48,890 nt of DNA from an uncultured Alphaproteobacteria bacterium (GTDB taxonomy: Bacteria > Pseudomonadota > Alphaproteobacteria > Rhodobacterales > Rhodobacteraceae). A model generated the notes under the pieces. The model made no database searches and was not told where the DNA came from. It saw only the letters and a program-made list of their open reading frames with translations. Below, piece by piece: positions 1 through 48,890 of this stretch (position 1 is the stretch's first letter; each line of letters opens with the position of its first letter). The position numbers and the translations under genes were made by a program. The stretch lies in NCBI GenBank assembly GCA_902524655.1, contig CABZEG010000012.1, positions 1-48,890 of the forward strand, read 5' to 3'.

Positions 1-89
1 TTGTCGCGTTGGCAATAATTTTTGATAGGGTTTCACAGCGATACGGACAAAGACTTCAGGCTCATCGGTACGGAAAAGAGCATGAGTAA
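1..89 (+). CDS. proW: ProW-type betaine ABC permease, C-terminal end only
   Basis: The third forward frame is open from the window edge to a TAA at 87-89 and encodes about 28 residues. They begin VALAIIFDRVSQRYGQ, which looks like the last membrane helix and the DR-containing cytoplasmic tail of glycine betaine/proline permeases of the ProW/OpuAB family. It overlaps the start of the ProV-type ATPase by 8 bases, as expected for translationally coupled subunits of one importer. The rest of the gene lies outside the window. The identification rests on a short tail plus context, so it is good but not certain. Confidence 0.7.
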   Translation, partial: VALAIIFDRVSQRYGQRLQAHRYGKEHE

Positions 90-1128
90 AACTAAGCTTA
101 AAATAGAAAATCTCTATAAAATCTTTGGTCCTAGAGCTAAGTCTTTTATAGATCCTGTAAAAAATGGAATGTCAAAACAGGAGCTATTAGATAATCATAG
201 TCATGTCCTTGGGCTAAACAATATTAATTTAGATATTCCTGAACAAAGAATACAAGTGATAATGGGACTATCAGGCTCTGGAAAGTCAACTCTGATAAGA
301 CATATCAATCGTTTGATTGAACCTACAGCAGGCGCAATTACCGTGGATGATGAGGATATTCTTTCGATGTCACAACTCCAGTTGCGTGAATTCAGGCGAA
401 AGAAAACGTCTATGGTTTTTCAAAAGTTTGCTCTATTACCGCATAAAACAGTAGCGCAAAACGTTGCGTATGGCCTGACCATTCAAGGAGAGCAAGAGAG
501 TATAGCGAAGGAGAAAAGCCATAAGTGGATTGAGAGTGTGGGGTTATCAGGTTTTGAGGAAAGATATCCTGCTCAACTCTCCGGTGGTATGCAACAGAGA
601 GTTGGTTTGGCTAGAGCATTGGCAACAGATGCTCCTATATTATTGATGGATGAAGCATTTTCAGCCTTAGACCCTTTAATAAGAACTGACATGCAGAATA
701 TTCTTTTAGAACTTCAAAAAGATTTACATAAGACAATTATCTTTATTACGCACGATTTAGATGAAGCACTCAGAATTGGAGATAACATTGCAATATTGAG
801 GGATGGAAAGATTATTCAAAAAGGTGATCCTCAACAAATAATTATGAAGCCAGCTGATGACTATATCTCTGATTTCATTAAAGATATTAACCGTGGGAAA
901 GTAATTGAAGTTAAATCGATTATGCAAAAAGGTAGTAGTAGTAAAGGCGCTTCTTTAGACAGCTCTTGTTCTCTCGAAGACGCTTTAAAGGTATTAAATA
1001 ATGAAAAGGACAATGAGTGTAGCGTTGTCGATGATAAAGGTAAAAAAATAGGCAAAGTTACGTTAGACGCAGCGATAGGTGCACTTTTCAGAGAGAAAGC
1101 TTCTAGAAATAAAGAGAAGTATAAATAG
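82..1128 (+). CDS. proV: Glycine betaine/proline-type ABC importer ATPase (ProV/OpuAA)
   Basis: This 348-residue protein is the ATP-hydrolysing subunit of a quaternary-amine importer at the inner membrane. Walker A (GLSGSGKST) lies at residues 62-70, followed by the signature LSGGMQQR, Walker B ILLMDEAFSALD and a switch histidine in ITHDLDEA. The N-terminal segment before Walker A (GPRAKSFIDPVKNGMSK) is typical of ProV. The last 70 or so residues look like one degenerate CBS domain, the osmosensing part of the family. The ATG at 82 was chosen because AAAAGAG precedes it and it overlaps the permease stop; an earlier TTG at 22 would run deep into the permease gene. Substrate is inferred: the convergent neighbour operon degrades carnitine-like compounds, so betaine, carnitine or another betaine is plausible. 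Confidence 0.9.
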   Translation: MSKTKLKIENLYKIFGPRAKSFIDPVKNGMSKQELLDNHSHVLGLNNINLDIPEQRIQVIMGLSGSGKSTLIRHINRLIEPTAGAITVDDEDILSMSQLQLREFRRKKTSMVFQKFALLPHKTVAQNVAYGLTIQGEQESIAKEKSHKWIESVGLSGFEERYPAQLSGGMQQRVGLARALATDAPILLMDEAFSALDPLIRTDMQNILLELQKDLHKTIIFITHDLDEALRIGDNIAILRDGKIIQKGDPQQIIMKPADDYISDFIKDINRGKVIEVKSIMQKGSSSKGASLDSSCSLEDALKVLNNEKDNECSVVDDKGKKIGKVTLDAAIGALFREKASRNKEKYK

Positions 1129-1132
1129 TGTC

Positions 1133-3208
1133 TTATATTTTTTGGCTTAAAACACAATCGGCTGCTATCATGCTATCTTCATATATAAAAAATGGATTTA
1201 TCTCTATAGATGCACACCCATTTTCTTCTTGGCTATGAAAATCTACTATTCTAAATATTTCATTTATAATCATATTTAATTTTACTTTACTATTATAACG
1301 AAAGCCATTGATTAAATTGAAAAAATTCATTTTTTTTATTTCTTGTGAAATATATTTTTTTGATACAGGTAATATAAAAGTTTTTGTATCCCTGTATAAT
1401 TCAGTTAATGCTCCTCCCATACCAACAACTAATACATCACCAAATATTTTGTCACTTCGAATGCTTAAAAACATTTCTGCAATTGGAGCTGGAAGCATTT
1501 CTTCAATAAAAAAAGTACCATTATTAATCGCCTTTGAGCCCAATGATTTTTTAATTTCATGATATTTTGAGATGAGCTCCGTTCGACTATTAATATTTAA
1601 TTTAACAGCTCCTAACTCGGTCTTATGTAAAATTTTTGAGCTAGTAAACTTTAAAGCGATTGGAAATTTAATTTTTATTTTTTCTAAATCTTTTATATTT
1701 TTGACAAGCTGAGCATTAGGAACCTTTATTCCTTGTGCCCTAATACTTATTTTTCCTTGGTACTCGTTTGTGTTTACAAATTTATTGTTTTTGCGTTGGG
1801 CTAGCTTAAATTTCTGCAAGCCTTTTTTATCACTCAAATTATTGTAATTTAGAAGGTGTCTTATTGCGTTTAAACAGTTATATATGCCCTGCATTGGGAC
1901 ACCACCAAACCTCAAAATCTTATTGCCCACAATTTCATTTATATTTTCAGGCAGAGTTGAACAGATAATGGGAGTAAGACCAACGAGTTTACTCTCATCT
2001 ATAAAAGCCTTTGTATCGTTTAAATAAAGTTGTTCAGTATCGTTTATTTGCGTATGAGGAAAATCCTGTACCAAAATTGCTGTGGAATAGTCGTTTTTCA
2101 ATGCATTTTTAAATACTGGACCTGTCTTTTCTGGAATACCCCATATGGGAGTTGTGTAATCCAAAGGGTTTGATATCGTTGCTATTTTTGGTAACACTTT
2201 GTCCAGTGATTTTTTCTGACTTTTACTAAAGTTTGGTAACTTTAATTCTAATTCTTCCGCGTTATCTGCAACCATTGCAGCTCCACCACCAGAACAGGTA
2301 AGTGCTAAAATTTTATTTGTTTTTATTGGGCATGAAACACTAAATAATTTAGCTGTTTCAAGTAATTGTATTGGATCATGCACTTCAGTAATACTCAATT
2401 GCTTAAAAAGTGCTGAATACATTTCATTATTTCCGGAAAGAGATCCGGTATGGCTTTTAGCAATCCTTTTACCAATTTGTGATTTACCAGATTTGTAAAC
2501 AATAATAGGTTTTCCTGCATTAAATGAAAATTTTGAGGCCTCCACAAATCTAGTTAAATCAGAAATTCCTTCGATGTGTATAGCAATGCAGGACACATTT
2601 GTCTTTTTGCTGAAATAGTAAATTAAGTCTTCAATTTTTGTTACTGCTTGGTTCCCCGCGGATATCATAAAGCTAATTGGAAGTGATCTAGTTGCCATAA
2701 TAATATCTGATGATAGCATTCCACTTTGAGTAATAAGCGCAATGCCCTTTTTGCAACGTTTGCCTTTGTGTGAAAACGGCCAAAGTGCAAGGTTGTCAGA
2801 AAAATTAATAAATCCATAACAATTAGGCCCAATTAATGGAGTGTCACCGCATTCCTTAATAAGTCTATCCTCAAGGTATTTTCCGGTCTTACCGATTTCT
2901 TTAAACCCTGCCGAATAGCATACTATTCCCTTGCACTTAATGGCTTTAAGAGCTATCACAGTCGAAATAACCTCTTTAGCAGGCACAGCGATGAACGCAG
3001 CATCCGGACTCAACGGAAGGTCAGAAACACTTCGTAAACATTTATAATTATCGATTTTCTTTCTAGTTGGGTTAACAACAAATATTTTCCCCTTATAACC
3101 TCTTCTTTTTAACTCCCTTATGGGAACAAATATGTCTTTGCCACCGATAAAAACGACTGATTTTGCTTTAAAAAAACGATCAATGCTTTTGAAAGAGTCT
3201 AAAATCAT
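1133..3208 (-). CDS. ADP-forming acyl-CoA synthetase (CoA-binding plus ATP-grasp)
   Basis: The 691-residue protein has the full fused architecture of NDP-forming acyl-CoA ligases. An N-terminal CoA-binding Rossmann domain (VVFIGGKD, then PLIGPNCYGFIN) comes first, then succinyl-CoA-ligase-like domains with the phosphohistidine motif SHTGSLSG near residue 255. A C-terminal ATP-grasp domain follows (PIALKFTSSKILHKTELGAV, then FIEEML). The reaction is carboxylate + CoA + ATP to acyl-CoA + ADP + Pi. It is the last gene of the minus-strand operon and its ATG overlaps the acyl-CoA dehydrogenase stop by 4 bases. In this setting it could activate gamma-butyrobetaine, carnitine or crotonobetaine, or recover ATP from an acyl-CoA such as betainyl-CoA. 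That substrate assignment is inference. Confidence 0.85.
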   Translation of the reverse strand: MILDSFKSIDRFFKAKSVVFIGGKDIFVPIRELKRRGYKGKIFVVNPTRKKIDNYKCLRSVSDLPLSPDAAFIAVPAKEVISTVIALKAIKCKGIVCYSAGFKEIGKTGKYLEDRLIKECGDTPLIGPNCYGFINFSDNLALWPFSHKGKRCKKGIALITQSGMLSSDIIMATRSLPISFMISAGNQAVTKIEDLIYYFSKKTNVSCIAIHIEGISDLTRFVEASKFSFNAGKPIIVYKSGKSQIGKRIAKSHTGSLSGNNEMYSALFKQLSITEVHDPIQLLETAKLFSVSCPIKTNKILALTCSGGGAAMVADNAEELELKLPNFSKSQKKSLDKVLPKIATISNPLDYTTPIWGIPEKTGPVFKNALKNDYSTAILVQDFPHTQINDTEQLYLNDTKAFIDESKLVGLTPIICSTLPENINEIVGNKILRFGGVPMQGIYNCLNAIRHLLNYNNLSDKKGLQKFKLAQRKNNKFVNTNEYQGKISIRAQGIKVPNAQLVKNIKDLEKIKIKFPIALKFTSSKILHKTELGAVKLNINSRTELISKYHEIKKSLGSKAINNGTFFIEEMLPAPIAEMFLSIRSDKIFGDVLVVGMGGALTELYRDTKTFILPVSKKYISQEIKKMNFFNLINGFRYNSKVKLNMIINEIFRIVDFHSQEENGCASIEINPFFIYEDSMIAADCVLSQKI

Positions 3209-4362
3209 GCCCCAAGAGGTCTAAGCAATGAGCGCGTTACAATATGCCTTTGTATTTCAGATGTTCCATCCCAAATTCTTTCCAAACGTGAGTCTCTCCA
3301 AAGCCTTTCAATAGGCATCTCTTCCATTAAACCCATTCCTCCGAAAATCTGAACAGTATCATCTGCCACCTTATTAAGCATTTCTGAACAAAAAATCTTA
3401 ACAATAGCCGCATCCTCATCCATCATTTGACCAACCAAAGCTCGGTCTACAGCATCTTTTACTAAAAGGTCTGCAGCTCTTAAGTTCATCTTCATATCTG
3501 CTAGCTTGAAACCTGTAGCTTGGAAGGTTCCTATTGGCTTTCCAAATTGTTTTCTTTGGGCAGACCAATCTAAAGCTAAATCAAGAATTCGTTCTGCCTT
3601 ACCACAACAAGTCGCTCCTACCCAAATACGACCCATGCCAAGCCATTTCCCAGATAATGAAAGTCCATTACCCTCAGTACCTAGTACCTTATCAGCAGAA
3701 AGCCTAACGTCATTAAAGCTTAACTGGTAATTTTTATATCCCCGGTAGCTGATACACTTTGTACCCTCTTGAATATCAAATCCGGGAATACCAACATCCA
3801 CTAGGAAGGCTGTAATTCGTTTTCTTTTTCCGCGAGGCGTTTCATCTTCTCCCGTAGCAGCAAATACAATCGCAAAATCTGGCATACATGGTCCAGAAAT
3901 AAAATGTTTAGAACCATTCAAAATCCAGTCAGCTCCTTCTTTCTTAGCATTCGACTTCATACTCATTATATCAGAGCCCGCGTCAGGTTCTGTTAATGCA
4001 AATAATTCTCGTTTATCTCCATTTACGCAGGGATAAAGATATTCTTCCATTTGCTTTTCATTACATGCTAGAAGTATTTCGGTAGGACGTGCTATCCATG
4101 AATGTAAAGCATGTGAAGTTTTCCCGTACTCCCTTTCAATAATCATCATTGAAGAATAATCCAATCCTCCACCACCGTATTTTTCTGGCAAATTAGCCGC
4201 AAATAATCCAACTTCTTTTGATTTTTCTTCTATTTGTTTGCCTATTTCATCTGGAACATAACCAAGTTTATCCACACGGTCTTCATGAGGATAAATTTCA
4301 TCAGCCATGAATTTTTGGACAGTATCTAATAGAATTTTTGTGTCGCTTGAAGTGTCATACAT
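3205..4362 (-). CDS. Acyl-CoA dehydrogenase
   Basis: The protein is 385 residues from the ATG at 4362, normal for the flavin acyl-CoA dehydrogenase family. Visible family motifs are LFALTEPDAGSD (FAD/substrate loop), the QRKQFGKPIGTFQ helix, QIFGGMGLMEE and the C-terminal IWDGTSEIQRHI signature. It would make a 2,3-enoyl-CoA and pass electrons to ETF. A TTG at 4374 is a possible earlier start, but the ATG has a GAG seven bases ahead. Next to a CaiD-like hydratase and a CoA ligase, gamma-butyrobetainyl-CoA is an attractive substrate. The sequence is not obviously closer to CaiA than to other acyl-CoA dehydrogenases, so I leave the substrate open. Confidence 0.88.
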   Translation of the reverse strand: MYDTSSDTKILLDTVQKFMADEIYPHEDRVDKLGYVPDEIGKQIEEKSKEVGLFAANLPEKYGGGGLDYSSMMIIEREYGKTSHALHSWIARPTEILLACNEKQMEEYLYPCVNGDKRELFALTEPDAGSDIMSMKSNAKKEGADWILNGSKHFISGPCMPDFAIVFAATGEDETPRGKRKRITAFLVDVGIPGFDIQEGTKCISYRGYKNYQLSFNDVRLSADKVLGTEGNGLSLSGKWLGMGRIWVGATCCGKAERILDLALDWSAQRKQFGKPIGTFQATGFKLADMKMNLRAADLLVKDAVDRALVGQMMDEDAAIVKIFCSEMLNKVADDTVQIFGGMGLMEEMPIERLWRDSRLERIWDGTSEIQRHIVTRSLLRPLGA

Positions 4363-4377
4363 AGTTAATCTCAATAA

Positions 4378-5265
4378 TTAGTTTTTTATTAATGAAAGCT
4401 TTTTCCTTGTTTCATCTGGGGTAAGAACTCTTCCACCCATTAGCGTGATTATTTTTATAACTTTTTCAACCAATTGTCCATTCGTAGCAAGCACGCCTTT
4501 TGAAAGATAAAGATTATCTTCTAAGCCAACACGAACATTGCCCCCCATAGTAACGGCTGCAGCAGCCATAGGTATTTGCATTCTTGAAATGCCAAACCCA
4601 GACCAATTTGCGTTTGATGGGAGATGGTCCTTCATTGCTTTCATAGTATCAACACTTTGATCAGCGCCCCACGGTATTCCTAAACATATTTGAAACATTG
4701 GAGGTTCGTTAATTAATCCTTCTTCAATTAGCTGTTTGGCTAATCTAATATGACCTAAGTCAAAAACCTCTAATTCTGGTTTTACTCCCCAAGATTTTGT
4801 CAATTCGGCCATTCTTCTCAGGATAGGTAGAGTGGATATATAAATAGAATGATCGTTTACACCAAAATTCAGGGTTCCACAATCTAAGGAACAAATTTCT
4901 GGCTTACAAATCTCTATATGCGCGAGCCTTTCATCAGGACCTATCATGTCCGTTCCGGGGCCAGGCAACGAAAAATCATTTTCATCAGGAACCCAATCGC
5001 CGCCCATTCCTGCAGTAAGGTTTATCACTACATCAGTTTTATCATCTCTTATTCTGTCAACTGCTTCTTTAAATAAGTTCACATCTCGGGATCCTTTACC
5101 AGTTTCTGGATCTCGCACATGAACATGGGCTGCAGACGCACCTGCTTTCGCAGCTTCGATAGCAGCATCTGCAACCTCTTTAGGAGTTACTGGAACATGA
5201 GGACTTTTATCAACAGTCTCACCGGCTCCTGTAACCGCACATGTCACTATTACCTCAAAATTCAT
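4378..5265 (-). CDS. BKACE-family (DUF849) beta-keto acid cleavage enzyme, probably dehydrocarnitine:acetyl-CoA type
   Basis: The 295-residue protein is a TIM-barrel beta-keto acid cleavage enzyme. The zinc-binding pair is visible at His47 and His49 ([17 protein letters not shown]), with Glu16 in GAGET and the NLTAGMGG loop near residue 85. Family members condense a beta-keto acid with acetyl-CoA to give acetoacetate plus a new acyl-CoA. The gene starts 10 bases after the carnitine dehydrogenase stop with a good GAGG ribosome site. In that pairing the expected reaction is 3-dehydrocarnitine + acetyl-CoA to betainyl-CoA + acetoacetate. Family assignment is firm; the specific substrate follows from the neighbour. 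Confidence 0.87.
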
Positions 5266-5275
5266 GCTAACCTCA

Positions 5276-6223
5276 CTATTTATTTGGATGATTGTTTTTT
5301 ATGGCACTCAAAATCGCGGCAATTGCGTTATCACGATCTTTAGCCATTTCAAGAAAATGCTTACCTTTTGACATGTCTTTACACCCATTAACCATCTTAT
5401 CACGTAATTCTTGTGTTAATTCAGGTGCTTTAAGTCTAGTCCATGGTAATTGTAATGCAGGGCCGAATTGGTCTAGATTTGTAGCCATACCTCCTTCACC
5501 ACAGGCTACGTGAAATGCCATGCATTGACCTTGGTAAGCCATCCTAGGTGCTGGCCCATTAATTAGTGCTAAATCAATTTGTTCGGGTGTTGCTTCATCA
5601 TTTGCGACCATGTGTAATGCCTCTCGCCACAATGCTTCCTGTAATCGAGTTGCAATAAATCCTGGAATTTCTTTTTTAAGCAAAATTGGGACTTTACCGA
5701 CCGCTTTATAAAAGCTGACCGCCTGATCAACACATAGTTTATTTGTGTATTCACTAGCAACGACCTCAACCAGTGGAAGTAAGTATGGAGGGTTAAAAGG
5801 ATGTCCTACTATTGCTCTATCTTTTGTATTACAGTTCTTTACGATGTCTGAAATTAATAGCCCAGAAGTTGATGAAGCTATAATAACGTTTGGGTTTAAA
5901 AATAAATCAATTTGGGAATAAAAATCTTGCTTTACAGTTAGTATCTCTGGAATGCTTTCCTGTACGAAGTCGACCTCGCTTAAGCTCTCTTTTAAGTTGG
6001 TTAAGATTTGCATTCTTTCTAACGATGCTGTTTTATCAATCCCTAATTTTTCCAATGTTTCCCAAGCCGTTTTGATTAATGACTTATAATTATCTATTTC
6101 ATTCACTGAGTGGAGATAACACTTTACATTTAGGCCTTTAGCTAGAAAGTGAGCGGCCCAACCAGCTCCTATGGGTCCGCCTCCAATACTAGCCACTGTT
6201 GAGATCTTATTTAAACCTTCCAA
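5276..6223 (-). CDS. lcdH: L-carnitine 3-dehydrogenase
   Basis: This NAD-dependent dehydrogenase belongs to the 3-hydroxyacyl-CoA dehydrogenase superfamily. It has [11 protein letters not shown] near the N-terminus, VQESIPE, SSTSGLL, the catalytic-region [15 protein letters not shown], and [19 protein letters not shown]. The last motifs and the [17 protein letters not shown] stretch are characteristic of carnitine dehydrogenases. It oxidises L-carnitine to 3-dehydrocarnitine. I use the TTG at 6223 (315 residues): AAAGGA precedes it and it begins just after the hydratase stop, whereas an ATG at 6286 would overlap the hydratase by about 60 bases. The adjacent BKACE enzyme would take the product. 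Confidence 0.87.
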
Positions 6224-6224
6224 G

Positions 6225-7028
6225 CTATTTTCCTTTAAAATTTGGATCTCTTTTTTCAACAAACGCCGCCACACCTTCAGCTGCATCGTCCGATTTAAGC
6301 ATATTCGAATATGTTGACAAATTGCCTGACCGCATTTCTGAAAAAGCCTCTCTTAAAGCTTTACATTCTATCGCTCTTAAAACTTCCTTTACGCTTTGCA
6401 TCGCCAGAGGAGCTGTCAGCGCCATTTTTTCTGCCCACTCTCTTGCAGAATCTAAAAGTGAAGATTTATCAACCACTTTATTTACCAATCCAAAGCTTTT
6501 TGCTTCCTGAGCTGACATTCTACGACCAAGAAAAAACATTTCCATTGCAATATTGTATGGAATTCTTCTAGGTAACCTTTGAAGTGCACCAGCGTCAGGA
6601 ACAATACCTAGTGGCATCTCAGGCAGTCCAAATTCAACATGCTCTGCTGCTATAATCAAATCACAGGACATTGCAAGCTCAAAACCTCCACCAATTGCGT
6701 GACCATTTAGAGCGCAAATCACTGGTTTGTTCAAATTCCAATTTTCTGTTAATCCGGCAAAACCACCGTCACCGTAGTCTGCCTTTTCCCACCAATTATC
6801 TAGCGCCATTTCTCCAGAATTAACGGCTTTAAGGTCCCATCCAGCTGAAAATATCTTATCTCCTTCACCAGTAATTATTCCAACTCTAAGTTCGGAATTA
6901 TCTCGTAATTCCGCAAAAGCTTTTCCAAGATCTTGACTAAGTTTAAGGTCTATAGCATTTACTTTTGGCTTGTTGATTTTGATTTCTAGTACTTTTTCTT
7001 TTACTTCTACCTCTAGATGACTTGTCAT
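6225..7028 (-). CDS. caiD: Carnitinyl-CoA dehydratase / crotonobetainyl-CoA hydratase (CaiD-like)
   Basis: The 267-residue protein is a crotonase-fold enzyme with the oxyanion-hole segments SAGWDLKA (from residue 61) and GGGFELA. Two acidic catalytic residues fall at Glu117 and Glu137, the same 20-residue spacing as in CaiD. SAGWDLKA, GGFAGLTE, GIVPDAG and the ending EKRDPNFKGK match my memory of E. coli CaiD better than generic enoyl-CoA hydratases. The reaction would be crotonobetainyl-CoA + water to carnitinyl-CoA. It sits between the monooxygenase and carnitine dehydrogenase genes in one operon. A thioesterase to free carnitine is not seen in the window. Confidence 0.82.
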   Translation of the reverse strand: MTSHLEVEVKEKVLEIKINKPKVNAIDLKLSQDLGKAFAELRDNSELRVGIITGEGDKIFSAGWDLKAVNSGEMALDNWWEKADYGDGGFAGLTENWNLNKPVICALNGHAIGGGFELAMSCDLIIAAEHVEFGLPEMPLGIVPDAGALQRLPRRIPYNIAMEMFFLGRRMSAQEAKSFGLVNKVVDKSSLLDSAREWAEKMALTAPLAMQSVKEVLRAIECKALREAFSEMRSGNLSTYSNMLKSDDAAEGVAAFVEKRDPNFKGK

Positions 7029-7037
7029 TTTATGTTC

Positions 7038-8075
7038 CTAATGAAAAGCAGGAAGAACTTCTTCACAGAACAACTCGAGTGATTTCTTCTGTGAACCATG
7101 ATCTAACCCCATTGATGCGTAATAGATAAAATTATCCACGCCGAGATATTCATAACGCTTTAATTTTTTAATAACCTCGTCTGGTGTTCCAAACAGTAAA
7201 TTTTCTTCGAGCATAGTAGGATTATATTCCTCTCTATTTTCAAGTTCTTTCAAAGCAATTTCCTTGGGAAATCCATCTTTAACGTCACCTAAATTTTTAA
7301 ACAAATTTTCAAATTGGCCTAATATACGTTGAATAGCTCTTATATAGATACTCGCTTCTTCTTTGTTTTTATAGACAGCAGCATGCCTCATCATCGCAAA
7401 AATGGGTTTAAAGCCATTAGAAGCACTTTCCAAAGCATCATCAAGGCGTTGTTTGTAGAGCTCTGCCTCTGAAAATGGTCTAGTTAAAGGCCAAGACATT
7501 ATATTGCAATGATTTTTTACTGCATAGTCATAGGTTATAGGTGCTCTAGCAGCTACCCATACAGGGGGCCCACCTTTTTGCAAGGGTTTTGGAACAGAGG
7601 TAGATAATGGGAAAGACCAAAATTCACCATTATGCTCGTAATCTCCTTCCCATAGCTTCTTGATAACTGGAAGACTCTCCTGCATATATTTCCATGCATC
7701 AGATTGTTTGAGTCCTGGGTGCATTCGATCAAATTCTCGTTGATATGCCCCCGAACCTATACCAAATTCAAGACGACCCTCAGTAATTAGGTCTGTGAAA
7801 GCAGCCTCTCCAGCCAGTTTGATTGGATGCCAATAGGGGGCTGCTGCCACAGCAGTGCCGAGCCTTACATAGTTTGTATTTTCTGCCCACCATGTAATTA
7901 TTTGAAAAGGGTTTGGTGCAATTGTCATTTCCAAGGCGTGGTGTTCAGCAGCCCATACAATATTAAAACCACTTTGATCAGCCATTTGAACCATCTCTAG
8001 TGTATGGTTTTTCACGTCCTTCATTGACAAAGAGTTGTCTGCTCTTTCTAGATTTATTGCTAAATCAAATTTCAT
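7038..8075 (-). CDS. Luciferase-like flavin monooxygenase, TgnB-like
   Basis: The 345-residue protein is a bacterial-luciferase-family (LLM) flavin-dependent oxygenase. It shows WAAEHHALEMTIAPNP, RLGTAVAAAPYWHPIKLA, a GRLEFGIGSGAYQREFDRM substrate/FMN region, FPLSTSVPKPLQKGGPPVWV and a C-terminal FGTPDEVIKKL. These resemble TgnB, the oxygenase component of trigonelline monooxygenase, which cleaves an N-methylpyridinium ring with reduced flavin from a separate reductase. No flavin reductase gene is visible in the window, so one would have to act in trans. It lies between an aldehyde dehydrogenase and the CaiD-like gene. Substrate is unknown; an N-methylated heterocycle or another amine is inferred. 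Confidence 0.8.
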   Translation of the reverse strand: MKFDLAINLERADNSLSMKDVKNHTLEMVQMADQSGFNIVWAAEHHALEMTIAPNPFQIITWWAENTNYVRLGTAVAAAPYWHPIKLAGEAAFTDLITEGRLEFGIGSGAYQREFDRMHPGLKQSDAWKYMQESLPVIKKLWEGDYEHNGEFWSFPLSTSVPKPLQKGGPPVWVAARAPITYDYAVKNHCNIMSWPLTRPFSEAELYKQRLDDALESASNGFKPIFAMMRHAAVYKNKEEASIYIRAIQRILGQFENLFKNLGDVKDGFPKEIALKELENREEYNPTMLEENLLFGTPDEVIKKLKRYEYLGVDNFIYYASMGLDHGSQKKSLELFCEEVLPAFH

Positions 8076-8107
8076 TTACTTAATCCCCCTAAAAAATCTT
8101 TTATACT

Positions 8108-9589
8108 TTATTTCATTACAAATGGATTAGCTGCCGGTTCATCTGACATATTCATCCAAACCGTTTTAGGTCGAGTGTAGTCATATATCGCTTGAAAACC
8201 ACTTTCTCGACCATAACCTGAGTTTTTAAATCCTCCAAATTCTGCAATCGGAGACACAACCCTATATGTGTTAACCCATACTATTCCAGCATGAACTGCC
8301 TTACTTACTCTTAGACACTTAGAATTACTTTTTGAAAAAATGCCAGCTGCCAAACCATGTTTTGTATCATTAGCAAGAGATATGACCTCTTGCTCAGTTT
8401 TAAATTTTATTACGGATAGCACAGGTCCAAATAATTCAGTATCTACTATCTTTAGTTTCTGACTAGGGCAGTCTACTATTGTTGGCTCAAAAAACAATTC
8501 ACCAAGACCTTCGGGTGATTTACCACCACACAACAAAGTTGCACCTTCTTCTACAGCAAACGCAAGCTCAGTTTTTATATTCTCGAGTTGCCCTTTAGTG
8601 CATAGAGGGCCCATTTGGGTTTCGTCTAATAAAGGGTCCCCAATTTTTATGTTTTTTGCCTGCTTAACAATTAATCTTAAAAATTCATCTGCTATATTTT
8701 CTTGAAGGTATAATCTCGACCCAGCAACACAGCTTTGACCTGTTGCGCCAAAAATTCCAGCTATAGAGCAATTTACTGCGTTCTCGATATCAGCATCATC
8801 AAATACAATAAAAGGTGACTTGCCCCCCAGCTCTAAAGACACTTCTGCAAAATTTTCGGCAGAATTTCTTATGACATGGCGCGCAGAAGTCGGTCCTCCA
8901 GTGAACGAAATTCTGGCGACCTTGGGATGGCTTGTTAATTCTTTTCCACAAGGGTCTCCATGGCCTGTAATAATATTCACGACTCCCGGAGGTATGCCCG
9001 CCTCCTCAACGCATTTACCAAAAGCAAGCATAGCTGCAGATGCGTGTTCGGACGCTTTCAAAACGATAGTATTTCCCGCAGCCAATGCTGGACCAATCTT
9101 TACGGCAACAAGAAACAATTGTGAATTCCAAGGAACAATTGCTGCCACAACGCCCAATGGCTCTCTGTTTGTAAATACAAATAAATCTGTTTTATCAATC
9201 GGTAATGTTTGACCAGAGACTTTATCAGCGCACCCAGCAAAGAAGTTAAAAAATTGCGAAATATATTTTGCCTGCCATTTAGTTTCCTTTAACATTTTCC
9301 CGGTGTCTATGGTTTCAATTTTACCCAATTCCTCAGATTTGCTAGCTAGTATTTCGGCTAATTTTCTGAGATGCTCTCCTCTTTCTGTCGGAGTCATTTT
9401 TGACCATGGTCCATCAATAAATGCTTTGTGAGCCGCGTCTACTGCGCTATTAACATCCTTTGTCGATGCTTCTGGTATAGTGCACCAACTCTCTCCCGTT
9501 GTGGGGTTTGAGCTTTCAAAGGTCTTATTATCAGAGGATAAGACCCACTCTCCATCAATCAACATTTTATAGTTTTCTATTATGCCCAT
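8108..9589 (-). CDS. NAD(P)-dependent aldehyde dehydrogenase, first gene of the minus-strand operon
   Basis: The 493-residue protein is a full-length ALDH-superfamily enzyme. General-base Glu253 is in VSLELGGKS and nucleophile Cys287 in GATGQSCVAGSR; the cofactor loops VPWNSQ and FTGGPTSARHVI are present. It heads the operon and is followed after 32 bases by the luciferase-like monooxygenase. In trigonelline degradation the ring-cleavage product is oxidised by an aldehyde dehydrogenase (TgnC), and this pair has the same logic. An alternative is trimethylaminobutyraldehyde dehydrogenase, which would feed gamma-butyrobetaine into the carnitine genes downstream. The sequence alone does not decide between them. 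Confidence 0.85.
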   Translation of the reverse strand: MGIIENYKMLIDGEWVLSSDNKTFESSNPTTGESWCTIPEASTKDVNSAVDAAHKAFIDGPWSKMTPTERGEHLRKLAEILASKSEELGKIETIDTGKMLKETKWQAKYISQFFNFFAGCADKVSGQTLPIDKTDLFVFTNREPLGVVAAIVPWNSQLFLVAVKIGPALAAGNTIVLKASEHASAAMLAFGKCVEEAGIPPGVVNIITGHGDPCGKELTSHPKVARISFTGGPTSARHVIRNSAENFAEVSLELGGKSPFIVFDDADIENAVNCSIAGIFGATGQSCVAGSRLYLQENIADEFLRLIVKQAKNIKIGDPLLDETQMGPLCTKGQLENIKTELAFAVEEGATLLCGGKSPEGLGELFFEPTIVDCPSQKLKIVDTELFGPVLSVIKFKTEQEVISLANDTKHGLAAGIFSKSNSKCLRVSKAVHAGIVWVNTYRVVSPIAEFGGFKNSGYGRESGFQAIYDYTRPKTVWMNMSDEPAANPFVMK

Positions 9590-9649
9590 TTTTGCTCACA
9601 CTTTCTGTTTTTTCGCCGTTAAGTTTACAAGAGAAAAATGACGAAAAAC

Positions 9650-9685
9650 AATAACTATTTATTGTATGATAAATAAAAAGTTATT
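9650..9685. promoter_or_regulatory. Inverted repeat in the divergent control region
   Basis: The 148-base gap between the two divergent catabolic operons is very AT-rich. It contains an interrupted inverted repeat. AATAACT at 9650-9656 pairs with AGTTATT at 9679-9685, and inside them ATTTAT at 9657-9662 pairs with ATAAAT at 9669-9674 around TGTATG. The outer arms are offset by four bases on the right side. Its position suggests an operator shared by both operons. AT-rich DNA yields such repeats by chance, so this is a candidate only, and no regulator gene is present nearby. Confidence 0.35.
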
Positions 9686-9737
9686 TTTACAACCGTTATT
9701 TTAACGAATAATCTAACTATCAATATAGGTGAATAAA

Positions 9738-10124
9738 ATGTCTAAAAAAATTATTGGCGATCCATTGATTATAAATGGACGAAAGCTGTCATTATCTAAG
9801 GCTGTTAGAGCTGGCGACTTTGTATATTTAACGGGTCAAGTTCCTATGAAAAACGGTGTGGTCATAACTGAAGGTTCCATAGAAGAGCAAACAAGAATAG
9901 TGCTCGATGAAATTAAAAATACATTGATAGAGGCTGGATGTGAGTTGCAGGATATAATTAAAGCTATGGTTTGGCTGAAAAATAGAGAAGATTTCCCAGG
10001 GTTTAATTCGATTTACGGTGAGTATTTTGACCATGAGCCACCAGCTAGATCTGCCGTGGTCAGCGATCTTTTGGTGGATGTTTTAGTTGAAGTAGAAGTA
10101 GTAGCTTATAAACCTGAGTTGTGA
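9738..10124 (+). CDS. RidA/YjgF-family enamine/imine deaminase
   Basis: The 128-residue protein has the RidA fold signatures: GDFVYLTGQVP near the N-terminus, the conserved arginine in PPARSAVV and the glutamate in VEVEVVAY. RidA proteins hydrolyse reactive enamines and imines to carbonyls plus ammonium or an amine. AGGTG lies seven bases before the ATG at 9738, which I prefer to the GTG at 9729. It is the first gene of the plus-strand operon and is separated by one base from the hydrolase gene. As with RutC beside RutA/RutD in pyrimidine breakdown, it probably speeds hydrolysis of an unstable enamine formed after ring cleavage (inference). Confidence 0.85.
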   Translation: MSKKIIGDPLIINGRKLSLSKAVRAGDFVYLTGQVPMKNGVVITEGSIEEQTRIVLDEIKNTLIEAGCELQDIIKAMVWLKNREDFPGFNSIYGEYFDHEPPARSAVVSDLLVDVLVEVEVVAYKPEL

Positions 10125-10125
10125 A

Positions 10126-10920
10126 ATGAAGAGGCAATATTTTAACGGAAACTGCTTTAAATATTTTTTTAAGAATCCTAAGTTTAAAACTATTGTTTTT
10201 ATACATGGTTTAGGACTCAACCAAGATGTCTGGTCATGGCAAGTTTCTATGTTTAAAAACCATAATGTACTTATATATGATCTTCTTGGTCATGGTGACA
10301 GTAAAGATCCTGAAGGTGATATTTCTTTAAACTTGTTTGCAGATCAACTGCTGCAAATAATCAATCACATTAAATTAGAAAAATTTATACTAATTGGGTT
10401 TTCTCTGGGATCAATGATTTCTCGAAAATTTGCGTCTTTACAGCCAAGCATAGTTGAAGCTCTAGTTCTTTTAAATTCACCCAATAGGCTGTTGGATCAG
10501 GAAAGGGATGAAATTTTAGAAAGAGCAAAGTTGTTGGAAGACGAGGGTCCAGAGCCTACAACTGATGCGGCGATAAAAAGATGGTTTAGTATTCCTTTTC
10601 AGAAAAGTAATCCTCATATCGTTCAGCTTGTACGCAACTGGGTAAATAACAATAGAAAAGAAATTTATTCAAAAGTTTACCCCATACTCTATTACGGATC
10701 TATTGACCTTAAATCGCTACATGAAAGCAAGCCGACACTTATAATAACCTGTGATCAAGATTTTGCAAATGGTCCTGATGCTGCAAGAGAAATTGCAAAA
10801 AATTTTAAAAATAGCCATCTCTGTATTTTACAAAACTTGAGGCATATGGCATTGGTCGAAGACTTTAAAAAGGTTTTTATAAAAATTGATGAATTTCTTG
10901 TATCATTGAATTTACATTAA
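10126..10920 (+). CDS. Alpha/beta hydrolase, possibly TgnD/RutD-like
   Basis: The 264-residue protein has a complete alpha/beta-hydrolase triad. The oxyanion region is HGLGLNQDVW, the nucleophile serine is in GFSLGSMIS, the acid is in ITCDQDFANGPD and the histidine in NLRHMALVED. It follows RidA by one base. Enzymes of this fold beside luciferase-like monooxygenases hydrolyse ring-opened amides, as TgnD does for an N-methylformamido-methylene succinate and RutD for aminoacrylate/carbamate intermediates. By position it is likely to do a comparable cleavage here. The substrate cannot be read from the sequence. Confidence 0.85.
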   Translation: MKRQYFNGNCFKYFFKNPKFKTIVFIHGLGLNQDVWSWQVSMFKNHNVLIYDLLGHGDSKDPEGDISLNLFADQLLQIINHIKLEKFILIGFSLGSMISRKFASLQPSIVEALVLLNSPNRLLDQERDEILERAKLLEDEGPEPTTDAAIKRWFSIPFQKSNPHIVQLVRNWVNNNRKEIYSKVYPILYYGSIDLKSLHESKPTLIITCDQDFANGPDAAREIAKNFKNSHLCILQNLRHMALVEDFKKVFIKIDEFLVSLNLH

Positions 10921-10929
10921 CATTTTTTT

Positions 10930-10950
10930 GATACTTAATTATAAAGTATC
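10930..10950. promoter_or_regulatory. Small hairpin between hydrolase and AA_synth genes
   Basis: A perfect 7-base inverted repeat (GATACTT and AAGTATC) surrounds a 7-base loop in the 80-base gap after the hydrolase. It has no downstream run of T residues long enough for an intrinsic terminator. It could be an attenuating or RNA-processing hairpin, or an operator for the second half of the operon. The AA_synth gene beyond it has its own strong ribosome site, so an internal promoter is possible. Confidence 0.3.
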
Positions 10951-11000
10951 TTTAATGATCGTTACGTGCTTTATTTATTTGCAAAAGAATAGGAGCTCAT

Positions 11001-11603
11001 ATGCTTAAAGAACTGAGAAAGATTGTAACCTTTGATGAAGATATATACAGTGAAGGAGGAAAAGAAGCTAATCCTATTCTTCGCATAATAGGTGTTGCTG
11101 CAGTATTATCTAATCCTTGGAAAGGTCAGGGGTTTGTAGAGGACTTGCAACCAGAAATTAAAAGAATTGCTCCTGTAATGGGTAAAGCTTTGACCGACCG
11201 TTTGATTTCAATGGTTGGTAGTGGAGAAAATATTGAAGCATACGGGAAGGCAGCATTAGCTGGGACCAGTTGTGAAATAGAGCATGCTTCAGCTATTATT
11301 CATACTTTGCAATTTGGAAACTTTTACAGGGAAGCGGTTGGTGCAAAAAGTTACCTAGGTTTTACAAACACAAGGGGTCCAGCAAATACACAAATTCAAA
11401 TACCATTAATGGATAAGCATGACACTGGAAGGCGATCACATTATTTGACCGTGCAGTTCTCTATATATGATGCGCCTGGTGTCGACGAAGTAGTGTGTGC
11501 TCTCGGAGCTGCTACAAGCGGTAGGCCCCATCATAGAATAGGTGACCGATACTCAGATCTAAAAGCCCTCGGCAAGTCTGTTGATAATCCAGCTGGTATA
11601 TAA
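11001..11603 (+). CDS. AA_synth-family (DUF1185) protein
   Basis: The 200-residue protein matches my memory of the bacterial 'amino acid synthesis' family (PF06684, formerly DUF1185). The features are an opening with RKIVTFDEDIYSEGG, then IGVAAVLSNPWKGQGFVEDL, a central SGENIEAYGKAALAG and a histidine-rich GRPHHRIGDR near the end. No biochemical function is firmly established for the family to my knowledge; structural work suggested a small-molecule enzyme. The start has AGGAG five bases ahead of the ATG. It lies inside a run of catabolic genes (RidA, hydrolase, aldehyde dehydrogenase), which points to handling of a breakdown intermediate rather than biosynthesis. That is inference. Confidence 0.75.
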   Translation: MLKELRKIVTFDEDIYSEGGKEANPILRIIGVAAVLSNPWKGQGFVEDLQPEIKRIAPVMGKALTDRLISMVGSGENIEAYGKAALAGTSCEIEHASAIIHTLQFGNFYREAVGAKSYLGFTNTRGPANTQIQIPLMDKHDTGRRSHYLTVQFSIYDAPGVDEVVCALGAATSGRPHHRIGDRYSDLKALGKSVDNPAGI

Positions 11604-11620
11604 AAGAAAAGGTGAAATCA

Positions 11621-13036
11621 ATGAAACTAGATAAATTCTACGTTAATGGCGAATGGGTCTCCCCTGTAAAAGATGAAAAAATTGATATTATTAATCCATC
11701 AGATGAATCAGTTATTGGGACACTAAACGTTGGCTCTCAGCAGGATATTGATAAGGCAGTAGAGGCAGCAAAAGCTGCGTTTTCAAGCTATGCGCGGACA
11801 AGTGTAGCTGAGCGTTTAGACCTGTTGAAAGAAATAAGAAACCAGTTTAAAAATCGCTTTGATGATTTTGTGGAAGCTATCACTAAAGAAATGGGGTCGC
11901 CTGTAAAGCTTTCTCGCGGTGCACAAGCAGCTGTAGGGTTAGGTCATTTAAAGACTGCAATAAGGGTGCTAGAGGAACATAAATTTGAATATCCTTTTAA
12001 TGGCTACACAGTAAGGCACGAACCAATTGGAGTTTGTGGGCTTATCACACCTTGGAATTGGCCAATTAACCAAACTATCTCGAAGCTCGGACCGTGTCTT
12101 GCCTCAGGGTGCACAGCGATCTTGAAACCAAGTGAAATATCCCCATTATCAGCTAATATAATCGCTGAGATAATGGATGCCGCAAAAGTTCCTAAAGGAG
12201 TTTTTAATATGGTGCATGGCTTGGGTCCAGTTGTAGGGGAGGCCTTATCTAACCATAAGGATGTTGATATGATGTCTTTTACTGGTTCAACGAGGGGAGG
12301 GGTCGCTGTTGCTCAGGCTGCGGCAAAATCGGTCAAGAGAGTTAGTCAGGAACTTGGAGGAAAATCACCAAATATAATTTTTGATGATGAAAAGTTTGAG
12401 CAATCGGTCACTGTTGGCGTGCAAAAAATTATGGAGAATACAGGACAGTCTTGTAATGCCCCAACTCGCATGATTGTTCCAAAAAATCGACAACATGAAG
12501 CTTTGGAAATTGCAAAAAATGTTGCAGAAAAATTGATAACCGGTGACCCAACAAAAGAGGAAACAGACATTGGCCCTCTAGTCAGTCAAGCTCAATTCGA
12601 TAAAGTGCAAAGGTTAATTGAATCAGGGATTAAGGCTGGTGCTCAATTAGTAACTGGTGGATTAGGAAAGCCTATGGGGCTTAATGCTGGTTATTTTGTT
12701 AAGCCGACTGTTTTTGGAGATGTAAAAAACTCCATGGAAATTGCCCAAGAAGAAATATTTGGACCTGTCTTATCTGTAATACCGTATGAAGACATTGATA
12801 ATGCGGTTCAGATTGCGAATGACACAAGCTATGGCCTTTCTGCTTATGTCTGTGGTAGTGATTCAGAAAAATTAAGGAGCGTCGCGAGGCAAATAAGAGC
12901 AGGTCAAATCCATGTTAATTATGGTAGCGGGGGAACCAATGCACCATTTGGCGGTTTTAAGCAATCGGGTAATGGGCGTGAAAAGGCTGAATGGGGTTTG
13001 GAAGAATTCTTAGAGACTAAAGCAATAATGGAGTAA
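11621..13036 (+). CDS. Aldehyde dehydrogenase, second copy (semialdehyde dehydrogenase-like)
   Basis: The 471-residue protein is a complete ALDH enzyme: ITPWNWP cofactor segment, FTGSTRGG loop, Glu245 in SQELGGKSP and nucleophile Cys278 in NTGQSCNAP. It is clearly different from the enzyme at 8108. The ATG at 11621 has AAGGTG at the right distance and is preferred to the in-frame GTG at 11612. It lies 17 bases after the AA_synth stop, in the same operon. If the locus works like trigonelline breakdown, this would be the final step, oxidising a succinate-semialdehyde-like product for the TCA cycle (TgnE position). The exact aldehyde is unknown. Confidence 0.85.
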   Translation: MKLDKFYVNGEWVSPVKDEKIDIINPSDESVIGTLNVGSQQDIDKAVEAAKAAFSSYARTSVAERLDLLKEIRNQFKNRFDDFVEAITKEMGSPVKLSRGAQAAVGLGHLKTAIRVLEEHKFEYPFNGYTVRHEPIGVCGLITPWNWPINQTISKLGPCLASGCTAILKPSEISPLSANIIAEIMDAAKVPKGVFNMVHGLGPVVGEALSNHKDVDMMSFTGSTRGGVAVAQAAAKSVKRVSQELGGKSPNIIFDDEKFEQSVTVGVQKIMENTGQSCNAPTRMIVPKNRQHEALEIAKNVAEKLITGDPTKEETDIGPLVSQAQFDKVQRLIESGIKAGAQLVTGGLGKPMGLNAGYFVKPTVFGDVKNSMEIAQEEIFGPVLSVIPYEDIDNAVQIANDTSYGLSAYVCGSDSEKLRSVARQIRAGQIHVNYGSGGTNAPFGGFKQSGNGREKAEWGLEEFLETKAIME

Positions 13037-13060
13037 AAAGTATCACTAGGGGGATTTGAT

Positions 13061-14065
13061 TTGTCTATTGAATCAGGAACAAGCAATAATTTTACGGTAG
13101 ATTGTTTGCAGTATGCTAATTGGTCTAAGGAAATTTTTGAGCAGATGAGACAAGGTGGAGTTGACTGTGTTCATGTAACTATTGCCTACCATGAAAACTT
13201 TCGGGAAGCTATTTTAAACCTTGAGAAATGGAACGAATATTTCAATAGTTATTCGGAGTATATCGTGCAAGCAGGTAGCTATAATGAAATATTATCTGCT
13301 AAGAAAAATAATAAAACAGCTATTATTTTCGGTTTTCAAAATCCGGCTCCAATAGAAGACGATATTTCTTTGTTAGAAGTTTGGCAAAAGCTTGGTATTC
13401 GATTTATGCAACTATCTTATAACAATCAATCGCTCCTTGCTACAGGTTGTTATGAAAAGAATGACCCTGGTTTAACACGAATGGGGAAAGAAGTTATTAA
13501 GGAAATGAATAGGCTTGGGATTGTTGTTGACATGAGCCATTCTTCTGATCGATCAACCTTAGAGGCAATTGATAATTCATCACGGCCTATTGCAATTACC
13601 CATGCCAACCCTGCGTTTTGGCATTCTGCTTTGAGAAATAAGTCAGATGAAGTTCTAGACCGAATGTTTAAAAACGGTGGTATGTTGGGATTTTCTCTTT
13701 ATTCACATCATTTACATAATGGGAGTAATTGTACTATCAAAGACTTTTGTAAAATGATTGCAAAAACGGCAGAAAAATTTGGATCAAAAAATATTGGGAT
13801 AGGAAGTGATCTTTGTCAGAATCAGCCCGATAGTATAGTAGAGTGGATGAGAAATGGAAGATGGACCAAAACAAAAGACTTTGGAGAAGGAGATTCTTCT
13901 AACCCTGGCTTTCCTATTCAGCCTAATTGGTTCAAGTCAAACAAGGATTTTGTCAATATTAAGAATGGATTAAAGAATATTGGATTTGATAATAATGAAA
14001 TTAATTCTATTATGGGACTTAATTGGATGAAGTTTTTCGAAAGTTCTTTTAGCAAAGAGATCTAA
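13061..14065 (+). CDS. Peptidase M19 (membrane dipeptidase)-like protein with altered metal site
   Basis: The 334-residue protein is an M19/renal-dipeptidase-type amidohydrolase barrel. It has IIFGFQNPAPIEDD, FMQLSYNNQS, VVDMSHSS, ITHANP and IGIGSDLCQ, which carry most metal and substrate residues of the family. The N-terminal His-x-Asp motif that provides two zinc ligands in canonical members is missing; the corresponding stretch reads VDCLQYANWS. I recall a proteobacterial subgroup with this same change, so it may be a real subfamily with a different activity. The TTG start has GGGGGA seven bases ahead. It would hydrolyse an amide or dipeptide-like bond in the pathway, but the substrate is not known. 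Confidence 0.78.
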   Translation: MSIESGTSNNFTVDCLQYANWSKEIFEQMRQGGVDCVHVTIAYHENFREAILNLEKWNEYFNSYSEYIVQAGSYNEILSAKKNNKTAIIFGFQNPAPIEDDISLLEVWQKLGIRFMQLSYNNQSLLATGCYEKNDPGLTRMGKEVIKEMNRLGIVVDMSHSSDRSTLEAIDNSSRPIAITHANPAFWHSALRNKSDEVLDRMFKNGGMLGFSLYSHHLHNGSNCTIKDFCKMIAKTAEKFGSKNIGIGSDLCQNQPDSIVEWMRNGRWTKTKDFGEGDSSNPGFPIQPNWFKSNKDFVNIKNGLKNIGFDNNEINSIMGLNWMKFFESSFSKEI

Positions 14066-14066
14066 G

Positions 14067-15764
14067 TTGGCAGTAGAAAAAAAAATACAGCTGTGTGGTT
14101 CACAGCCAAATATAAGAAAGCCTTCCGAGGTTATGAAACTTGAAAGAATGGGGTCCTTCCATCCATCGAGGCTATCTTTTGCAAGAATATTGATCCGTAA
14201 AATGATACAGGAAAAAACGCATATTAGTTGTTCGCGTTGGGAAATGGATGAAAAAGGATTTGGTTATGCGGTTTATCAGTTGAACCTTTTTGGAAAAGAC
14301 TTGGCATTAATTGCATTTTCTAATCATCTTGAGAGTTCACAAAGGACTGATAGAGTTATTGCATCAAGTTGGGATACCTCTTTTGCGCTGTTTGATGGCG
14401 TTCCATCGATTCCAGACATTGAAAGACTTAAAACACAGTTACCTTTTCAAGAGGCGGGTAGGTATAGAAATACTGAGCTAGTTCTGAGTAGGGCTAATAA
14501 ATCTGTAAGGATGTTTGAGCTGGTAGCGAAGTCACTAAGTGAAGGTGAGCAACCTCCAATCGAGCTGATAAATGAAATCGGATATTTAATGCGAACTACG
14601 GCAGTGTATGGAAACGGAAAATTCGGCATTGATGATAGAAAAAATCATTGTGAACATTCTGACTTCTCTGTCCCATTTCAGCTTGAAATGCTAACGGTGT
14701 ACTTGATTAGAGGCTTTTCACTAGACCTAGTTAATCATGTTGCGAAAGCCCTTAACCCTAAAAAATTTGTTTCCCTTGATAAAAAAATTCAAAGATATCT
14801 AGGAATTGGTAATGCAACTGGGCTTGGGATGGCTCCATTTTTGGTCAAACACCCTGTCTTATTAAATAATTGGTTTCAAGTTCGTGAAACCGCATTGTCA
14901 AGGATGATTAATTTAGCAGAGCTTTCTAACGAAAAGGCTGAAAGATTAATTGAGTTAACATTTAGAGTTAAAGTCTTCATTAACTCTTGGAAGACAGATG
15001 ATAATAGACTGAAGAAAAGAATTGACACCTTGGAAACTGAGTGGGCATCAATGATAAATGAATTTACTTTAGAAAAATTGTTAAAAATTAATGCTTTAGA
15101 GGATATATTTAATATTTCTAAAAAATATTCGATAGAATGCCAAGAGTTAGTAGTGTCCTTGTTTTTGGAAGTTGGTGGAGATTTAATTGACGGGCTTGAT
15201 CTGTGTTTAGAGAGTACCAAATTGCCTATGCTCTATCCTAATATGAGAGTGCATGAATTAGCTGACTTAATAAAAAAGAACTTCTCTTGGGCTTTGAAAA
15301 TAGATTTTTCTTTGGAAGAAAATCAATCAAGGTTTTGGTATGTCTCAGAAGAAAAATTGGAGCCGAGATTAGGAAATCGCTATGAAGAGGAAGGTCAAGA
15401 TTTAGAAAAGCCTTTAGATATTGCTAGGAGGGTGTGTTCTTTGCATGCTGATCTCGGAAGTATCGACAATGATATGATAGTAGCGGAATTTTTAATGAAA
15501 CACCCTGAACATCGATTTATTATTCGCAGGATACAAACGAATGCTTGGGCTCCATACTCCGAAATACACGATAATTTAATTGATGAACATTGCAAACCTA
15601 TAGATATGCTACGTTGTAAACTATCCTTTTTTGGCGCATCTAAATTTGATCCGAAATCAGACAGGTGGGTTAGAGTTAACTTGTTTCAAGGAGCACCCCT
15701 AAAAAACGAACTCAATGACCAAAAAAATGACGATTGGTGGATGCCTACACTCGAATATTCCTAA
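14067..15764 (+). CDS. Conserved-looking protein of unknown function, 565 residues
   Basis: I do not recognise this protein. It is soluble, with no signal peptide or membrane segment. The N-terminal third has many charged and aromatic residues (RMGSFHPSRLSFARIL, ISCSRWEMDEKGFGYAVYQL, LALIAFSNHL), including WDTSFALFDG. The middle third is helical (FLVKHPVLLNNWFQVRETALSRMI). A C-terminal part contains FRYVSEEK-like tryptophan/tyrosine-rich and acidic segments, with PRLGNRYEEEG and HRFIIRRIQTNAWAPYSEIHD. It starts at a TTG one base after the M19 stop, with AGAG eight bases ahead, and its stop overlaps the ATG of the next gene. Tight coupling implies that it works with the DUF3726-like partner and the upstream enzymes. 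Confidence 0.6.
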   Translation: MAVEKKIQLCGSQPNIRKPSEVMKLERMGSFHPSRLSFARILIRKMIQEKTHISCSRWEMDEKGFGYAVYQLNLFGKDLALIAFSNHLESSQRTDRVIASSWDTSFALFDGVPSIPDIERLKTQLPFQEAGRYRNTELVLSRANKSVRMFELVAKSLSEGEQPPIELINEIGYLMRTTAVYGNGKFGIDDRKNHCEHSDFSVPFQLEMLTVYLIRGFSLDLVNHVAKALNPKKFVSLDKKIQRYLGIGNATGLGMAPFLVKHPVLLNNWFQVRETALSRMINLAELSNEKAERLIELTFRVKVFINSWKTDDNRLKKRIDTLETEWASMINEFTLEKLLKINALEDIFNISKKYSIECQELVVSLFLEVGGDLIDGLDLCLESTKLPMLYPNMRVHELADLIKKNFSWALKIDFSLEENQSRFWYVSEEKLEPRLGNRYEEEGQDLEKPLDIARRVCSLHADLGSIDNDMIVAEFLMKHPEHRFIIRRIQTNAWAPYSEIHDNLIDEHCKPIDMLRCKLSFFGASKFDPKSDRWVRVNLFQGAPLKNELNDQKNDDWWMPTLEYS

Positions 15765-16378
15765 TGGATCTTTCTTTTTCGGAGCTAAAAGACTTAGTAT
15801 TTAACGCAAGTATGGGTAGCAACCTTCCTGTTGGGGTCTGTGAGGATTTATCGTATGGTGTTACTTTTCTAGAGTCACGTTCTTTGCCTGGTGGCAAAGA
15901 GCTTTTATATTCCCTAAAGTGTGAACGCCACCCACCAGTATCACCAAAAAAAAAAGGGCTAAGTCTTATTTTTAGCAATTCACGAGCTATTTTCGAAGGT
16001 CTTAGCGCAATTGATTTGCTTGTTTCAGAGGCGTGTGAAAATGTGATATTGGAAAATATTGACTCTTCGATGCTTTTGGTTGGACTAGCCTCTAACTATT
16101 ATGGTCTTAGTTTTAGTTTTTATAAAAATAAAAAAATCTGTGCTGCGCTTTTTAATAATCAACTTAATTGGGAAAACGACAACTACAGACGCAGCAATAA
16201 TATAGAGATACGCTCAAACAACAGTGAGCTGAACAATCCGTTAGCTAAACGCTCACGAATGTTGTTAGATGACAATGTGTTCAAAGAACTTTCTAATCTA
16301 GCATCTAACATGCTGGTTCCCGAAAGCGAACTATCTCGAGCAACGGGAGCAGGGGCTGGAAATATAGATAATGATTAA
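15764..16378 (+). CDS. DUF3726-like small protein
   Basis: The 204-residue protein begins LSFSELKDLVFNASMG and continues VGVCEDLSYGVTFLESRSLPGG. This resembles the start of DUF3726 proteins, which have a conserved helix pair with a glycine-rich turn and an LPG motif. No catalytic motif, signal peptide or membrane segment is visible, and the last 15 residues are a low-complexity Ala/Gly tail. Its ATG shares one base with the stop of the 565-residue gene, so the two are probably made together and may form a complex. Function is unknown; the DUF assignment is from memory and moderate. Confidence 0.6.
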   Translation: MDLSFSELKDLVFNASMGSNLPVGVCEDLSYGVTFLESRSLPGGKELLYSLKCERHPPVSPKKKGLSLIFSNSRAIFEGLSAIDLLVSEACENVILENIDSSMLLVGLASNYYGLSFSFYKNKKICAALFNNQLNWENDNYRRSNNIEIRSNNSELNNPLAKRSRMLLDDNVFKELSNLASNMLVPESELSRATGAGAGNIDND

Positions 16379-16383
16379 TTGTT

Positions 16384-17244
16384 TTAGTTAAAATTACCTA
16401 AGCCTTGTAACAATGGCGCAAAATTTTGAAGCACACCGGGAAGCGACCTAATATCTTCAATCACTCCGTCTTTTGCAGATACAATTGCTGAAAACAAGTC
16501 ATTTCGATCCTGTGATATTTCATCAATTGAAAGACTATTAGATCCATCATAATCAATATTAGCCATTAACGTTTGGGTAATCAGGGGCAAAAAAGGTACA
16601 ATTGCAACATACACTCCAAAGGTGGTAGTCTTATCTAAGTCATCATTAGTATTTTGGCCTAAGAGAACTGAAACCAAGCTTAGGGAGCGAAGTCCTCTAT
16701 TTAATTCAGCTCGGTGAAGTTTCTTGTCTTTGTTTACATCTAAAAATTTAAATAAATCTTGAAGGCATTTGTCTTGCTCAGGGTTTCTGCATGCCTGTAC
16801 TACTGGGCTGTTAAGCAAGCTAAGTAATTCTCCATATTTGCTCTCTATTAACGGATCATTACTTTCGCATTTATAGTATATTGTGTCTTGCGTTTGCTGG
16901 TTTTTTAGAAAACTATAATCAGACCCATCCCAGTTTTCTGGAGGATATCTTTCTACTAATTGTCCCCTATCTATTTGATAAAAGTAGTTGAAATTTGGAT
17001 TGTTATCACTTGTTTGGAATGCTGTCCAATTTTCTACATTTTTAGGAAACACAAAATTAAATTCAACTTGAGAGTCATCTTCATAAATATAGCCGTTGGT
17101 TCCAATAAATAGAGCATATTGCTCTATTGAAAACTTACAAGATTTACCAGACCAATACCCTTGATACTTTAAAGGAATTTGATCAGAAAACGCGTTGCCA
17201 ATCAGTACGAAAAAAGAAAAAATAGTAAGTATAATAGTTCTCAT
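16384..17244 (-). CDS. Exported EF-hand protein
   Basis: The 286-residue protein has a signal peptide (MRTIILTIFSFFVLIGNAFS) and then a secreted or periplasmic chain. Two calcium-binding loops are readable: DVNKDKKLHRAE near residue 173 and DYDGSNSLSIDE near residue 237, both with acids at EF-hand positions 1, 3 and 12, and a hydrophobic helix (VAIVPFLPLITQTLM) between them. The N-terminal part has a pair of cysteines and many aromatics but no family I recognise. The ATG at 17244 has AGGAG seven bases ahead, so the in-frame ATG at 17265 is unlikely. It is convergent with the DUF3726-like gene and its partner is unknown. Confidence 0.75.
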   Translation of the reverse strand: MRTIILTIFSFFVLIGNAFSDQIPLKYQGYWSGKSCKFSIEQYALFIGTNGYIYEDDSQVEFNFVFPKNVENWTAFQTSDNNPNFNYFYQIDRGQLVERYPPENWDGSDYSFLKNQQTQDTIYYKCESNDPLIESKYGELLSLLNSPVVQACRNPEQDKCLQDLFKFLDVNKDKKLHRAELNRGLRSLSLVSVLLGQNTNDDLDKTTTFGVYVAIVPFLPLITQTLMANIDYDGSNSLSIDEISQDRNDLFSAIVSAKDGVIEDIRSLPGVLQNFAPLLQGLGNFN

Positions 17245-17352
17245 ATTACATCTCCTGTTATCCAAAAGGTGGACTAACCTGATATCTCAGTTTAGTTTAT
17301 ACTATGAATTGGTCAAAAAATCGAAAGTATTTTTTACAGCGAGGAATTTCAG

Positions 17353-18339
17353 ATGGCGCAAGAACACGATAACTCAATGATGGAAAACTTATACTGGTGG
17401 GGTGTGCCCACTCTCTTCAGATGTCCTCAGGAAAAAGTTTTAGGAAGCGATATTTCATTGGTGGGCGTTCCGCATTCCACAGGAAATGGGACAACGGAAA
17501 GAGACCAACATTTGGGGCCAAGAGCGCTTAGGAATATCTCAGCAATTGGTCGACGAGCACATTTAGATTTTGGAATAAATCCTTGGGAAATTGCAAAAAT
17601 TATTGATGCGGGTGACGTACCTTTCCCAAAGGCAAACGATAACGAAGATTGTATAGCGCAAATCACTAATTTTTTCAAAACAATAGATAATACCAACTCT
17701 AAACCTATCTCTATTGGGGGTGACCATTCCATAACTGGTGGGATAATTCAAGCTCTAGGAAAAGGCAAAATTTCGGATGGGAAGCCTGTTAGTTTGCTGC
17801 ATCTAGATGCGCATACTGATGTTTTTACGAAAGTCGATCATTTTTTAGGTTCAAAGAAGTCCGCCGCGCATTGGGGCGCTTATCTTGCTGATCAGGGTAA
17901 TGTTGATCCAAAATCATCTATGCAAATTGGTCTAAGAGGACACCCACGCACATTAGACTGGCTGGAACCAAGTTATGAGTACGGATACAACGTTGTCACA
18001 ATGAAAGAATTTAGGGAGAGGGGTCTTGAATCTGTTATCGCTCAAGCAAAACAAATACTCGATGGAAGGCCTGTATATATTACGTTTGATCTTGATTGCC
18101 TTGATCCAACAATAGCACCTGCTGTTGCAAATTTGGAAGCAAGCTCTAAAGGTTTTGATATAGATGAAGCAATAAGTTTAGTAAGGCTGACACGAGGCAT
18201 GAATGTCATTGGTGGAGATATTGTTTGTATGATGCCAACAAAAGATAGTCCAAATAATATAACTGCACATACAGCTATGGCTATAATGTTTGAGATGATA
18301 TGTGTAATGGCTGAAAACAAGAAAACTTCAAAAATGTGA
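17353..18339 (+). CDS. Ureohydrolase (agmatinase/arginase family)
   Basis: The 328-residue protein has the dimanganese ureohydrolase signature: GGDHSI at residues 122-127, HLDAHTD at 150-156 and FDLDCLDPTIAPAV from residue 245. Family enzymes hydrolyse a guanidino group to urea and an amine. The substrate-binding motif usually written as ExxP reads VCMMPTKD from residue 291, so the guanidinium-contacting glutamate is replaced by cysteine. That argues against plain arginase or agmatinase specificity. The start has GAGG eight bases upstream of the ATG. It precedes a TPR protein and N-methylglutamate-synthase-like genes, so its amine product may be tied to that nitrogen metabolism (inference). 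Confidence 0.85.
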   Translation: MAQEHDNSMMENLYWWGVPTLFRCPQEKVLGSDISLVGVPHSTGNGTTERDQHLGPRALRNISAIGRRAHLDFGINPWEIAKIIDAGDVPFPKANDNEDCIAQITNFFKTIDNTNSKPISIGGDHSITGGIIQALGKGKISDGKPVSLLHLDAHTDVFTKVDHFLGSKKSAAHWGAYLADQGNVDPKSSMQIGLRGHPRTLDWLEPSYEYGYNVVTMKEFRERGLESVIAQAKQILDGRPVYITFDLDCLDPTIAPAVANLEASSKGFDIDEAISLVRLTRGMNVIGGDIVCMMPTKDSPNNITAHTAMAIMFEMICVMAENKKTSKM

Positions 18340-18358
18340 AGTCATTTTTTGTTTTTTT
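18325..18358 (+). terminator. Intrinsic terminator after the ureohydrolase gene
   Basis: ACTTCA at 18325-18330 pairs with TGAAGT at 18337-18342 around AAAATG, followed by T runs at 18345-18350 and 18352-18358. The stop codon lies inside the hairpin's right arm. The stem is short, but the long U tract supports Rho-independent termination. Confidence 0.55.
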
Positions 18359-18403
18359 CAAGAATTTGACTAACTATATATCAAGAGTTCTAAGGAGACT
18401 GAT

Positions 18404-18934
18404 ATGATAATAAGGTTCTTAACGTTTGCGGCGTATGCTTTTTCGTTTTTCACCCTAGTGGGTGCTGGAGGGTTGCCCACCTCAAATTCAGGTGGAACAT
18501 CTTCAAGTAGTGGTTCATCCTCAAACAGTTATTCAGGGGGTGCCAGTAATCCCTTATCAAATCCCTTAACCGCCCTTGAATTAAAAAACGGTCTAAATAT
18601 GGTGCAATCGCTTGTCTATGGAAAAAAATACGAAAAGGCTGAAATTAAATTAATTTCACTGGAGGTAAAATTTCCACAAAACGCAGACATTCAGAATTAT
18701 TTGGGCTTTGTTAGCCGTAAAATGAATAAATTGGGGAAAAGTGATGCATACTATAAAAAGGCACTTCAATTAAACCCAATGCACAAAGGAGCCTTAGAGT
18801 ATCAAGGAGAGTTATTTCTACAATACAAAAATTTAGAAAAGGCAAATGCTAATCTGAAGTTGCTTGAACGAATTTGCGGTGTAAACTGTGACGAGTATAA
18901 AGATTTAAAAAAAGCTATTGAAAATTTTAAGTAA
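18404..18934 (+). CDS. Exported tetratricopeptide-repeat protein
   Basis: The 176-residue protein has an N-terminal hydrophobic signal (IIRFLTFAAYAFSFFTLVGAG), then a Ser/Gly/Asn-rich spacer of about 30 residues. Two to three TPR units follow, for example NADIQNYLGFVSRKMNKLGK and KSDAYYKKALQLNPMHKGALE. There is no clear lipobox cysteine after the signal, so a periplasmic protein is more likely than a lipoprotein. A CGVNC cysteine pair near the C-terminus could form a disulfide. It lies between the ureohydrolase terminator and the mgsA-like gene and is probably a separate unit with a scaffold role. Confidence 0.7.
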   Translation: MIIRFLTFAAYAFSFFTLVGAGGLPTSNSGGTSSSSGSSSNSYSGGASNPLSNPLTALELKNGLNMVQSLVYGKKYEKAEIKLISLEVKFPQNADIQNYLGFVSRKMNKLGKSDAYYKKALQLNPMHKGALEYQGELFLQYKNLEKANANLKLLERICGVNCDEYKDLKKAIENFK

Positions 18935-19003
18935 GATAAAAATTAAATAATTTTTCATGACATAATATTGTTTAAAGCTTGAAAATTTTGTATCGAGGTT
19001 GTT

Positions 19004-19900
19004 ATGTGTGGGATAGTTGGTCTATACGCAAAAAAAGAGAATATATATGCAAATCTAGGACTTCATCTATCAAAAATGCTCGAAAGTATGAGCGATAGAG
19101 GTCCCGATAGTGCTGGATTAGCGATTTTTGGGAAGCCAATTGCAAAGAGAGCTAAAATAATGGTTCAGTCTCAGTCCCCCGAAGATGATTTTCAAAAGCT
19201 AAAAAAGTTTTTATCTACTAAAAAAGAAGTATCCTTCAGTTTTGCATCTCATTCCACACATGCAGTCATAAAGCTTGACGTGAAGCAAAAAGATAAGGTT
19301 ATCAATCTAATTAATGATACCTTCCCCAATTTGAGAATATTAAGTGTTGGAAAAAAAATGGAAATTTATAAAGAGGTAGGCAAGCCGGCTGAAGTCGTAA
19401 AAAGATTTCAAATAGCTAAAATGAAGGGGACCCACGGTATTGGCCACACTCGTATGGCAACAGAATCCGCAGTTACAACACTTGGTGCGCATCCATTCTC
19501 TACAGGTGAAGATCAATGTTTGGTGCATAATGGGTCGCTATCAAATCATAACTCTCTTCGAAGAGAATTAATGAGAAAAGAGATGACTTTTGAAACAGAA
19601 AATGACTCTGAGGTAGCTGCCAGCTTTATTACTTACAGAATGAATAATGGAAAAACACTTAAGGAAGCTTTGGAAGGCGCCCTTGTAGAGCTTGATGGTT
19701 TTTATACTTTCGTAGTTGGTACAGAAAACGGTTTTGGCGTTCTAAGAGATCCGATCGCTTGCAAGCCCGCAGTACTCGCAGAGACATCTGATTATGTAGC
19801 TTTTGGGTCCGAGTATAGAGCATTAACCTCTTTGCCAAAAATAGAAAAGGCCAAAGTCTGGGAGCCAGAGCCCGCTACTGTTTATTTTTGGGGACATTAA
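19004..19900 (+). CDS. mgsA: N-methylglutamate synthase subunit A / GlxB-type glutamine amidotransferase
   Basis: The 298-residue protein starts with the Ntn-hydrolase nucleophile Cys2 in MCGIVGLYAKK. It carries DRGPDSAGLAIFG, GIGHTRMATES and LVHNGSLSNH, the class II glutamine amidotransferase signatures. The ending PATVYFW is typical of the small GlxB/MgsA proteins, which are much shorter than glutamate synthase. With the next two genes it would form N-methylglutamate synthase, making N-methylglutamate from glutamate and methylamine. The older name is methylamine-glutamate N-methyltransferase. Neighbours normally seen with it (gamma-glutamylmethylamide synthetase, N-methylglutamate dehydrogenase) are not in the window. 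Confidence 0.82.
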   Translation: MCGIVGLYAKKENIYANLGLHLSKMLESMSDRGPDSAGLAIFGKPIAKRAKIMVQSQSPEDDFQKLKKFLSTKKEVSFSFASHSTHAVIKLDVKQKDKVINLINDTFPNLRILSVGKKMEIYKEVGKPAEVVKRFQIAKMKGTHGIGHTRMATESAVTTLGAHPFSTGEDQCLVHNGSLSNHNSLRRELMRKEMTFETENDSEVAASFITYRMNNGKTLKEALEGALVELDGFYTFVVGTENGFGVLRDPIACKPAVLAETSDYVAFGSEYRALTSLPKIEKAKVWEPEPATVYFWGH

Positions 19901-19902
19901 AA

Positions 19903-20580
19903 ATGCATATTCTTGATTTTAACAAGTTGTCCTTGAGGGACATTAATAAGACTTTGCAAGGATCTATTAAAAATAGCTTTTTCTCGATAAGAAACCCAAA
20001 AGGAAGCCACGCGTTAGCTGTTGGTATCAATAAAAAGATTACTGTGAAAATTGTTGGTAGTGTTGGATATTACTGTGCAGGAATGAATAAATTTTCTGAT
20101 ATCAAAGTTGAAGGATCAGCTGGCCCAGGATTAGGCGAAAATATGATGTCAGGGAACATTAATGTTACCGGTGATGTAAGTCAATATGCAGGAGCCTCGG
20201 GGCATGGGGGAAGCATATTAGTCGGAGGAAATGCCTCTTCAAGATGTGGTATTTCAATGAAGGGTATAGACATCATCGTAAAGGGGAATGTTGGCCACAT
20301 GTCTGCCTTCATGGCACAAAAGGGGAATTTGGTTATTTTCGGTGATGCTGGACATGCTTTAGGGGATAGCATCTACGAAGCTAATATATATGTCGCAGGT
20401 GAAGTTGCCTCTTTAGGTGCAGATTGTATTGAGAAAAAAATGACAAGAAAGCATCTTAGTAATTTAAAAAATATTTTATCAAATGCTAATGTTTCTGATT
20501 ATAATCCAGATACCTTTAGGCGGTTTGGCTCTGCTCGTTCACTTTATAACTTTAATGTAGATAATGCTAAAATATATTAG
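19903..20580 (+). CDS. mgsB: N-methylglutamate synthase subunit B / GlxC-type GXGXG protein
   Basis: The 225-residue protein is a right-handed beta-helix of the glutamate-synthase alpha-subunit C-terminal type. Repeated glycine-rich turns are visible, such as GSVGYYCAGMN, GSAGPGLGENMMSGN, GASGHGGSILVGGNASSRCG and GDAGHALGDSIYEA. In this enzyme it forms the structural spine joining the amidotransferase and FMN subunits. The ATG at 19903 lies three bases after the mgsA stop; an earlier TTG at 19888 would overlap that gene. Order and spacing match mgsABC/glxBCD operons. Confidence 0.82.
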   Translation: MHILDFNKLSLRDINKTLQGSIKNSFFSIRNPKGSHALAVGINKKITVKIVGSVGYYCAGMNKFSDIKVEGSAGPGLGENMMSGNINVTGDVSQYAGASGHGGSILVGGNASSRCGISMKGIDIIVKGNVGHMSAFMAQKGNLVIFGDAGHALGDSIYEANIYVAGEVASLGADCIEKKMTRKHLSNLKNILSNANVSDYNPDTFRRFGSARSLYNFNVDNAKIY

Positions 20581-20589
20581 GAAAATTAC

Positions 20590-21906
20590 GTGAAAAAAAA
20601 ATCAATTACAGAACCAAGAACTTCGCATACTTTCGATGCATATACAAACTCTGAAATTAGAAGAGCAGCTGAGACTGGTATATATGACATAAGGGGAGGG
20701 GGGTCTAAAAGAATTTTACCAAACTTTGATGATTTATTATTTCTTGGAGCTTCGATTTCTAGGTATCCCTTAGAGGGTTACAGAGAGTCTTGCAATACAA
20801 AAGTGATCCTAGGCGACCGATTTAGTTCTAATCCTCTAAATCTTGAAATTCCAATTACTATAGCAGGAATGAGCTTCGGAGCTCTATCCGCGCAAGCAAA
20901 AGAGGCTTTAGGAAGAGGTGCTAGTTTGGTTGGAACATCGACAACAACGGGTGATGGGGGAATGACAAAAGAGGAAAGAGGTCATTCAAAACAGCTAGTC
21001 TATCAACTTCTCCCTTCTAGATACGGAATGAACCCTGATGATCTTAGAAAGGCAGATGCAATCGAAATCGTCGTAGGTCAAGGTGCGAAGCCAGGTGGTG
21101 GAGGAATGTTACTTGGTCAAAAAATAAATGATAGAGTTGCAGAAATGCGAACGCTGCCAAAAGGAATTGATCAAAGATCACCATGTAGGCATCCTGATTG
21201 GACAGGGCCAGACGATATGGAGATCAAGATACTTGAGCTGAGAGAAATTACTGGATGGAAGGTCCCTATTTTTGTAAAAGTTGCTGGTTCTAGGCCATAT
21301 TATGATGTGGCTCTAGCTGCCAAATCTGGTGCCGATGTCGTGGTTGTGGACGGAATGCAAGGAGGTACAGCAGCGACTCAAGAGGTATTTATAGAAAATG
21401 TAGGTATACCCACGCTGGCGTGTGTGAGACCTGCTGTTAGAGCATTACAGGAATTAGGCTTGCATAGAAAAGTGCAGCTGATTATTTCGGGAGGAATAAG
21501 GAATGGTGCTGATGTCGCAAAAGCATTGGCTTTAGGTGCTGATGCAGTATCGATTGGATCTGCTGCATTGATTGCGCTTGGAGACAATGATCCAAGGTAT
21601 CAGAAAGATTATGAAAAATTAGGTACAACAGCTGGTTCGTTTGATGATTGGCACGAAGGTCTCGATCCTGCAGGAATAACGACTCAAGACAAAAAACTGG
21701 CTAAGCGTTTAGACCCCAAGCTAGGGGGAAGGCGGTTGGCAAATTACCTTAACGTAATGACAATGGAAGCGCAAACCATTGCAAGAGCTTGTGGTAAAAA
21801 TGATCTTAGAAACTTAGAACCAGAAGATCTGTGCGCTTTAACGGTGGAGTCGGCTGCAATGGCTGGAGTACCATTAGCTGGAACCAACTGGATCCCTGGC
21901 ACTTAA
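20590..21906 (+). CDS. mgsC: N-methylglutamate synthase subunit C / GlxD-type FMN glutamate synthase subunit
   Basis: The 438-residue protein is an FMN-binding TIM barrel of the glutamate synthase family. It has PITIAGMSFGALSAQAKEAL, GTSTTTGDGGMT, VGQGAKPGGGGMLLGQK, VVVDGMQGGTAATQE and the phosphate-binding IISGGIRNGADVAKALALGADAV. A cysteine cluster for a 3Fe-4S site is not obvious except RACGKNDLRNLEPEDLCALT near the end. It starts at GTG 20590 with AGGA ahead, ten bases after mgsB. It reduces the imino intermediate in the synthase reaction. The downstream DNA ligase gene is convergent, so the operon ends here. Confidence 0.83.
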   Translation: MKKKSITEPRTSHTFDAYTNSEIRRAAETGIYDIRGGGSKRILPNFDDLLFLGASISRYPLEGYRESCNTKVILGDRFSSNPLNLEIPITIAGMSFGALSAQAKEALGRGASLVGTSTTTGDGGMTKEERGHSKQLVYQLLPSRYGMNPDDLRKADAIEIVVGQGAKPGGGGMLLGQKINDRVAEMRTLPKGIDQRSPCRHPDWTGPDDMEIKILELREITGWKVPIFVKVAGSRPYYDVALAAKSGADVVVVDGMQGGTAATQEVFIENVGIPTLACVRPAVRALQELGLHRKVQLIISGGIRNGADVAKALALGADAVSIGSAALIALGDNDPRYQKDYEKLGTTAGSFDDWHEGLDPAGITTQDKKLAKRLDPKLGGRRLANYLNVMTMEAQTIARACGKNDLRNLEPEDLCALTVESAAMAGVPLAGTNWIPGT

Positions 21907-23475
21907 TTATTCTAAAAAACTTTTTCTAATTTGCTCCAAAGTTTCTACTTCATTAGTAGGCTTATCCCACCTAATTCTTTTAAACCTAGGAAACCGTAAA
22001 GCAATTCCAGACTTATGTCTTTTACTCAAAGACATTTCATCAAATGCAATTTCTACGACCAATGTTTTTTCAACCTCTCTAACAGGTCCAAATCGGTTTA
22101 TAGTTTTTGATCTTACAAACTTATCTAATCTATTTAACTCTTCATAGGTAAAGCCGGAATATGCCTTGCCTATGGGAACAAGTTCCTTTTCTTTGTTAAA
22201 GACACCAAAAGTATAGTCTGAGTAAAAAGAACTCCGCTTTCCATGTCCTCTTTGTGCATACATAATTATCGCATCTACATTCTTTGGGTTTCTTTTCCAT
22301 TTAAACCATTTGCCACGTGGTCTCCCAGCAATATAAGGGCTGGAAACTGATTTGATCATTACACCTTCATGTATTTGCTTATCGGAAATATCTCTTATTT
22401 TGTCTAAAAATCTCCAGTCTTTAAACTCAATTGTTTCCGATAAAAACATTGGAGATCTATTCGTCCTAAAATAGGAATTGAGAACTTTTTTCCTTTCAAT
22501 AAGCGTTTTATCTCTCAAATCATCGCCGTTAAAAAACAAAACATCATATACTTTTATAAAACATGGGTTTGTTTTTATAAACTTTTCTGAAGGAGTTTTT
22601 TTGTTTAGCCTTTGCTGAAGATCGTTAAATGTTTTTGGTTCATTATTAATTCCAGCAAGTAATTCTCCATCTAGTACAAAATTACCTCGTATTGTCTTAA
22701 TGATTTCTGGAAAAGACTTAGAAACTTCATCGCCTGTCCTTGAATAAAGGCGACATCCTTCACCATGGCTTACAACTTGAACTCTAATTCCGTCCCATTT
22801 ATATTCAGCAACGAAATCTTTTGGATTTGCTGCTACCAAATCTTTTTCCATCACAAGCGGATGAGCAAGCATCATTGGATGAAATATGTCATAGATTGAA
22901 ATTTTCGGTTTACAACCCTTATTCTCAAGCCAGTAAAACAAATTAATGTAAGGAAAGTGTAACCCATGCCAAATCTTTTCAATTTCTTCAAGACCAACGT
23001 TGCCATAATTTGCTAATGCTTGCTTTACGAGCCTGCTCGATACCCCAATACGCAAGCTTCCTGTAAAAAGTTTAATAAAAGCCCATCTTTGATCAGCCGT
23101 ACTAATGTTTAGAATATTAATTATATAGTTCTTAAGCTCATCAGTTTTAGCCTTTTTTAGGTTTTCGAATAAAGAAGAAAGTCTCGGCATATTGCCACCT
23201 TTTTCTTGGTCCCATAACAAAGATATAGTTTCAGCTAAATCACCTACATAGTCGTAAGATAGGTCAAACAAGTGTTCGTCTTGCTTTTCTTTGATTAATT
23301 CTTTAAAGAATGAAGATTTGATGTTTTTAAAGTTAAGTGAACCGGTAAGTGCTGCCAAAGCATACCCTCGGTCGGGGTCAGGTGTTGAGCTAAAATACTG
23401 TTCTAATAGTGATAGTTTTCTGTTCCTTGAGCTCGTCAAAATAAGATCTGATAGTAAATTCGAAAAAGCTTTCAT
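21907..23475 (-). CDS. ATP-dependent DNA ligase of the Lhr-Core repair island
   Basis: The 522-residue protein has a helical DNA-binding N-terminus and then the nucleotidyltransferase core. The adenylated lysine is Lys226 in AEYKWDGIRVQV (motif I); YSRTGDEVS, VLDGELL, HEGVMIKSV and KWFKWKRNP give motifs Ia, III, IV and V. An OB domain follows. It seals 3'-OH/5'-phosphate nicks using ATP and is additional to the essential NAD-dependent LigA. Its ATG shares one base with the stop of the exonuclease-like gene, so the two are coupled. Together with the divergent Lhr and phosphoesterase genes it forms the four-gene cluster described in Pseudomonas putida. Confidence 0.88.
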   Translation of the reverse strand: MKAFSNLLSDLILTSSRNRKLSLLEQYFSSTPDPDRGYALAALTGSLNFKNIKSSFFKELIKEKQDEHLFDLSYDYVGDLAETISLLWDQEKGGNMPRLSSLFENLKKAKTDELKNYIINILNISTADQRWAFIKLFTGSLRIGVSSRLVKQALANYGNVGLEEIEKIWHGLHFPYINLFYWLENKGCKPKISIYDIFHPMMLAHPLVMEKDLVAANPKDFVAEYKWDGIRVQVVSHGEGCRLYSRTGDEVSKSFPEIIKTIRGNFVLDGELLAGINNEPKTFNDLQQRLNKKTPSEKFIKTNPCFIKVYDVLFFNGDDLRDKTLIERKKVLNSYFRTNRSPMFLSETIEFKDWRFLDKIRDISDKQIHEGVMIKSVSSPYIAGRPRGKWFKWKRNPKNVDAIIMYAQRGHGKRSSFYSDYTFGVFNKEKELVPIGKAYSGFTYEELNRLDKFVRSKTINRFGPVREVEKTLVVEIAFDEMSLSKRHKSGIALRFPRFKRIRWDKPTNEVETLEQIRKSFLE

Positions 23476-24464
23476 TATAGTTCACTTGTTTCATCTCTAT
23501 GTTGAAGAGAAAGTGGCTCAGCTTGAATTCCGTTTTTTTCGCACCAATATTTTAGAGCATCTTCTCTTCCGTGTGTTATCCAAACATTTTCTGCTCCAGT
23601 CTGTTTAATGGTATTAGTAAGCTCATTCCAATCAGAATGATCTGATATAACAAGAGGAATTTCAATTTGGCTTTGCTTAGCGCGCTGTTTAACTTGCATC
23701 CAGCCGGAAGCATAACATCTAGTAATATTTTCAAAACGTCGTGACCATCTATCCTTGAGTGCAGAAGGGGGTGCTACAATGATTTTCCCTTTAAAGTCTT
23801 TTTTGTTGTCTAAAGTAGCCTTTCTAAGAGTACCAAGCTTAATTCCTTTGCTTTGATAAAAGTCACACAATTTATCCATTGATCCATGAACAAAAATATC
23901 GTCTGAAAACCCTGCCTCTCGAAGAAGCCAGATAATTCTTTGTGCTTTACCAAGTGAATAGGCCCCAATTAAGAATGTATTTTCTCTATTTTTGGAAATA
24001 TTGTCCAGCAATCGATCAATTTCCATTTCTGGTTTATTAAATTTAAATATTGGCAATCCGAAGGTAGCCTCGGTAATAAGCAAATCACATGGAACGACCT
24101 CAAAGGGATCTAAATGTCGATCTAATATTGTTTTATAGTCCCCAGTAACAACAATTCTGTGCTTTGCTGTCTCTAGTAAAACTTGTGCGCTTCCCAATAT
24201 ATGTGCTGCAGGGTAAAACGTAACGCTTATCTTTCCTATTTTCACCGAATGCCCATATTTAATTGTCTGAAAACTGCTTGCACACTTCTCACCATATCTA
24301 ATTTTCATAATTTCAGAGGTTTCAGGAGTGCAGAGCACATGTTTGTGGCCTGCTCTTGCGTGATCGGCGTGCCCATGGGTTATTATTGCCCTTTCTACAG
24401 GAAAAAAAGGGTCTATATATGTATCGATGTCTCTAATATAAAGTTTGTTATCAATGGATATCAT
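23475..24464 (-). CDS. Metallo-beta-lactamase-fold DNA exonuclease (Exo) of the repair island
   Basis: The 329-residue protein has the metallo-beta-lactamase metal motif HGHADHARAGH early on. Next come AAHILGSAQVLLE, VVTGDYK, the GKIIVAPPSALKDRW segment, the VISDHSDWNEL histidine motif and VWITHGRED. These match the Artemis/SNM1/CPSF-like Exo proteins encoded beside ATP-dependent ligases. The first gene of the minus-strand pair, it starts 50 bases from the divergent Lhr gene. It would trim DNA ends or remove blocked termini before ligation. The family link is firm, the substrate inferred. Confidence 0.85.
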   Translation of the reverse strand: MISIDNKLYIRDIDTYIDPFFPVERAIITHGHADHARAGHKHVLCTPETSEIMKIRYGEKCASSFQTIKYGHSVKIGKISVTFYPAAHILGSAQVLLETAKHRIVVTGDYKTILDRHLDPFEVVPCDLLITEATFGLPIFKFNKPEMEIDRLLDNISKNRENTFLIGAYSLGKAQRIIWLLREAGFSDDIFVHGSMDKLCDFYQSKGIKLGTLRKATLDNKKDFKGKIIVAPPSALKDRWSRRFENITRCYASGWMQVKQRAKQSQIEIPLVISDHSDWNELTNTIKQTGAENVWITHGREDALKYWCEKNGIQAEPLSLQHRDETSEL

Positions 24465-24514
24465 ATTTAGAAAGATTAGTTATTGCTGTAAGTTTTAAAC
24501 ATAATCCAATTGAC

Positions 24515-26899
24515 ATGTGGCTCAAGAAAAAAGGTTGGTCTTTATATGACCATCAAAGAGAGACTTTAAGCTTGATCAAGAAGGGGTTTGATGTGATTTT
24601 ACATGCCCCAACGGGCGGAGGTAAAACAATTGGTGGTTTTATGCCATCGATCGATGACTTCATAAATAATAATTACAAAAGCCAGGAATTCCATACTCTA
24701 TATATATCACCCCTAAAAGCCTTAACAGCTGATGTTCAAAGAAATTTACTCATTCCAATCAATGATTTAAATATTAATATTAAAGTAGAGACCCGAACAA
24801 GTGACACTTCAACATATAATAAAGCTAAGCAAATTAAAAAGCCTCCTAATTTTCTGATGACAACTCCTGAATCATTCGCACTTCTGATGGCAAGGACGGA
24901 TATCATTAATTTGTTTAAGAATTTAAAATTTGTTATTATCGATGAGCTACACACCTTTTTCGATTCAAAAAGAGGGCACTTATTAAGCTTAAATTTAGCA
25001 AGGCTACGATCTATAAAACCGTTTCAAGTAATTGGGCTCTCAGCTACTCTAAAGAATACTAATCTTGCTAAAAATTATCTTTCAAATAATAAGAATACAA
25101 AGCTTGTCAGTACTCATTCAAAGGTCACACCAGAAATTACGATATTAAATTCAGGAAATAGAATTCCTTGGTCAGGCCATTCCCCGAGATATGCTCTTTC
25201 AGAAATATATTCAGAAATACTCAAATTTAAGTCATCTATTCTTTTTGTAAACACGCGAGCTCAGGCGGAAATATTATTTGAAAGCCTTTGGGCAATAAAC
25301 AATCAAAATAAAAAAATAGCGATTCATCACGGAAGTCTAGAAAAAGAGCTTAGAAAAAAAGTAGAACGGGAAATAGTCGAAGGGCATGTAGAGTGTGTAG
25401 TTGCCACCAGTTCATTAGACTTGGGTCTTGACTGGGGTAATATTGACTTGGTTATGCAGATAGGAGCTCCTAAAGGTGTTGCAAGGTTGGTCCAGAGAAT
25501 TGGTAGAGCAAATCACACGATCAATACTCCTTCAAGAGCTATTCTCGTTCCGACTAATTGTTTCGAGTATATAGAATGTATTGCTGCAAAAGAGTGTGTG
25601 GAGTTAAATTTTCTTGAAGATGAAATATACTCTGAAGGCTCTTTAGATGTACTTGCCCAGCATCTTGTTGGTGTTGCAATTTCCCAAAAATTTAAAAAAG
25701 AGGATTTATATAAACAAATTAAAGAAGCATGGCCCTACAGAAATCTTAATATTGAGGATTTTGAAAAAACTCTTTCATTTGTTGAAAATGGAGGTTATTC
25801 CCTTCAGGCTTATGATGAGTATTCACGGTTGAGGAGGGATGGGGAATATTATGAAATTAAGGATAAATCACTAGTCACAAAATATAAGATGAATATTGGA
25901 ACTATTGTTGAAGCCGAAATGTTGCGTCTAAGGGTAGGCAATAGATATTTAGGAAATATTGAGGAGTGGTTCATTAGTGGTTTATCAGCAGGGGACACGT
26001 TCATATTCGGCGGAAAGAGGCTGATGTTTGAGAAAGTTATTGGAAATATTGCATATGCTAAAATTACCGCCCTTGAGCATCAAAAAATACCATCTTTTAA
26101 AGGAGGAAATTTGCCGCTGTCGACCCATCTCTCAAAAACTGTAAGAAAGATTTTTTCCAAACGACTTGAGGTAGTAGATCTTCCCGATAGTTTAAAAAAA
26201 TGGTCAGAGCTGCAGACAAAGTTTTCTTCCTTCCCAAAAGAGAATGAATTCCTTGTCGAAACCTTTAAGAGAAAAAATGGTAAGCAGGAAAAATATTATA
26301 TGGCGGTTCATCCATTTGAAGGAAGAAATACGCACCAAACTCTAGGATTTCTAATTCTAAGACGAATTAAAAAGCTTGGCGTGCAACCTTTTGGATTTGT
26401 TGCGAATGATTATTCCATTTTATTTTCATTTTCTAAAGAAATTGAAGACATCGACTTTCTTTTTTCTCAAGATATTTTAATCGAGGATTTATATGAATGG
26501 TTAGAAGAAACTCCATTAATAAAAAGATTATTTAGAGAAATCGCTATAATCTCCGGATTAATTTATAAAAATCTCCCTGGCAACCAAAAAACGGGTAAAC
26601 AAGTGACTTTTAATACTGACTTGATTTATGAAGTATTAAGAAAGCATGAACCGCACCATATATTATTAAAAATCACTACAGAAAATGCTAAGAAAGACCT
26701 CATCGATCTTGATAGGCTTTCAACGTTTCTATTTAGAATTAAAAACAAAAAAAAGATAAACAAACTCAATAGAGCATCTGCTCTAGCTTTCTCTTTACTC
26801 TTTGAATATCATAAAGAAACACCAGATAAAAATGAGCTAGATGATTTTTATTTAGAGAAGCTCGAGAACGAATTGCTCGAAGAAGTCAATGCATTATAA
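24515..26899 (+). CDS. Lhr-Core superfamily 2 DNA helicase
   Basis: The 794-residue protein is the short (Core) form of Lhr helicases. Walker A APTGGGKT lies at residues 31-38, DELH at 143-146, GLSATL near 187, the ATSSLDLGLDWG motif and QRIGRANH (motif VI), followed by winged-helix and Lhr-specific C-terminal domains. Bacterial Lhr-Core is a 3'-to-5' ATP-dependent translocase that unwinds RNA:DNA hybrids and DNA. Its end overlaps the phosphoesterase start by 11 bases. The length agrees with Core proteins (about 800-850) rather than the roughly 1500-residue full Lhr. Confidence 0.88.
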   Translation: MWLKKKGWSLYDHQRETLSLIKKGFDVILHAPTGGGKTIGGFMPSIDDFINNNYKSQEFHTLYISPLKALTADVQRNLLIPINDLNINIKVETRTSDTSTYNKAKQIKKPPNFLMTTPESFALLMARTDIINLFKNLKFVIIDELHTFFDSKRGHLLSLNLARLRSIKPFQVIGLSATLKNTNLAKNYLSNNKNTKLVSTHSKVTPEITILNSGNRIPWSGHSPRYALSEIYSEILKFKSSILFVNTRAQAEILFESLWAINNQNKKIAIHHGSLEKELRKKVEREIVEGHVECVVATSSLDLGLDWGNIDLVMQIGAPKGVARLVQRIGRANHTINTPSRAILVPTNCFEYIECIAAKECVELNFLEDEIYSEGSLDVLAQHLVGVAISQKFKKEDLYKQIKEAWPYRNLNIEDFEKTLSFVENGGYSLQAYDEYSRLRRDGEYYEIKDKSLVTKYKMNIGTIVEAEMLRLRVGNRYLGNIEEWFISGLSAGDTFIFGGKRLMFEKVIGNIAYAKITALEHQKIPSFKGGNLPLSTHLSKTVRKIFSKRLEVVDLPDSLKKWSELQTKFSSFPKENEFLVETFKRKNGKQEKYYMAVHPFEGRNTHQTLGFLILRRIKKLGVQPFGFVANDYSILFSFSKEIEDIDFLFSQDILIEDLYEWLEETPLIKRLFREIAIISGLIYKNLPGNQKTGKQVTFNTDLIYEVLRKHEPHHILLKITTENAKKDLIDLDRLSTFLFRIKNKKKINKLNRASALAFSLLFEYHKETPDKNELDDFYLEKLENELLEEVNAL

Positions 26900-27557
26900 G
26901 GACGTTATTTTTGCTGATAAAAAGTTCTCCTTCTTTGCAAATGGCGAACTTTATTGGCCAAGTAAAAAGACTCTTATTATTTCTGATCTACACTTTGAAA
27001 AAGGTTCTTTTTTCACAGAGTCAAATCAGTATATTCCACCATTTGATACTATTGAGACGCTAAGACAACTTTCAAATTTCATAAACAAACATCCTGTCGC
27101 AAAAATAATTTTTCTAGGCGATTTGATTCATGACAAATTTGCCTTTCAAAGGATGACTGCAAAATCAAAAGAACTTTTTTTTAAAATCCTTGGTAATATA
27201 GATTGTACCTTAACTGTTGGTAACCATGATAATATAAGTTTTCTTAAAGATATTGGATTAACCTTAACTGAGAAGGTTGTTATTGATGGAATTTGTTTCA
27301 GTCATTACCCATCAATTGATCAGAGGTTTTCTGTTTTTGGTCACTATCATCCAAAGGTCAGGCTTATAATTAATGCTAGGGGAATTTGGGTTGCATGCTT
27401 TGTATTAAATAAAAAAAGAATATTGATGCCATCATATGGTTACTATACTGGAGGCCTCTCTATAAAAAGCGCACAAATACAAAAGTTATTTGATACCCAA
27501 TACGAAATTTTTCCATTAGCGAAAGAAAAAATTTACAAGCTTAGTAAAAAAAAATAA
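26889..27557 (+). CDS. Mn-dependent metallophosphoesterase (MPE) of the repair island
   Basis: The 222-residue protein carries the calcineurin-like phosphoesterase motifs in order: IISDLHFEKGS, FLGDLIHDKF, TVGNHDN, FSHYPS and VFGHYHPKV. These bind two metals. The homologous protein in the Pseudomonas putida Lhr island is a manganese-dependent single-strand DNA endonuclease/phosphodiesterase. Translation is coupled to Lhr by an 11-base overlap. The C-terminal region (PSYGYYTGGLSI) is conserved in this subgroup by my memory. It would nick or clean DNA ends with the helicase, exonuclease and ligase. Confidence 0.85.
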   Translation: MHYKDVIFADKKFSFFANGELYWPSKKTLIISDLHFEKGSFFTESNQYIPPFDTIETLRQLSNFINKHPVAKIIFLGDLIHDKFAFQRMTAKSKELFFKILGNIDCTLTVGNHDNISFLKDIGLTLTEKVVIDGICFSHYPSIDQRFSVFGHYHPKVRLIINARGIWVACFVLNKKRILMPSYGYYTGGLSIKSAQIQKLFDTQYEIFPLAKEKIYKLSKKK

Positions 27558-27576
27558 TATCTCGTTATCCAAAACG

Positions 27577-29238
27577 CTAATTGCCGATGGAAGAACAACA
27601 CGGACATGATGACGTATTTATTATTTTAAGAGATTGTGGTCTTTGCATTATTCCTGACCCAATGCTCGATAAATTATCTTTTTTAATAACCTTGTTGAAT
27701 TCACCTCTTTTCTTCGCACCTGACCATCCAGTATAGATTTCAAGTTTCATATCAGAATAAGATATATCAATTTCAATCGAGCTTTTTCCAGTTGCTCTCC
27801 ACATATCGTAGAGATATCCATCCCTTTTGACCTTAACGGCTGATAAATCTGGTAGCTTTTTGATAAATATCTTGGAAGGACTATTCTCCTTACTTTTATT
27901 TGCTGCTTTAATTTTTAAAAACAGTGTTTGGCTATTAGGATCGTTGAATGCCTGCTCTACCAAAATATTTGGAAAGTCGACGCCTTCAAGCGTTGGAGCA
28001 TCGAATTTTTCTAGATTGGGGTTTCTAAATAGGTTTGACCATGCACCTGATTTCCCAACTTCTGCCATCATAGCCAGCGCAGCCCATTGTCCTCTTGGCC
28101 ATTTTTCATTCAAATTAAACCAATAGCCAAAGTTTATATTATTATCCCCAAACCATCGCGCCTCAAAGTGTTCTTCAGCAAATGCTCTTAAGCGCATCTC
28201 TACTGTTGTATCCCCAAATTCCTTTGCACAGGCTAACCCGAGAGCCATAAAGCGTGGTTCAGGCTTCATTTTTATTTCTTGGTTGATATTGTCCCAACCA
28301 AGTTTTTTGACCGCTGTTCGATATAAAAACTCCGCAAAAACTGGATCTTGAGGCATCATATAAAAGGCTATTGTCAATCCATTAGATGGTCCAGCTGCAT
28401 GAATGTGGTCTATTAATGGGTCATAATAGATTGGTGTCCATTCTAATGCTCCTGTACTATCAAAGCCGTAATACTTTTCTTTCGTATGTTCTACCCATTC
28501 TGGATAAACAGAGTGCGTATTTTTTGAAAAAATTGCATCATAAAGTTGAAGGCCTAATCCTGCTGCTGATAAGCAATATGGCCATATTTTCGTATTTTCA
28601 CAATGCGGGCCCATCCTGTTTTTTGTCCATTGTGAAGATAAATGTTCAACTAATCGATGTTGTGTCCAATCAAACTTCGATCTATCGACACCAGCTACTT
28701 GGAAACTCGATCCCCATGTGTCTTCGCCTGTTGTGTAGACGTGTAAGCTTTGAATTAAATTTAGCCAACCTTTAAAAAATAAATTCCCATCTGCACCAAT
28801 CGGATCTTTCTGTAATCCCCAAGGCTCAATGCCGTTTGCAACCCAGCCTGGAGTGTCATATTTTCCTACCAAGTGATCAGGTATCCAAAGATCTATCCAT
28901 TCTTGAGGATATTTGCCTCGATTAGGATCAGGTCCAATTTGGGTTAACCAATCGTAAGCAGCCCAAAAGGTAAGATGTCGTTCGCTCAAACCTTTTAAAA
29001 TGAAAGAATACACTTCTCGCCATGCTGGTGTAACATCAGCCATTAACCCGAGTGCATAGCTAGACTCAGAGAGGTCAAATCTAGCAAAATTCAATACAGG
29101 AGGGTTAGATGTTTTATCCCACCAATCTAAGGGTTCGCCGTCTTCAGACCAGTCATCATTAATTGAAACTTTCCGATGTAAAAAAGTTAACCAGCCAAGA
29201 GTTTTATCATTTAATGACGGAAGACTTTTAGTATGCAT
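27577..29238 (-). CDS. Linalool dehydratase/isomerase-like family protein
   Basis: The 553-residue protein looks like the (alpha/alpha)6-barrel family of Castellaniella linalool dehydratase/isomerase. Recognisable parts are WGLQKDPIGADGNLFFKGWLNLIQ, with His166 in SLHVYTTGEDTW, and GPHCENTKIWPYC. Cys213 and Cys222 are nine residues apart, the same spacing as the two active-site cysteines of that enzyme. No signal peptide is visible, unlike the exported Castellaniella enzyme. The C-terminus ends in a cysteine cluster (SSCPCCSS, Cys545, 547 and 548) that looks like an added tail. It is a lone gene, convergent with the repair island. Real substrate is unknown; a terpene or other alkenol is one option. 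Confidence 0.65.
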   Translation of the reverse strand: MHTKSLPSLNDKTLGWLTFLHRKVSINDDWSEDGEPLDWWDKTSNPPVLNFARFDLSESSYALGLMADVTPAWREVYSFILKGLSERHLTFWAAYDWLTQIGPDPNRGKYPQEWIDLWIPDHLVGKYDTPGWVANGIEPWGLQKDPIGADGNLFFKGWLNLIQSLHVYTTGEDTWGSSFQVAGVDRSKFDWTQHRLVEHLSSQWTKNRMGPHCENTKIWPYCLSAAGLGLQLYDAIFSKNTHSVYPEWVEHTKEKYYGFDSTGALEWTPIYYDPLIDHIHAAGPSNGLTIAFYMMPQDPVFAEFLYRTAVKKLGWDNINQEIKMKPEPRFMALGLACAKEFGDTTVEMRLRAFAEEHFEARWFGDNNINFGYWFNLNEKWPRGQWAALAMMAEVGKSGAWSNLFRNPNLEKFDAPTLEGVDFPNILVEQAFNDPNSQTLFLKIKAANKSKENSPSKIFIKKLPDLSAVKVKRDGYLYDMWRATGKSSIEIDISYSDMKLEIYTGWSGAKKRGEFNKVIKKDNLSSIGSGIMQRPQSLKIINTSSCPCCSSIGN

Positions 29239-29352
29239 GATTTAATTTTAACATAAATAAAAAAATAGTGGTAAGTTTCTATTTGAAACTTATTAATTAT
29301 CAGTAAAAAAGTGTTGACTAGTTACTTCATTTATCAAATTGAGTATTAATGA

Positions 29353-31254
29353 ATGCCCACTAAAGAAATTGACCGAAAGATTGCTGTAATTTTTGCTACT
29401 GATGTGGTGAATTACAGTAAGCATATGGAAATAGATGAAAGTGCGACTGTAAAAAGTCTTAGGTTTTATGAAAAGATACTTAAAGGGTTGTTTAAAAAAT
29501 ATAATGGCAATTTATTTAATTCGGGAGGCGACTCTTTTTTGGCAGAATTTGTTAGCGCTGTGGATGCGGTCGAGTGCGCTGTTGAGTTTCAAAAAAAGAT
29601 AAAAACTAGTAATGCATCATCATCAACAAAGGTTGCGATGGAATTTCGTATTGGTATTAATACGGGAGACGTAATTAAGGAAAAAGGAAATTTATTAGGT
29701 GAAGGGGTTAATATAGCAGCCCGATTAGAAGCATTCGCATTGGCAGGAGGTATCTCGATATCTAAGAGTGTTTTTGATTATGTGAAAGGTAAAACAAAAC
29801 TTCAATTCAATGATCTTGGCATCCAAAAAGTAAAACAAAACGAATTCCATGCTTTTGATATTGTGTTAGATCCTTCTCAAAAAAGAGTCCTGGAGCCTAT
29901 GCAGTCAAAAGGCCTCATAAGGATTCTAGCTGTAGGCATTTTAGTATTAGTTATAGGTGTCTTTTCCTTTTATTTAAATGACGATACCGAAATAAAGAAT
30001 GCTGAACAAATTATTGCCGAGTCCGATAGACCAATGGTTTTAGTAATGCCATTTGAAAATAGATCAGGGAATAAATCAGACGACCAGCTCAGTAGTGGGA
30101 TGACTGATATAATTATCTCTTCATTAGCAAGTCATCCAAGACTTTTAGTGCAATCAAGCAGCACTAGTAATTTCATTAAGAAAAAAGGTATGTCTGATCA
30201 AGAAATAAAGAATGAATATTATGTGAACTATATCTTAAGAGGATACAATCAAGTTTCAGGAGAAAAAATTAGGACTACGGTAGAGCTTTCAGATGTTGTA
30301 AAAAATAAGATAGTCTGGACAGACAAGTTTGACTTTAAATTGAATGATATATTTGAAATCCAAGATACAATTTCTGAAAAAGTACTAGAAAAGCTTCAAA
30401 TTAAGCTAATCTTAGGAGAGTCCTTTGATGATGATAGAAAATATTTTACGGACCCCGAAAATTGGCAAAGGTTTCTAAAAGCCAACTCTCTTTTCCTTTC
30501 TATGTCATTAGAGGGTGTCAAGAAAGCTGGGAAATTATTTGATACTATTTTTGAGACAGAACCAAATAACCCTGTTGTTCTTTCAATGTATGCCTGGTAT
30601 TTCACAGCTGAGGCAAATGTAGGGCTACGCGATTGGAATATTGGAAAAGATATGATAGAGACTGCCAAGCGAGCAGTTCAATACGGTCCAGATTTATCGG
30701 ATGCCAATAGCCTTCTAGCAACTTTAATGGCTAAAAATCCTAAGGAATTTCCTGAATATTCAGAAGAAGAATTGCTTGAAGCCGCTAGAAAATATGCGAT
30801 TAATTCATCAGATTTAAATCCAAGGGGCATTATAAGTATTTTATCTGCAGCAAATTCTCTTTTTATCGTAGGCCTGTATGATCAGGCGGTTGAAAATTAT
30901 GAAAAAGCTTTAAAAGTAGCTCCCCATCCACCAGGAAATGTAAAGTTAAACTATGCTTTAGCTCTTACATACTTGAAAGAGTATGAGAAAGCCTATCAGT
31001 TGGCGTCTGAATTATCAGAAAATGAACAATACTTTGGGGGGTCACAAATGGGGGCTCTTGGAATCAGAGTCTTCATAGATATGGAAAAGGGCAGGTCAAA
31101 CGATGCCAAGAAAGTAGCCGAAAGGATATTTGAAATCGATGGTAGTATTAACTTTAAAAAATTAAGAAGAGCCATGAAAACTTTTATAATTATGGATAGA
31201 TCTTTTATGGGAAAGCTTGCTGACACTTTGGAAAAGGCAGGCATCTCTTCTTAA
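29353..31254 (+). CDS. Class III nucleotide cyclase with TolB-like and TPR regions
   Basis: The 633-residue protein starts with a class III cyclase domain (residues 8-175). It has metal aspartates in FATDVVNYS and SGGDSFLAEF, EFRIGINTGDV and the transition-state segment VNIAARLEA. The usual purine-binding lysine before the GD motif is Asn (FNSGGD), as in a large group of proteobacterial TPR-linked cyclases. A membrane helix (LAVGILVLVIGVFSFYL, near residue 200) follows, then a TolB-like domain (VLVMPFENRSGNKSDDQL) and C-terminal TPRs. The cyclase is therefore probably cytoplasmic and the rest periplasmic. It may make cAMP in response to an envelope signal; activity is not assured given the altered lysine. 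Confidence 0.82.
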   Translation: MPTKEIDRKIAVIFATDVVNYSKHMEIDESATVKSLRFYEKILKGLFKKYNGNLFNSGGDSFLAEFVSAVDAVECAVEFQKKIKTSNASSSTKVAMEFRIGINTGDVIKEKGNLLGEGVNIAARLEAFALAGGISISKSVFDYVKGKTKLQFNDLGIQKVKQNEFHAFDIVLDPSQKRVLEPMQSKGLIRILAVGILVLVIGVFSFYLNDDTEIKNAEQIIAESDRPMVLVMPFENRSGNKSDDQLSSGMTDIIISSLASHPRLLVQSSSTSNFIKKKGMSDQEIKNEYYVNYILRGYNQVSGEKIRTTVELSDVVKNKIVWTDKFDFKLNDIFEIQDTISEKVLEKLQIKLILGESFDDDRKYFTDPENWQRFLKANSLFLSMSLEGVKKAGKLFDTIFETEPNNPVVLSMYAWYFTAEANVGLRDWNIGKDMIETAKRAVQYGPDLSDANSLLATLMAKNPKEFPEYSEEELLEAARKYAINSSDLNPRGIISILSAANSLFIVGLYDQAVENYEKALKVAPHPPGNVKLNYALALTYLKEYEKAYQLASELSENEQYFGGSQMGALGIRVFIDMEKGRSNDAKKVAERIFEIDGSINFKKLRRAMKTFIIMDRSFMGKLADTLEKAGISS

Positions 31255-31353
31255 TTGAACTTAAACTCTTTTTTTATAAATGTTTATATTCAATACTTGC
31301 TTGCAGATCATATTTATAAGAAAATTGCCAATACTATAACTAATTTAGAAAAG

Positions 31354-32637
31354 ATGGAAAACGAGCTTTTTATAAACAAACGATATGTAAAAGGGCTTAG
31401 GTTAGCCTCAATAACCTTGTTTGGTTTATACCTTATTGGTTTTCTTAACATAACTTTTGTTCCTGGACTCGAAACTTTGCTTGTAAAGCAATTATCTACT
31501 GTTGTTATGGTAACTGGTTTTATTACATTTGGTGCTATAGCTACACTTATTAAAGAGGAAAATTATAATATTTGTCTTTTCTTTGCTGTGGCCATGCAGA
31601 TAGCTTTTCCCTTACTTTTTGGTGCAGTCATAAATTATGAGTTTTCAATGGTAGGTGCAAATGAACTTTTTGGAGCAAGATTGATGGATTATGCTTTTGT
31701 GGGGGCTGCCGGACCTATGGTTGTGTCAATCTTATTCGCTAGGTTCTATTTATCTATATTTTTTGTTGTATACAACTTTGCCATCGCGCTTTTCCAAGCA
31801 TTCAGTACATATAATAGGGGAGAAATATTTTTTTCGTTTAAATACAATGAGATAGCAACAAATATTAATGCAATAAATGGAGGAATATTCGGTCAAAATA
31901 TAACTTATTTAATTGTAGTGGCAGTCGGCTTGGTTACACTAGCGTGGGTTATTGAAAGCAATCTTAGAGAGGCAACTCTTCAAGAAAGATCTAATAATCT
32001 GCTAGGAAGATATTTTTCACCTGAAGTAAGAGATGAGATTGAAAAAAATAAGCTTGATTTCAATCAAAATTCTGAAAAAGAGCAGAACGTTGCCGTAATG
32101 TTTACTGATATTTCTAATTTCACAAAGTTATCCGAAGGTCTTGAACCTAAGCAAGTTCTTGAGCTTCTTTCGGAATACCAAACCAAAATGGTTGCTGCTG
32201 TTTTTCAAAACGGTGGCTCTGTAGATAAGTTTATTGGTGATAGTGTGATGGCGACTTTTGGTACACCGGTATCGAGGGGTAATGATGCACAAAATGCACT
32301 TAATTGCATTAGACAGATGCAGATTTCAATGCGAGAATGGGAAAAAGAGAGGTCTGAGAACGATCTTCCAGTAATAAAACATCGAATAGGGGTGCACTAT
32401 GGATCATGCTTTGTTGGAAACGTTGGAAGTGAGGATAGAGTTGAGTTCACGGTTATTGGAGACACAGTTAATGTAGCAAGTAGAATTTGTGAAGCATGCA
32501 AAGAGGTTAAATCCGATATTTTAATCTCTGATGAAGTAAAGTTACGACTTAGCGAAAACCTGCCTTCGGAAGAAGTAAAGAACTTTGAAGTTAGGGGAAG
32601 AGACAAAAAGATTACACTTCATAAACTAATTGTTTAA
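31354..32637 (+). CDS. Membrane-bound class III adenylate cyclase
   Basis: From the ATG at 31354 the protein is 427 residues. About six hydrophobic helices (for example LASITLFGLYLIGFLNITFV) come before a cytoplasmic class III cyclase domain. The domain has metal-binding FTDISNFTKLSEG, the purine-binding lysine in VDKFIGDSVMATFG, HRIGVHYGSCFVGN, and Asp in FTVIGDTVNVASRI. Lys plus Asp indicates ATP specificity, so cAMP is the expected product. A TTG at 31255 would add 33 residues right after the previous stop, with no ribosome site. It follows the TPR cyclase by 99 bases and is probably cotranscribed. The membrane part resembles MASE-type sensor domains, but I cannot name it. Confidence 0.85.
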   Translation: MENELFINKRYVKGLRLASITLFGLYLIGFLNITFVPGLETLLVKQLSTVVMVTGFITFGAIATLIKEENYNICLFFAVAMQIAFPLLFGAVINYEFSMVGANELFGARLMDYAFVGAAGPMVVSILFARFYLSIFFVVYNFAIALFQAFSTYNRGEIFFSFKYNEIATNINAINGGIFGQNITYLIVVAVGLVTLAWVIESNLREATLQERSNNLLGRYFSPEVRDEIEKNKLDFNQNSEKEQNVAVMFTDISNFTKLSEGLEPKQVLELLSEYQTKMVAAVFQNGGSVDKFIGDSVMATFGTPVSRGNDAQNALNCIRQMQISMREWEKERSENDLPVIKHRIGVHYGSCFVGNVGSEDRVEFTVIGDTVNVASRICEACKEVKSDILISDEVKLRLSENLPSEEVKNFEVRGRDKKITLHKLIV

Positions 32638-32753
32638 GGTCTACATCTAAATTATATAATTGGATCACCAATATTGTTTAGGGTTTTAGCTTTTTGATCC
32701 CTCAAAAAAAATATGACTTAATAAATTGATACTTATTTAACAGCTACAAAGCT

Positions 32754-34019
32754 TTATTGCGTTAAAGTCGTTATAATATTCATGAATTTTTTTGCAATAA
32801 TTTGATTTCCATACGGTGTATAGTGTATGTTGTCGACGTATGTATCTTTTACCTTTAACTTAAAAATATCCATAATATTTAAAAACTTTACTCCTTTACA
32901 ATCATCAAAACTCTCTTCAAGATCTTTATATAGTAAAGAATACTGATCGAATGCTTCATTTATGAGTTGTTTATAATTATATGAGCTCTTAATTGTTGAA
33001 ATATACCTCTTTTCAAACTTTTTAAGTAAAGTCCTCTCATTTTGTGTCAATTTTTCATTTCTACTATATGCATGCGGCTGTAAAATCCCAATGAAAATAA
33101 AATCACCTCGACAAGCTAGAGAAGCAAAAGTCTCTAAATTAGTTCTAAGCACATTTGAAAAAAAAGGATCGTTTTTATAGATTTCTTTTGAAAAAATATA
33201 ATTAGGGTAATCATTATAAAATGCTTCTTTATCTGAAAAAAGTGAACTAGCCCTTGAATAAACACGATTAAAAGCCAGTGAAGTAAAAGGTATGAAGGGT
33301 ATTATTCCGTCTACTTCCCCTTGTTTAACATACAGCCCATTCATGCTCTCAAAATACTTATAACTATAGTCACTCCAGTTAACTATTGGATTTGAAATAC
33401 CAATTCGATTTTTTTCAAATATTGCATTCCAAGCATCATTGAAACCGTCAAACGCTATAACAATATCAGGTTCTAAATATATAAGATATTGGATAAACTT
33501 TACAAGCTCAGCTCCCGAGTATCCTCCTCCAGCTCCGAAATTAAGAATTTCATAGTATTTTTTTTGTTTTTTTTGATCGATATTTTTGTTTATCATCTGC
33601 TCCAATTGAGCAGAAATAGTTTCTGTAACATTTGAAGAGCCTGAGCCTGCAGTTGAACTTCCTCCTAGTAGTATTACTCTTTTCGCGTTGATATCTTTTT
33701 TAAATTGAAAGTTTGTACCTTCTTCTTTATTTTGAATAAATCCATGTTCTCCAATTGGTAAAACTCCATAATAATCATTTGGAACCAATCTAATTAAAGT
33801 AATTGGATCAAAGGCACCATATTTAGTTTTAACAGTCCAAATAGTTGAAAGTTCGTTTACTCTGTTAGTTAACGATTTTTTCAAAGTTTCATTATTTCTT
33901 ATAAAATCATTTGATATAAGAAGCGATACTGATAAGATTTCCAAGAATATTATTGTTAACAGCCCTATAACCAAATAAGCGGTAAGAGTAGTAAGAAGCT
34001 TTGGCTTATTGTTCTTCAT
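32754..34019 (-). CDS. Membrane-anchored SGNH/GDSL-like hydrolase
   Basis: The 421-residue protein has one N-terminal membrane helix (TAYLVIGLLTIIFLEILSVSLLI) and then an SGNH-hydrolase fold. Block I Ser is in ILLGGSSTAGSGSS, block II Gly in FGAGGGYSG, block III Asn in FDGFNDAWNA, and block V Asp/His in DNIHYTPYGN. This places a serine esterase outside the inner membrane, as in O-acetyl esterases or sugar-modifying enzymes. The neighbouring 3' fragment of a sugar O-methyltransferase hints at a former surface-polysaccharide locus. No clear ribosome site precedes the ATG. Substrate unknown. Confidence 0.75.
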   Translation of the reverse strand: MKNNKPKLLTTLTAYLVIGLLTIIFLEILSVSLLISNDFIRNNETLKKSLTNRVNELSTIWTVKTKYGAFDPITLIRLVPNDYYGVLPIGEHGFIQNKEEGTNFQFKKDINAKRVILLGGSSTAGSGSSNVTETISAQLEQMINKNIDQKKQKKYYEILNFGAGGGYSGAELVKFIQYLIYLEPDIVIAFDGFNDAWNAIFEKNRIGISNPIVNWSDYSYKYFESMNGLYVKQGEVDGIIPFIPFTSLAFNRVYSRASSLFSDKEAFYNDYPNYIFSKEIYKNDPFFSNVLRTNLETFASLACRGDFIFIGILQPHAYSRNEKLTQNERTLLKKFEKRYISTIKSSYNYKQLINEAFDQYSLLYKDLEESFDDCKGVKFLNIMDIFKLKVKDTYVDNIHYTPYGNQIIAKKFMNIITTLTQ

Positions 34020-34424
34020 TGAATTTGTTTAAATTATAAAACGTTATTATATTCGTTGTTGAGTGGTTTGTAAAAAAGAACACACTCTTGTTTTAAGAAA
34101 TTTGTTGCTTCGATTGTCAAAGGATAATGTTAAAACATTTTATTTCAATTACATATGACAAAAAAATAAACAAAAAACTTATAGCTCTTTTTGTTAGAAA
34201 ATTTGTCGAGTTAAGTCGTCTCAAAGTAGATAACAAGATATGTTTTTCGAAAATGTAAATTCACCTATTGCTAGCAATATGGCTTTTAATTGTAACAACC
34301 AACAGAAGTTTATTTTGATCTGATCTATTAATTTGCAATTTTTAACAATTGGATATTAATATGATAGCAAAAAATGCTACCACTCTTTAGTAAGAGACCA
34401 ATAATTTTTGAGAATATTAGAATA
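34020..34424. other. AT-rich intergenic stretch
   Basis: This stretch between the divergent SGNH hydrolase and cyclotransferase-like genes holds no convincing gene. The only pattern seen is a perfect 12-base palindrome, ATTGCTAGCAAT, at 34267-34278. It could be an operator site, but single palindromes of this size are not rare. It presumably contains both promoters. Confidence 0.4.
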
Positions 34425-34946
34425 ATGAACCGAGCAAAAAAAATTCTTTATTTTGGATATGGGTCAAACATGTCAACTCAGTATCTCATAAAAAGAAGAA
34501 AAATTATCCCTCACGAAAGCAAAGTTGGGGTTTTAAAAGATTATCAATTGATAATGAATATGGAGGGGCCAAATTTCCTAGAGCCGTCTTTTGCAAATAT
34601 TAGGAATTGTAAAGGTGTAAAAGTTGAAGGTGTAGTACATGAGATTGATGAAGAAGATTTACAAAAAATAGTGAATACTGAGGGGGAAGATTATAAGTTA
34701 GCTAAATTATCAGTTTCTGTAGAGGGTGTAAGTAAAACAGCATATACGCTAATATATTTAACAGATCAAGCAAAGGACATCCCCTCATCCAGGCGATATT
34801 TAAAAATTCTAATACGCGCCGCTAAAGAAAACAAGCTATCACAAAGTTATATAGATAGTTTAGAGAATAGGCACAGTGTATATTATCCTATTTTATCTGA
34901 GATTTTCTCCTTAAGAGTATATTTGTGGGTTTGGTTAAGAACCTAA
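34425..34946 (+). CDS. Gamma-glutamylcyclotransferase-like (AIG2/GGCT fold) protein
   Basis: From the ATG at 34425 the protein is 173 residues. It opens with the diagnostic YFGYGSNMSTQYL loop, and the predicted catalytic Glu lies in NTEGEDYKL. The GVVHEIDEEDLQKI strand-helix is also typical. Enzymes of this fold release 5-oxoproline from gamma-glutamyl amino acids or amines. An upstream ATG at 34374 would give 17 extra residues, and neither start has a good ribosome site, so the start is uncertain. The C-terminal end (SLRVYLWVWLRT) is hydrophobic and unusual. It lies near a gamma-glutamyltranspeptidase fragment, which may be coincidence. Confidence 0.68.
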   Translation: MNRAKKILYFGYGSNMSTQYLIKRRKIIPHESKVGVLKDYQLIMNMEGPNFLEPSFANIRNCKGVKVEGVVHEIDEEDLQKIVNTEGEDYKLAKLSVSVEGVSKTAYTLIYLTDQAKDIPSSRRYLKILIRAAKENKLSQSYIDSLENRHSVYYPILSEIFSLRVYLWVWLRT

Positions 34947-35291
34947 ACTTCGCAAATGACAGATAAGTTGAAAAAGACAATCGACGGCATAATTACGTTA
35001 ATTAGTCTTATTAAGACTTCTTACTAAATTTTTTTTTATACTTCATTTCTTAAGTATTAATTTTTTTATAAAATTCATTTTATCATTTGAGGGGTGAAGA
35101 ATAATATACTCTCAAAATTTTGTTGATTATTTAAAAAGATTGTCACTGTTTTTTTGAAGCTCGAAAGCATACAAATAAATTAAATTTTTAAGTTTTGAAA
35201 TAGATATGACAATAATATTGAAGGCCAACAAAAACAGCAGACCTAAATTTGAATCTATTAATAAAACTTATTTTTTATTGATTTTTATAGT
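34947..35291. other. AT-rich intergenic stretch with a hairpin
   Basis: No gene is supported in this 345-base stretch. A near-perfect hairpin, AGTCTTA at 35004-35010 and TAAGACT at 35012-35018, is followed 14 bases later by a run of T. That makes a weak candidate terminator for the cyclotransferase-like gene. The rest is featureless AT-rich sequence. Confidence 0.35.
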
Positions 35292-35760
35292 TTATAACCC
35301 TTTAAAGATATACTCTCTATACCTACCACTTCCTCCAGTAAATGGCGTTAAGTACTTACTTAATAGCCTAAATTTTTTTTTGTCTATTGGAAATTTGTCT
35401 GCAATTACTTCAATGTGCCGTTCTGAGTTTGGAAACAGGAGGTAGTTGGAATTCTCATGATAAAAATACTTTGTTTTACTAGAATTGATGAAATTGAAAT
35501 ATTCAGCAATTGTATCTTTATGCATTTCACAAAGTGAACGGCTATTAAAAATTAAATCACTTTTTGGTATCTTTCTCCAAATTTTTTCAAAATCTTCTGC
35601 AAATACAAGATTAACCATATTTTTTTTAACATCATTTTCCTTTTCGGTAATCAAATTTAAGGGTATTCCATTTTTTGTAAGATAAAAATAAGTCACAGCG
35701 ACTGCTGGAAACAAATCTATGTTTATAATAGTACATTTTTCCTTATCTAAAGAGTATGCT
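35292..35760 (-). pseudogene. 3' fragment of a putative sugar O-methyltransferase
   Basis: About 155 codons encode only the C-terminal half of a protein that resembles 'putative sugar O-methyltransferase' (TIGR04371-like). The surviving parts are SDLIFNSRSLCEMHKDTIAEYF, KTKYFYHENSN and the ending LTPFTGGSGRYREY. The N-terminal domain, with the SAM-binding motifs, is absent. Upstream in the same frame the reading continues only into antisense of the gamma-glutamyltranspeptidase fragment, so the family-like sequence stops near 35750. This is a truncated gene left by a rearrangement. The family call is from memory and moderate. Confidence 0.5.
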
Positions 35761-36369
35761 TTAGAGGTTTCTAATAGAATAAAGCAAAATGAAAGAACAT
35801 TTATTAATCGAGTTACACAAATAGAGCCAAAGGACACAACACATGTTTCAGTTATCGATAAGGAAGGGAATTGTGTAACAATGACTCATTCGTTAGGGAT
35901 GCCTTCGGGCGTTATAACGGATGGCTTAGGATTTATGTTCAATGGTTGCATGGCTGTGTTTGATCCTAGACCTGGACGCGCAGGTTCCATAGCTCCTGGA
36001 AAAAGTAGATTTAGCTCTCTCGCTCCAACAATTGTAACTAAAGATGGTAATCCACATATTATATTAGGTGCGCCTGGTGGTACCCAGATAGCAATGGGAC
36101 TTCTTCAAGCAATAATTAACGTTATCGACTTCGATATGTCGATGCTTGAAGCGGTCTCAGCACCAAGGTTTTCTTCCACGAGTAATATTATTGATGTTAC
36201 AAATAGAATTCCTAACTATGTGACAATTGAGCTTGAGAAACAGGACTATCAAGTTTTTAGAAGTCCTTTAACCTTTGGTGTTGCTGCAGTTCATGGGATT
36301 AGAGTAAAAAATGGAAAAGTGGATGGTGGCGCTGATCCTGGTCATGATGGAGTAGCTTTGTCTATTTGA
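35740..36369 (+). pseudogene. Gamma-glutamyltranspeptidase fragment (small subunit only)
   Basis: The reading frame carries the complete C-terminal part of a gamma-glutamyltranspeptidase. It begins with SKEYALEVSNRIKQ, then the autoprocessing site KDTTHVSVIDKEG, where the first Thr would be the catalytic N-terminus of the small subunit. PSGVITDGLGFMFN, SSLAPTIV and GAPGGTQIA follow, with an intact end. The large subunit (about 350 residues) and signal peptide are missing, so no functional precursor can be made. The break is at about 35745, just where the methyltransferase fragment on the other strand also ends. Without a promoter or ribosome site it is treated as a pseudogene. Confidence 0.7.
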
Positions 36370-36668
36370 ACATACTTTCTAAAGGTCTCTCGGTAGGGTG
36401 GATTTTCTGCATTTCATTCAAATTGAAGGACGGTCGAATAGTGAGAGGTCTCACAACAATCCCTAAGGATACCTTTCAGAGATAAGAGTAAAATAAGGGA
36501 GATCGCTTATTATTTGTAAAAATAGAAAGTATAATAAAAGTTCTTTATTTTTATTATTCACTTAAACTTTCTAATTTATTTTAGCGCATAATATATATTA
36601 TGTTATTTTTTTACTTTAATAAATTATCACTAAACCAAATAAAAACATATACTTACACAGTTAACTGT
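36370..36668. other. Intergenic stretch with nested inverted repeats
   Basis: No gene is seen in this 299-base stretch. GTGAGAGGTCTCAC at 36441-36454 is a perfect 6-base-arm hairpin. It sits inside a larger imperfect repeat in which AAAGGT (36381-36386) and TAGGG (36394-36398) face CCCTA (36461-36465) and ACCTTT (36471-36476). This could be a folded RNA, a remnant mobile-element end or chance. It lies beside the broken transpeptidase gene. Confidence 0.3.
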
Positions 36669-38231
36669 TTAATTTAATTTTGTTATCATTTCAGAAACAA
36701 GCTTTTCTAGCCTATCTATCCTTAATTCGAGAGAATTTCTTTTACTTTTTACTAGAAATATCTTGCTCTCATCTTTTGCTATTTTTTTCGTTTTTAGATC
36801 ACGGATAACTGAAAACACTTTGATTTCCCTATTAATACCTTTCATAGTAATTGAGTTTAATTCATCTACTTCGACTAAATCTTGTGCATGAGCAAAGCTT
36901 TCATAGGACATTAATATCCCATCACTAGGCGCTGCAGCTTCTAATCTTTGGGCTATATTTACCTCTCCTCCAATAATTGTATAAGTCAACCTCTGTTCAC
37001 TACCAAAATTTCCGACATTACAATAACCGGTATTAATTCCCATTCTAATTTGGAATGGCTCATAAAAGCCCTCGTTTCTCCATTTACTTTGGAGGCTTTT
37101 TATTTTTCTTTGCATATTTAAAGCCATTTTTATACATGCTCTTGCATCCTCTCTCTCTCCTTTGCTTTCTGGGTCACCAAAAAATACCATCATCGCATCA
37201 CCAATATATTTATCTATCGTTGCTCCATAAGTAAGAGCTATGTCAGTCATTTCAGAGAAATACTCATTTAGATATTTAGTTAAATCTTCCGGTTGTAAAC
37301 CTTCCGATGAAGATGTGAAGTTTTTTATATCGCTAAAAAAAATAGTTAGTTTTTTTCTTTTGGTTGCGATTCCAGTATCAAATTGGCCAGAAAACAGCGC
37401 ATTGTGAATTTGAGGTGGTAAATATTTACCTAGTTTTGAAGACAGTTTTTCCGTATCCTCTTTTTGCTTTTGAACGAGATTTTTTTGCTGTTCTGCTTCC
37501 TCTAATACCCTTCTCAAAAGTAGTTGATTTGCATCAAACCTGATTTCAGCTAAATGTTCTTTATGGTTTCTTGTTTTTTGTAGTTGATTAAACGTTATTG
37601 TATATTGGTATCTGCTGAAACCGTTATCCATGTCCTCACTATTTTCTTCATCGATAGCCATTTTAATGTCGAAGAGTTCTGAAAACATACTTATCAAAAA
37701 AACAGAATAGTTGGCTTCAAAAAAATTGTTATTTTCAACTACTTGAGAGCTTATAACCGGCACTTCGTATTTACCTGGACCTATTTTTATAAAATTTAAT
37801 TTAGATCGCACTTTATCATTGTGCATTTGCCCAAGGTAATCATTTGTTATTTTTTCCCAAGCTGGAAGAGTTTGATCTAAAATCTTGAGGTTTTTAGAGA
37901 AATTAGAGTGATCTAAAAGCTCTTTTTTATATTTTATCCTGAAATCGTGAATAAATTTGCCAATTGAAGGTACTATTGAAAGCATTAAAAAACCTTGTTC
38001 AAGCCCAATAGCATAAAGTGCTTCTTTCCCGAAACGGGTTCTTATCTCTTCAAAAATTCTTGCTCTTAGGTGACTGGGATACTCTTTATCATTATCAATT
38101 TGAGTAATTCCGTGCTCTTTAAGAACCCTTTCTCCCAAAGACCCTAATCCAGCAAGAACTTTTATTGTGGAAGCTAGCGCGGCTCCTGGTATCTTCATTT
38201 CATTAATTGTTTTGATGGCGGATGTGCTCAT
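36669..38231 (-). CDS. Soluble class III nucleotide cyclase, tandem paralogue 1
   Basis: The 520-residue protein has no membrane segment. About 230 N-terminal residues form a sensor-like domain I do not recognise (IPGAALASTIKVLAGLG, then RFGKEALYAIGLEQGFLML). A coiled coil (residues 240-268) and the SKLGKYLPPQI linker follow, then the cyclase domain. Metal aspartates are Asp301 (FFSDIKNF) and Asp345, and purine lysine Lys341 is in DKYIGD. At the second specificity position, usually Asp or Thr, residue 422 is Gly (IIGGEVN). The C-terminal tail is another short coiled coil. Its ATG overlaps the stop of the paralogous upstream gene by 4 bases. Base specificity is uncertain. Confidence 0.85.
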   Translation of the reverse strand: MSTSAIKTINEMKIPGAALASTIKVLAGLGSLGERVLKEHGITQIDNDKEYPSHLRARIFEEIRTRFGKEALYAIGLEQGFLMLSIVPSIGKFIHDFRIKYKKELLDHSNFSKNLKILDQTLPAWEKITNDYLGQMHNDKVRSKLNFIKIGPGKYEVPVISSQVVENNNFFEANYSVFLISMFSELFDIKMAIDEENSEDMDNGFSRYQYTITFNQLQKTRNHKEHLAEIRFDANQLLLRRVLEEAEQQKNLVQKQKEDTEKLSSKLGKYLPPQIHNALFSGQFDTGIATKRKKLTIFFSDIKNFTSSSEGLQPEDLTKYLNEYFSEMTDIALTYGATIDKYIGDAMMVFFGDPESKGEREDARACIKMALNMQRKIKSLQSKWRNEGFYEPFQIRMGINTGYCNVGNFGSEQRLTYTIIGGEVNIAQRLEAAAPSDGILMSYESFAHAQDLVEVDELNSITMKGINREIKVFSVIRDLKTKKIAKDESKIFLVKSKRNSLELRIDRLEKLVSEMITKLN

Positions 38232-39745
38232 TTTATCCGATCCAAAATTTCTTCAATTTTGGTTTCCAGAGCATCCAGCCTATCCGCTATCCTTTCTGGA
38301 ACATTCTTTATTTTATGAGCAGTTTCTTTTATATTATTTCCCTGTCTAATTTTATTTAAAACCGAAAATACTTTAATTTCTCTTTTCACTCCTTTCATCG
38401 AAATACTGTTTAGTTGTTCTACTTCTATCAAGTCCTGAGCGTGTGCGTATGTTTCATAAGACATCAATATCCCTCCTGGCTGTGCTGATGCCTCTAAGCG
38501 TTGAGCAACATTTACTTCACTACCAATAATTGTATAAGTAAGCCGTTGGTCGCTTCCAAAATTACCTACATTACAATAACCAGTATTCATGCCCATCCTA
38601 ATCACGAATGGATCTGCAAAACCTTGTCTTTGCCATTTATCTTGTAAATCAGATATTCTGTCGCGCATTTTCAATGCCATTTTAACGCATGCTCTTGCAT
38701 CTTCTTGTTCCCCCTTACTGTCTGGGTCACCAAAAAATACCATCATTGCGTCTCCTATATATTTGTCAATTGTTGCACCGTGATCGAGCGCAATATCAGT
38801 CATCTCTGAAAAATATTCATTAAGATACCTTGTTAGATCCTCCGGTTGGAGACCTTCCGAGGTGGATGTAAAATTTGAGATATCACTAAAAAAAATAGTT
38901 AATTTACGTCTTTTTGTAGTAATTCCAGTATCAAACTCACCAGAAAAAATTGCTTCGTGGACTTGCGGAGGAAGGTATTTAGCCAAATTTACAGATAACC
39001 TCTCGGTTTCCTCTTTTTTTCGTTCAGCATCCTCTAAAACAGCTTTCATGAGACCTTCAGCCGCTTTAAGTCTTATATTTGCGATTATCTCTTTCTGATC
39101 CCTTAAAGTCTCATTTGGTAAAAATTTGAGGATAAAAGCTCCACTTGACCAACCATCATAAATATCCTCACTTTTTTCATCAAGTTTATAATCAATATCG
39201 AACAAATCGCCAAAAAGGTTAATAAGAAAAATGTGATAATTTCCAATTCCAAATTTCCAATTTTTCAATGGCTGAGCGAGAACAAATGCCATTTCCCATG
39301 TATCTTCTGATATCCGTTTGAAACTTATATCACCTTTTAGCTTATTGCTGCGAAATTGCCCCATATAATCATTTGTAATTTTTTGTAACCCAGGCAAAGT
39401 TTCATCTATAAAATTGAAATTTCTAGTTCTATTGTTTGAAGACACCGATCTCATCGAGTATGTTTTTCTAGAATTATTTATGTACTTACCAAAATCAGGT
39501 AGCATAGATAACATTAAAAGCCCCTGCTCTACGCCAATTGCATATAATGCGTCAGTGCCAAATCTACTTCTTACCTCCTCAAATATTTTTAGTCTAATGG
39601 AACTCGGGTAATTTTTTTTTGGATCAATCTCACTTATTCCATTTTGCTTTAAAACTTTCTCACCAAGTGGACCAAGCCCCGCCAGTACTTTTATTGTTGA
39701 CGCAAGCGAAGCACCCGGAATTGTAGCTTTATTTTCACTAGACAT
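38228..39745 (-). CDS. Soluble class III nucleotide cyclase, tandem paralogue 2
   Basis: The 505-residue protein has the same layout as its downstream neighbour and aligns with it along the whole length. It has an N-terminal unknown domain with IPGASLASTIKVLAGLG and RFGTDALYAIGVEQG, a coiled coil near 235-255 and a class III cyclase domain. Asp288 and Asp332 bind metals, Lys328 is in DKYIGD, and VNVAQRLEA carries the transition-state residues. The second specificity position is Ser409 (IIGSEVN), not Gly as in the paralogue. Ser/Thr at this position is compatible with adenylate cyclase of the IIIb type. It is the first gene of a two-gene operon whose copies differ mainly in the sensor domain. 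Confidence 0.86.
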   Translation of the reverse strand: MSSENKATIPGASLASTIKVLAGLGPLGEKVLKQNGISEIDPKKNYPSSIRLKIFEEVRSRFGTDALYAIGVEQGLLMLSMLPDFGKYINNSRKTYSMRSVSSNNRTRNFNFIDETLPGLQKITNDYMGQFRSNKLKGDISFKRISEDTWEMAFVLAQPLKNWKFGIGNYHIFLINLFGDLFDIDYKLDEKSEDIYDGWSSGAFILKFLPNETLRDQKEIIANIRLKAAEGLMKAVLEDAERKKEETERLSVNLAKYLPPQVHEAIFSGEFDTGITTKRRKLTIFFSDISNFTSTSEGLQPEDLTRYLNEYFSEMTDIALDHGATIDKYIGDAMMVFFGDPDSKGEQEDARACVKMALKMRDRISDLQDKWQRQGFADPFVIRMGMNTGYCNVGNFGSDQRLTYTIIGSEVNVAQRLEASAQPGGILMSYETYAHAQDLIEVEQLNSISMKGVKREIKVFSVLNKIRQGNNIKETAHKIKNVPERIADRLDALETKIEEILDRIK

Positions 39746-39858
39746 ATCTTATTACCCTGAGTTTTATATATATTATAGACTACTCTTATTTTCGAGCCTA
39801 TTTAATTTGATTTAATCACGTTTTTTCGTAATCTATTAGTTAAAGCTGGGGAGATATA

Positions 39859-40179
39859 ATGGGAAAAAAACATTTCATTTGTACGCATACTTGGTTAAAT
39901 GAGGATGCAAAAAAACAGGGTACTGAATTCACTTCTAATATGACTGAGAAAGAATTTTTTGACTCAGTCAAAACTGACAAGGCTGAGACACTAGCTCATT
40001 GGATGGGAAAAGAAGATTTCTTTTTCTGTCATTGGTATGCCGATAGTGCAGATGATATTATGGACGCGCTTGATAAAGGAGGGTATCACGAACTAATGAT
40101 AACTATGCCTTCTGAGATGCAGCGTTTTGTTACAGCTGACAATATTAAAGATCAAAAGCTTATAAACCCTGAAGAATAA
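39859..40179 (+). CDS. Small conserved-looking protein, ferredoxin-like fold suspected
   Basis: The 106-residue protein is soluble and charged. KHFICTHTWLNEDAKKQG, FFFCHWYADSADDIMDAL and GGYHELMITMPSEMQRF give it a beta-alpha-beta look, similar to short DUF4242-type metal-binding proteins that use His/Cys residues. I do not assign a function. It is divergent from the tandem cyclases and convergent with phaZ, with GGGGAGA ahead of the ATG, so it is well expressed in principle. It is a good example of a short gene that is easily missed. Confidence 0.6.
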   Translation: MGKKHFICTHTWLNEDAKKQGTEFTSNMTEKEFFDSVKTDKAETLAHWMGKEDFFFCHWYADSADDIMDALDKGGYHELMITMPSEMQRFVTADNIKDQKLINPEE

Positions 40180-40192
40180 CTCAGTTTCAATA

Positions 40193-41419
40193 TCAGCTGT
40201 ACCTATTATCTATGAATTCCAAAAACTTTGGTCTTATGTGCGATCGCCAAGCCTTACCACTAAAAATACCATAGTGACCAGCTTTTTTCTGAAGATGGTA
40301 CCGTTTCATATTTTTCGGTAAATTTTTCAATAAATTTAACGCCGCCTTGCACTGCCCCGGAGCAGAAATGTCATCATTGGCTCCCTCAATAACGAACGTG
40401 GGGATTGTTTTAATTGCTTCAAAATCGACTTTCTTTCCTTCTAAATGGAATTCATTTTTTGCTATTTCCCGATTTTTAAATATTCTTTCAACTGTAGAAA
40501 GGTAAAATTCAGCTGTCATGTCCATTACTGCCAAGTACTCATCATAAAATTTATTATGTCTATCATGTTCAAATGCTCTGCCGGACGATTCTCTTTCGAT
40601 TTGGTCTAAAAACGCTTTGTTATGCGTTTCTTGATTCATTGCCATAAAAGATGCTAACTGAATTGCTCCAGGATAAACCTCACGTCCCACCCCCTTATAT
40701 TTCAATCCTACTGGCATAGTTACAATAGATTCAAGAGTATCCATAGAGGCTCGATGTCCAAAATCTGTCACTTCCGTGGGATTTGCGTCTGGGTCAACGG
40801 GCCCACCAATCAGCGTTAAAGACGCTGGGTTCGCTTTGGGACATATCGAAGATGTAAACGCTGCTGCAGCCAAAGCTAAGGGTACAGGCTGACAAACGGC
40901 TATCACATTTAGCTTTGGAGACAAATCTTCGTAAAAACGAATTAGATATTTTGTAAAATCTTCTATATCGAATTTACCATCGGAAAATGGCACATCTCTA
41001 GCATTTTTCCAATCAGTTATGTAAACGTCACAATTAGGAAGCAGAGAAATAACTGTATTTCTTGTCAATGTCGCATAGTGACCGGACATCGGTGCTATAA
41101 TTAAAACTTTTCTTTGAACCTTTTTAGGACTCGTGCTTTGGAATTTTACTAAATCGCAAAAAGGAAGTGACTTTATGGTTTCTAAGCTTACAAGATACTC
41201 AATTCCATCTGACACTACCGAGTCAATTCCCCAGTCTGGTTTTGTAATTATTCTAGATAAGCTATGTTCTGTTACCTTTCCCCAAGCTGACAATGTGGAG
41301 GGAATAGGCGATGGCAAAAGCCCAAAAGCGGGATTATCCCAGAAAGTTTTTGTAGTAGACGCGAACCACTGATTATAGTGTCTAATATTTTCAAAATAGT
41401 CGTATGTAGGTAATAGCAT
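40193..41419 (-). CDS. phaZ: Intracellular polyhydroxyalkanoate depolymerase PhaZ
   Basis: The 408-residue protein matches intracellular PHB depolymerases (class i). It has an alpha/beta fold with the catalytic cysteine in VCQPVPLALAAAAF instead of serine, APMSGHYATLTR at the oxyanion region, IGGPVDPDANPT, the acid in IEGANDDISAPG and the histidine in KKAGHYGIFSG. It breaks stored polyhydroxybutyrate down to short-chain hydroxyacids when carbon is needed. The gene is divergent from phaC across a 66-base gap that must hold both promoters. Together with phaC, phaP and phaR it completes the granule cycle. Confidence 0.93.
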   Translation of the reverse strand: MLLPTYDYFENIRHYNQWFASTTKTFWDNPAFGLLPSPIPSTLSAWGKVTEHSLSRIITKPDWGIDSVVSDGIEYLVSLETIKSLPFCDLVKFQSTSPKKVQRKVLIIAPMSGHYATLTRNTVISLLPNCDVYITDWKNARDVPFSDGKFDIEDFTKYLIRFYEDLSPKLNVIAVCQPVPLALAAAAFTSSICPKANPASLTLIGGPVDPDANPTEVTDFGHRASMDTLESIVTMPVGLKYKGVGREVYPGAIQLASFMAMNQETHNKAFLDQIERESSGRAFEHDRHNKFYDEYLAVMDMTAEFYLSTVERIFKNREIAKNEFHLEGKKVDFEAIKTIPTFVIEGANDDISAPGQCKAALNLLKNLPKNMKRYHLQKKAGHYGIFSGKAWRSHIRPKFLEFIDNRYS

Positions 41420-41485
41420 AGTTTTTACTAGCTTTTTTTATTAATAATTATATAACTACTCTAGTATTTAACGATAGCAATAAAA

Positions 41486-43291
41486 GTGCAAGAAGAAAAC
41501 GAAAATCTGAAAGATGACGTCGCTGTAGGTCCTAAGGATTATAAGGAACTATTTAACAATTTCGATAAAATAGACACGCTTACAAAGCGTTTGGTGGTAG
41601 CCTTATCAACTAAAACACCTGACCCAGCGGTTAAAACTCAACCTTCTCAAGAGTTATACTATAAAGCTTCTGCCAAATATTTCTCAGAAATTTTGTCTAA
41701 TCCAACCAAGCTAATTGAAAACCAAGTAAAATATTATAAGTCTACTTTGGAAAACTGGACAAATATCCAAAACGAAATTCTTAACGGTGCTGGATCCGAT
41801 AAAGCGCAAAAGAATGAGCCAGAAAAGACTGATCAGGGTTGGGATGAAAACCTTTATTTCAAACTAATTAAGCAGCATTACACCATATCATCAAAAATCA
41901 TTGAAGAAACAATCGATGATTTAGACGGATTGAGTAAGTCTGATAAAAAGCAGATCAGTTTTTTTACCAAGCAAATGATTGAGTTTTTTTCTCCTTCAAA
42001 TTTTCTTGGTACCAATCCCGAAGCTCTAACGCAAGCTCTTGAAACTAATGGAAAGTCTTTGGTTGATGGTCTTGAAAATCTTGTAACTGATGTAGAAAAC
42101 AGCACCGGTGACTTGACGGTATCTTTAACAGACACACAGGCATTTGAAGTGGGAGAAAATCTTGCTATTACTGAAGGTCGGGTTATTTTCAGAAATGAAT
42201 TATTTGAGTTAATACACTACAAGCCACTTACGGAGACGGTTTCAAAGACCCCCCTACTCATTGTTCCTCCTTGGATCAACAAGTATTATAATTTAGACCT
42301 TCAGCCTAAAAATAGTTTTGTTAAGTTTGCAGTAGAACAGGGCATTTCAACTTTTATAATTTCGTGGGTTAATCCTCGAAAGGAACATACTGAGGTTAAT
42401 TTCACAGATTATATCGTTAACGGTTTTTTTGAGGCTTCAAAAGCAGTTAGAGCTATTACAGAACAGGAGAAAATAAACTGCATAGGATACTGCATAGGCG
42501 GGACCCTTTTAGCTACCGCCTTATCTTACCTTTGCAAGAAGGGTGAAAACTTCGTAAATTCCGCAACTTTTTTTACTACGCTAACTGATTTTGAAGACCC
42601 CGGAGATCTGTCTTTATTTATTACAGATGAATATCTAGATGAGATAAATCGACAAATCGAAAAGGTAGGGTATATGGAAGGGTCCTTCCTTGCCCAAACT
42701 TTTAGTTTTTTACGATCGAATGATTTAGTTTATGGCCCTGCGGTTAGATCATATTTAATGGGGAAAAAGCCCCCGCGTTTTGATTTGCTCTATTGGAACG
42801 GAGATTCTACCAATTTACCCGGAAAAATGGCATTAGAATATTTGAATAAGTTTTACAAAGAGAATCAACTTTCCAGAGGCGAATTGACAATAATGGGAGA
42901 GAGACTTTCACTAAAGTACATTGACATACCTATTTTCGTTGTAGCGACGCACACTGACCATATTGCTCCTTGGCGATCATCCTTTTATGGTTTAAACAAG
43001 TCTTCAGGTAACAAAAGGTTTGTGTTAGCAGGCAGTGGACATATTGCAGGTATAATTAACCCAGCATACAGTAAGAAATATGGTTATTGGACAAACTCGA
43101 GACCATTCTCGGTTCCAGACGATTGGTTTAAGACTGCAGATCGTCATGAGGGATCTTGGTGGCCATATTGGTCTACCTGGATTAAAGCTAGATCAAGTTC
43201 CCATGAAAAAGCATATGTGCCTGGTCGCCATAAAGATTACCCTTCTTTGGGATTGGCACCCGGTAAATATGTTATGAGAAACTACAAGTAA
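41486..43291 (+). CDS. phaC: Class I polyhydroxyalkanoate synthase PhaC
   Basis: The 601-residue protein has the synthase lipase-like box with nucleophile Cys336 in GYCIGGT. The catalytic Asp is in THTDHIAPW and the His in GSGHIAGI, with the PPWINKYYNLDL and WNGDSTNLPG segments that are universal in PhaC. It polymerises 3-hydroxyacyl-CoA on granule surfaces. Its length agrees with class I enzymes, which act without a PhaE partner. The N-terminal 200 residues are the variable domain and include an unusually charged insert (KAQKNEPEKTDQG). It starts at a GTG and is followed by the phasin gene. Confidence 0.94.
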   Translation: MQEENENLKDDVAVGPKDYKELFNNFDKIDTLTKRLVVALSTKTPDPAVKTQPSQELYYKASAKYFSEILSNPTKLIENQVKYYKSTLENWTNIQNEILNGAGSDKAQKNEPEKTDQGWDENLYFKLIKQHYTISSKIIEETIDDLDGLSKSDKKQISFFTKQMIEFFSPSNFLGTNPEALTQALETNGKSLVDGLENLVTDVENSTGDLTVSLTDTQAFEVGENLAITEGRVIFRNELFELIHYKPLTETVSKTPLLIVPPWINKYYNLDLQPKNSFVKFAVEQGISTFIISWVNPRKEHTEVNFTDYIVNGFFEASKAVRAITEQEKINCIGYCIGGTLLATALSYLCKKGENFVNSATFFTTLTDFEDPGDLSLFITDEYLDEINRQIEKVGYMEGSFLAQTFSFLRSNDLVYGPAVRSYLMGKKPPRFDLLYWNGDSTNLPGKMALEYLNKFYKENQLSRGELTIMGERLSLKYIDIPIFVVATHTDHIAPWRSSFYGLNKSSGNKRFVLAGSGHIAGIINPAYSKKYGYWTNSRPFSVPDDWFKTADRHEGSWWPYWSTWIKARSSSHEKAYVPGRHKDYPSLGLAPGKYVMRNYK

Positions 43292-43355
43292 TTCTGCGTT
43301 TGCAAAAAATATATTGACATTTTATGCAAACGCAGAATATATTACTGCATCCGCA
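43291..43355 (+). promoter_or_regulatory. phaP promoter with three TGC-N4-GCA sites (PhaR operators)
   Basis: A perfect 14-base inverted repeat flanks the promoter: ATTCTGCGTTTGCA at 43291-43304 and TGCAAACGCAGAAT at 43325-43338. Three TGC-N4-GCA units are present, at 43295-43304, 43325-43334 and 43346-43355. A TTGACA box at 43314-43319 and TATATT at 43338-43343 are 18 bases apart, so the second site lies between the boxes and the third just downstream. PhaR-family repressors bind TGC-rich dyads at phasin promoters. This matches the encoded PhaR and fits repression lifted by granule formation. Confidence 0.72.
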
Positions 43356-43374
43356 TAAAAAAAAGGAGCAGAAT

Positions 43375-43782
43375 ATGTTTAATTTTGAAGACTACACAAA
43401 GAATTTTGAAAAAATGATGTCACAAAGTCCTATAAAGATTGATGAAGCAATGAAATCAGTAATGGATTATAATGCTAAATTTGGAAGAATAGCTTTAGAG
43501 ACAGTAAAAAAGAATACTGAGTTGTCGCAGACATGGGCAAAGGAAAGTTTATCCGCCCTAGATCCATTTGTAAAAAGTACTGATAAGCCAGAAGATTTCA
43601 TGAAGATTGCCACTGATTACGTGAGCTCACAAACTCAAAGCACACCAAAGCATATAGCAGAGTTTGCAGAGGTAGCTAAAAAGGCTCAGCTAGAAACAAT
43701 AGATTTGATGATGAAGGCCGGAAAAGATGCCCAGGAAGAGCTTACCAACGTAACAAAGAAAGCTTCTTCTCCGAAAGAGTAA
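43375..43782 (+). CDS. phaP: Phasin PhaP
   Basis: The protein is 135 residues from the ATG at 43375, which has GGAG seven bases upstream. It is small, charged and helical with an amphipathic repeat pattern (NFEDYTKNFEKMMSQ, MDYNAKFGRIALETVKKNTE), has no cysteine, and ends in KKASSPKE. This is the phasin pattern, coating PHA granules. Direct control by PhaR through upstream sites and a following terminator make it a single-gene unit. An in-frame ATG at 43324 lies within the promoter and is not the start. Confidence 0.9.
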   Translation: MFNFEDYTKNFEKMMSQSPIKIDEAMKSVMDYNAKFGRIALETVKKNTELSQTWAKESLSALDPFVKSTDKPEDFMKIATDYVSSQTQSTPKHIAEFAEVAKKAQLETIDLMMKAGKDAQEELTNVTKKASSPKE

Positions 43783-43805
43783 ACTTAATAAAAGAATTTT
43801 CTCCT

Positions 43806-43834
43806 AAAATGGTCGCTAAGCGGCCATTTTTTTT
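43806..43834 (+). terminator. Intrinsic terminator after phaP
   Basis: A 10-base stem (43807-43816 with 43820-43829, one G-T wobble) around a TAA loop is followed by T through 43834. It is a clear Rho-independent terminator isolating phaP from phaR. Confidence 0.88.
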
Positions 43835-43874
43835 AGCTTATCAAAATATCATCTAGTTGATAAAGTGCATAATT

Positions 43875-44471
43875 ATGGTTAATAATTCAGATACAATAAT
43901 TATCAATAAATATAGCAGTAGGCGCTTATACAACACCAATTCCAGCGAATATGTGACATTAGATGACCTCTGTAAGCTTATAAACGACGGAAAAAATTTT
44001 AAGATCATAGATAAGGACACTGGAAAAGATATTACCAATCAATATTTGCTACAGATAATATCAGATCTTGAAAATAAGGAGGGCAATGTGTTTCCTCAAG
44101 ATGTATTAAAAGAGATAATATTAAGTTATAACAATACAGCCCAAAAATTCATGCCCGAGATATTATCAAAAACATTTGAAGTATTTCACCAGCAACAACA
44201 GAGTTTTTTAAATGCATTCAACTCACCGGCAGAAGAGAACAGGTCTAGTGAAAGCAGTGCAGTTTTTTTTGAAGAGTGGCAAAAAAGTCAGGCTGAAATA
44301 ATGGAAAAGATGATGAAGCCTTGGCTCAACAATCCCCTTTTTAAAGAAAAGACAACTAAAGAGCCGTCTAATTCCAATGTTCCAAAGGATAGAAATGATA
44401 AAGAAGAAATAGATTCCTTAAGACAACAAATTGAAGAATTAAGAGATATAATTACAAAGAAAAGGTCTTAA
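43875..44471 (+). CDS. phaR: Polyhydroxyalkanoate synthesis repressor PhaR
   Basis: The 198-residue protein has the PHB/PHA accumulation regulator DNA-binding domain (INKYSSRRLYNTNSSEYVTLDDLC). The conserved NQYLLQIISDLENKEGN segment follows and then the PHB_acc region that binds granules. It ends in a coiled coil (DSLRQQIEELRDII). PhaR represses phasin and related genes until binding to nascent polymer titrates it away. The ATG at 43875 is used because the TTG at 43857 is not conserved in style. Its sites are probably the TGC-N4-GCA sequences at the phaP promoter. Confidence 0.92.
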   Translation: MVNNSDTIIINKYSSRRLYNTNSSEYVTLDDLCKLINDGKNFKIIDKDTGKDITNQYLLQIISDLENKEGNVFPQDVLKEIILSYNNTAQKFMPEILSKTFEVFHQQQQSFLNAFNSPAEENRSSESSAVFFEEWQKSQAEIMEKMMKPWLNNPLFKEKTTKEPSNSNVPKDRNDKEEIDSLRQQIEELRDIITKKRS

Positions 44472-44473
44472 TT

Positions 44474-45583
44474 CTATCTATAAATTTTATACAGGCCCCC
44501 TTTCTTTTCATCAGAAATAATAAGAATACTGCCGTCATTCAGTTGTTCAATGTCTCTAACTCTACCAAATCGTTTTTTAAATAACACCAGCTCTTTTTGG
44601 GGTAACCCGTTTTCTATTTTAACTAAATAAAGGCTTTTAAACTTTAGTGAAGATACTAACAAGTTCCCCTTGAATTCAGGAAACATATTTTTGTCATAAA
44701 ATATCATGCCTGATGGTGCAATTGAAGGCACCCAATACCATATGGGATCCTCAAAACCCTCTAATGAAGTTATCCCCTGCCCTATCTTTCCGCCCCAATA
44801 TTCTTCGCCATAAGTCACGATTGGCCAACCGTAGTTTTTACCTGGCTTCAACACATTGATTTCATCTCCACCTTTTGGCCCATGCTCATTAACCCAAATT
44901 TCACTTGTCTTACTATTTATTGCCATTCCTTGAGGATTTCTGTGCCCCTTTGTATACACTTCTGCGGGCCAGCTATTGTAAGCCTTCTGTTCCCTGGTAG
45001 AACCATCATATTTATTTACCCTAATGACTGAGCCAGCATGAGAGTTTGCATCTTGGGCTTCGTATCTATTTCCTCTATCTCCAATAGACATAAAAATTTG
45101 GTCATCTAAAATAGCAAGCCTGCAACCGAAATGAACCCCTGACTCCGAAACATTATTAGATTTAAATAGTATTTTTTTTGAGATAAGTTTATCTTCTTTT
45201 AAGGTCCCAGCCATCAACGTGGTAGAGGAGCCTCCAGCAACCTTAGATGAGTAGCAAATGTAAACATTTCTCTCAGAAACCGACTCTTTATCAACAAGTA
45301 CGTCTAAAAGACCGCCTTGTCGAACATTAAAAACCTCTGGTAAGTTACTGATTTTTATCCTTGAACCGTTTTCTATATTAACTTTAAATAGGTGTCCACC
45401 TCTTTCAGTAATTAAAACTTCGTCATTATCAAAAACAGAAATCCCCCAAGGATGAGAGAAAGCTTTTCCAACTTTTTTTACTTTGTAATCTTGCGTAAAT
45501 GACGGAGCTGAAAGAGCAAATAATAAAAACGTCAGAAAGAAAATCGTCAATGAGTTAAACAGCGTTATGTTTAGGAATTTCAT
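44474..45583 (-). CDS. Exported PQQ-dependent aldose sugar dehydrogenase (YliI/Asd-like)
   Basis: The 369-residue protein has a signal peptide (ITLFNSLTIFFLTFLLFALSAPSF) and a six-bladed beta-propeller of the soluble aldose/glucose dehydrogenase family. Motifs include HPWGISVFDNDEVLITERGG, FGCRLAILDDQIFMSIGDRG, YTKGHRNPQGMAI and NEHGPKGGDEINVLKPGKNYGWP, which hold the PQQ and calcium ligands. It would oxidise aldoses in the periplasm with PQQ as cofactor; no PQQ synthesis genes are in the window. It starts 13 bases after the phosphofructokinase stop, so the two are probably cotranscribed. Confidence 0.88.
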   Translation of the reverse strand: MKFLNITLFNSLTIFFLTFLLFALSAPSFTQDYKVKKVGKAFSHPWGISVFDNDEVLITERGGHLFKVNIENGSRIKISNLPEVFNVRQGGLLDVLVDKESVSERNVYICYSSKVAGGSSTTLMAGTLKEDKLISKKILFKSNNVSESGVHFGCRLAILDDQIFMSIGDRGNRYEAQDANSHAGSVIRVNKYDGSTREQKAYNSWPAEVYTKGHRNPQGMAINSKTSEIWVNEHGPKGGDEINVLKPGKNYGWPIVTYGEEYWGGKIGQGITSLEGFEDPIWYWVPSIAPSGMIFYDKNMFPEFKGNLLVSSLKFKSLYLVKIENGLPQKELVLFKKRFGRVRDIEQLNDGSILIISDEKKGGLYKIYR

Positions 45584-45596
45584 ACTAATTTATTTC

Positions 45597-46562
45597 TCAA
45601 GCAGTATTTTCAATAAGATCATGCAGATACATATCTACTTTAACCTTTGCATTAACAACCTTATTTGAGTCAACTTTTTCAATAGTAGCGACTGGTTTTG
45701 CAATGATCACATCTGAAGAACCGTCTTTTAAAGCAAGAACGGCATTAACTCCAAGCTCCGTAGCCAGAACTCTGTCCACTGCAGACGGACTTCCACCTCT
45801 CTGCATATGACCCAGTGTTGTAATCCTTAAGTCAAAATTTCCCTTTTCTTTTAATGCATTAGCCAATGAAGTCCCTCCTTTAGAAAATCCACCCTCTGCT
45901 AATATAATAATACACCCTTTTTTGCCCGTATTTAATTGATGTTTGATTTTCTGAGCAAGCTTTGTGATATTAGTTTTAACCTCAGGAATTATTGTAACTT
46001 CTGCTCCAGCACCAATTCCAGCTAGTATCCCAAGCCATCCACAATTTCTACCCATAACCTCGACTATATGTGTAACGTTAGCAGTAGTAGCAGTATCTCT
46101 AATTTTATCTATTGCTGTTAGTGCCGTATTTATTGCTGTGTCAAATCCTATGGTAGAACCTACAAAAGCCATATCTTTATCAATTGTTGCAGGAACTATA
46201 ATACATTTTGTTTTAGATATTTTTGATAATTCAATAGCACCTTTAGTAGACCCTTCCCCACCTATTACGATTAGTCCGTCTATACATAGTGCTCGAAGAT
46301 TATTTTCAGCAACTTGTCTATATTTCTTTTTTAAGAATCTTAAAGATCGAGAAGTATGAAGTATGCTGCCACCTCTTTGGATAATATTTCCTACCGAACG
46401 CTTGTCAAAAGTAACGTAGTCATTGTCAATGATACCTTCAAAGCCATTTCTAAAACCAATTATACCGATTTTGTGATTAAGAGATGTCCTTACAATCGCT
46501 CGGATGGCTGCATTCATTCCAGGAGCATCTCCTCCGCTAGTTAGCACAGCTATTTTTTTCAT
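45597..46562 (-). CDS. pfkA: 6-phosphofructokinase
   Basis: The 321-residue protein is a bacterial PfkA-type kinase. TSGGDAPGMNAAIRA binds nucleotide, GGEGSTKGA lies at residues 101-109, PATIDKD at 124-130, VEVMGRNCGWL, and LGHMQRGGSPSAVDR near the end. It phosphorylates fructose 6-phosphate. Gly104 suggests ATP rather than pyrophosphate. Two canonical positions differ: Glu replaces Asp in the GGDGS motif and Lys replaces Asn in TIDND. These could change metal or effector behaviour. It sits among sugar-use genes, so it may support glycolysis of the imported sugar. Confidence 0.9.
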   Translation of the reverse strand: MKKIAVLTSGGDAPGMNAAIRAIVRTSLNHKIGIIGFRNGFEGIIDNDYVTFDKRSVGNIIQRGGSILHTSRSLRFLKKKYRQVAENNLRALCIDGLIVIGGEGSTKGAIELSKISKTKCIIVPATIDKDMAFVGSTIGFDTAINTALTAIDKIRDTATTANVTHIVEVMGRNCGWLGILAGIGAGAEVTIIPEVKTNITKLAQKIKHQLNTGKKGCIIILAEGGFSKGGTSLANALKEKGNFDLRITTLGHMQRGGSPSAVDRVLATELGVNAVLALKDGSSDVIIAKPVATIEKVDSNKVVNAKVKVDMYLHDLIENTA

Positions 46563-46668
46563 TTTACAGCACCAAACAAGAAAGTGATAACTCCATCTTA
46601 TATTGTATTTTTAAATTTATCTTTTCAGTAACAGCTACAAGATAGATTGTTAGAAATGTAGTCTGAAA

Positions 46669-47985
46669 TTACTTCAAATAATATAAAAACTTACCTTGGG
46701 TCTCAAGCATATTGTTCAATAGTTTTTCAGCTTGATAAGAGTCATTTACAACAGGATCAGCAAGCAAAGCTGCGTATGCTGAGTGTTTTGAGGCATTAAG
46801 AACGGCGTCCGTGGTCAATTGAATAACACCCGATTGTGAATTTAGTAAAGATCCAAAGGCAGCAGGATAATTTTTGAAAGAAATTCCAGATATACCGGAT
46901 TTACTAATAATTCCTGGAACCTCTACAACAATATCTTTAGGCAGAAATTCTATATAGCCATTATTGGGTATATTAATTGCCGGTTCTTCATACGCTGAAT
47001 CGCTCAATATGCCCTCAATTATAGGTACTACTCTCTCATGAGTATCAAGGTTTTTGAGGTCAAAATAATGATCGTAAGACGTTTTGTTATCATAAAATGC
47101 TAAACACTTTTCTTTATAATTATCATAAAAGTCCAAAATAGCGTCATGATCAGCAACGCTGTAAGCCCATTGTATATATTCTCCTAAATGGCTATCTGTT
47201 GTTATTGGTAGATATCCATAGGTTTTAAATAGCTTCCGAAACACACCTCTTTCTGCACCTGGTTTTGAGGGCTTAGCATCGTGTTTATTTACTAAATCTG
47301 AAAAATAAGCATCAAAGTTTTGCTTAATTATAGGATAACCGTCTTTTCCAGTATTTTTATAGCGAGCTTCTAATAAAATACTTAAATGATTTAGTCCGGC
47401 AGCACGGTATTCAATATTTTGCATTTCAGTTTCCATTAAATCTGGCAATTGTCTATTCATAGACTTAATTTCATGACATAAACCAATGAATTTTAAGTCA
47501 GGAAATTTTGTTGTAACTGCATGACAAATTCTTTGCATAGGATTTGAAAAGTTAAATACAACAGCATCAGGACAAATTAGATTTATATCCTCACAAATTT
47601 CAATAATAGGTGGTATTTGCCTTAGAGAATGAAATAACCCTCCCGGACCTCCATTTTCTCCATAGACCTGTCTGATACCATACTGTAATGGGATTTTCCA
47701 ATCTTGATCCCACAGATCAAATCTTTTGCCAACCTCAATAGAGATTATACAGAATGTTGCGCCTTCCAACGCTTCTTTGCGAGAAGTTGATGCTTTTATA
47801 TCAATATTTACTCCAAGCTTCTCCTTATAGTCATTGGATATAATTTTTGTATTAGCAAGGGTTGTCTTATCGATATCATGCAGAAAAATCTCACAACCTT
47901 CCAAAGATTTCGATTTAAAAATATCACTAATTATTCCTAAGCCAAAATTTTGGCTACCAGCTCCAATTAAAACTATCTTTTCCAT
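46669..47985 (-). CDS. Glycoside hydrolase family 4 (alpha-glucosidase/galactosidase-type)
   Basis: The 438-residue protein is an NAD- and Mn-dependent GH4 glycosidase. It has the Rossmann motif IGAGSQNFGLGIISD, YGENGGPGGLFHSLRQIP, NFSNPMQRI, the metal Cys-His in GLCHEI and the GLNHLS motif. GH4 enzymes cleave by an oxidation-elimination mechanism and need NAD. GLCHEI differs from the more usual GxCHG motif of classic alpha-galactosidases, so the sugar is not certain (alpha-glucoside, galactoside or galacturonide). The next gene on this strand is a MalK/UgpC-type ATPase, which supports uptake and hydrolysis of a glycoside. Confidence 0.85.
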   Translation of the reverse strand: MEKIVLIGAGSQNFGLGIISDIFKSKSLEGCEIFLHDIDKTTLANTKIISNDYKEKLGVNIDIKASTSRKEALEGATFCIISIEVGKRFDLWDQDWKIPLQYGIRQVYGENGGPGGLFHSLRQIPPIIEICEDINLICPDAVVFNFSNPMQRICHAVTTKFPDLKFIGLCHEIKSMNRQLPDLMETEMQNIEYRAAGLNHLSILLEARYKNTGKDGYPIIKQNFDAYFSDLVNKHDAKPSKPGAERGVFRKLFKTYGYLPITTDSHLGEYIQWAYSVADHDAILDFYDNYKEKCLAFYDNKTSYDHYFDLKNLDTHERVVPIIEGILSDSAYEEPAINIPNNGYIEFLPKDIVVEVPGIISKSGISGISFKNYPAAFGSLLNSQSGVIQLTTDAVLNASKHSAYAALLADPVVNDSYQAEKLLNNMLETQGKFLYYLK

Positions 47986-48126
47986 CTCTAGCTTGTAAAA
48001 ATTATCTTTCTTCTACTAAATTATCTTCATTAGTAAATAAATACAAATGTTACTCACTGATAAGCTAAAAAATACTTTCAGAGACACCGAAAAACTTAAA
48101 CCAAATTGTATTCTTTTGCTTCAATA

Positions 48127-48890
48127 TCATATATTTAGGTTTATACCCTCTTGATCAAAAAAGTGGATTTTAGATAATTCAAATTTTAATCCGATCTTGA
48201 GGCCCTTCTCTAATTTGCTATTACTTTCACATCTTATACGCACTCCACCTAGGGTGTCTGCGTTCACTATAACAAAAGTATCTGCCCCAAGATATTCTAT
48301 AACATCTGTAGTTGCTTTAACATGTCCCTTACTATTCATTACAATCTTTATATGCTCTGGCCTTATGCCTATATTAGCTACCCGTTTTTTAGTAAGAAGA
48401 AAATCTCTCAATTCCTGATCAATATTTGCGCTATTATAGATATCCCTAAACTTTATAATATTCATTTTTGGGCTACCTATAAATTGTGCAACAAACAAAT
48501 TTTGCGGCATTTCATAAAGATTTTTAGGTGTGCCAATCTGAGAAATTGAGCCAGAATCTAGTACTACTATTCTGTCCGCCAAGGTCATAGCTTCAACTTG
48601 ATCATGAGTTACATAAATCATAGTTGCCTTCAATTCTTGGTGTAATTTAGCTAATTCAAGCCGCATATCCACCCGTAAAGCAGCATCTAGGTTGGATAAA
48701 GGTTCGTCAAAGAGAAAGGCGGTTGGATTCCGAACTATGGAACGTCCAATCGCAACGCGCTGTCGTTGACCTCCAGACAAAGTTTTAGGTAAACGACTTG
48801 TATAATTTTCTAACTTCAATACTTTTGCTACCTTATTAACACGGTTTTTTATTACATTCTTTTTCTCCCCCGCTGTTTTGAGGGGGAACC
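48127..48890 (-). CDS. MalK/UgpC-type carbohydrate ABC ATPase, N-terminus cut off
   Basis: The open frame continues to the window edge, so the beginning (Walker A) is missing. What remains contains SGGQRQRVAIGRSIVR, Walker B AFLFDEPLSNLDAALRVDMR and VTHDQVEAMTLADR with the switch histidine. A C-terminal OB/TOBE region (NIGIRPEHIKI, then GADTFVIVN) is typical of the sugar-importer ATPases UgpC, MalK and MsmX. A TTG at 48819 is only an internal codon. It drives sugar import for the adjacent GH4 enzyme. The permeases and binding protein must lie beyond the window. Confidence 0.87.
   Translation of the reverse strand, partial: FPLKTAGEKKNVIKNRVNKVAKVLKLENYTSRLPKTLSGGQRQRVAIGRSIVRNPTAFLFDEPLSNLDAALRVDMRLELAKLHQELKATMIYVTHDQVEAMTLADRIVVLDSGSISQIGTPKNLYEMPQNLFVAQFIGSPKMNIIKFRDIYNSANIDQELRDFLLTKKRVANIGIRPEHIKIVMNSKGHVKATTDVIEYLGADTFVIVNADTLGGVRIRCESNSKLEKGLKIGLKFELSKIHFFDQEGINLNI

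Follow-up and report, generated by a model that had tools for sequence, protein, structure and literature searches.

In a stretch of 48,890 nucleotides from an uncultured Rhodobacteraceae bacterium (here referred to as the window), we identified an operon which, with an even chance in our judgement, would serve the catabolism of an N-methyl-heterocycle betaine akin to trigonelline or homarine, with a lower half copied from carnitine degradation. This reading is based on the genes present, their conservation and co-occurrence, paralogy and fusions of domains. Among marine metabolites, homarine and trigonelline are methylated N-heterocycles, and to our knowledge few degradation routes are known for such compounds. 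The operon and its surroundings consist of the following features:

22..1128, plus strand: ABC transporter ATPase (PF00005); the contig begins here
1133..3208, minus strand: acyl-CoA synthetase of the ADP-forming type (PF13607, PF13549, PF13380)
3205..4374, minus strand: acyl-CoA dehydrogenase, ACAD (PF00441, PF02770, PF02771)
4378..5265, minus strand: BKACE (PF05853, 325 bits)
5276..6286, minus strand: LcdH-like 3-hydroxy acid dehydrogenase, single domain (NCBIfam, tree)
6225..7028, minus strand: ECH, CaiD-like enoyl-CoA hydratase (NCBIfam)
7038..8075, minus strand: LLM class flavin monooxygenase, the proposed ring-opening oxygenase (PF00296)
8108..9589, minus strand: ALDH1, aldehyde dehydrogenase resembling BADH, with which the minus operon begins (PF00171)
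9729..10124, plus strand: RidA-family protein, proposed enamine/imine deaminase (PF01042)
10126..10920, plus strand: ABH, PcaD-like alpha/beta hydrolase (PF00561)
11001..11603, plus strand: AA_synth family protein, core partner of LLM (PF06684, co-occurrence)
11612..13036, plus strand: ALDH2, second aldehyde dehydrogenase, narrowly distributed (PF00171)
13061..15764, plus strand: M19 dipeptidase-family protein and a 565-aa protein with no Pfam match, co-directional, narrowly distributed
19004..21906, plus strand: MgsABC-like N-methylglutamate synthase genes (PF13522, PF01493, PF01645)

The six genes that the earlier note had described were all recovered intact from ORFs and Pfam (6/6), at the same positions and in the same order, with LLM and ALDH1 on the minus strand and RidA, ABH, AA_synth and ALDH2 divergent on the plus strand. 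However, the span described was too short, since the ALDH1–LLM operon runs on to position 1133 with intergenic gaps of -62 to +32 bases. The five further genes after LLM (the CaiD-like hydratase, LcdH-like dehydrogenase, BKACE, acyl-CoA dehydrogenase and acyl-CoA ligase) had been overlooked, as had the flavin reductase fusions of relatives. The divergent RidA-ABH-AA_synth/ALDH-LLM layout was found again in relatives, in support of the earlier note's reading, with betaine-type transporters and methylamine genes nearby; its recurrence argues against a chance arrangement.

Apart from the LLM, no PF00296 protein was found in the host genome, whose assembly is 71% complete. This LLM is 41% identical to the Acinetobacter tgn-type LLM and 37–41% (about 40%) identical to tgn-type LLMs in general, where the label tgn-type (T) stands for gene order and SSADH and not for a TgnB sequence. 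In the tree, the tgn-type LLMs formed a clade of 21 rows with a support of 100, and the window LLM, related to them by sequence, was placed outside it. As the SsuD and RutA outgroups sat on very long branches, which made the root unsafe, we claim no sister-clade relation; E. coli RutA attached solely as such a branch. The match to the SsuD model was 31.8 bits (cutoff 518), and the NTA and RutA models were absent among the best 25 of 30 matches listed. As far as these comparisons reach, the LLM took a tgn-related position and not one in an unrelated LLM clade, which the earlier note had named, along with an unconserved operon, as the outcome that would speak against it. Relatives of the cluster are present in genomes, some of them from single cells, that carry the labels SAR116, Roseovarius, Rhodobacteraceae and Hyphomicrobiales.

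We typed 131 loci by gene content, the types including A (carnitine-like genes), B (a ThDP enzyme instead) and T. Carnitine-like genes were present in 58 loci and the ThDP enzyme in 19, while both together occurred in 0/131; the two are mutually exclusive. ECH, LcdH and BKACE stood together in 27 of the 35 genome-contig loci with full flanks. Short contigs are included in the locus counts, and near-duplicates were kept in the 131-, 80- and 35-locus counts, including 13 loci of the window's genus; L095 and G172:C7, as well as L109 and G033:C9, are probably the same contigs, and both of each pair were kept. With loci labelled in this way, the type changed between A and B three times on the LLM tree. 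Two genomes that are 99% complete each (G191 and G054) hold LLM, ALDH, ABH and AA_synth, and no operon-type LcdH was found in them, which speaks against the joined reading in so far as the upper half is able to exist without the lower. A Rieske carnitine-monooxygenase-like gene was considered as a substitute for the lower half in L040 and was ruled out, as the two occur together in L144, and in G033 and G090 the Rieske gene is located elsewhere.

The earlier note had seen in LLM, ABH and the two aldehyde dehydrogenases the four roles of trigonelline breakdown, which stood for the related LLM and for ALDH1. The latter adjoins LLM and is TgnC-like, with 47–54% identity to its ALDH counterparts in 21 T loci; it was found near LLM in A-, B-, C- and T-type loci, and its best NCBIfam match is BADH (484 bits, under the cutoff of 669). 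For ALDH2, on the other hand, a TgnE-like role was not supported. It was present at 79–98% identity in L032 and 12 of the 14 loci L095–L108 (the other two being short contigs) and at 57% in L157, while no match in the remaining loci reached 45%. Its match to the SSADH model was 330 bits (cutoff 646), and no TgnE-type succinate semialdehyde dehydrogenase was recognised in the window. The nearest NCBIfam models of ABH, which carries a GFSLGS motif, were PcaDC and PcaD (126 and 121 bits, under cutoff), and it showed 22–29% identity to the T-type ABH in 18 of 21 T loci, with no match in the other 3.

RidA of the window type occurred in 35 of the 58 loci with carnitine-like genes, 0/19 ThDP loci and 0/21 tgn-type loci; it is an addition relative to the tgn-type set, as had been proposed. 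It retains the PPARS motif, presumably of importance to RidA function, and some loci of the C and T types (L074, L075 and L078) have RidA-family genes of other types nearby. AA_synth had been taken for an addition as well, which did not hold. Of 198 family genomes, 49 gave strong AA_synth matches, and every one of these 49 also holds a strong LLM relative; and the gene sits within the tgn-like cluster of A. baumannii; AA_synth is therefore a core partner of LLM. Its predicted structure was poor (mean pLDDT of 48, five-row alignment), and the two PDB structures matched by sequence are both uncharacterised.

In agreement with the earlier note, Pfam matched no flavin reductase among the window proteins scanned, so that no TgnA-type reductase stands beside the window LLM; in relatives it is fused or free. 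The host genome contains a single PF01613 gene, located on contig C2, where a CoA-transferase with a decayed tail lies about 10 kb from one free flavin reductase. The window is also without a CoA-transferase. By BLAST, a CaiB-type CoA-transferase III and a flavin reductase shared one frame in 13 of 80 loci (confirmed by Pfam in L073), and L036 and L040 carry a fusion of ABH to flavin reductase. At the level of sequence, these fusions tie the two halves of the putative pathway together.

In the lower half, the best NCBIfam match of ECH was crotonobetainyl-CoA hydratase (308 bits) and that of the LcdH-like protein was L-carnitine dehydrogenase (289 bits), both under their cutoffs (500 and 414). 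The true start of the LcdH-like protein is probably inside the ORF, at about residue 25. PMC12482172 describes how P. aeruginosa and S. meliloti degrade L-carnitine aerobically through carnitine dehydrogenase and BKACE. The operon draws on these enzyme families too, arranged in a corresponding logical order, but its LcdH, which has no second domain, and its BKACE are 30–40% and 47–55% identical to the canonical enzymes, of which conserved aromatic residues are replaced, and fell in clades of their own, set apart by 23 and 33 fixed differences (near-duplicate loci removed for this comparison). A canonical carnitine 3-dehydrogenase (642 and 647 bits, cutoff 592) and a second BKACE gene were detected elsewhere in the host genome and in G172. 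Judged from the trees and these additional genes, the operon versions of LcdH and BKACE form a second set of paralogues. LcdH of the operon type (at least 60% identity) was present in 7 of 198 family genomes, always beside an operon-type LLM and never found away from it; the other LcdH matches listed at 1e-60 had at most 43% identity.

The window BKACE has the PF05853 family domain and, aligned with 2y7d, retains the ED pair and the HxH motif (H47 and H49), which we take to be metal-binding. In A-type BKACE, four of the aromatics conserved in canonical enzymes are lost and one invariant Arg is gained. The substrate may therefore be a methylamino- or carboxylate-bearing dehydrocarnitine analogue, and the BKACE family could thereby gain a new substrate class. 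Reading the substrate from the Kce active site was dropped, as the position of Glu14, presumably an active-site residue of Kce, aligns with Gly in the window.

In the proposed pathway, a betaine-type ABC transporter would import the substrate, and LLM would oxygenate and open the ring, using flavin reduced by an enzyme whose gene lies elsewhere in the genome. From their families, ALDH1 would oxidise an aldehyde, ABH would hydrolyse a lactone or formamide, AA_synth would perform some core step and RidA would hydrolyse an enamine/imine, releasing methylamine or another amine. The remaining acid would be joined to CoA by the acyl-CoA synthetase or a CaiB-type transferase, desaturated by ACAD, hydrated by the CaiD-like enzyme and oxidised by the LcdH-like enzyme to a 3-keto acid, which BKACE with acetyl-CoA would cut into acetoacetate and a shorter acyl-CoA. 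It is possible, at slightly below even chances, that this represents a new betaine pathway, widespread among marine Alphaproteobacteria, in which TgnB-related ring opening leads to a retargeted, BKACE-dependent carnitine-like route, with at least two interchangeable lower halves (CoA/BKACE or ThDP) and a fusion of flavin reductase to CoA-transferase. No description of ring opening combined with BKACE was found in the open-licence literature, and we know of no substrate for any A-type member. The cluster supplies eleven defined genes, the AA_synth core partner and a fusion protein, each of them open to direct testing.

As for transport, the near-identical L095 has genes for an OpuAC (glycine betaine) binding protein (PF04069) and a permease after the ATPase gene, which is 98% identical to that of the window; OpuAC/ProX transporter genes were also found near some LLM loci. 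The MgsABC-like genes, named by us from Pfam families, lie 6 kb beyond ALDH2, have an uncertain link to the operon and are 58–79% identical to similar genes adjoining other LLM loci. GmaS- or Mgs-like genes were present in the retrieved stretch of 10 of 131 loci, a minority of which several are one lineage, with L115 being weak (34–40%) and the window stretch longer than others. A GmaS-like gene is on contig C17 of the host genome. An AraC/DJ-1-type regulator gene, which we take to be of the carnitine regulator type, was seen in relatives' loci.

The genes could instead form two neighbouring pathways, a trigonelline/homarine-type module and an unrelated gamma-butyrobetaine/carnitine module sharing transporter and promoter. 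The carnitine-related best matches, the regulator in relatives and the upper module standing by itself in L039 and L040 would fit this, which we nevertheless consider unlikely, since the host and G172 keep canonical enzymes elsewhere, operon-type LcdH was never apart from LLM in 198 genomes, and the CoA-transferase fusion is hard to reconcile with separate modules. The homarine pathway reportedly published by Ferrer-Gonzalez et al. (2026, Nat Microbiol), with Mgd participating, seems a poorer candidate again. PMC13390433 gives the N-methylglutamate pathway as GmaS, Mgs and Mgd and reports that Mgd takes part in homarine catabolism. The Mgs-like genes of the window and other loci and the occurrence of LLM relatives in lineages such as SAR116 and Roseovarius agree with the homarine reading; yet a route through N-methylglutamate has no obvious need for BKACE, LcdH, ECH and ACAD, and B-type loci would suit equally well. 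The N-methylglutamate pathway itself, represented by the Mgs-like genes of the window and the GmaS-like gene of the host, would be a methylamine sink and not the operon's own pathway.

A slightly rearranged ordinary trigonelline operon is still a little less probable. The degradation by TgnA–E of Acinetobacter is said to have been described by Perchat et al. (2018). In the loci compared here, the tgn-like Acinetobacter cluster has the order AA_synth-ABH-flavin reductase-LLM-ALDH, also seen in Rhizobium and in pieces in S. meliloti, and its SSADH exceeds the model cutoff. The window shares its LLM oxygenase, aldehyde dehydrogenase and hydrolase, at the identities given above, and AA_synth, but its operon is without flavin reductase or SSADH and adds RidA and the CoA/BKACE half. 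Moreover, the LLM did not fall within the tgn-type clade, ABH has 22–29% identity to T-type ABH where matched, SSADH at 50% or more was found in 0/58 A loci (5/21 T loci), where five other genes are conserved instead, and G043 bears one T-type and one A-type locus. A variant of the Rut uracil/pyrimidine pathway (RutA, RutC, RutD) is highly improbable: LLM, RidA and alpha/beta hydrolase make up the Rut set, but the weak RutC and RutD matches (57.6 and 62.7 bits) are far under cutoffs (169.1 and 238.5), RutA is only a very long branch, no RutB-like gene was found among the operon proteins scanned, and AA_synth and BKACE would be left unexplained. Returning to the betaine operon with a carnitine-like lower half, its counterpart in Aminobacter SR38 is followed by an acetoacetate-CoA ligase gene.

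All six genes that the earlier note had assigned to a trigonelline- or homarine-type locus were intact and correctly positioned in the Rhodobacteraceae genome G000 (1.77 Mb, 71% complete; the window is the entire contig C12 and has 36% G+C). The 139-base gap at 9590–9728 was identified as the start of two divergent operons. The span proposed previously, 7038–13036, splits the minus-strand operon, which extends down to 1133 with intergenic gaps of −62 to +32 bases after the monooxygenase. The operons are arranged as follows:

down to 1133, minus strand: aldehyde dehydrogenase ALDH1 (8108–9589), luciferase-family monooxygenase LLM (7038–8075), CaiD-like hydratase (ECH), LcdH-like dehydrogenase, BKACE (PF05853), acyl-CoA dehydrogenase, acyl-CoA synthetase of the ADP-forming type
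plus strand: RidA, alpha/beta hydrolase (ABH), AA_synth (PF06684), second aldehyde dehydrogenase (ALDH2), then M19-family protein, 565-aa protein, DUF3726 protein

The 565-aa protein downstream of ALDH2 had no Pfam match. The co-directional block that it forms with the M19-family and DUF3726 proteins (13061–16378) is also present in locus L032 and in those members of L095–L108 whose flank extends that far. A complete ligase-associated DNA repair set occupies 21907–26899 (TIGR04120, TIGR04122 and TIGR04121 above cutoff).

The lower half of the minus operon consists of paralogues of carnitine genes. In both G000 (L090) and G172 (L082), a 488-aa carnitine 3-dehydrogenase (642 and 647 bits; curated cutoff 592) is adjoined by a second BKACE, and the L090 region also carries a sarcosine-oxidase-alpha-like protein; the window LcdH-like protein falls below the carnitine dehydrogenase cutoff. 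LcdH frames of 499–522 aa were located away from the LLM operon in genomes G036, G141 and G043, and a 332-aa frame in G090, while no separate LcdH was seen in G033 (74% complete). A second BKACE was detected in all 7 genomes examined with carnitine-like (A-type) loci (51–54% identity), with a partial copy in G033. The operon-type LcdH (at least 60% identity) was found in 7 of 198 family genomes, always beside LLM. In trees from which 13 near-duplicate loci were left out, A-type and canonical proteins were split at support 100 for both BKACE (38 vs 7) and LcdH (42 vs 7, with long branches at L085 and L086). Fixed differences between them number 23 in BKACE and 33 in LcdH, with canonical aromatics replaced in both (W174R, F208M, W219A/C and Y233M; W225H, F255C and F270N), a pattern that would fit a changed substrate.

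The window LLM was below cutoff in every NCBIfam match among the best 25 of 30 (SsuD, 31.8 bits against 518), which included no RutA or NTA model. Strong relatives (identity of at least 37%) numbered 55, in 53 of the 198 family genomes, one relative (in G014) having six internal stops; 453 records of the plasmid collection, Acinetobacter and Sinorhizobium included, match at 1e-20. The LLM tree (120 rows) resolved two separate clades, one tgn-type (T; 21 rows) with support 100 and one from Agrobacterium/Azospirillum (C; 5 rows) with support 99; the window LLM falls outside both, among the remaining relatives, to which it showed at least 56% identity where compared. The T label rests, not on comparison with a TgnB sequence, but on the arrangement AA_synth, ABH, flavin reductase, LLM, ALDH, on A. 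baumannii and Rhizobium each having an SSADH that passes its model cutoff, and on pSymA location in S. meliloti. The title of one reference places trigonelline genes on that replicon, and a figure legend gives TgnB as the trigonelline monooxygenase Q6F9F6. In S. meliloti AK57 pSymA (L077) the tgn-type operon lies amid transposases, with several genes matching in more than one piece, and looks partly broken. Another tgn-like cluster (L076) is on a 3.66-Mb "plasmid" record with 45 annotated features (NZ_CP077849.1), which may be a mislabelled chromosome.

We compared 131 loci: the window, 50 loci retrieved from relatives and plasmids, and 80 of 497 genome contigs. By identity thresholds, 58 were of A type (a count inflated by near-identical loci from the genus of the window), 19 of B type, none both and 54 neither, a group that includes the 21 T loci along with C loci and many short contigs. 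B-type loci, including L042, L043, L046, L112, L136 and L143, carry an Xsc/acetolactate-synthase-like ThDP enzyme in place of the BKACE route, and the two were not found together at any of the 131 loci. ECH, LcdH and BKACE occurred together in 27 of the 35 genome-contig loci with full flanks. At least three A/B changes are needed on the LLM tree, thus closely related oxygenases are paired with different lower halves. RidA (at least 55% identity) was present in 35/58 A, 0/19 B and 0/21 T loci, and in three of neither type (L040, L126 and L164); RidA-family genes that are less similar or of another type occur close to L047 (31%) and L074 (47%) and, according to annotation, also to L075 and L078. 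The regulators were GlxA-type in 25/58 A, LysR in 10/19 B and GntR in 15/21 T loci.

An arginase-family protein recurs near LLM at A and B loci alike (window 17353–18339; L153, 3786–4820; clustered also in L095, L106, L136 and L170). Locus L040 has a Rieske oxygenase between ALDH1 and LLM (10178–11326), with carnitine monooxygenase as best PDB match and relatives in L144 (67%) and nine gammaproteobacterial LLM loci (28–32%).

AA_synth had been regarded as an addition to the trigonelline-type set. It is present in 37/58 A, 10/19 B and 20/21 T loci, and the 50 strong matches fall in 49 of the 198 genomes, each with a strong LLM (Fisher p 3e-42, the genomes not being independent); 48 are within 10 kb of LLM, the other 2 being at contig starts, and 4 genomes have a strong LLM without strong AA_synth. 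The "added" AA_synth is thus a core member of a wider operon family that includes the Acinetobacter operon. The many invariant residues among 13 A-, C- and T-type proteins include E13, E79, K83, H95, H101, R145, H147, D182 and R183. A low-identity match in L035 (15262–16255) lies beside frames that are transposase-like by eye, suggesting an insertion; a second LLM locus of that genome carries a stronger AA_synth.

As in the earlier note, no flavin reductase was found among the window proteins scanned, and reduced-flavin supply is the missing part. In Parasedimentitalea marina, a 707-aa protein (L073, 7028–9151) joins a family III, CaiB-type CoA-transferase (PF02515) to a flavin reductase (PF01613), and both lie on one frame in 13 of the 80 genome-contig loci (BLAST only). 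The reductase is instead fused to an alpha/beta hydrolase in L036 and L040, and is free-standing in Aminobacter. The CoA-transferase of G000 shows 46–51% identity to that of the fusion, with a weakly similar tail lacking a Pfam reductase match, and is located on contig C2, where the single flavin reductase gene detected in the genome lies some 10 kb away. Both kinds of fusion argue for CoA chemistry and flavin oxygenation in one pathway.

We take the upper and lower genes as one pathway, with every step drawn from family knowledge. LLM would open the ring, followed by oxidation through ALDH1, hydrolysis by ABH, a step contributed by AA_synth and hydrolysis of an enamine by RidA; the product would then be activated with CoA, desaturated, hydrated, oxidised and finally cleaved by BKACE. 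Against this, G191 and G054 (99% complete) have the upper genes without operon-type LcdH. Trigonelline, homarine and other pyridinium betaines are candidate substrates; homarine catabolism is the subject of a published study, with A- and B-type loci both candidates for its hom operon. A search of an open-licence library gave no paper on the combination of LLM and BKACE. The earlier reading was thus partly right in kind, mistaken on AA_synth and ALDH2, and incomplete. The operon kind is widespread and testable.

Links to methylated amines were also observed. Mgs-like genes occupy 19004–21906 of the window, and contig C17 of G000 carries a GmaS-like gene (71% identity). GmaS- or Mgs-like genes were within the fetched stretch in 10 of the 131 loci, several from one lineage and one weak, and OpuAC/ProX transporters lie near loci of the window's genus, C-type loci and some others. 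In Aminobacter SR38, an acetoacetate-CoA ligase gene follows the operon, as would be expected if BKACE yields acetoacetate.
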